From positions 1 to 31,779 of the IMG/VR virus record IMGVR_UViG_3300027541_000340: 31,779 nt of DNA; one strand, written 5' to 3'. The notes beneath the pieces were generated by a model that made no database searches, was not told the origin of the DNA, and saw only the letters and a program-made list of their open reading frames with translations. Numbering within the stretch: position 1 is the stretch's first letter; every line of letters starts with the position of its first letter. The DNA is from a virus. The position numbers were made by a program, and so were the translations under genes. Positions 1 through 31,779 of the stretch are shown here, piece by piece.

Positions 1-641
1 TTGGCAGTTACACATTAGATAATACGATGAAAATTATATTAGATTCAACTTATGGAACTATTGGTAAATCTAATTGGCAGCAATTTCCATCTTATTTAGG
101 TAAAGATTATGGATTCAGTTTAATTGATGGAAAGATAAACTATAATTACAATTTAGCAATAACTTGGAAAGGAGATGTAAACTTATCACACTCAGCAACT
201 CCACCTTCAAATGGTATAACAACCAATAGTGCTAACTTTGGAATGACTATAAAATCAATGAGCACATCAAATGGTGAACCAACTGCATATATTATTTCGC
301 AAATTTTTGGGGATAGTTTAATTGCAACAATTAAATTTAATCCAAATGCAAATTCTATTGTGGGAACGCAGTTTCAGATAAACTATGATAATTCAGTTAT
401 TAGTTTCAGTTCAGCAAAGTATAAAACAACAGGTACACCAATTAATTTCGCAAACAATAAAGGAAGTTATATTAATTTAGGTTCTTTAAATACTGGCGGT
501 GAATTGTTAGATGGTACAACTGAATATCAACTTACATTTAAGATGAATCAAAAATTAGATAACTCTTTAGGATTGATTTCTATTGCAGGAAATGAAGCGG
601 TAAATGTTAGTGGTAAAAGTGTAAAAATAAAAATACAATAA
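1..641 (+). CDS. C-terminal part of a beta-rich structural or secreted protein (5' truncated)
   Basis: The frame is open from base 3 to the stop at 641. The first ATG (27) is preceded by nine more in-frame codons, so this is probably the tail of a longer protein cut by the window edge. The sequence is rich in Ser, Thr, Asn and Gly and predicted beta. The last ~110 residues, from about 'SLIATIKFNPNANSIVGTQF' on, resemble a cohesin-like fold: alternating strands, an 'INYDNSVISF' strand pair and a late 'GLISIAGNEAVNVSG' strand. No signal peptide or catalytic motif is visible. The stop overlaps the ATG of the next lipoprotein gene by one base. Cohesin-like domains occur in adhesive and surface proteins, so a fibre or adhesin role is possible, but this is inference. 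Confidence 0.6.
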   Translation, partial: GSYTLDNTMKIILDSTYGTIGKSNWQQFPSYLGKDYGFSLIDGKINYNYNLAITWKGDVNLSHSATPPSNGITTNSANFGMTIKSMSTSNGEPTAYIISQIFGDSLIATIKFNPNANSIVGTQFQINYDNSVISFSSAKYKTTGTPINFANNKGSYINLGSLNTGGELLDGTTEYQLTFKMNQKLDNSLGLISIAGNEAVNVSGKSVKIKIQ

Positions 642-988
642 TGAGATACCTTTTAACTATATTATGTTTGATTTTAATTTGGGGATGTAGAAAAGTTGAA
701 GTAACCCCAACACCAACTCCAAAAGTAGAAGATATATTTTCTGTTAAAGAAACATCTATAACAAATGGAGACCCTTTAAAGTTTACATTAAAATCAGAGG
801 GAGTATATACACTTACTCTTTTTGATTCAGTAGGTCAACAAGTGGTTACTAGAGAAAGAATAATTGGTAAAATTGGAGAAAATTCTCTAAAGTTATACAC
901 AAAATCGTTACCTGTTAGATATTTATATTTATCTTTGGAAGATGAGAATAGTGTCCAAATAGGTAAGACGTTACTGATAATAAACTAA
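641..988 (+). CDS. small lipoprotein with sorting-domain-like beta fold
   Basis: A 115-residue protein with a classic lipoprotein signal: a hydrophobic stretch from residue 4, then the lipobox I-W-G-C followed by R-K. A short Pro/Thr linker comes next. The remaining ~80 residues are beta-rich and contain the pattern 'VYTLTLFDSVGQQVV...GENSLKLYTKSLP...LYLSLED', which looks like the FnIII-like fold of type A T9SS C-terminal domains. No acidic export signal follows the Cys, so periplasmic-facing anchoring is more likely than surface exposure. It starts inside the stop of the previous gene (TAATG) and is followed 14 bases later by a paralogue. Function is unknown; phage lipoproteins elsewhere can block superinfection, but nothing here proves that. 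Confidence 0.8.
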   Translation: MRYLLTILCLILIWGCRKVEVTPTPTPKVEDIFSVKETSITNGDPLKFTLKSEGVYTLTLFDSVGQQVVTRERIIGKIGENSLKLYTKSLPVRYLYLSLEDENSVQIGKTLLIIN

Positions 989-1001
989 AAATTGATTAAA
1001 A

Positions 1002-1373
1002 ATGAAAAAAATATTATTAGTATTGTTTGGCGCAATCATCTTAGTTGGATGTAGAAAAACCCCAATCAATCCGATTGAGACAGTAAATCCAATCGCTGAA
1101 TTAAAAATGACAGCAAACGCTGGCATCAAGTTACAATCTCCATTTGTCACTTCAGAAGTGGCAATGAATGTGAAGTTAGAAACTTCAGGAAATGTGACAA
1201 TTAAAATTTTAGATATTGCAAATAGAGTAGTATCTAAAGAAACAATGTACGCAAATTCTGGAGATAATATATTGAAAGTATATACTACCGCATTACCAGC
1301 ATCTGCATATAGAATAGCTCTATACGATGCAAATGGTAATATGATTGGTATTACTGACTTTAATAAGTTATAA
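1002..1373 (+). CDS. small lipoprotein, paralogue of the preceding gene
   Basis: A 123-residue protein with a Lys-Lys start, hydrophobic core and lipobox L-V-G-C followed by R-K, as in the gene before it. The body aligns with its neighbour over the last ~70 residues; both share 'G(E/D)N-x-LK(L/V)YT-x-(S/A)LP' followed by a strand pair ending in I-G. This shows a tandem duplication that has since diverged strongly. The product should be acylated and held in a membrane facing the periplasm. The leader is A-rich with no Shine-Dalgarno site. A role in superinfection exclusion or virion-independent envelope change is possible but unproven. Confidence 0.8.
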   Translation: MKKILLVLFGAIILVGCRKTPINPIETVNPIAELKMTANAGIKLQSPFVTSEVAMNVKLETSGNVTIKILDIANRVVSKETMYANSGDNILKVYTTALPASAYRIALYDANGNMIGITDFNKL

Positions 1374-1399
1374 TAAATAACAAATAAAAACGTAACAAA

Positions 1400-1705
1400 A
1401 TGGCAGAAGAGCAACAAGAGCAATCAACTGGTGGTTCATTAAAGAACATTATACTAGGACTTGTATCTACAATCACTTTAGGTGTTGGTGGATGGTTTAC
1501 AACTAAATTAACAGGTGGAGATGATAAAGAAGCAGCTCCAGTTCAACAAGCAGCACCTGTAATTAACATCCAAAACAACCAAACTCAGCAAGCAGGTGGT
1601 GGTAAAACTGTAATCATCAACAAAGGTGGTGAAGCAGCTAAACCAGCAGCTCCAGTTAAGAAAAAAGAAGGTGATGAGTTCAAAGAGAAACCAGCAGCTT
1701 GGTAA
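1400..1705 (+). CDS. small single-span membrane protein with Ala/Pro/Gln-rich tail
   Basis: A 101-residue protein. Residues 1-12 are hydrophilic (Glu/Gln), residues ~15-40 ('NIILGLVSTITLGVGGWF') form one membrane segment, and the remainder is a low-complexity Ala/Pro/Gln/Lys tail with 'VINIQNNQTQQ' and 'KTVIINKGGEA' beta-like stretches. It is followed after three bases by another one-span protein and then by two two-span proteins. Its place in a row of small membrane proteins suggests a holin or other lysis accessory, but no family motif is recognisable. Confidence 0.7.
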   Translation: MAEEQQEQSTGGSLKNIILGLVSTITLGVGGWFTTKLTGGDDKEAAPVQQAAPVINIQNNQTQQAGGGKTVIINKGGEAAKPAAPVKKKEGDEFKEKPAAW

Positions 1706-1708
1706 TAT

Positions 1709-1813
1709 ATGGGATACAAAATAGGAGTTACATTATTTTTCATAGCTTTCTTTTTATGGGCTATGAATCATGCAAATAACGAAAGAATACGAAAAGAAAA
1801 TGGCAGAGAATAA
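1709..1813 (+). CDS. 34-residue single-span membrane peptide
   Basis: An ATG at 1709 opens a 34-codon frame ending with TAA at 1811-1813. It encodes one hydrophobic segment (residues ~5-18, 'IGVTLFFIAFFLWAM') followed by a charged tail rich in Arg, Lys, Glu and Asn. It starts three bases after the previous stop, and its last 14 bases overlap the preferred start of the next gene. That spacing is typical of phage operons and supports it being real. One membrane anchor plus a short charged tail fits small lysis or antiholin-type peptides, but the assignment is only positional. Confidence 0.55.
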   Translation: MGYKIGVTLFFIAFFLWAMNHANNERIRKENGRE

Positions 1814-2378
1814 TCAACAGCCACCAAGTGGTTTTAAAGATTTGTTAAACGCAATGATGAAACGCAGATGGTATATCACTGCGTTGGTATTGGGTGGATT
1901 TATGTTTATAATGGCGGGAATGTTTTTTGCCATTTTTAATAAATCAGATATTGCAGGAGAGTGGAAAGAACTTCTACTCCTTTTATTAGGTGCTTTCATT
2001 GGTTCTTATGGTAAAATCATTGACTATTGGTTTAGTGATACCGATAAGGATAAAATGTTAGTACAAAAAATGGATGAAGAAGATGGTGTAACACTTTCAC
2101 ATACAAACGATATGAAAGAAAGTAATAAACCAGTTGCTCCAACTATACCTGATGCATTTGTTCAAGCTGCACAAAAAACAGCAGAACTAACTGTAATAGA
2201 CCATCAAAGACAATATGAGTTGGAAAAAGACCAGCAAGAGCATGAGCAAGAAATGGAGAAGTTAGAGTTTGAACACCATGCACATAGACAATGTGAGCAC
2301 GAATGGGGTGATGCAGATGGAGATGGACATGAAGAATGTCAAAAGTGTGGTTTGCTAAGAGAACAATATAATGGTTAA
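1800..2378 (+). CDS. two-span membrane protein with C-terminal zinc-binding motif
   Basis: The chosen start is the ATG at 1800 (MAENNQQPPSG), giving 192 residues. An in-frame ATG at 1770 would add ten residues but overlap the upstream small gene by 44 bases. Two membrane spans lie at about residues 24-46 ('YITALVLGGFMFIMAGMFFAIF') and 57-75 ('LLLLLLGAFIGSYG'). A Gln/Glu-rich coiled-coil-like stretch with many His follows. The C terminus has 'CEHEWGDADGDGHEECQKCG', a probable zinc knuckle using Cys/His pairs. The combination suggests a membrane-tethered protein with a cytoplasmic metal-binding end. No catalytic function is recognised. Confidence 0.75.
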   Translation: MAENNQQPPSGFKDLLNAMMKRRWYITALVLGGFMFIMAGMFFAIFNKSDIAGEWKELLLLLLGAFIGSYGKIIDYWFSDTDKDKMLVQKMDEEDGVTLSHTNDMKESNKPVAPTIPDAFVQAAQKTAELTVIDHQRQYELEKDQQEHEQEMEKLEFEHHAHRQCEHEWGDADGDGHEECQKCGLLREQYNG

Positions 2379-2422
2379 TATTAATAGGTTACCTTTCCAA
2401 TAATTTATAAAAATGAAAGGCT

Positions 2423-2698
2423 ATGGGATTTTTTAAAGACTTAGTAAGCGATGACAATCACATCAACGAAAAATCAGTAATTGGAATTTTATCATTCGCA
2501 GTAATGGTATTATGTATGATTGTTGATTTAGTAACTGGTGCATTGAACAAACCACTTTTAATTAATGAGTTTGTATTCAACGCGTTTATGTATCTTACTT
2601 TAGGAGCATTTGGTATTGGTTCAATTGATAAATTTATCAATAAGAAATCAATTACAGACGCTAAAAAGATAGATGCTGGTGTTGAAGAAGAAGGATAA
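2423..2698 (+). CDS. small two-span membrane protein, holin candidate
   Basis: A 91-residue protein with a polar N terminus, two membrane spans (about residues 20-38, 'VIGILSFAVMVLCMIVDLV', and 48-66, 'VFNAFMYLTLGAFGIGSI') and a charged C-terminal tail ending in acidic residues. Size, two-span topology and short charged tail fit class II-type phage holins. It is the last gene before a strong terminator and lies just downstream of other small membrane proteins. Unusually for this window, a purine-rich AAAGG sits a few bases before the ATG. No clear lysozyme is adjacent; the only cell-wall enzymes seen are the M15 peptidases 16 kb downstream. Confidence 0.65.
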   Translation: MGFFKDLVSDDNHINEKSVIGILSFAVMVLCMIVDLVTGALNKPLLINEFVFNAFMYLTLGAFGIGSIDKFINKKSITDAKKIDAGVEEEG

Positions 2699-2735
2699 TA
2701 TATTTCCTTTAACTGTAGGAAGGGCGGAAATATTT

Positions 2736-2765
2736 AAGGGAGAACATAGTTTCTCCCTTTTTTAT
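2736..2765 (+). terminator. Rho-independent terminator
   Basis: A perfect 9-bp stem (2736-2744 with 2751-2759, AAGGGAGAA/TTCTCCCTT), a 6-base loop, then a run of T. It follows the holin-candidate gene. An additional 7-bp inverted repeat (2701-2707 with 2726-2732) sits just upstream. Confidence 0.85.
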
Positions 2766-2772
2766 ATTTATA
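2764..2772 (+). promoter_or_regulatory. ATATTTATA element, putative phage late promoter
   Basis: ATATTTATA immediately follows a terminator and ends 14 bases before the zinc-ribbon gene's ATG. The same nonamer precedes several other gene blocks in this window. Confidence 0.5.
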
Positions 2773-2786
2773 CTAAATAAAATGTT

Positions 2787-2990
2787 ATGGCACTACCTTG
2801 TCCCTCTTGCAAACAACCTTTGGGATTAACTTTAGAATTTATACTTAAACATCCAGTTTCAGCCTGTCCACATTGTGAGACCGTTTTGGATTTTACGGTA
2901 AATGATGAAATAAAGGAAAAATACAAAGAAGCACTTGTTGAGATAGAAAAAATCAAAAAAGAATATCAGGGGGTAGTAAAATTTGGATAA
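2787..2990 (+). CDS. small zinc-ribbon protein
   Basis: A 67-residue protein with a four-cysteine zinc ribbon: C-P-S-C at residues 5-8 and C-P-H-C at residues 27-30, separated by an amphipathic stretch 'LGLTLEFILKHP'. The C-terminal half is a charged helix rich in Lys and Glu. It is the first gene of a three-gene unit with two DUF2589-like proteins, set between near-identical terminator/promoter elements. I recall similar small ribbons near DUF2589 genes in Bacteroidetes, so a shared function is likely, but its nature is unknown. It could bind nucleic acid or act as a protein adaptor. Confidence 0.75.
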   Translation: MALPCPSCKQPLGLTLEFILKHPVSACPHCETVLDFTVNDEIKEKYKEALVEIEKIKKEYQGVVKFG

Positions 2991-3065
2991 TTAGGTTGTT
3001 TTGTACTTTTTCGGATATTTATGTTGGAACAAGTTACAAAAAATTAATTATAAAAATTTAAATTT

Positions 3066-3680
3066 ATGGCAGGTATCGCAGACCAATTCGCAGGTCTTCC
3101 TATTGAAGATTTGATTGTTTCACCTATTGTTGGTATGGCAAAAGGTCAAGCAAAATTAAACGAAGTAACTTGGAAATACATTTCTGAAGTAGCATTCGTA
3201 ACGGATGAGAAAACTAAAAAAACTAAAGCACGTGCTTTAGATGTTGAAATGAACAGAGTTGTAACGGATGGTGCAACAGGTGAACAAAAACTACAAAAAA
3301 TTTATAGTAAAGTTCCTATGTTACCATTAGTACCACTTCCTTCATTGGCAATTACTTCGGCAGATATCGAATTTGCTATGGAAGTAAAAACTTCAGAAGC
3401 AGAAAAAAGTGAAGTAAAAACTGAAAGTAGTGTTGAAGTATCAGCTGGTGGTAGATTTTGGGGTATGAGCTGGAATGCAAAAATTTCTGGTAAAGTAGCT
3501 ACAAACAAAGAGAATACTAGAAGTACTGATAACTCAGCTAAATACAATGTAAAAGTACATGCTGAACAATTACCTGCAACTGAAGGTATGTTGAAATTAT
3601 CAGATTACCTAACTCAAATGTTAGAACCATCTTTAATTCCACTTACTGAAGACCCAGCAACTGGTGGTGGTAAGAAGTAA
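3066..3680 (+). CDS. DUF2589-family protein
   Basis: A 204-residue protein. The N terminus 'MAGIADQFAGLPIEDLIVSP' and the central 'VPMLPLVPLPSLAITSADIE(F)' followed by 'EVKTSEAEKSEVK' are hallmarks of the DUF2589 family. In that family a short helix at the start (F-x-G-L-P-x-x-x-L-I) precedes a beta sandwich with a V-P-L-(L/V)-x-(I/L)-x-x-x-x-L strand. No signal peptide or membrane span is present, so it should be cytoplasmic or virion-associated. The biochemical role of the family is not known to me. It lies between a zinc-ribbon gene and a second, divergent family member. A Gly-rich end (TGGGKK) closes the protein. Confidence 0.8.
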   Translation: MAGIADQFAGLPIEDLIVSPIVGMAKGQAKLNEVTWKYISEVAFVTDEKTKKTKARALDVEMNRVVTDGATGEQKLQKIYSKVPMLPLVPLPSLAITSADIEFAMEVKTSEAEKSEVKTESSVEVSAGGRFWGMSWNAKISGKVATNKENTRSTDNSAKYNVKVHAEQLPATEGMLKLSDYLTQMLEPSLIPLTEDPATGGGKK

Positions 3681-3707
3681 TAGATAAAATAAAATAAAGG
3701 TTATATT

Positions 3708-4184
3708 ATGGCAAGATTAAATGTAGAGGAACTAGTTGGCGGTCTTTTAGAGGCCGCCATGGTTTCTCAAGGTATAAGTGAAAGACAGCATATTAATGCT
3801 CTCCGAAACTATTTCAATGAAGATGGTACACCCAAAACCACTACCTTTAATATAGGTGGTAAGGATTTGGTTGTACCTCTTTATATTTTGGCGGACCATT
3901 CATCTATTGGATTGGATGAGTTAGATATTGAGTTTACTTGTAGACTTATATTTGGTGATGAAGATAAAGAAGTATCTAATCTTAAAAAATCTCTTTTAGG
4001 ATTGTTTAAGAAAAAAGGATATGAACACAATATCAAAGGTATTGAAGTTGATTCTGGTTACAATCCAACTGAAGCTGGTATGGCTAAAATAAAGGTTAAG
4101 TTTAAGGCTGATACAAAGCCTGAAGCTGTAAGTAGATTAGTTGATGAATATATCAAAAATCTAGAAGAACCAACTCAAAAGTAA
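3708..4184 (+). CDS. second DUF2589-like protein
   Basis: A 158-residue protein that keeps the family's central signature in divergent form: 'LVVPLYILADHSSIGLDELD' then 'IEFTCRLIF', matching the V-P-L...L-x-x-x-x-I strand pattern of the gene before it. The N terminus is a helix (EELVGGLLEAAMVSQGISE), and the C-terminal third has alternating strands ending in 'AKIKVKFKADTKPEAVSRLV'. It probably partners with the upstream paralogue. A purine-rich AAAGG occurs before the ATG, and a terminator follows eight bases after the stop. Family membership is inferred from pattern similarity; function is unknown. Confidence 0.65.
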   Translation: MARLNVEELVGGLLEAAMVSQGISERQHINALRNYFNEDGTPKTTTFNIGGKDLVVPLYILADHSSIGLDELDIEFTCRLIFGDEDKEVSNLKKSLLGLFKKKGYEHNIKGIEVDSGYNPTEAGMAKIKVKFKADTKPEAVSRLVDEYIKNLEEPTQK

Positions 4185-4191
4185 ATAAATT

Positions 4192-4220
4192 AAGGGAGAA
4201 CATCGTTTCTCCCTTTTTTT
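4192..4220 (+). terminator. Rho-independent terminator
   Basis: The same 9-bp stem as at 2736 (4192-4200 with 4207-4215), loop CATCGT, then seven T. It closes the DUF2589 cassette. Confidence 0.88.
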
Positions 4221-4229
4221 ATATTTATA
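4221..4229 (+). promoter_or_regulatory. ATATTTATA element, putative phage late promoter
   Basis: ATATTTATA follows the terminator T run and ends 15 bases before the ATG of the CsgG-like gene, the same arrangement as at 2764. Confidence 0.5.
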
Positions 4230-4244
4230 AGAAATTATTTATGT

Positions 4245-4973
4245 ATGAAAAAATTATTCGTATTATTAGGTATATTGTTGATTACGAGTGGTGTGGGTGT
4301 CCTACATGCTCAAACAATAGGAAGTACTAAAACTGAAGAATTCAAAGCAGATTTTGAAAAGAAAAAAGATATATCCGCTTTTATGGATTATGATGGACCT
4401 AAAAAGAACATCCAAATTCTAAAGTGTGGTATTGGTGAAGAAGTGTATGAAATGTACCCTGAATTAAAAGAAAAAAGAGTTGGATTGGGTGTTGCAAATA
4501 TCGTATTAGAATATTTGGACAACCTTAATAGATTTGAATTTACCGAAGATAAAACTGAAATTAAGAATCGTATGGTAAAGCAATACCAAGCATCAGCAGC
4601 TGGAATTTCCGAAAACAAATTAGATGGTAGAGGAAAGATTAAGTTAGCACATTACTTTGTAGAAATTGAGGTATATGATTATTCAGTATCCGAAGATGAA
4701 ACTATCAACTTAAAAGATGGTATCAAAGATAACTTAGTAACTCGTTTAGGTTTACAGGTTAGATTTACAAATGCTGAGAACGGAACTATTATAGCAGCAT
4801 CTGGTTTAGGTGAAGCTAAAACAAATAGACAATTAACATTAGTTTCAGATGCTTCAATAGACCCAATTAAATTCAATCAATCTACAATCAGTATCTCAAC
4901 TAAAAAAGCATTAGATATTGCATGTGCAAACATATTAGATAAAATGATTAAAAAAGGCGTATTCGCTAAATAA
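4245..4973 (+). CDS. exported CsgG-like protein
   Basis: A 242-residue protein with a cleavable signal peptide (MKKLF..., cleavage near 'VLHA-Q', residue 22). The mature part fits the CsgG/LpoB-type fold. A core strand 'KKNIQILKCGIGEE' leads to a helix 'GVANIVLEYLDNLNRFEF'. A Lys/Gln/Ala segment 'VKQYQASAAGIS' then precedes 'KLAHYFVEIEVYDYSVS' and a 'TRLGLQVRFTNAENGTIIAA' strand pair, with a C-terminal helix. Bacterial members build the curli secretion pore or activate cell-wall synthases. Here there is no lipobox, so a soluble periplasmic form is likely. The host role is inference; it could modulate the envelope or act in lysis timing. Confidence 0.6.
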   Translation: MKKLFVLLGILLITSGVGVLHAQTIGSTKTEEFKADFEKKKDISAFMDYDGPKKNIQILKCGIGEEVYEMYPELKEKRVGLGVANIVLEYLDNLNRFEFTEDKTEIKNRMVKQYQASAAGISENKLDGRGKIKLAHYFVEIEVYDYSVSEDETINLKDGIKDNLVTRLGLQVRFTNAENGTIIAASGLGEAKTNRQLTLVSDASIDPIKFNQSTISISTKKALDIACANILDKMIKKGVFAK

Positions 4974-4976
4974 TTT

Positions 4977-5099
4977 ATGGGAAGTGCAGCAAAAAAACCA
5001 AGAGCAATGAGAAGCCGTAGAAGCGGTGTTAAGAAGAAAAAATTAATAGATGCTAATTTAGCAATCTTAAAAAAATTAGAAAATGATAAAACTAAGTAA
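4977..5099 (+). CDS. 40-residue basic protein
   Basis: An ATG at 4977, three bases after the previous stop, opens a 40-codon frame ending at TAA 5097-5099. The N-terminal half is very basic (many Lys and Arg, including 'RSRRSGVKKKK'). The C-terminal half is a predicted amphipathic helix (LIDANLAILKKLEND). The last 17 bases overlap the start of the next gene. It could be a nucleic-acid-binding or internal head peptide, judging only by charge and by its tagged neighbour. Confidence 0.5.
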   Translation: MGSAAKKPRAMRSRRSGVKKKKLIDANLAILKKLENDKTK

Positions 5100-5298
5100 A
5101 TTAATCAACGAAGTAGAAGTAGGACAGGGGCACGAAAACGATAGAGATATGGTTGTTGGTGTTGCCGAAATTCTTCGTATGGTAGATGATATGAACAATA
5201 GAAAACAAATAGCAGATGCTATGTTAAGAAAGTTCAAATCAGAAGATGTAATACATAATGCAAAGGAGTTTTTAACACTTTGTGGAATTTCTTCATAA
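5083..5298 (+). CDS. small protein with capsid-targeting-like N-terminal tag
   Basis: A 71-residue protein. Residues 1-10 (MIKLSKLINE) match the tag shared by five genes at 13389-15456, ending in I-N-E at residues 8-10, like the T4 prohead protease consensus (L/I-x-E). The rest is acidic then helical (VGVAEILRMVDDMNNRKQIAD), with no membrane segment. If cleaved, the mature protein would begin at Val11 and be about 61 residues. It starts inside the previous gene and is separated from the TonB receptor by a structured leader. A packaged internal protein is the best guess. Confidence 0.65.
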   Translation: MIKLSKLINEVEVGQGHENDRDMVVGVAEILRMVDDMNNRKQIADAMLRKFKSEDVIHNAKEFLTLCGISS

Positions 5299-5324
5299 TT
5301 TCTTAATATTAAAATAACCAATTT

Positions 5325-5387
5325 AGAGAAACGCTTTCATAGTTATTGGGGAACTAACCTAAAATAACTTTATGAGAGCGTTTCTTT
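5325..5387 (+). promoter_or_regulatory. Long RNA hairpin enclosing the TonB receptor start codon
   Basis: 5325-5341 pairs with 5371-5387 as RNA (17 pairs including two G-U). Just inside, 5342-5347 (GTTATT) pairs with 5363-5368 (AATAAC). The ATG at 5372 lies in the right arm, so initiation would be blocked unless the stem is melted or transcription starts within it. Confidence 0.7.
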
Positions 5388-7624
5388 TATTACTGTTACT
5401 TCCATTTGTAACATATTCCCAAGACACATTATTTTCCAAACAATTATCAACGGTTACAGTCCGTTCAGCAGGTAAAAAATCTACTGAAGTAGCTGTAATA
5501 TCAACCATTCGTAACGCATCAGTAGTTTCGGATGGTGTATCCATTGATTTTATTAAAAAAACACCTGATAGAAATGTTGGGGATGCACTTAAAAGAGTAA
5601 GTGGTGTTACTATACAAAACGATAAGTTTGTATTAGTAAGAGGATTAGCAGACCGTTATAATTCTGCTATGTTAAACAAAACCCTTCTACCATCAACTGA
5701 ACCTGATAGGAGAGCATTTTCTTTTGATTTAATTCCAACGGCATTAATTGATAATATTATAGTATCTAAATCGGCATCGGCAAATCTACCTGGCGATTGG
5801 AGTGGTGGATTGGTGCAAGTTTCAACAAAAGAAGTATCCGATAACTTTTTTAATATCTCATTGGGAAGTGGTTGGGGCTCAGTTTCATCTCTTAAAGATT
5901 TTAAGTTAGTTCAAGCTACTGAATTCCCTTCCACATTCCCATCCACATACAAATATCGTATTAGTGGTAATGGTGATAAAAGATTATACACAAAACAATT
6001 CAGTAATCCAATTGCTGAATCATTCACATCATCTCCAAACTTAAATGGCGGACTTTCATTTGGATATAAAAGAAATAAATGGAACGCATTATTTAGTTCA
6101 ACAATCAGAAATTCATATACTCTAAATTACATAGATAGAATAGATTATCAATCATCTACTGAATTAGCATATGATTACAAAGATACTTTATTTTCAAAAA
6201 GATTTTCCGCAAATGGTTTATTAAACTTAACTTATTTGGGTGAAAACCGATATAGTTGGAAAACATTAGTGAACTATCAAGCAGATGATAGCTATTTGAC
6301 TAGAAATGGTGAGAACTATGATAACGTTCAAAATGTTCATAGTAATTCAACAAATCATATAAACAATATTGTAATTAATTCTCAATTTGATGGCAAGATT
6401 AAAACTTTAGATTTTAATTTAGGATATAATTTTATATTCAGAGAGCAACCTGATTATAGAGTTAATCCAATTACAAAATCATTAGGTGTAAATGAACCAT
6501 ACGCAACTGCATGGAGAGATACATATCGCTTTTGGAGTGTAATGGATGAGAATAGTTTTAATGGTAATATTAACAAAGATTTTGGTAAGATAAAAGTTGG
6601 TGGTGGTTATCTAAAAAAGATTAGAGGATTTAATGCAAGAATTTTCAGATATACTTCAACTGATATGTTAGATGAAATAACTAACAATACAGACAAATAC
6701 ACTGCGGATTTTGATTTGGGTTCTCTTTATTCAATGTATGAGAACGATTTTGGTAAATGGAAACTAAACACAGGATTAAGAGGTGAATATAATTTATTTG
6801 ATGTATCTACCGCAGATTTTAGTGGACAAAAAGTAAATGTTAATAGAGAGTATTTAGACCTTTTACCTTCGTTAAATCTTTCTTATAATTTAGATAAAAC
6901 AAAATATAGATTTTCAGTAAGTAAAACATTAGCAAGACCTGAATTTAGAGAAGTAGCTAATTTTGCTTATTATGATTTTGTAAGAAATGCACAATTATTA
7001 GGTAATCCTAAATTAGAAAAATCTGACATCTATAATTTGGACTTAAAGTATGAATTATATCCAAAAGCAGGTGAGAACATTTCATTTTCATTATTTGGTA
7101 AAAACTTTATAAAACCAATTGAACAAATAGTAGCAGATGGCTCAGTTCCTTCAAACCTTTTATTAACATATACCAATCCAAAATCTGCAATTCTTTATGG
7201 TGCTGAATTAGAGGTTCGTAAAAAAATAAATGGCTGGTTTGATTTTTATACAAACGCATCGGTAATGAATTCCGAAGTAGAAGTGAATGGTGTTAAAAGA
7301 CAATTGCAAGGACAATCAAATTATGTATTAAACGCAGGAGTTAATATAAAGAAAAAGAACAATACTCTTAATCTAACTTATAATAGAGTTGGTGATAGAA
7401 TATCAGCAGTAGGATTTCAGGGTTATCCAAACATTTTTGAAAATAGTAGAAATGTATTGGATATAACCCTTTTACATAAACTTAAAAAAGGAGAAATAAA
7501 ATTGGCAATAGGTGATGTATTTTCGCAACCATCAATCTATTATCAAAAGTTACAAACAAAGAGAAATCTTATAAAAACAAACAACGAACAAACAATTTCA
7601 TTAACATTAAATTTGAATCTATGA
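5372..7624 (+). CDS. TonB-dependent outer-membrane receptor
   Basis: A 750-residue protein with signal peptide (MRAFLLLLLLPFVTYS, cleaved near residue 16). A TonB-box-like 'STVTVRSAG' follows, then a plug domain (about residues 45-150) with 'VGDALKRVSGVTI', 'VLVRGLADRYNS' and 'LIDNIIVSKSASANLPGDWSG'. The remainder is a beta barrel of alternating aromatic strands, ending in 'ISLTLNLNL'. Such receptors import large or scarce nutrients across the outer membrane using TonB energy. The N-terminal carboxypeptidase-like domain common in Bacteroidetes SusC proteins is absent. Its stop overlaps the next lipoprotein gene (ATGA), implying coupled expression. A hairpin covers its start codon. No frameshift or missing plug motif is seen, so it appears functional. 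A phage copy of such a gene is unusual. Confidence 0.9.
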   Translation: MRAFLLLLLLPFVTYSQDTLFSKQLSTVTVRSAGKKSTEVAVISTIRNASVVSDGVSIDFIKKTPDRNVGDALKRVSGVTIQNDKFVLVRGLADRYNSAMLNKTLLPSTEPDRRAFSFDLIPTALIDNIIVSKSASANLPGDWSGGLVQVSTKEVSDNFFNISLGSGWGSVSSLKDFKLVQATEFPSTFPSTYKYRISGNGDKRLYTKQFSNPIAESFTSSPNLNGGLSFGYKRNKWNALFSSTIRNSYTLNYIDRIDYQSSTELAYDYKDTLFSKRFSANGLLNLTYLGENRYSWKTLVNYQADDSYLTRNGENYDNVQNVHSNSTNHINNIVINSQFDGKIKTLDFNLGYNFIFREQPDYRVNPITKSLGVNEPYATAWRDTYRFWSVMDENSFNGNINKDFGKIKVGGGYLKKIRGFNARIFRYTSTDMLDEITNNTDKYTADFDLGSLYSMYENDFGKWKLNTGLRGEYNLFDVSTADFSGQKVNVNREYLDLLPSLNLSYNLDKTKYRFSVSKTLARPEFREVANFAYYDFVRNAQLLGNPKLEKSDIYNLDLKYELYPKAGENISFSLFGKNFIKPIEQIVADGSVPSNLLLTYTNPKSAILYGAELEVRKKINGWFDFYTNASVMNSEVEVNGVKRQLQGQSNYVLNAGVNIKKKNNTLNLTYNRVGDRISAVGFQGYPNIFENSRNVLDITLLHKLKKGEIKLAIGDVFSQPSIYYQKLQTKRNLIKTNNEQTISLTLNLNL

Positions 7625-8823
7625 AAAAGCTATTAGGAATTATTTTAGTATTAGGATTATTCAGTTGCAAAAAAGAATTAGGTGGAACTGATATTCCTGT
7701 AAATGTACCATCATCAACAATTTTGAGTGGTAACATCAACACAACAACAACTTTAACATCAGACAAAACATGGACCTTAAAAGGATATGTTTATGTAATT
7801 GATGGAGCAAAACTTATCATTCAGCCAGGTACAACAATCGTATCCGATATCGCTGAGAAAGGTGCATTAATTATTGAAAGAGGTGCACAAATAATTGCAG
7901 AAGGAACTGCGGCAAAACCAATTGTATTTACATCTGGTAAAGCTGTTGGTGAAAGAGCACCTGGTGATTGGGGTGGTGTGGTTATATTAGGTAGAGCAAC
8001 TACTAATAGAACTTCAGAACCAACAATTGAAGGTGGTATTGGTAGACCTTATGGTGGAACTAACGATTTGGATAATAGTGGTATCCTAAAATATGTTAGA
8101 ATTGAATACGCAGGAATTGCAGCAATGCCAAACTCCGAAATTAATGGATTAACATTAGGTGGTGTAGGTAGTGGAACAACTTTAGAGTATATCCAAACTG
8201 TTTACGCTAACGATGATGCATTTGAATTCTTTGGTGGAACTGTAAACGCTAAAAACTTATACGCATACGCAACTGCGGATGATGATTACGATTTTGATTT
8301 TGGATATAGAGGTTCGGTATCTTATTCAGTATCAAAGAGAGACCCACAATTCGTAGATGCTGGTGATGCTGGAAATGGTGTAGAGTGTGATAATGATGGA
8401 ACAGGTACAACTGCACAACCATTCACACATCCTAAATTAGATAATATGATTTTAGTTGGACCATTTGATGCGACCTCTTTAGCAAACCATAATTTAGGTT
8501 TAAGATGGAGACGTGCAACTCAATTTACAATGACTAACTCAAAAATCATTGGTTATCAAAAAGGTGGTTTCTCAATTGAAAGTAATGAAACTGCACAAGC
8601 TTATAAAGATGGAGTTTCTAAATTTGAAAACAATGAGATTCAGGCATTTGACCCATTGTTAAACTTCAAATCAACATCAACTGTTTTTACAGCAGCGGAT
8701 ATGAAAACAAAAGCTTTATCACAAGGTAATAAAGAGGTATCTTATACAAAATCTGAAATGGAAACGCTATCCAAACCAATATGGTCTAATGGATGGACTA
8801 GATTTCCATCAAAAGGTAATTAA
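7621..8823 (+). CDS. beta-helix outer-membrane lipoprotein, partner of TonB receptor
   Basis: A 400-residue protein with a lipoprotein signal (lipobox L-F-S-C at residues 13-16, then K-K-E). The body has the right-handed parallel beta-helix look of a Bacteroidetes family often encoded beside TonB receptors: 'WTLKGYVYVIDGAKLIIQPG', 'ALIIERGAQIIAEGTAAKPI', 'WGGVVILGRA', then 'LKYVRIEYAG' and an Asp-rich segment around 'ATADDDYDFDFGY'. The Asp-rich loop may bind metal. The gene overlaps the receptor by ATGA, so the two are probably made together, in the way SusD-type lipoproteins accompany SusC receptors, though this is a different fold. The ligand is unknown. A strong terminator follows. Confidence 0.85.
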   Translation: MKKLLGIILVLGLFSCKKELGGTDIPVNVPSSTILSGNINTTTTLTSDKTWTLKGYVYVIDGAKLIIQPGTTIVSDIAEKGALIIERGAQIIAEGTAAKPIVFTSGKAVGERAPGDWGGVVILGRATTNRTSEPTIEGGIGRPYGGTNDLDNSGILKYVRIEYAGIAAMPNSEINGLTLGGVGSGTTLEYIQTVYANDDAFEFFGGTVNAKNLYAYATADDDYDFDFGYRGSVSYSVSKRDPQFVDAGDAGNGVECDNDGTGTTAQPFTHPKLDNMILVGPFDATSLANHNLGLRWRRATQFTMTNSKIIGYQKGGFSIESNETAQAYKDGVSKFENNEIQAFDPLLNFKSTSTVFTAADMKTKALSQGNKEVSYTKSEMETLSKPIWSNGWTRFPSKGN

Positions 8824-8840
8824 TAATAAATTAATACAAT

Positions 8841-8872
8841 AACCCTCACTTCATAGTGGGGGTTTATTATTT
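8841..8872 (+). terminator. Rho-independent terminator
   Basis: A 10-bp stem (8841-8850 with 8855-8864, one G-U pair), loop TCAT, then a T-rich tail. It ends the receptor/lipoprotein operon. Confidence 0.88.
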
Positions 8873-8875
8873 ATA
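8868..8875 (+). promoter_or_regulatory. TATTTATA element after terminator
   Basis: TATTTATA right after the terminator, but only three bases before the glycosyltransferase ATG. If it is a promoter, the transcript would be nearly leaderless. This is the weakest match to the pattern in spacing. Confidence 0.35.
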
Positions 8876-8878
8876 TCT

Positions 8879-9595
8879 ATGTTAAACAAACAACTTACAA
8901 TTGTGATTCCTTGTAAAAACGAAGGCATCAACATTTATGATTGTGTAGGATTAATTCATAAACAAAAATTTGTAGAAGGAGTTCGTGTCATAATAGCAGA
9001 TTGTTCTGATGATATAGAATCTTTGAATTGGTTATATAGATGTATCGCAGATTTTTCTGATAAATTGATTATAAAAATAATTGATGGCGGATTTCCTGCA
9101 AAAGCCCGTTTAGAAGGTAGTAAATGGGTAACAACTCCATATATTCTTTTTTTAGATGCTGATATAATGTTGAAAGAAAGAGATGTTTTAATTCAATCAT
9201 ATGAAAATATTTTTGCATTTGAAAAACATTTATTAACAGTTCCTTTCCAAACCGAATATGGTTGGAATTGGGCATTTAGATTATTTGATATTACACAATG
9301 GCTAAGTTGTGCAATTGGAACACCATTTGCAATTGGTGGATTTCAATTATGGAATACAAAAGAATATTGGAAAACAGGTGGATACGTTGAAACTCAAAAA
9401 TTTGCAGAAGATTATTGGATTTCTTCAAAATGTAAAAAGAATAAATTTTTAATTCTAAGAATAAATGGTATTTGGACAAGTGCAAGAAGATTTAAGAAAA
9501 AAGGAATTCGTTATATGATATGGCTTATGATTAAAAGTTATATTAATAGAAATAATCCTAAGTTTTTTGATGAGGACCATAACTATTGGAAATAA
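8879..9595 (+). CDS. GT-A fold (family 2-like) glycosyltransferase
   Basis: A 238-residue soluble enzyme. It opens directly with the nucleotide-sugar binding strand 'LTIVIPCKNEG' (residues 6-16), continues with 'VRVIIADCSDD', and has the metal-binding D-A-D at residues 93-95 (ILFLDADIM). The acceptor-side elements 'GGFQLWNTKEYWKTGGY' and 'AEDYWIS' follow, then a basic C-terminal tail (ARRFKKKG). These are the usual family 2 motifs, and the length suits a single-domain enzyme with no membrane anchor. It probably transfers one sugar to lipid A, O-antigen, capsule or a virion protein. It overlaps the next phosphoesterase gene by one base (TAATG), suggesting a shared pathway. Confidence 0.85.
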   Translation: MLNKQLTIVIPCKNEGINIYDCVGLIHKQKFVEGVRVIIADCSDDIESLNWLYRCIADFSDKLIIKIIDGGFPAKARLEGSKWVTTPYILFLDADIMLKERDVLIQSYENIFAFEKHLLTVPFQTEYGWNWAFRLFDITQWLSCAIGTPFAIGGFQLWNTKEYWKTGGYVETQKFAEDYWISSKCKKNKFLILRINGIWTSARRFKKKGIRYMIWLMIKSYINRNNPKFFDEDHNYWK

Positions 9596-10335
9596 TGATA
9601 TATAAAGCAATTATAGTATCAGATTTACATTTAGGTACAAAAGATAGTAAAGCAGAGGAGTTTATAGAATTTATTGAAAAACATCCTACTGAATTATTAA
9701 TCCTTAATGGAGATATAATTGATGGGTGGGCAATCAATAGAGGAAGTAAATGGAAAAAACAGCATACAAAAGTAATAAGTAAATTATTAAAACTTTCAAA
9801 TAAAATTAAAATTATTTGGATAAGAGGAAATCACGATGAATTTGTTCAAGAATTTATTGGTTCGCATTTTGGGGGAGTTGAAATTAGAGAAGATTACCGA
9901 TTACAATATTATGAACATATTGAATATGATAATTGGAAATCAAAATGTTACTATATTTTTCACGGAGATGTAATTGATGTTTTTATTACCAAATATAAAT
10001 GGTTATCAAAGTTGGGAGCGGTTGGTTACGATTTTGCTCTTTGGTTAAATCGCCAATATAACAAATATCGCAAATGGAGAAATCTACCCTACCAATCAAT
10101 CTCTCAAAAAATCAAAGCAGGCGTAAAAGCCGCTACCAACTATGTTAATGATTTTGAGGTAACTGCTCTTAAAATGGCAGAAAAGAAAGGATGTGATGGA
10201 GTAATTTGTGGACATATTCATCAACCCGAAGATAGAGTTATAAATGGTAAGAGATATGTTAATAGTGGTGATTGGGTAGAAAATATGAGTGCAGTTTTGG
10301 TAGATACTTATGGAAGATTATATTTATATAGGTAA
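9595..10335 (+). CDS. LpxH-like metallophosphoesterase
   Basis: A 246-residue calcineurin-type phosphoesterase. All five metal-site blocks are present: D10 and H12 (SDLHLG), D40 (NGDIIDGW), N79-H80-D81 (RGNHDE), H123 (HGD) and H207-x-H209 (GHIHQP). A helical insert lies between the last two. This layout is that of UDP-2,3-diacylglucosamine diphosphatase-like proteins, which cleave the pyrophosphate in lipid A synthesis. The ATG at 9595 was chosen; a TTG nine bases upstream is less likely, and the ATG start gives a TAATG overlap with the glycosyltransferase. The pairing suggests modification of lipid A or another glycolipid. Substrate is not provable from sequence. Confidence 0.85.
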   Translation: MIYKAIIVSDLHLGTKDSKAEEFIEFIEKHPTELLILNGDIIDGWAINRGSKWKKQHTKVISKLLKLSNKIKIIWIRGNHDEFVQEFIGSHFGGVEIREDYRLQYYEHIEYDNWKSKCYYIFHGDVIDVFITKYKWLSKLGAVGYDFALWLNRQYNKYRKWRNLPYQSISQKIKAGVKAATNYVNDFEVTALKMAEKKGCDGVICGHIHQPEDRVINGKRYVNSGDWVENMSAVLVDTYGRLYLYR

Positions 10336-10345
10336 AACCTATATA
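10320..10345 (+). promoter_or_regulatory. ATATTTATA element plus 9-bp hairpin before an envelope gene
   Basis: ATATTTATA (10320-10328) spans the 3' end of the phosphoesterase gene. It overlaps a perfect inverted repeat, 10325-10333 with 10337-10345 (TATATAGGT/ACCTATATA), with a 3-base loop. The repeat contains the upstream stop codon and ends two bases before the next ATG. Confidence 0.5.
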
Positions 10346-10347
10346 AT

Positions 10348-11238
10348 ATGGAAAAAACACTTACATGGTTATTTGATTTTTCTGAATGGAAAACCAAAAT
10401 ACAATTCAGTAAAGGATTTGTTTGGGGATTAATTTTATTTTTTTCCCTTTTATTTTTTTCTAATATTACTTTCTCACAAGTTAGTAGTTGGAGAACAAAT
10501 CCACCACAACAAAGAGTAGAAGCTCCTAGAATACAACCATCAATCCCACAAAGAAATGATGTAAGTAAATGGAGAACACAAACTGAACCAATCAGACCAG
10601 GTCATCCAATTCCAACTCAACCCCTAACAAGAAGATGGAGACCTACATTGGCAAACCCATATGGATTAATGTGGGGAACTTGGGGATGGTATCAACCATA
10701 TCCTTACATTTGGCATGATAACTACGGATGGAGACATAAAAGTGTAGTTCGTATTTATGAGAATGGTAAAAGAGATACTGTTGTAGTAAAACCATTATTA
10801 ATTCAGGCTGGTTTAGGTAAAACTAATAATGAGCAAGCTAACTTTTGGGGAACTATTGGTGGACCTAAAGGATATTTCATTTTAGATTATGTAATGACAT
10901 ATGAAATAGATAGAAATCAATATTTTCCAAATGGTAATCTAGCTATCGCAGATTTTCCAATTAGTAAAGAGATATTTAAAAAAGAACATACCCTTTATTT
11001 AGGAGCTGGTAAGAGATTTGGTAAGTTGGGAGTACATGGTATGGTAGGATTTGGTAATGAGATTCAAAGATATCAAGGTAGAGATGCATTGGGTGGTATT
11101 TCTTTCCCAAAATCAAATATAAATTTTACAACAATTAAATTTGGCGCAGTTAAAGATTTTAAATGGTTTAGTTTGAAGTTTGATACTGACCCAATAAGAG
11201 GTTATTCACAGTTGGGTATTGGATTGAATAACTTTTAA
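10348..11238 (+). CDS. exported envelope protein with W-R-T repeats
   Basis: A 296-residue protein. A ~25-residue hydrophilic start precedes one hydrophobic segment, about residues 26-42 ('GLILFFSLLFFSNITFSQ'), which acts as an extended signal peptide or anchor. A Pro/Arg/Gln-rich linker follows, with two 'S-x-WRT' units, then a Trp/Tyr-rich part ('WGTWGWYQPYPYIWHDNYGW'). The second half alternates short strands ('KLGVHGMVGFGNEI', 'YSQLGIGLNNF'), as in outer-membrane barrels, and ends in Phe. It overlaps the next gene by one base. Function is not recognised; it may sit in the outer membrane with the following barrel-like protein. Confidence 0.7.
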   Translation: MEKTLTWLFDFSEWKTKIQFSKGFVWGLILFFSLLFFSNITFSQVSSWRTNPPQQRVEAPRIQPSIPQRNDVSKWRTQTEPIRPGHPIPTQPLTRRWRPTLANPYGLMWGTWGWYQPYPYIWHDNYGWRHKSVVRIYENGKRDTVVVKPLLIQAGLGKTNNEQANFWGTIGGPKGYFILDYVMTYEIDRNQYFPNGNLAIADFPISKEIFKKEHTLYLGAGKRFGKLGVHGMVGFGNEIQRYQGRDALGGISFPKSNINFTTIKFGAVKDFKWFSLKFDTDPIRGYSQLGIGLNNF

Positions 11239-12710
11239 TGAAAAAATGGATAATTGGTATTATAGTATTGTTTTTGTTTGCTTTTAAAGCTAACGGACAA
11301 ACCTATACCCAAACTTTTGTTGATAAATGTACTGGTGAAATTAAGGTTGCAACAACTACAATGGTAAATGGAAGTGCAACGGTATCTTTCTATAATCAGG
11401 TTAGAACTTTTACTCCATTGGAAGTACAAAGTGGAGCAGTACAGGCTTGGATAGCAGCAACTTATGCAGCTTATTCAACTATGGCATGTCCTACTAATCA
11501 AGTTGTTCAACAAACTGTAACACAAGCAGTTTCTCAAGCAGCATCACAAGCTGCATCACAAGCAGCAGCCGCAGCTTCATCTGCAGCTAGTTCAGCAGCT
11601 TCATCGGCAGCAAGTTCAGCAGCATCTTCATCAGCAAGTTCCGCTGCAAGTAGTTCTGCAAGTTCAGCTGCATCTTCATCGGCAAGTAGTTCTGCAGCAA
11701 GTAGTGGAGCATCTTCATCAACACCACCTTCTAGTTCATCCTCGTCACAAAGTGGGGGTAGTTCTTCATCATCCTCGTCACAAAGTGGGGGTAGTTCTTC
11801 GGAAAGTAAGGGTAGTGGTAGTTCTACTGAGCAAAAGAGTGAGCAAAAGACAGAACAAAAATCTGAGCAAAAACAAGAACAAAAACAGGAAGAAAAGAAA
11901 GAGGAATCTAAATCAGAATCTAAAAAAGAAGAAAAAAAGGAAGAATCTAAAGAAGAAAAGAAAGAAGAATCAAAAGAGGAAAAGAAAGACGAGAAAAAAG
12001 AAGAAAAGAAAAGTGAAAAAAAAGAAGAAAAGAAAAAACAAAGAGCTCAAGTATCTTCTCCAATGATATTAGCATCCGATTTAGCATCTAACCAATCTCC
12101 TGATAAAACAACTTCTTTAATGTTATCTATGGGTGTATCTAAATCATCTTTAATGGGTGATAAATCATATTCTGCTACCGCACTTATATGGAGTACTTTA
12201 GACCAATTTGCTTTAAGTGGTGGGGTTACTAAGATGGATTTTGATGAAGGTAAACTAAATGGTATTCATTCGTATTCAGCAACTGTTGCATATCTAAAAG
12301 GAACTTTTATGGCTATGCAAGGATACACTTATATCAAACCGCATCCTAAATACGGAACTTATGGTTTTAATGCTGGATTGATTAGTTTATTTATGAGAAA
12401 TGTGGAAAACACTGGATATGATTATTCATTGATGACTTCTTTTGTTGGGTTTTGGACTAAACCTTACCAAATTAACAGGAAAACCACTTTATCCCCTCAG
12501 GTTTTCGTTATGAATTCACCAATTAGTCTAAACACTATGACTGGAAATACTATGGTAAATCGTTCCCCTGGCTTTATATTAGGTTCTGGGTATGATTATA
12601 AAATAAGTAGAAGATTTGCTTTAGGAGCATCCTATAAAGCTGTAATTGCAATTTCTCCACAATTTAGTATGTTACATAATTTCCAAATTGGTTCAAAATT
12701 GGCATTTTAA
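11238..12710 (+). CDS. outer-membrane barrel protein with Ser/Ala and Lys/Glu spacers
   Basis: A 490-residue protein with signal peptide ('IIVLFLFAFKANG-Q', cleaved near residue 20). A small N-terminal domain (to ~95) is followed by a Ser/Ala repeat (about 97-161), a Ser/Gly/Gln segment with an 11-residue tandem repeat, and a Lys/Glu/Ser run (about 197-269) that could form a charged single helix. The last ~220 residues alternate amphipathic strands and end in '...IGSKLAF', the terminal-Phe signature of outer-membrane barrels. The layout suggests a barrel carrying a long periplasmic or external arm. An overlapping 120-codon frame in the repeat region is a by-product of the composition. Confidence 0.75.
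   Translation: MKKWIIGIIVLFLFAFKANGQTYTQTFVDKCTGEIKVATTTMVNGSATVSFYNQVRTFTPLEVQSGAVQAWIAATYAAYSTMACPTNQVVQQTVTQAVSQAASQAASQAAAAASSAASSAASSAASSAASSSASSAASSSASSAASSSASSSAASSGASSSTPPSSSSSSQSGGSSSSSSSQSGGSSSESKGSGSSTEQKSEQKTEQKSEQKQEQKQEEKKEESKSESKKEEKKEESKEEKKEESKEEKKDEKKEEKKSEKKEEKKKQRAQVSSPMILASDLASNQSPDKTTSLMLSMGVSKSSLMGDKSYSATALIWSTLDQFALSGGVTKMDFDEGKLNGIHSYSATVAYLKGTFMAMQGYTYIKPHPKYGTYGFNAGLISLFMRNVENTGYDYSLMTSFVGFWTKPYQINRKTTLSPQVFVMNSPISLNTMTGNTMVNRSPGFILGSGYDYKISRRFALGASYKAVIAISPQFSMLHNFQIGSKLAF
11736..11800 (+). repeat. Tandem 33-base repeat within the Ser/Gly spacer
   Basis: A 32-base unit at 11736-11767 recurs perfectly at 11769-11800 (period 33), encoding an 11-residue Ser/Gln/Gly unit. 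This is a recent slippage-type duplication within coding sequence. Confidence 0.85.
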
Positions 12711-12718
12711 TATTTATA
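12710..12718 (+). promoter_or_regulatory. ATATTTATA element, putative phage late promoter
   Basis: ATATTTATA followed by CACATAAAA, 20 bases before an ATG. The extended form ATATTTATAnACATA is shared with the copies at 16287 and 20917. Confidence 0.55.
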
Positions 12719-12738
12719 CACATAAAAACTAATATCTT

Positions 12739-13389
12739 ATGAAAAAATTGTTGAATTTCAAAAACATCGCAATCGCTGCATTAATCATATATTGTTTATT
12801 ACAGTGGTTTAACCCAGGTGGAGTTATGCCGGGTGGTAGAACTATCAGAATTGATGGTAAAAAATACGAAGTTATAAAACACACAATAGATACTGTAGAA
12901 GTTGAAAAAACTAAAGTGGTAACTAAAAAAGGAAAAGATATTGTGCATGAAGTAATTGAGCACGATACTACAATCCAATTAGTAAATGTTGATACAGCAG
13001 CTTTATTAAAGGATTACTTAGCAAAAGTAGTTTACAAAGATACTTTAAAATTAGATGAAGGATTGGGAACTATTGCATTAACCGATACTATTACTAAGAA
13101 TAGAATTTTAGGTAGAACTTGGGATGCTAAGATTAAACAAAGAGAAATCAAAGAAACTCTTATTGTTAAAGAACCTGCTAAAATGCAAGTATTCTATGGT
13201 TTGAATGCAGGATTTAACAAAACTGATTATGTTTCGTCAGTTGGAGCTGGTTTAGTATTAAAAACTAAAAAGGACAAACTTTACAACTTCAATATTGGTG
13301 TAAACAATAGAACTACTGATGGTACAAATGGTTCATTCTCACCTTATGTTGGATTTGGTACATATTGGAAAATTAAAGTAAAGAAATAA
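12739..13389 (+). CDS. inner-membrane-anchored periplasmic protein with beta C terminus
   Basis: A 216-residue protein. One N-terminal membrane segment (about residues 8-24, 'NIAIAALIIYCLLQWF') lacks a clear cleavage site. 'IDGKKYEVIKHTIDTVEVEK' and an elongated Val/Lys/Asp-rich middle follow, as in Bacteroidetes phage proteins with a KKYEVIKHTIDTV signature. The last ~70 residues alternate strands ('QVFYGLNAGFNKTDYVSSVG', 'SPYVGFGTYWKIKVKK'). An anchor at one end and a beta domain at the other could bridge inner and outer membranes, as spanins do, though the fold is unlike known spanins. It overlaps the next tagged gene by one base. Confidence 0.65.
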   Translation: MKKLLNFKNIAIAALIIYCLLQWFNPGGVMPGGRTIRIDGKKYEVIKHTIDTVEVEKTKVVTKKGKDIVHEVIEHDTTIQLVNVDTAALLKDYLAKVVYKDTLKLDEGLGTIALTDTITKNRILGRTWDAKIKQREIKETLIVKEPAKMQVFYGLNAGFNKTDYVSSVGAGLVLKTKKDKLYNFNIGVNNRTTDGTNGSFSPYVGFGTYWKIKVKK

Positions 13390-13730
13390 TGATAAGTTTA
13401 AAAGCATTATTAACAGAAGCAAAATTTCCGATATATCATAAAACATATACATCGGCTATTAACTCAGCATTAGACTGGGCTAAAAAGTCTGGATATCAAA
13501 TGGATGATGAAGAAATTGCAAGAGAAATAGGAATGGGGCCAAAAAAACCATCCGAAGGTAAAACAAATAGATTTTCTATTAGTTTAACAAAAGGTGGAAA
13601 ACCACAAAGAAAGCAATTACACATTCAAGTGTATAATATGGGAACTTTCAAAAGAAACTTAGATGGTTCTAAAACAAGAAGTATGTTTGGTGGTCAAAAT
13701 GAATTTGAACTAAACTGCTATATTGGATAG
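13389..13730 (+). CDS. tagged conserved phage protein
   Basis: A 113-residue protein beginning MISLKALLTE, the window's 10-residue tag with L-T-E at positions 8-10 and Ala at 11, the closest match to the T4 internal-protein cleavage site. The body ('YHKTYTSAINSALDWAKKSG', 'GMGPKKPSEGKTNRFSI', 'LHIQVYNMGT') resembles small conserved proteins I recall from marine T4-like phages, where a similar tag is also present. No catalytic residues are evident. The middle is basic and Gly/Pro-rich, and the C terminus is beta. It is the first of five consecutive tagged genes, linked by one- to four-base overlaps. A packaged head protein is the likely role. Confidence 0.75.
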   Translation: MISLKALLTEAKFPIYHKTYTSAINSALDWAKKSGYQMDDEEIAREIGMGPKKPSEGKTNRFSISLTKGGKPQRKQLHIQVYNMGTFKRNLDGSKTRSMFGGQNEFELNCYIG

Positions 13731-14044
13731 TGATACTTCTAAAAGATATATTAGCAGAAGACCTTCGTAAATGGTTTGGTAAAGGTAAGACTGGTTCTAC
13801 TACTGGTGGGGGTTGGGATAGATATAATACAAAGGGAGAGAAAGTAGGTAAGTGTGGGGATAGCAAAGAAGGTTCAGCATACGCAGCATGTTTATCAAAA
13901 GAAAAAGCAGCTAAGTTAGGACCTGATGGTAGAGCAGCATTTGTAAAGAGAAAAAGAGCAGCTCAATCAAAAGCAGGAGATGCTAAAAAAGGTGGAGAAA
14001 AATCAAAAGGACAAAAACCAACATTTGTAAAAACAGGTGCATAA
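13730..14044 (+). CDS. tagged basic protein, DUF5872-like
   Basis: A 104-residue protein. A GTG start at 13730 overlaps the previous stop (TAGTG). The tag MILLKDILAE ends in L-A-E at residues 8-10. The body is 'RKWFGKGKTG', 'GGWDRYNTKGEKVGKCGDSK', 'AYAACLSKEKAAKLGPDGRA', 'FVKRKRAAQSKAGDAKKGG'. This pattern, with two conserved Cys and a very basic Ala/Lys tail, matches DUF5872-type proteins that I recall in phages and also in large eukaryotic viruses. The charge suggests DNA contact inside the head. Function is not established. Confidence 0.7.
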   Translation: MILLKDILAEDLRKWFGKGKTGSTTGGGWDRYNTKGEKVGKCGDSKEGSAYAACLSKEKAAKLGPDGRAAFVKRKRAAQSKAGDAKKGGEKSKGQKPTFVKTGA

Positions 14045-14232
14045 TGATTAAGTTAAAAGATATATTAAACGAAGAAATTAAACTTAATGTGAAAGTTGGT
14101 GATACTGTTCTTATGGGTAAATTTAAAAACAAAAAAATTGTTGTTAAATCCATAGATAAAGATGAATGGGGAATGCCAACGATAAATGGAAAAAAGGCAG
14201 TAACTTTTAGAATACCTAAAAAAGAGAAATGA
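14044..14232 (+). CDS. tagged small beta protein
   Basis: A 62-residue protein: tag MIKLKDILNE (L-N-E at 8-10), then a short beta domain 'VKVGDTVLMGKFKNKKIVVK' and 'GMPTINGKKAVTFRI'. The strand-turn-strand layout with a G-K-F-K-N-K core looks like an SH3- or KOW-like barrel and resembles small proteins of T4-like marine phages. After removal of the tag it would be about 52 residues. It overlaps both neighbours (TAATG upstream, ATGA downstream). Confidence 0.65.
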   Translation: MIKLKDILNEEIKLNVKVGDTVLMGKFKNKKIVVKSIDKDEWGMPTINGKKAVTFRIPKKEK

Positions 14233-14876
14233 TAAAATTAACTGACATATTAGTAAAAAATAAAGAAACAGGTAAGAAGTACGATGTCAAAAAAGTAAAT
14301 CCTGAAAAGCATGAATTTGCTTGGGATTTTAGAGGTAGTAAAGAAAATCCTAATCCTTTTAAAAAAGAAAAACCAAAAAAAGATGATGTAAAAGAACATC
14401 ATCATGTAACACCAAATGAAAGAATTTCTAAATACAAAGAAAGAATTCAAAAGATAAAAGATAAAATAGCAAAAGCAGAAGACAAAAATTCAGATACAGT
14501 TAAATTACAAAAAAACCAAATTAAAGTTATTACTCAAACTATGAATAACTTTAAACAATCTCAAGCTATTAAAAAAGCAAAAACATCTGAGAACATAGAA
14601 GAAAAATGGAGTCAGAAGTATAAACGTTCTATTGATTGTAATAACCCAAAGGGATTTTCTCAAAAAGCACATTGTCAGGGTAGAAAAAAGAATGAATTGG
14701 TAGAAGAAGCACTTGAATTATTTTTAGAAAAGAATTGTCCAACTGACCCAGAAAAGTGGTCAGCATCTAAAGCAGCAGCAAAAAGTAAGTTTGATGTATA
14801 TCCATCAGCTTATGCAAATGGATGGGCTGCAAAAAATTACAAATCAAAAGGTGGTGGTTGGAAAACCTGTAAATAA
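14229..14876 (+). CDS. tagged basic protein with two viral Cys/Lys modules
   Basis: A 215-residue protein. The tag is MIKLTDILVK, in which the usual Glu at residue 10 is Lys, so the cleavage site may be lost. After a charged helical region come two compact modules: 'EKWSQKYKRSIDCNNPKGFS' with 'QKAHCQGRKK', and 'CPTDPEKWSASKAAAKSKFD' with 'VYPSAYANGWAAKNYKSKGG' and a closing Cys. Both resemble small Cys/Lys modules I recall in phages and in giant eukaryotic viruses, suggesting a nucleic-acid or structural role in virions. A possible second L-x-E site, 'ELFLE', lies between the modules. It follows the other tagged genes in the same operon. Confidence 0.7.
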   Translation: MIKLTDILVKNKETGKKYDVKKVNPEKHEFAWDFRGSKENPNPFKKEKPKKDDVKEHHHVTPNERISKYKERIQKIKDKIAKAEDKNSDTVKLQKNQIKVITQTMNNFKQSQAIKKAKTSENIEEKWSQKYKRSIDCNNPKGFSQKAHCQGRKKNELVEEALELFLEKNCPTDPEKWSASKAAAKSKFDVYPSAYANGWAAKNYKSKGGGWKTCK

Positions 14877-14877
14877 T

Positions 14878-15456
14878 ATGATAAAGTTAAAATCATTAAT
14901 CAAAGAAAATTTTGTACAAGAAGCTGTAACATGGCTATTTGTAAATCTGGCTATATTTGTAATTAGTAATGTCATAAGAGGTATCAGAAATAAATCCGAA
15001 TATAAAAATTATACACAAGAACCACATATAAAATGGTTAGATAGAATTGGTAACAATACTAATTTTAATAAATATGTTTACTTTACACTTAAAAATGATA
15101 AAAAAATAAAAGAGTTTGATGTAGAAGTAGAAAAATTAAAAGATACCAATAAATCTATGAAAAAAACAAATTTACTTTGGGATAAATTTCAATATGAAAA
15201 ATCTTTGGTTAGTAAATGGTTAAGTTCCAAAATAGCACAAGACGAATTAGAAAAAACATTCAAAGAAATACATCCAGACAAAAATGAAAATAGTAAAGAT
15301 ATTCCATTAAAAAACGGACTAACAATAAGTTACAAACAATGGAAAAATAATATAACTAGGGATGCGGTTAAGGAATGGGCTGATGTATTAAATGATGGTA
15401 CTACAAAAAAGTTTATAAATAAATTTGCACAACAACAAGGATTACCAACCATATGA
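14878..15456 (+). CDS. tagged protein with one hydrophobic segment
   Basis: The start chosen is the ATG at 14878, one base after the previous stop, because it places the tag MIKLKSLIKE (I-K-E at 8-10) at the N terminus; an upstream in-frame ATG (14791) would overlap the previous gene. The protein has 192 residues. Residues ~16-35 ('AVTWLFVNLAIFVISNVI') form one membrane-like segment directly after the tag. The remainder is charged and helical ('KEIHPDKNENSKDI', 'DAVKEWADVLNDGTTKKFIN'). If packaged and injected, the hydrophobic segment could interact with the host membrane. No enzyme motif is visible. Confidence 0.65.
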   Translation: MIKLKSLIKENFVQEAVTWLFVNLAIFVISNVIRGIRNKSEYKNYTQEPHIKWLDRIGNNTNFNKYVYFTLKNDKKIKEFDVEVEKLKDTNKSMKKTNLLWDKFQYEKSLVSKWLSSKIAQDELEKTFKEIHPDKNENSKDIPLKNGLTISYKQWKNNITRDAVKEWADVLNDGTTKKFINKFAQQQGLPTI

Positions 15457-16271
15457 TAAACGAATGTATTATTGTATCCAAAGAAGTTGGAGATAAGTTT
15501 ATCTTAGCTAAAAATAGAGATAGAGCTTACAAACCAAAACTAGAAGTGGTTCATACTATTATAGATGGTATTGAAGTAGCATATCTACATGATATGATTA
15601 CTGATTGGAGTGAGGGTATGAACGCCAATGGTATCGGTGTTGTAAATGCGGCTCTTTTGGTTGGACATGATGAAGCAGAAAAAAAGTTAGTTAAAAAAGT
15701 TGGTAAGCCTGGACCTGATGGTGATAAAATGAGAAATATCATCAAACAACCAACTCTTAAAAAAGCATTAATAGCTTGTTTGACATATAAAGGTAAATCA
15801 ACTCTTGCATTAAAAGGTCATACATTTATATCTTCTCCAAAACATATGATTAGTGTTGAAGCCACATCTAAACATAAACCTGATGTAAAACTTCACAATA
15901 CTGAACATCCGGTAGTTAGAACAAATCATGGACATGTATTTACTGATGCTGGATATACACATGGCGAAAAATATCTTTCATCTAAAATGAGAAAGATAAG
16001 TGCTGAAAAGACTGTTGAAAAGGTAACGGATTGGACACAAATAGCACAAGCTATGAGAAAAGAGTTCTTCCCAAAAGAATCACAATTAAATATGAGAAGA
16101 CAGGCTAAAGATATGTTTACATCTTCTCAAACTATAATGAATCTTACCGATAGAATATTAGAAATTGAGTATTTTGCGGATAAAGTAGAATCATTCGAAG
16201 GGGTTAGAAACGAACTACCAAAAGATTATCAACCAAAGATAAAAATACAGGTTAGAAAGCTTGAATCCTAA
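15453..16271 (+). CDS. Ntn-hydrolase-like amidase (C45/choloylglycine type)
   Basis: A 272-residue protein. The start 'MINECIIVSKEVGDKFILAK' followed by 'NRDRAY' (N21-R22-D23) and 'DWSEGMNANGIGVVNAAL' fits N-terminal-nucleophile hydrolases of the acyltransferase/choloylglycine type. In that group a Cys at the mature N terminus attacks linear amides. The likely nucleophile is Cys5, so residues 1-4 (MINE) must be removed. Those four residues end in I-N-E, the same L/I-x-E cleavage signature as the neighbouring tags. The C-terminal half is helical with a basic end. It overlaps the last tagged gene by ATGA. Substrate is unknown; cell-wall or lipid amides are candidates. Confidence 0.65.
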   Translation: MINECIIVSKEVGDKFILAKNRDRAYKPKLEVVHTIIDGIEVAYLHDMITDWSEGMNANGIGVVNAALLVGHDEAEKKLVKKVGKPGPDGDKMRNIIKQPTLKKALIACLTYKGKSTLALKGHTFISSPKHMISVEATSKHKPDVKLHNTEHPVVRTNHGHVFTDAGYTHGEKYLSSKMRKISAEKTVEKVTDWTQIAQAMRKEFFPKESQLNMRRQAKDMFTSSQTIMNLTDRILEIEYFADKVESFEGVRNELPKDYQPKIKIQVRKLES

Positions 16272-16286
16272 CTTTCATTAATATAC

Positions 16287-16295
16287 ATATTTATA
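16287..16295 (+). promoter_or_regulatory. ATATTTATA element, putative phage late promoter
   Basis: ATATTTATAGACATA followed by AAAAACAATAAAG, with the nonamer ending 21 bases before the ATG at 16317. It is near-identical to the 20917 copy. Confidence 0.6.
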
Positions 16296-16316
16296 GACAT
16301 ACAAAAACAATAAAGT

Positions 16317-16709
16317 ATGTCAACAGATTTCGAGTTATTTAAAGGAAAAAATCTAAGTTCTCTATTTGAGGACATTTATAACAACCAATTAAGTAAAAAA
16401 CAAAAAATAAGTTCTTTAATTGAAGAATTGAAGAAAATGGTAAAACATGCGGGTGATGTTGCAACAGTAGGACCGGTGCTATCATCTTTAATAGATAGTT
16501 CAGTAAAGAACGATGACCAATTGGTAAAATTAGCAACTATCGCACAAAAAATTATAGCATCAGAAAAGAAATCAGAGGGACAGGATGGTTTCCTTACGGA
16601 GTTTGAAAAGAATCAATTACTTAAAGAATTAGAAGAAACAAAACAAGAAGTAGAAAGAGTAGATGATTTAGAATTTGAATTAGAAGAACTTAAAAAAGCA
16701 GTAAAATAA
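16317..16709 (+). CDS. conserved helical phage protein at head of baseplate module
   Basis: A 130-residue, wholly helical protein with blocks 'FKGKNLSSLFEDIYNNQLSK', 'GDVATVGPVLSSLIDSSVKN' and 'QLVKLATIAQKIIAS', ending in a Glu-rich coiled coil. Similar short proteins occur near baseplate hub genes in marine T4-like phages as far as I recall. There is no membrane segment or catalytic motif. It is the first gene after an ATATTTATA element and is followed one base later by the OB-fold hub protein, so a baseplate assembly or structural role is the best guess. Confidence 0.65.
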   Translation: MSTDFELFKGKNLSSLFEDIYNNQLSKKQKISSLIEELKKMVKHAGDVATVGPVLSSLIDSSVKNDDQLVKLATIAQKIIASEKKSEGQDGFLTEFEKNQLLKELEETKQEVERVDDLEFELEELKKAVK

Positions 16710-16710
16710 T

Positions 16711-17952
16711 ATGGCAGGTTTATCATCTGGTAGAGTTAATACAGCAAACGGATTATCTAATAATATTGCATCCTCATTTGAATCAAAAATAGGATTTGTT
16801 TATGATGTTATATTAGATGAAAATAATACATATGCCAAAGAACAGAATCAGTTTTCAGTTTTTTCTGGATGTATTAAATTTAGAACAAGAGAAACTTCTG
16901 TATCAAGTGATAAAGAATTACCAATAGCATATCCATTTGATAAAAGTTTTAAAAATCTTCCTATTAAAAATGAAATAGTAGAAATTTTAAAATTACAAAA
17001 TGGAGTATTCTATTATAGAAGAATTACACCAACATTTAATCCATCTGTAACAGCAACCGCAACAGCTATAAAAGATGAATTTGCAAAAGATTCAAATCAA
17101 AAAGGTTCTTCTGAAAACTATAATAATGTATCGGTAACTGGTATATCAAATACAAACCAAAGTGATGATTCAAAAACTGATGGATTTGGCCAATATTATG
17201 AAACTCAAAGAGGTCTTCATAATTTAAAATTATATGAAGGTGATTTAGTCATTGAAGGTAGGTTTGGAAATACTATAAGACTTTCTGGGTACAATAACCC
17301 ACAAAAAAAATTTTCACCAAGTTTAATTATAAGAAATAATGAAAGTTTATACCAAAGAACCGATAAATTTCCTGAAAACCAAACTGTGGAAGAAGATTTT
17401 AATAGAGATGGTAGCATTATATCATTGACATCAGACCAATTTGAATTACCATTCACACCAGGAACATTATCAGATAAAGGTTCAACTGATTTCGAAACAA
17501 AACCAGCATCATTTCAAAATTATCCAACAAAATTAATTGGTGACCAAATTTTATTAAATTCTGGTAGAATTATATTATCTGCAAAAAATGCAGAGATGAT
17601 ATTTTTTTCAAAAAAGAATTATGGATTTGTTTCAGATGGTGGAATGTCAATAGACAATAAATTAGGAATAGACGTAACGGTTGGTGATAATATTAATTTT
17701 GTTACAAATGATAAAGATATAGTATTTTATACTGGACAAGGTTCTATATTTTTGGGAAGTACTGAATTAGAACCATTAGTTAAAGGACAGCAATTAGTTG
17801 ATTTATTAAGCGAATTAATAGATGCAATAACTCAACAAATTTACCTAACACCATCCGGTCCAACGGCAGAAGGTCCAACTAATTTATCTCAATTTGGAAA
17901 TATTAAATCTAAATTAAATAATATATTAAGTAAATTAAATCAAACATCATAA
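16711..17952 (+). CDS. gp5-like baseplate hub/spike protein (OB fold)
   Basis: A 413-residue structural protein. The N-terminal ~110 residues ('SKIGFVYDVILDENN', 'KNEIVEILKLQNGVFYYRRI') look like the OB fold of T4 gp5-type hub proteins. The middle has 'YEGDLVIEGRFGNTIRLSGY' and 'PSLIIRNN'. The C-terminal part consists of short repeated strands ('RIILSAKNAEMIFFS', 'GLDVTVGDNI'-like, 'DIVFYTGQGSIFLGS') that suggest a trimeric spike, ending with a helical tail. No lysozyme domain is inserted, unlike in T4 gp5; the two downstream M15 peptidases may supply that activity. It overlaps the next gene (TAATG). Confidence 0.7.
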   Translation: MAGLSSGRVNTANGLSNNIASSFESKIGFVYDVILDENNTYAKEQNQFSVFSGCIKFRTRETSVSSDKELPIAYPFDKSFKNLPIKNEIVEILKLQNGVFYYRRITPTFNPSVTATATAIKDEFAKDSNQKGSSENYNNVSVTGISNTNQSDDSKTDGFGQYYETQRGLHNLKLYEGDLVIEGRFGNTIRLSGYNNPQKKFSPSLIIRNNESLYQRTDKFPENQTVEEDFNRDGSIISLTSDQFELPFTPGTLSDKGSTDFETKPASFQNYPTKLIGDQILLNSGRIILSAKNAEMIFFSKKNYGFVSDGGMSIDNKLGIDVTVGDNINFVTNDKDIVFYTGQGSIFLGSTELEPLVKGQQLVDLLSELIDAITQQIYLTPSGPTAEGPTNLSQFGNIKSKLNNILSKLNQTS

Positions 17953-18629
17953 TGCCAATAACTACAATTAGACAAAATATATTAGAGGGAGAAAAAAATT
18001 CATCAAATCAAAGTGATATAAATTATAGTATAGACCCAAAAACCGGTTTGCCGAAAAACACGCAAACATCACAAACATCCGCTCAACAAGCAACAGGTCA
18101 ATCTGCTGCACAAAATCAAAATTCAACAAATACTGCTAATGCTTTATCTCAAGCCGGTGCTCTAGCTGGTCAGGCTGGCGCTTTGATTGGGCAGGCTGGT
18201 GCATTAGCCGGTCAAGCACAAGCTGCAATAGCTGGAGCTCAAGCAGCTGTTGGTGGTGCTATTGGTGCGGTTGCTGGAGCGGTTGGTGCAGTTACTGGAG
18301 CAATTGGGGCAGCTAAAGGAATAATTGGAGCTATTAAAGGATTTAAATTACCAAAATTACCAAAAGTACCAAAGTTTAAACCTAAAAAACAAAAAAAACC
18401 AAAAGTATTTTCTAAAAAAGATAAATTAGGAAAAATAAAAGAACTTACAGGAAAAATTCCAGAAGTACCAAAAGTACCAAACGTTCCTACATTAGATACA
18501 TCGAAATTAAATAGTTTAAATTCTGGAATTAGTTCAGCAGTATCATCTGCACAAAATAAAGTATCTGGAATTCAATCAGCTGCACAAAATGCAGTATCTA
18601 ATATAACATCTAATATACCAAAAATATAA
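17952..18629 (+). CDS. Ala/Gly-rich protein with glycine-zipper segment
   Basis: A 225-residue low-complexity protein. After a Gln/Ser/Thr-rich start, residues ~57-130 are built of 'QAGALAGQAGALIGQ'-type repeats leading to 'AVGGAIGAVAGAVGAVTGAI', a dense G-x-x-x-G/A pattern able to pack helices in membranes. A Pro/Lys-rich linker (KLPKLPKVPKFKPKK) and a helical Ser/Asn tail follow. There is no signal peptide. Its place between the spike and the tail peptidases suggests a protein released on infection that inserts into the host membrane, or part of the tail tip. Family not recognised. Confidence 0.65.
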   Translation: MPITTIRQNILEGEKNSSNQSDINYSIDPKTGLPKNTQTSQTSAQQATGQSAAQNQNSTNTANALSQAGALAGQAGALIGQAGALAGQAQAAIAGAQAAVGGAIGAVAGAVGAVTGAIGAAKGIIGAIKGFKLPKLPKVPKFKPKKQKKPKVFSKKDKLGKIKELTGKIPEVPKVPNVPTLDTSKLNSLNSGISSAVSSAQNKVSGIQSAAQNAVSNITSNIPKI

Positions 18630-18632
18630 AAT

Positions 18633-19898
18633 ATGTCTTGGGCTTTATTTAAGGCAAATATATTAAAATATTCTAACAATCCAAACTCTTTACCTGATTT
18701 AAGGAGTGTTGCCAAATTATGGACAAAGGAATATGATGCGGCAATAAAAAGAGGATATGATACTGTTAATTTTGTAAAAGTTAAAAAAGGAAATACAGAA
18801 TTAATGGAAGAACTTTTTTATGCAGCTTTATTAAAAGGACAATCATCAAAACAACCATATGATTTAGTTGGTGAATTGGGAAAAGCAGTTCAAGCTTATT
18901 GGACAGGTGCAACACTAAATGAATTACCACCACCAATAATACCTGCACCGGGTTCAACGGCAAACATAAGCACTGTATCAAATATAGTAACAAATGTAGG
19001 ACAATGGACTCCACCACAACAAGTTGCACCAACACCACCAAATAAAGAAGCTAAAGAAACTGTTAAAAAAGATTTTGAGCAATATAAAGAATCTCAAAAA
19101 GAATACGAAAATTTATTTAAAACAACAATAATTGTTTATGATGATAGATTACCAACACCAACTCAAATAAAACAAGAAACTTTAGAATACAAAAGAGATA
19201 TAGGTCAAGAAGATACATCCGATACTTCTGATATTGGAAAGGATGAAGAAGACCCAAAGCCAAAACCAAAAATAGATCCTGTTAGGGGAGATAAAAAATT
19301 ATTTGATAAGGTTGGAAATGGATTATGGCCTGCAAAGGGAGAATATGGTAATTTTGTTGTAAACATACCATCAACAAAAAAAGAAGCTTGGTATAAAAAG
19401 AAACAATTGACAACATCTGATGAAATAAACCAATATTTGCAGCAAACAGGTGGTAAAGGTGTAAGAGTTTGGTTCGAAAGAAATCCAGAGTATATTCAAA
19501 AAAATTGTACTACAATTGCAATTCCTTTAGCAAATGGAGAAACATCTGTTTTAGTTCATAAACAACTTAAAATAGTTGCAGAACCTGCTTTTCAAAAAAT
19601 AAAAGCCAAAGGATTAAATAAATTTATAAAAACTTGTTCAGGTGGGCTAGCTATAAGAAATGTAACAAACGGAACTCGTTTATCAAATCATAGCTGGGGA
19701 TTGGCAATTGATATGAATGCTGATATATATCCGATAGGAACTAAATTTGGTTCTGATGGGATATATGAAGGAAAAACTAAAATTAGAGATTTTAATGATT
19801 TTGATTTGGGATTTTTGGAAGTAGCTAAAGTTTTTCAAAATGAGGGAATGACTTGGTTAAAAAGTTTTGACCCAATGCACGTTTCAATATATGAATAA
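18633..19898 (+). CDS. tail-associated M15-type peptidase, first of two
   Basis: A 421-residue protein. The N-terminal ~100 residues are helical, and a long Pro/Thr/Lys linker follows (about 105-220). The C-terminal ~150 residues hold an M15 (VanY-like) peptidase: 'RLSNHSWGLAIDMN' gives zinc ligands H353 and D360 (S-x-H-x-x-G-x-A-x-D), and 'DPMH' gives H416 with D413 in the usual acid position. Such enzymes cut the D-Ala end or cross-bridge of peptidoglycan peptides. With no signal peptide and a position in the baseplate module, it is more likely a tail-tip enzyme opening the wall at injection than a free endolysin. Confidence 0.8.
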   Translation: MSWALFKANILKYSNNPNSLPDLRSVAKLWTKEYDAAIKRGYDTVNFVKVKKGNTELMEELFYAALLKGQSSKQPYDLVGELGKAVQAYWTGATLNELPPPIIPAPGSTANISTVSNIVTNVGQWTPPQQVAPTPPNKEAKETVKKDFEQYKESQKEYENLFKTTIIVYDDRLPTPTQIKQETLEYKRDIGQEDTSDTSDIGKDEEDPKPKPKIDPVRGDKKLFDKVGNGLWPAKGEYGNFVVNIPSTKKEAWYKKKQLTTSDEINQYLQQTGGKGVRVWFERNPEYIQKNCTTIAIPLANGETSVLVHKQLKIVAEPAFQKIKAKGLNKFIKTCSGGLAIRNVTNGTRLSNHSWGLAIDMNADIYPIGTKFGSDGIYEGKTKIRDFNDFDLGFLEVAKVFQNEGMTWLKSFDPMHVSIYE

Positions 19899-19908
19899 TA
19901 TTTAAGTT

Positions 19909-20892
19909 ATGTCAATAATAGACCCTACAAAAAATACTTCTTTAATAATTGATGATTTTATTCAATATGCTACTCAGCATTTAACTACAGTTTCGGGAGT
20001 AGCTTCAACAATATCATTATATCCAACTGTACCTGTACCAACTCCTGGACCAGGTGTGGTTATTTGGTCTGGTTATACAGTAACACCATCAACCCCATCA
20101 CCACAAATACCACCATCCGATGATTCACCAGAATCAGAAGGAAAGGGTGTAGATGAACATGAAAAAAATAATGGCAAGGTAGATAGTGATAAAAAAATAG
20201 AAGCCAAACCAGCCGAACAAGCTACAACAAATTTTGATTACGCACCAAGATCAGCACCCACTCCTATACAAGGTGAACCACCTACCGATTTTAAACCAGA
20301 AGAAAAACAACCTTCAACTGAAAATTTAAAAAAGATAGAAAGTGGCCCACCAGCTAAAATATTTGCTCAAGTTGGAGCTATTGGAGTTTCAGCACCACCT
20401 GATTGGAAAGGTAAATACGAAAATGGAACTTTACCACCAGATACTATGATTGGTGTTGAAAAGGGTGGTAGGGCAGAATATACATACAAAGGTACGGGTG
20501 GTTGGTATCTACTACATCCAGAAGCAGCAAATCAATATTTTAAACTTAAAGCAGCTGCAAAATCTGCTGGTATTGGATGGACAATAACATCTGCTTATAG
20601 AAGTGTATCGCATCAAAGTTCTTTGGGTAGTGGTTCTACAATAGCTAAAGCTGGTAAATCTCCACATGGTTGGGGATTAGCACTAGATTTTGGTGAATTG
20701 TATAGAGCAGTTGGTGGTAGTGGTGTACCTAGTGTTAATAAACAAGGTAGAGAAACATCATCTTTATATAGATGGCTATCCAACAATGCGCCTAAATATG
20801 GGTGGTATAATCCATATAGATTGGCAGATGGTAATGGTGTTGATGAGATGTGGCATTGGGAATATTGGGGATTTTATACAGACAAGGTATAA
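19909..20892 (+). CDS. tail-associated VanY-like M15 peptidase, second of two
   Basis: A 327-residue protein. A disordered Pro/Glu/Lys-rich N-terminal half (to about 150) is followed by a VanY-type D-Ala-D-Ala carboxypeptidase domain: 'GWTITSAYRS' substrate loop, 'SPHGWGLALDFG' with H253 and D260, and 'DEMWHWEYWG' with E313 and H316. All zinc and catalytic residues are present. The sequence is clearly different from the M15 domain upstream, so it is not a recent duplicate. No signal peptide. It may act with the upstream enzyme at the tail tip or serve as the endolysin, since no other lytic enzyme is visible in this window. Confidence 0.82.
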   Translation: MSIIDPTKNTSLIIDDFIQYATQHLTTVSGVASTISLYPTVPVPTPGPGVVIWSGYTVTPSTPSPQIPPSDDSPESEGKGVDEHEKNNGKVDSDKKIEAKPAEQATTNFDYAPRSAPTPIQGEPPTDFKPEEKQPSTENLKKIESGPPAKIFAQVGAIGVSAPPDWKGKYENGTLPPDTMIGVEKGGRAEYTYKGTGGWYLLHPEAANQYFKLKAAAKSAGIGWTITSAYRSVSHQSSLGSGSTIAKAGKSPHGWGLALDFGELYRAVGGSGVPSVNKQGRETSSLYRWLSNNAPKYGWYNPYRLADGNGVDEMWHWEYWGFYTDKV

Positions 20893-20916
20893 TAAACCCA
20901 AAAATAATCCATTTAA

Positions 20917-20925
20917 ATATTTATA
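20917..20925 (+). promoter_or_regulatory. ATATTTATA element, putative phage late promoter
   Basis: ATATTTATAAACATA followed by ACAATAAAG, 19 bases before the ATG at 20945 and between two genes with no terminator. It shares the extended consensus with 12710 and 16287. Confidence 0.6.
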
Positions 20926-20944
20926 AACATAACAATAAAGAAAT

Positions 20945-21418
20945 ATGAATACTGATAAACTTTTAAAAGCTATTCAAATCTTAGTTCAAGAGGAAGTTAA
21001 ACAACAACTACCAGCTCTAATTAAAGAGGGAGTTAAAGCCGAAATGAAAAAAATGATGGCTGAGGGAAAGGTTGTAAAAACTAAATCTGAAGGGTTGAGT
21101 ATGGCTAAAGCTATTTTAGGTGATGATAATACTATTGTAGAATCAAAAAAAGAATATAGCAAAAATCCAATGATTAATCAAATTCTTAATGAAACTAAAG
21201 CAGCCGTTGGAAGCGATGGTGGTTTTAGAACTATGAATTTTGGACAAGGTGATATGGGTTCTATTGTAGGTAGAACAGCAATTGCTGAAAAAATGGGTTA
21301 CGGAGATTTCACCAGCGGACCTCAAAAAACTGGATTGGGAGTTCAAACTGGTGTAGCTGAATTAGATAAAGCATTGAATAGAGATTATTCAGAGCTTGTT
21401 AAAAGATTTAAGAAGTAA
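20945..21418 (+). CDS. conserved helical protein next to gp25
   Basis: A 157-residue protein. The N-terminal ~45 residues form an amphipathic helix ('KLLKAIQILVQEEVKQQLPA'). The centre has 'SKNPMINQILNETKAAVGS', and the end reads 'TGLGVQTGVAELDKALNRDY' before a basic tail. I recall proteins with this helix and a 'GLGVQTG...LD' ending next to gp25 in T4-like marine phages, so it probably belongs to baseplate assembly. No enzyme motif. It overlaps the gp25-like gene by one base. Confidence 0.65.
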   Translation: MNTDKLLKAIQILVQEEVKQQLPALIKEGVKAEMKKMMAEGKVVKTKSEGLSMAKAILGDDNTIVESKKEYSKNPMINQILNETKAAVGSDGGFRTMNFGQGDMGSIVGRTAIAEKMGYGDFTSGPQKTGLGVQTGVAELDKALNRDYSELVKRFKK

Positions 21419-21843
21419 TGCCTGTAATACTTGGTCAAAAGAGAGTAATTGATACTAAAGAGTATAATGATTATGCAATAGGTATAACCTTACCATTACA
21501 AATTGGTAATACTGCATTTAATCAATCATTTACTACCGCAGAACAAGTAAAAACAAATATTAAGAGTTTACTTCTTACAAAGAAATATGAAAGAGTAATG
21601 CAACCAAATTTAGGAAGTGGATTGCAAGAATTACTTTTTGAACAAAATACCGAAGATTTGCCTGATAGAATTGAACAAAGAATTTCTGAATCATTATCTA
21701 TGTGGCTTCCTTTTGTTACAATTGATACAATAGATATAAAACAATCTAATGATTTAAAAGATAGAAATCAAGTAGATGTTTCTATTAAATTTAGAGTTGG
21801 AGAAAATCCAAAACTAGAAGCATTAACATTTACAGTTCAATAA
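21418..21843 (+). CDS. gp25-like baseplate wedge protein
   Basis: A 141-residue protein of the gpW/gp25 family. 'SFTTAEQVKTNIKSLLLTKK' and 'YERVMQPNLGSGLQELLFEQ' carry the family's L-L-x-T-x-x-(Y/G)-E-R-x-M-x-P-x-x-G-x-x-L core, and 'DRIEQRISESLSMWLPFVTI' forms the following helix. The C terminus is a strand pair. In T4 this protein nucleates sheath assembly on the baseplate. Length is normal for the family. The neighbour downstream is the gp6/J-like protein, its usual partner in the wedge. Confidence 0.88.
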   Translation: MPVILGQKRVIDTKEYNDYAIGITLPLQIGNTAFNQSFTTAEQVKTNIKSLLLTKKYERVMQPNLGSGLQELLFEQNTEDLPDRIEQRISESLSMWLPFVTIDTIDIKQSNDLKDRNQVDVSIKFRVGENPKLEALTFTVQ

Positions 21844-21850
21844 TTAAAAG

Positions 21851-23887
21851 ATGGCCTTAAAAACTACAAATAAAAATTTTAAAAATAAAGGAAAGGATAT
21901 AAAATATCTTAATAAAGATTTTGCATCTTATAGAGATAGTTTAATAGAATTTGCAAAAAATTATTTTCCTAAAACGTATAATGATTTCAATGAAACATCT
22001 CCTGGTATGATGTTTATTGAGATGGCTTCTTACATTGGTGATGTTTTATCTTACTATGTAGATGATACTCTTAAAGAATCAATGTTACCATATGCAGAAG
22101 ATAAAAAGAATGTGTTATCATTAGCTCAGTTTTTAGGTTATAAACCAAAAGTAACAGCACCAGCGGTAACAAAACTTTCTGTTTATCAATTAGTTCCATC
22201 AATAGGAACTAGCTCAGATAATAAGCCTGATACAAAATATGCTTTAAAAATAAAAGCAGGAATGAGAGTAAAATCTTCAAAAACAGGAGTTTTATTTAGA
22301 ACAACAGATGTTGTAGATTTTAGCGATGAAACCGATAGAGAAACTTCTGTATATCAAAGAGATGTAACAACAGGAGAACCAACATTTTATTTATTTAAAA
22401 AATATGTAGATGTAATTTCAGCAATAGAAGTAACTCAAAGTTTTACTTTTGGAAATTATAAAGCTTTTGAATCTATTAAATTAGGAGATACTGATATTAT
22501 TCAAATATATGATGTAAGAGATTCTGATGGTAACAAATGGTATGAAGTTCCTTATTTAGCACAAGAAATGGTTTTTGTTGAAGAACCAAATACAGAAGCA
22601 AACGATTCAGATTTATCACAATTTAAATCAACAGTTCCTTATATTTTAAAAACTATTAAAACATCAAGAAGATTTGTTACTAAAATAAATTCAGATAGTA
22701 CAACAACAATTCAATTTGGAGCCGGAGACCCAACAGCATCTGATGAGTTATTAATTCCAAACCTTAAAAACGTAGGATTGGGATTGCCAAACTCAATTAA
22801 TAGATTAGAAGAATCATTTGACCCAACTAATTTCTTAAAAACAAAAACATATGGTACATCTCCATCAAATACTACTATAACCATTAAATATTTTAAAGGT
22901 GGTGGTGTTGATTCAAATGTACCACAAGGAGAATTAACTCAACTTGATGGTATTGAATACGAAGAAGATATTTCACAATATACAAGCGCAGAAATTAGAG
23001 TTTTACAAAGTTCAAAAAATTCAATAGCGGTTGATAATGAAATTCCGGCTATTGGTGGTAGAGGTGGAGAAACAATAGAAGAAATTAGACAAAACGCATT
23101 AGCTAATTTTGGTTCTCAAAATAGAGCAGTAACTGCTAAAGATTATCAAGTTAGAGCTTTATCAATGCCATCTAAGTTTGGTGGAGTTGCAAAAGCATAC
23201 GCAGTGGCTGATGGTACTTTAGATAATAACTCACCATCATCAATTTTAGCATCGCCAAATTCACTTCAACAATTTACTGATTTGGTAATGAGTTTTGTTA
23301 ATAAACCTGATAACGAAGAGCCAACAGCAGCAACGGTAAAAACAGAAATACAAAATTTTTTAATTGGAAAAACTTCAAATGAAAATGAAAAAAACAATCC
23401 GTTTGCAATTAATCTTTATTTATTAGGATATGATAGAAATAATCATTTAACAACTTTAAACAGAGGTGTAAAAGAAAATCTTAAAACATATTTAAATGAA
23501 TATAGAATTTTAACTGATGGTGTAAATTTCAACGATGGTTTTATAATTAATATTGGTATTGATTTTGAAATAATTTGCTATCAAAATTACAATAAAAATG
23601 AAGTAGTAGCAAAATGTATTACAGAATTGAAAGATTTTTTTAATATAGATAATTGGAGTTTTAATCAAACAATTAATTTGAGTGAAGTTGAACTAATAAT
23701 AGCAAATGTTGAAGGAGTTCAATCAGTACCATCTGTTGTAGTTACAAATAAATGTGGGGGAAGATATTCGGTAAATTCTTACAATATTGATGCAGCAACT
23801 AAATCAAAAATTATTTACCCATCATTAGACCCATCGGTTTTTGAGGTTAAATTCCCTGATTCAGATATTAAAGGAAGAGCAAGATAA
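21851..23887 (+). CDS. gp6/J-like baseplate wedge protein
   Basis: A 678-residue protein with the N-terminal signature of T4-like gp6 and J proteins: 'YLNKDFASYRDSLIEFAKNY', 'NETSPGMMFIEMASYIGDVL' and 'YAEDKKNVLSLAQFLGYKPK'. The centre has 'GRGGETIEEIRQNALANFGS' and 'AVTAKDYQVRALSMPSKFGG', typical of Baseplate_J-like domains. A C-terminal helical and strand part ('LSEVELIIANVEGVQSVPSV') follows. In the baseplate it links wedges around the hub. It is somewhat longer than T4 gp6 and shares its stop with the next gene's start (TAATG). Confidence 0.88.
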   Translation: MALKTTNKNFKNKGKDIKYLNKDFASYRDSLIEFAKNYFPKTYNDFNETSPGMMFIEMASYIGDVLSYYVDDTLKESMLPYAEDKKNVLSLAQFLGYKPKVTAPAVTKLSVYQLVPSIGTSSDNKPDTKYALKIKAGMRVKSSKTGVLFRTTDVVDFSDETDRETSVYQRDVTTGEPTFYLFKKYVDVISAIEVTQSFTFGNYKAFESIKLGDTDIIQIYDVRDSDGNKWYEVPYLAQEMVFVEEPNTEANDSDLSQFKSTVPYILKTIKTSRRFVTKINSDSTTTIQFGAGDPTASDELLIPNLKNVGLGLPNSINRLEESFDPTNFLKTKTYGTSPSNTTITIKYFKGGGVDSNVPQGELTQLDGIEYEEDISQYTSAEIRVLQSSKNSIAVDNEIPAIGGRGGETIEEIRQNALANFGSQNRAVTAKDYQVRALSMPSKFGGVAKAYAVADGTLDNNSPSSILASPNSLQQFTDLVMSFVNKPDNEEPTAATVKTEIQNFLIGKTSNENEKNNPFAINLYLLGYDRNNHLTTLNRGVKENLKTYLNEYRILTDGVNFNDGFIINIGIDFEIICYQNYNKNEVVAKCITELKDFFNIDNWSFNQTINLSEVELIIANVEGVQSVPSVVVTNKCGGRYSVNSYNIDAATKSKIIYPSLDPSVFEVKFPDSDIKGRAR

Positions 23888-24954
23888 TGGCATACTATTT
23901 TTTAACAGCATCAAAAGATGCATCGGTTTATCTTCAACAACCAAATCAAAATACTGGTTTGGATGAGATATTAGAAGTAAGTAAAGTTTACTATGGAAAT
24001 ATAAAAGATATTTCTAGAGCACTTTTAAAATTTGAAGTGGGATTTTTATCATCATCTTTGGTTGATACATCAATCTCTATGTCTGAAGCAACTTTAATAT
24101 TAAAAGAAACAAAGAGTGAAGAAATTCCATTAGAATATACAATTTATGCAAATGCTGTTTCAAGAAGTTGGGAAATGGGTACTGGTACTAGATTTGATAA
24201 TATTTCAACACAAGGGGTAACTTGGAATTATAGAGAAGGCGATACTAAATTAGATTGGTTAGATAATAGTTTAGCAGATGGTAGTGATGCTAATCCAAAT
24301 AATGGTACAGGTGGTACTTGGTGGATAGCAAATTCAGCATCTCAATCATTTAGTTATAAAACAGCTGATATAGAAATGAATGTAAAATCTTTACTTCAAT
24401 CTTGGATGAGTGGTTCTAGACCAAATGATGGTATTATTATAAAATATTCAGATACTTTTGAAAATGATACTAAAGATTATGGACAATTAAAGTTCTTTTC
24501 TAAAGAAACAAATACAATATACCAACCTAAAATAAGAATTGGTTGGAACGACCAAAACTTTTCAACAGGAACATTAACAGCAATTTCTAACGATGATATT
24601 AAAATAGGAATTACTAATCTTAAAAAAGAATACAAAGTAGGAACAACTCCAAAATTAAGAATTTTTGCTAGAGAGTTATATCCATTAAAAAGTTTTTCAA
24701 ATTCTTTTTCTTACAACACAACAAAATATTTACCGCAAACATCATATTATCAAATAAAAGATTTTGCATCAAATGATATTATAATACCATTTAGTGATTA
24801 TTCAAAAATAAGTTGCGATTCAACAAGTAATTTTATTAATTTAAATTTATCAAATTGGGAATCGGATAGAGTATATAAAATTGAATTTAAAGTTATTTTA
24901 AATGGAAGTGTTCAATACTTTGATGATGAAATAACGTTTAGTGTTGTAAAATAA
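23887..24954 (+). CDS. baseplate-associated protein with DNRLRE-like domain
   Basis: A 355-residue beta-rich protein. The first ~220 residues match a DNRLRE-type domain: 'YYFLTASKDASVYLQQPNQN', 'SRALLKFEVG', 'EYTIYANAVSRSWEMGTGTR', 'VKSLLQSWMSG' and 'NDGIIIKYSDTFEND'. The rest is an Ig-like or jelly-roll beta region. It follows the gp6-like gene and precedes a coiled-coil protein, so a wedge or fibre-attachment role is likely. No signal peptide. DNRLRE domains in bacteria sit in surface proteins; here it is probably a virion module. Confidence 0.65.
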   Translation: MAYYFLTASKDASVYLQQPNQNTGLDEILEVSKVYYGNIKDISRALLKFEVGFLSSSLVDTSISMSEATLILKETKSEEIPLEYTIYANAVSRSWEMGTGTRFDNISTQGVTWNYREGDTKLDWLDNSLADGSDANPNNGTGGTWWIANSASQSFSYKTADIEMNVKSLLQSWMSGSRPNDGIIIKYSDTFENDTKDYGQLKFFSKETNTIYQPKIRIGWNDQNFSTGTLTAISNDDIKIGITNLKKEYKVGTTPKLRIFARELYPLKSFSNSFSYNTTKYLPQTSYYQIKDFASNDIIIPFSDYSKISCDSTSNFINLNLSNWESDRVYKIEFKVILNGSVQYFDDEITFSVVK

Positions 24955-24961
24955 GAATAAA

Positions 24962-25972
24962 ATGGCAATGACAGGATTAAAAAATGAAAGTTTAGTAAAC
25001 GCTATAGAAATTAGCGGTTCTCTTGCTTTGCCGCAAAAAACAAATTCTGGTTTATATGATTTTAGAGCAGATGAGGATAGAGATGGAGTTTTGTTTGGTA
25101 AATTAACTAAGCCAAAATATAACGAAGAAGAATTAATAAAATCAATAGATACGGTAATATTTGAATTATTACCAATAGAAGAACCAGAAAGACCGGAAAT
25201 GGTTCTTAAAGTAATTTACGATGCAGCTTTAGAAGATATAAGATTAAGAGATATAACAATAGCTGAACAAACTGATATTATATTAGATTTAAGAGCAAAA
25301 GTAACTGAATTAGAAATAGTTTCTCAAAGTTTAAGAGTTGAAATAGATGGTAAGGAATTATTAGTTGCAAATGCCGATAATCAATCTTTACAAGCAAATT
25401 CTAAAGTAGCAAGTTCATTAACTGATTTACAAAATGCAATTCAAAAAGCAACTGCTGAATCAATACAAAGGGTTTCTTTATTTGCTAGAAATCAAGCATT
25501 AGAGCAAGAATTGGGAGCATTGAGGGAGCAATTATATGGTAAGCAAGGTAAACTTGCTGAAGGTGCAAAAGTTGGTGAAGATTTTGCTGCAAAAATTATT
25601 GAAGTAAAAGAAAAAGATTTGGGAGATATTGCATATAGAGCAAGAGCTAACAAAGCAACAGAAGAATGGCTAAATGGCCCTACATTAGAACTTACAAACT
25701 TTACAACTGACAAAGATACAACAATATCATTTACTATTTCTGGAGACCCAATTATCAATGTACCTGGTTCGGTTACATTGAAAGCTGGTGAAACTAAGAA
25801 TGTTAAATTGGTTGAAAACATTGGTTGGATTAGAGACCAAAAACCAAAAGGTGTAATTGGAACGGCTGGAGACAGAGAATATAGAAGTTCGTTAAAATTA
25901 AAATCAAGTGCAGGCTCAAGTTCAGAGGTTTCACTTTCTATATATTTAAAGAAGTTTAGAGGTAGTAGTTAA
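24962..25972 (+). CDS. coiled-coil structural protein with C-terminal beta domain
   Basis: A 336-residue protein. An N-terminal part ('SGLYDFRADEDRDGVLFGKL') leads to a long heptad-like helix (about 90-215, for example 'LDLRAKVTELEIVSQSLRVE', 'NQALEQELGALREQLYGKQG'). A ~100-residue Ig-like beta domain ('LTNFTTDKDTTISFTISGDP', 'VTLKAGETKNVKL') closes the protein. This is the usual layout of a trimeric fibre or wedge connector. It is flanked by baseplate genes. An A-rich leader without Shine-Dalgarno precedes it. Exact role not recognised. Confidence 0.65.
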   Translation: MAMTGLKNESLVNAIEISGSLALPQKTNSGLYDFRADEDRDGVLFGKLTKPKYNEEELIKSIDTVIFELLPIEEPERPEMVLKVIYDAALEDIRLRDITIAEQTDIILDLRAKVTELEIVSQSLRVEIDGKELLVANADNQSLQANSKVASSLTDLQNAIQKATAESIQRVSLFARNQALEQELGALREQLYGKQGKLAEGAKVGEDFAAKIIEVKEKDLGDIAYRARANKATEEWLNGPTLELTNFTTDKDTTISFTISGDPIINVPGSVTLKAGETKNVKLVENIGWIRDQKPKGVIGTAGDREYRSSLKLKSSAGSSSEVSLSIYLKKFRGSS

Positions 25973-25983
25973 AAAATAAAAAA

Positions 25984-27303
25984 ATGGCATTAAAATCTGT
26001 AAAACAATTAATAGAAAACAAAGGCTATTTTATAGAGCAAAAAGATAGAGCAATCTTTGAGACTGGAGATTTGCGTTCATTTTTTGGTTTTAGTGAAAAT
26101 GATGCTATTGAGTTTATTGTTTATGATGATACTAATAATCAACTTCCACAAGGGAATGGTGAGATGGTAAGATATATACCACTATCTACAGAAAACATTA
26201 ACGATTATTTTTTAGTTCCAGATGGAACTGTATTTCAAAAGTATAATTTACCAAAAGAATATTTTATTGATGCGGAGAGACTATTAAGAGAAGCAGGATA
26301 TAACAGTGGTGTATATAAAACACAAATTACTTTGATAAACAAAAGAGTTGGTAGTGAAAAAGAATTGGATAAATTATGGATTTCAGAAATATCTCCATCA
26401 AGAACAGAGATTAGACTTTTTCCATTAAGAAAAAACCAACCACCTGAGTTAATAAAAAATTTAGAAGAAAGATTTGGTATATTTGTGGAAAATAAAAAAT
26501 TCAGAGAAGACTACATTTATCAAGCATTTCAATATATAGAAAAAATTAATCCATCTTTGATAAGTTCTTTTTTAAAAACTAAATATGGAAATGAATTTTT
26601 TGATGTTTTGGTTAATGAATATAAAATACAAAGTTTTGATGTATTTGTAACGGATATTCATAAAAGATTTATAGAAGCTTCTATATATGAATTTACAAAT
26701 AGAATATCAAATATAAATGATGTTAATTATGGTAAACCCAAAAAAACCAAACCACCAGTTACAATCACAGAAGCTAAAATCAAATCATCAATTGAGGGTA
26801 TCTTAGTTTCTTTGTTTGATAAATATTTAGCATCGCCTGATATAGTAACAAAAAGTTCCTTTGATAATAAAGTAGAACAAAGTGTAGACCCTATTTCAGA
26901 AATTATACAAAGTAAAACAAGTGATATTGAAATACCAAGTGGTGATGTTAAAGTAACTAAAAAAATTGGTATAGTTACAAAACCAATAGAAAAAGATTCT
27001 TCAATAAAACTTAAAGAATTAATTAAAAAACAATTACCAATAATTGGTGACCAACCGCCACCAATTATAAAAACACCAATAGATGAATTACCTATATTTG
27101 ATTTACCACCACTAAGAGAAGAAATTGTTGTTAAAGAAGAACCTGTGGTGATAAAAACAAATCCAATAGGTGGTATTAGTTTTGGTGGCGGTGGTGGTGG
27201 AAATCGTGGTAGAGTTGTTGTTAATGATAGAAATAATTTAGGAATTGATTTAGGTGGATTTTTTGAAAATTTGGATAACGTAAGAAATGAAAATTTTGAA
27301 TAA
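25984..27303 (+). CDS. baseplate-region structural protein, family not recognised
   Basis: A 439-residue protein. The N-terminal ~160 residues form a mixed alpha/beta domain ('KGYFIEQKDRAIFETGDLRS', 'VRYIPLSTENINDYFLVPDG', 'EISPSRTEIRLFPLRK'). A helical part (about 160-260) and a Lys/Pro/Ile-rich extended tail follow, ending in a Gly run ('GGISFGGGGGGNRGRV'). Its position between the coiled-coil protein and the very large baseplate protein suggests a wedge component. No enzyme motif. An A-rich leader precedes it. Confidence 0.6.
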   Translation: MALKSVKQLIENKGYFIEQKDRAIFETGDLRSFFGFSENDAIEFIVYDDTNNQLPQGNGEMVRYIPLSTENINDYFLVPDGTVFQKYNLPKEYFIDAERLLREAGYNSGVYKTQITLINKRVGSEKELDKLWISEISPSRTEIRLFPLRKNQPPELIKNLEERFGIFVENKKFREDYIYQAFQYIEKINPSLISSFLKTKYGNEFFDVLVNEYKIQSFDVFVTDIHKRFIEASIYEFTNRISNINDVNYGKPKKTKPPVTITEAKIKSSIEGILVSLFDKYLASPDIVTKSSFDNKVEQSVDPISEIIQSKTSDIEIPSGDVKVTKKIGIVTKPIEKDSSIKLKELIKKQLPIIGDQPPPIIKTPIDELPIFDLPPLREEIVVKEEPVVIKTNPIGGISFGGGGGGNRGRVVVNDRNNLGIDLGGFFENLDNVRNENFE

Positions 27304-27312
27304 TAAAAACAA

Positions 27313-30300
27313 ATGAGATTAATAGATATAGAAGATAGTTTAGAACCAAAATCGGATTCTCAGAAGTTAGAATTTTTAACACCATTGGAAGGTGGTATAA
27401 ATTCTGATGGTGATGTTTTTATAAAAAACCCATCCACCAATGCTCCTATCAAAATTGATAAATCTCAAGATTTGGTTGGTACTGCAAATTATGCACCAAC
27501 TTATTTTTTTAGAGTTGCATCAAATGTGGATAACGCATCAATTTATTTAAATGGAGAAAATACATTTAAATTAACTCCTGATAGATTAAGTATAAGTGTA
27601 GATGATGTTATTAAAAATGGTGGATATACAATTACTATTCAAAAAGAGGGTTATACAACAAATGAAAAATATTTAATTGAAGTTTTATTTACTCCAAAAT
27701 ATTATCAAGACGATTCTTTTATAAGAAATTTAACACCAATTGATAATACATATAATCAATTTGATAGATTTGGTGTACCAACATTTAATTCAGATATAAC
27801 AGCTAAGAGATTAATGGATCCTGTTTATGTAGGAGAACCAGCTTATACACTTAGAATAACAAAATACGAAAATGGTATCCAAACACCTTATGATTATGAT
27901 GTCAATAATCAAGTAAGAGAATTATTATTTTCTAATCTACAAATTAAAAATCCAAAAGATATTCCATCGGATGAAGAATTACCAAAAGAAAATTTATTTC
28001 CTGTAAGTGTAAGCTTAAATGGAGATAATGTATCTTCTATATTGATTGTAAATAATACGGATAGAGTAGAATTAAATAGAGGTATAAATGATTTTAAATA
28101 TCCTTCAGGTACAAAAATAAAAATAGCATCTTCTAATTTAGAAAATTTTAGAATTAGTTCAATAATTGTTACGGGTGAAAATAAAAACAATATTGAAGCC
28201 CAAAATTCATTAGAAAGTGTAACCACTGAATTTGTATTAACAGAAGGTATTGGTATTGAAATTAATACTAATAATATTACACCAATAACCTTAGCACCAC
28301 CATCAATTGCATTTGTAAATGTAAATGATTTGGCAGAATATAATATTAATACAAAATCTGGTGTTGCAATAGGATTAACAAAAATTGGTGATGTTTCTTC
28401 ATTAAGAGTTTTATTAAATAACCAAACAATTGAATTTGGAAATCCTTGGGAAACTGTAAGAGGAAATGCGGCAGTAGTTTTAATACCTGAAAAATATTTT
28501 ACTTCGATTGGTGTTTATAGAGTTATAATAGTTGCATCTAATGCAGATGGTGATAGTGAACCAATAGAATGTAAAATAAATGTTGTAAACAAAGTTTATG
28601 TTGGTACTCCTGATATAAGAAATATAGTTTTTCCACAAAATATTAAAGGAAAAGATTTTGTAGGATTTGATGTAGATTTTGATATTGCATGGCAATCGGT
28701 AAATACTGATTATGTTCTAATTAAACCATTGGGTTTAACAACATCTACAAAAGCACAAGCAGCAGGTTCAATAACATTTAATTTTAAAAAGTTATTAGAA
28801 TTAGCAGCTTCAACAAATATTGATACATCAAAAGATATTGTTCAATTAAGTCTTATATTAACTCCATATAACACAAGTGGACAAGAAGTAATTTCTGGTA
28901 AAGATGAATTAATAACAATTAATTTTGAAAAAAGTAAAAAAGTATTACCAAGAAATGTTGCAATTAATAGATTAGTAGAAGGATTTATAAATCAACTAGA
29001 TTCTTCTGTATTTGCTGAAGAAAATTCAAAATATTTAACACATCTTCTTCATTTAGGCGATGGTGATAATAAAATTATAACAACTTGGGTTGGTGATAGA
29101 GAATCTTTAATTTTAAAATTATATGAACCTGTAACAACCGCAATACAACCAAATCAACAAGTATGGATTTCAAAAATACAATCAAATCCAATTGTTGAAA
29201 CTATAACAATTACTGGTATAGAATCTGATTTGTGTCCACCACTTAAAGGACCAAATTTTAGTTTAGAACCTGATAATGGTATTGGATATACAATTTTTGA
29301 AGATTTAGTAGCTAGTGGTTCTTTAACTTCGGATGCAATCGCAAATAGATTTTTAGAGAAAAGTGGAATAGATACAAATAAATTAAATATACAATACCAA
29401 AGTGGTTCGGTATATACATTTGAAAACTTTTCACATTTTGGTTCTGCTGCAGAAAGAGCTAAAAATTTCTTTTATAAAGCTAAATTAATTGAAACTTTAA
29501 AAGTAAGGTACGAAACTTTAATAACACCACCATCATTCCCAGTTGGTACAATTCTTACTGAAGCAACTGGTTCACATGAATCTTATTTAACAATAGATGG
29601 ATACCAATTCGTAACCGAAGATGGTGCATTTGATATTCAGTATGAAATTCAATATTTTAACGCAGTTCCAGAAGCTAATGAAGCAAAAAGAGTTTTAAAT
29701 GAATTAAATCTTTTATTAAGAAACTTAGATGGATTTGAAAAATGGATGTACTCATCTTTAGATTCTTTAGCATATCCAAAAGAAATTTTAGTTTTACCAA
29801 ATGGAGTCCCAGTTTACATATTAAAATTATCAAATAGTGCAGAAGTAACAGCTTGGTATGAAAATTTAGTACAAGAAGCTGAATACTATGACAAATATAA
29901 TGCAAATTATCTGATAAATAACATTCCAGAATTTATTTATTCGGATGTGGACAATTCTCAGTTTTTGTTGTTCTTAGATATGATTGGACAACATTTTGAT
30001 ATTATTTGGTCATACATAAACGCTTTAAATAGAGTAAGAGTAGTTGAAGAAAAAACTGATTTGGGTGTTCCTGATGATTTAATATGGCATTTATTAAAAT
30101 CAATGGGATGGGATGCTAAAAGAGCTTACGATTCACAATTTATTTGGGAATATGCTTTTGGATTAAAGAGAGATGGTAATACTGCATTTTCAATGTCTTT
30201 AGAAGAAGCTAACAATCAAGTTTGGAGAAGAATTATAAATAACTTACCATATTTGTTAAAACACAAAGGTACTGCTAGAGCTATGAAAGCTATAATGGCT

Positions 30301-31779
30301 TGTTATGGTGTACCACAATCTCTTTTAACTATTATGGAATTTGGTGGACCTCAAGATCCAACTATTGGTGGTTCTAGAGATTTTAGTTTCGAAGATAGAA
30401 CAGCGGCAATTTACTTAACACAAAGTTCAAGCATAAAAATTCCTTGGAAAGAAGTAAATGGAAATGTACCTTCTTCAATAGAATTTAACTTTAAGCCATC
30501 AACTTTACCAAATACACAATATACTTTAATTTCATCAAGCCAATGGACTTTGGATTTAGTACAAACAACTGGTTCATTTGGTAAATTAGAATTAAACTTT
30601 GGTGGTGATTTGGGCGATTCTCCTTATATTTTAAGTGGAAGTGGCGCAGGGTATCCGTATTTTGCAACAACAATTGAATATGTTTATGGACCTGATTTAT
30701 TTACGGGAAGTTTAGAATTCCCAATATCTACAGAATATTATTCTAATGTATGTGTTAATAGAATTGATTATGGTGGCAATAGTTCTCTTTATGAAGTTTG
30801 GTTAGGTACATCAAATGGAAATAGAATTATAACTTCAGTTAGTATGTCTATCTTTACTGAAGATTCTCAATGGATAAGTGGTTCTTCATTACAAATTGGT
30901 GGTAATGGATTTGTAGGAAATGTTGATGAATTCCGTTTATGGAGAGTTCCTTTACAAAGAACTAAATTTAACAATCACGTTTTACATCCTGATTCAATAG
31001 CTGGTAATTCATACACCGCTTCTACTGAAGACCTTTTATTCCGTTTAGATTTTGAATATCCAAAAGATAGAACCGCAGACCCATATATTAAAAACGTAGC
31101 TATTAACGAAACATATGGAGAATATTATGCTAGTGCTAGTAATATGTATTCGGCATCATCATATCCATATCAATACACCCCATACGAAAGAACTGTAACA
31201 GCTACTGTTCCATCTTTAGGATTTAATTATTCAAATAAAATTAGATTTGAAGAACAAGAACTTGTTGGAAATCTTTCTTATAAAGTTAGAGCAACTAAAA
31301 AATCATTTGATAGAGCTCCAATAGATTCTTCTCGTTTAGGATTATTCTTCTCTCCAATTAAGGAGTTGAATATGGATATTGTTAAAGCCTTTGGTGATTT
31401 TAATATTGATAATTACATTGGTGACCCATCTGATGAATATAGATATTCATATAAAGAATTGGAAAATTTAAGAGAATATTATTTTGAAAGATTGGATAGA
31501 AATGTAAACGAATATATTCAATTAGTAAGATATATAAACAAATCTCTATTTGATGTATTGGCTGATTTAGCACCTGCTAGAGCAAAGGTATCTAAAGGTT
31601 TACTTATTGAACCACATTATTTAGAAAGAAGTAAAACAAAGTGGGATAAACCAATAGCAGAAAAAAATAATTTTGAAACATCAATAAATACTTTTGATGA
31701 TGTAACTATACAATCTTCTTATGATGTTTATAATGGAGAACTAAATGCTGAAACAATAACAACATTAGTTGGTGATTTA
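27313..31779 (+). CDS. very large baseplate/tail protein with LamG-like domain (3' truncated)
   Basis: An ATG at 27313 opens a frame that stays open to the window end (1489 codons, no stop). The first third is beta-rich with Ig-like segments. Residues ~620-900 are mixed. Around 977-1010 'NLPYLLKHKGTARAMKAIMA' followed by 'CYGVPQSLLTIMEFGG' matches the K-G-T...G-x-P element of tail protein I-type baseplate proteins. Around 1060-1230 a lectin-like jelly roll is suggested by 'SIEFNFKPSTLP' and 'GNVDEFRLWRVPLQ', as in LamG domains. A helical part follows ('YFERLDRNVNEYIQLVRYIN'-like). It is probably the outer wedge protein to which fibres attach, filling the T4 gp7 position. Confidence 0.75.
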   Translation, partial: MRLIDIEDSLEPKSDSQKLEFLTPLEGGINSDGDVFIKNPSTNAPIKIDKSQDLVGTANYAPTYFFRVASNVDNASIYLNGENTFKLTPDRLSISVDDVIKNGGYTITIQKEGYTTNEKYLIEVLFTPKYYQDDSFIRNLTPIDNTYNQFDRFGVPTFNSDITAKRLMDPVYVGEPAYTLRITKYENGIQTPYDYDVNNQVRELLFSNLQIKNPKDIPSDEELPKENLFPVSVSLNGDNVSSILIVNNTDRVELNRGINDFKYPSGTKIKIASSNLENFRISSIIVTGENKNNIEAQNSLESVTTEFVLTEGIGIEINTNNITPITLAPPSIAFVNVNDLAEYNINTKSGVAIGLTKIGDVSSLRVLLNNQTIEFGNPWETVRGNAAVVLIPEKYFTSIGVYRVIIVASNADGDSEPIECKINVVNKVYVGTPDIRNIVFPQNIKGKDFVGFDVDFDIAWQSVNTDYVLIKPLGLTTSTKAQAAGSITFNFKKLLELAASTNIDTSKDIVQLSLILTPYNTSGQEVISGKDELITINFEKSKKVLPRNVAINRLVEGFINQLDSSVFAEENSKYLTHLLHLGDGDNKIITTWVGDRESLILKLYEPVTTAIQPNQQVWISKIQSNPIVETITITGIESDLCPPLKGPNFSLEPDNGIGYTIFEDLVASGSLTSDAIANRFLEKSGIDTNKLNIQYQSGSVYTFENFSHFGSAAERAKNFFYKAKLIETLKVRYETLITPPSFPVGTILTEATGSHESYLTIDGYQFVTEDGAFDIQYEIQYFNAVPEANEAKRVLNELNLLLRNLDGFEKWMYSSLDSLAYPKEILVLPNGVPVYILKLSNSAEVTAWYENLVQEAEYYDKYNANYLINNIPEFIYSDVDNSQFLLFLDMIGQHFDIIWSYINALNRVRVVEEKTDLGVPDDLIWHLLKSMGWDAKRAYDSQFIWEYAFGLKRDGNTAFSMSLEEANNQVWRRIINNLPYLLKHKGTARAMKAIMACYGVPQSLLTIMEFGGPQDPTIGGSRDFSFEDRTAAIYLTQSSSIKIPWKEVNGNVPSSIEFNFKPSTLPNTQYTLISSSQWTLDLVQTTGSFGKLELNFGGDLGDSPYILSGSGAGYPYFATTIEYVYGPDLFTGSLEFPISTEYYSNVCVNRIDYGGNSSLYEVWLGTSNGNRIITSVSMSIFTEDSQWISGSSLQIGGNGFVGNVDEFRLWRVPLQRTKFNNHVLHPDSIAGNSYTASTEDLLFRLDFEYPKDRTADPYIKNVAINETYGEYYASASNMYSASSYPYQYTPYERTVTATVPSLGFNYSNKIRFEEQELVGNLSYKVRATKKSFDRAPIDSSRLGLFFSPIKELNMDIVKAFGDFNIDNYIGDPSDEYRYSYKELENLREYYFERLDRNVNEYIQLVRYINKSLFDVLADLAPARAKVSKGLLIEPHYLERSKTKWDKPIAEKNNFETSINTFDDVTIQSSYDVYNGELNAETITTLVGDL

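Follow-up and report, generated by a model that had tools for sequence, protein, structure and literature searches.

A ten-residue N-terminal tag resembling the T4 capsid-targeting propeptide on unrelated proteins of Bacteroidota-linked phages

Introduction

Why do six small genes with otherwise unrelated bodies, in one fragment of a phage genome, begin with the same ten-residue pattern? The window considered here, meaning the whole stretch of DNA analysed, is an entire IMG/VR record of 31,779 bases, and 6 of its 37 genes carry M-I-x-L-x-x-[IL]-[IL]-x-[E/K] at the N terminus. The pattern is very probably a capsid-targeting propeptide of the T4 CTS type, which would be cut after E10 by a gp21-type protease and would bring mostly basic cargo into the head, for probable ejection with the DNA. 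In the proposed mechanism, hydrophobic residues 4 and 7 of the tag would bind the prohead core; a protease of the T4 gp21 type would cut behind E10, at the site L/I-x-E, and free a mostly basic cargo protein inside the head; and the cargo would probably be ejected with the DNA into a Bacteroidota host. Longer, multi-module versions would probably be split as well, at L/I/V-x-E sites of their own. From sequence comparison we infer that the tag binds the core and that the proteins are cleaved, packaged and injected and act as effectors.

Tagged genes and the cargo island

The sequence-only reading had placed six genes with a shared start at 5083, 13389, 13730, 14044, 14229 and 14878, with L/I-x-E at residues 8-10 in five and Lys at residue 10 in the sixth. 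All six are open reading frames at these starts, and residue 10 is indeed Glu in five and Lys in one (14229). The features are as follows.

5083-5298, plus strand: tagged gene 1 (71 aa), tag MIKLSKLINE at 5083-5112, acidic body (pI 5.2)
12739-13389, plus strand: untagged gene bordering the cargo island on the left, retained by several relatives
13389-13730, plus strand: tagged gene 2 (113 aa), tag MISLKALLTE at 13389-13418, body of pI 9.6
13730-14044, plus strand: tagged gene 3 (104 aa), opening with GTG, tag MILLKDILAE at 13730-13759; the body is basic (pI 10.1)
14044-14232, plus strand: tagged gene 4 (62 aa), tag MIKLKDILNE at 14044-14073
14229-14876, plus strand: tagged gene 5 (215 aa), a protein of several modules with the tag-like start MIKLTDILVK (Lys at residue 10)
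14595-14603, plus strand: candidate internal protease site I-E-E of gene 5, preceding the module KWSQKYKRSIDC
14718-14729, plus strand: candidate internal protease site L-F-L-E of gene 5, preceding the module KNCPTDPEKW
14878-15456, plus strand: tagged gene 6 (192 aa), tag MIKLKSLIKE at 14878-14907, a hydrophobic helix and then an all-helical body
15453-16271, plus strand: untagged gene bordering the cargo island on the right, retained by several relatives

Five tagged genes form a tightly packed run at 13389-15456, where the first four junctions overlap (TAATG, TAGTG, TAATG, ATGA) and the 14878 gene begins one base past the end of the preceding gene. Relatives retain the bordering genes 12739 and 15453 with differing mixtures of tagged genes between them, as expected of a cargo island; in the reading proposed here, the run is a shuffling set and the tag moves between bodies. 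The body of gene 1 is common to tagged proteins of the relatives L161, G003 and G006. That of gene 2 also occurs in relatives as an internal module, there after ITE, VTE, IKE or VSE, and that of gene 4 recurs inside the long head-block polyproteins of G001-G004, as an internal module with [LI]xE in front. The KNCPTDPEKW module of gene 5 has FLE or LLE in front in most relatives. Gene 3, with its GTG start in the window, starts with ATG in relatives, and the 14878 start is an internal ATG of a longer reading frame that opens at 14791.

Five of the six window bodies have a pI of 9.5-10.1. Searched against Pfam, the six gave no family above the cut-off, and against PHROGs only weak or partial matches to families of unknown function or, weakly, to GroES. 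In AlphaFold models of two tagged proteins the first 31-46 residues are of low confidence; for the 14878 protein, residues 1-46 have a pLDDT below 50 and the body is helical, and a search of this model against the PDB returned no match to the body fold.

Strength of the tag signal

With residues 2-15 shuffled, 0.012 of the 37 window genes would be expected to carry the tag by chance, and two or more never occurred in 20,000 shuffles, against the six observed. For a wider comparison, 80 related loci were retrieved via the baseplate gene gp6. In these gp6 relatives, window included, the strict form of the tag opens 35 of 2,221 first-ATG reading frames against 5 of 8,630 internal ATGs (Fisher 1e-19), and E10 is present in 30 of 56 'MIxL' starts against a background of 3.9%. 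The tag is unevenly spread: some relatives are tag-poor, and the 168-kb G001 has a single clear MIxL tag. Tagged proteins of immuto, whose host is Flavobacterium sp. LMO8, are encoded at 24569-24994 (MIKLIDLLTE) and 103366-103806 (MISIYNILKE).

An independent scan of viral contigs used a degenerate DNA form of MIKLKx[hydrophobic][hydrophobic]xE. Among the matches listed, which cover 80 loci, 102 of 111 are first-ATG starts of reading frames of at least 40 residues, and 21 of the 80 loci have several tags. In a matched control with the E10 codons changed to Q, 16 of 80 matches listed are gene starts and none of 80 loci has several; this control is conservative, since it also caught a few real variants such as L277, whose site lies at residue 14. 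The search for further tagged genes that the sequence-only reading had proposed has thus yielded many, with unrelated bodies, both in related phages and in viral contigs.

Protease, capsid and head genes in relatives

The same reading had tied its prediction to a gp21-like prohead protease gene in the genome. Such a gene is present in all five long relatives; in the window record, a search for protease and head genes found no protease, no capsid gene and no head genes, and the protease is absent because the record is a fragment. We infer that a gp21-type protease is encoded in the missing part of this phage's genome. The missing head block probably lies to the left, beyond the end of the record, since window genes 2787, 3066 and 3708 match three genes straight after the G001 capsid gene. 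The window does contain the baseplate genes gp25 (21418) and gp6 (21851), and by gp6 (41-44% identical) the nearest annotated phages are Flavobacterium phage immuto and Microcystis phage Mel-JY01 (as deposited).

The protease of the long relatives (immuto, Mel-JY01, G001, G002 and G004) belongs to PF03420, the T4 gp21-type family (S77), and that of immuto matches the T4 gp21 structure 5jbl with E=2e-13. All five keep GELxHP and G[IV]SSRG, the regions of the catalytic His and Ser of T4 gp21. The immuto capsid protein matches gp23 structures, and the cut column of the major capsid proteins of the long relatives (IVSE|A, LISE|A, LLDE|A) aligns with FLTE|A of T4 gp23; the aligned column predicts that the protease of this lineage uses L/I-x-E sites.

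Tagged genes also stand among head genes. In G002 and G004 they lie inside the terminase-portal-protease-scaffold-capsid block, with one gene, for an acidic protein, placed between those for terminase and portal and with others in the interval from protease to scaffold, and in Mel-JY01 a gene starting MISLKSLIK directly follows the capsid gene. Among the matches listed of the contig scan, most of them on fragments, PF03420 is found in only 21 of 50 tag-bearing records against 9 of 50 control records (p=0.016), and the Gp23 capsid protein in 15 of 50 against 8 of 50.

These gene positions bear on a different destination for the tagged proteins. If the tag were a short amphipathic helix addressing them to the host membrane, the tail or the baseplate and not to the capsid, this would suit the ability of MIKLKDLLxE to form such a helix, the hydrophobic helix in the 14878 body and the location of the window cargo island just upstream of the baseplate genes. 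However, a membrane or tail address gives no role to the L/I-x-E end of the tag or to its recurrence before modules, nor to the head-block positions and the match to propeptides of T4 head proteins, and we consider it very unlikely.

Cargo bodies and internal modules

A capsid-targeting propeptide should be portable, and the claim of the sequence-only reading that the tag behaves as a portable address on unrelated bodies has held on a larger scale: among the matches listed from viral contigs, at least 179 tagged genes group into 93 body clusters, of which 64 are single. The bodies matched in Pfam include zeta-toxin/AAA_33 kinase with NT5C, HD, RNase_T exonuclease and phage lysozyme with LysM, as well as NUDIX, Mom, phosphoribosyltransferase and several DUFs; the majority of the tagged bodies had no family match in this search. 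Median body pI over the clusters is 9.2, against 5.7 for other reading frames of at least 150 residues, a comparison set that was unfiltered for real genes.

Some tagged bodies look ADP-ribosyltransferase-like by eye. Runs of tagged proteins at L443:1584-2435, L448:11592-16437 and L153:1576-3263 carry an RG motif early in the body (LLYRGRE, LLFRGE, LLIRGS, RLYRGV); these are perhaps ADP-ribosyltransferases, and the members tested against Pfam gave no convincing family. One tagged protein matches PTS_2-RNA and ART-PolyVal in Pfam, below the cut-off. For a common cargo family this identity was considered and is not claimed, because the AlphaFold model has a pLDDT of 72 and Foldseek returned no significant match.

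Homologues that lack a complete tag are also found for 29 of the body clusters, many of them inner modules of longer head-block proteins. Of 80 such inner junctions, where the first half of the tag is gone, 39 have [ILVMF]-x-E ending precisely at the junction, against 1.9 expected from random positions within the same proteins (maximum 8 in 5,000 trials); some of the remaining junctions have the site displaced downstream by four or five residues (LFLE|KNCPTDP, LLTE|GGAYGHM). The proteins of greatest length (945-1,567 aa) begin MSDLSKFLVE, MSELSNFLVE, MKGLAKYLIE or MSTLSTFLAE, which are other letters at the same positions. Since many modules are preceded by their own L/I/V-x-E site, the prohead protease probably also splits the longer versions, and splitting of multi-module cargo proteins by this protease would be the simplest reading of the junctions.

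Whether these are cargo polyproteins in the full sense seems to us evenly balanced. The tag at the front would then bring the whole protein into the prohead, the protease would cut at L/I/V-x-E before the modules, and separate effectors, a shuffled assortment of zeta-toxin-type kinase, Nudix, HD, Mom, exonuclease, lysozyme and many unknowns, would reach the host with the DNA. If true, one gene would load several capsid cargoes, and the tag would expose a large repertoire of injected effectors in uncultured phages of the T4 superfamily.

Very long proteins are encoded upstream of the terminase gene at G001:90055-94569, G002:17269-20451, G003:4747-7584 and G004:16030-20733; by eye they have a nucleotidyltransferase-like front (GRFQPFHKGH), a ligase-like module (EKTDGQAL) and many small modules.

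A functionless relic of duplication or fusion, with one ancestral leader copied onto many genes, would be compatible with the probably shared ancestry of the tags and with decaying internal tags such as MKLRNLLNE within a 747-aa protein of G004. A relic would nevertheless decay evenly, whereas in distant lineages E10 and hydrophobic residues 4, 7 and 8 persist and other positions change. Internal junctions retain only the x-E site, and the unrelatedness of the 93 listed clusters likewise argues against a relic, leaving this explanation a slim chance. Scarcely credible is a nucleotide element of translation initiation or regulation with an incidental peptide: every tag does sit at a start codon, several of them in a packed operon with TAATG or ATGA overlaps, and ATGATAAA is common at the DNA level, but synonymous codons vary inside the tag (including at L4, L7 and L8) and constraint is concentrated on amino-acid positions 4, 7, 8 and 10, the same positions are kept in polyproteins with different letters and in the huge phage LR756508, and the L/I/V-x-E part recurs away from start codons. 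Because its synonymous codons vary, the tag is conserved as a peptide.

Variants of the processing site

Natural variants (K10, shifted sites and internal sites) offer a way to tell targeting apart from processing. In the 14229 gene the tag joins the domain ILVKNKETGKKY directly, with no spacer; in other phages this domain is found at a greater distance behind a normal tag, as in L167, or within the head-block protein MEL 22429. K10 therefore looks like a fusion of tag and body minus the cut site. Lys is found at this position also in the relative L203. The 14229 protein would be targeted with no cut at position 10, which fits the effect of Asp at position 10 of the IPIII CTS, where processing is prevented and targeting is not (PMC9026906). 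L277 keeps the targeting half and has the site moved to residue 14, MIKLKTIIEQLIVE|A; its HAD body is the same as that behind MIKLLDILLE|K in L196 (47% identical).

Host and neighbouring genes

The TonB-receptor gene of the window (5372) shares 68% identity, and the gene after it (7621) 76%, with neighbouring genes of Aquirufa antheringensis, a member of the Bacteroidota. Together with the infection of Flavobacterium by immuto, the Aquirufa-like operon supports a Bacteroidota host, as had been predicted from the window's letters; the comparison points to a freshwater Bacteroidota host from which the receptor operon was derived. The pair at 5372-8823, in which the TonB-dependent receptor has a PF07715 plug and a PF14905 barrel and is followed by the second gene, is a host outer-membrane uptake operon in a phage. 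A family-2 glycosyltransferase and a calcineurin-like phosphoesterase adjoin the receptor genes (8879-10335) and possibly modify the host surface.

In the 490-aa protein at 11238-12710, a long run of serine and alanine precedes one of lysine and glutamate. Just upstream of the baseplate genes, at 18633-20892, two adjacent proteins of the D-Ala-D-Ala carboxypeptidase type (Peptidase_M15_4, VanY) are probably tail-associated wall enzymes. PP395634 (L082, L149, L150), a phage labelled as infecting Microcystis, has baseplate, protease and tags as in the Bacteroidota-linked phages, so this host label may be questionable.

Comparison with known systems

The sequence-only reading had attributed MKTYQEFIAE to T4 internal proteins IPI-IPIII; this is right for IPII and IPIII, which start so, and not for IPI, which begins MKTFKEFTSTTTPVSTITE. 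By eye the nearest T4 match to the tag is gp24 (MAKINELLRE), which is closer than the internal proteins. Targeting of IPIII depends mainly on residues 4 and 7 and its processing on residues 8 and 10; the T4 internal proteins are basic, and the CTS is suggested to let T4-like phages in general load a variety of proteins (PMC9026906). A position rule derived from these targeting and processing residues finds ipII, ipIII and gp24 in T4, plus one false hit. Run on cyanophage S-PM2, pelagiphage HTVC008M and Rhodothermus phage RM378, it gave no enrichment, so the code is not shared by the T4 superfamily as a whole. About ten convincing genes with a related consensus at the same positions occur in the 484-kb uncultured phage LR756508 (400 kb covered).

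Like the CTS of T4 IPII and IPIII, the tag consists of ten N-terminal residues on otherwise unrelated, mostly basic proteins, with hydrophobic or aromatic residues at 4 and 7, L/I-x-E at 8-10 and a gp21-type protease (here in relatives). It differs in its letters (MIKLKxLLxE), in standing on many genes with enzyme bodies instead of a few, and in occurring also on multi-module proteins. For IPIII, the packaging of a foreign protein by the peptide has been addressed in a fusion experiment. No convincing homology was found between the tagged bodies and IPI-IPIII, the best matches (E about 0.003, in a three-sequence database) spanning 16-28 residues. With the gp24 propeptide, which is short (10-20 residues reported; PMC5694885), the tag shares K3, a hydrophobic residue 4, L7, L8 and E10; the T4 propeptide, however, is on a capsid shell protein, whereas the tag is on many cargo-like proteins. 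T4 Alt, a packaged and injected ADP-ribosyltransferase, offers a parallel in concept, namely an enzyme packaged in the head whose short N-terminus is processed, but the ADP-ribosyltransferase match here is not significant (weak in Pfam, and without a significant hit in the structure search).

The multi-module proteins resemble polyvalent proteins (Iyer et al., 2017; PMC5512222) in combining several unrelated enzyme domains with predicted entry alongside the DNA. Processing of polyvalent proteins has been attributed to built-in peptidase domains, in contrast to the prohead-protease sites between modules seen here, and the polyvalent-domain matches among tagged multi-module proteins are one weak MPTase-PolyVal and a weak LPD13. 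P1 DarB has an N-terminal address that is sufficient to package a reporter in the capsid (PMC9024508), yet its CTS exceeds 9 residues and no motif is common to the Dar proteins, unlike the short, shared tag of these phages. Within the literature covered, outside which many subscription journals lie, nothing was found on immuto virion proteins or on a CTS search in uncultured phages, which is not proof of novelty.

With a ten-residue rule that is searchable in raw sequence, the vague class of proteins inside phage heads would become a list of candidates. The list obtained here has at least 179 genes in 93 families, most of them functionally uncharacterised and likely to act early, within the first minutes of infection. 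The head cargo of uncultured Bacteroidota phages can thereby be tested directly in a cultured relative, Flavobacterium phage immuto, and the tag is a possible delivery tag for phages of Bacteroidota. The class of mechanism is that known from the T4 CTS; what is new is the code, its breadth and the modular proteins.
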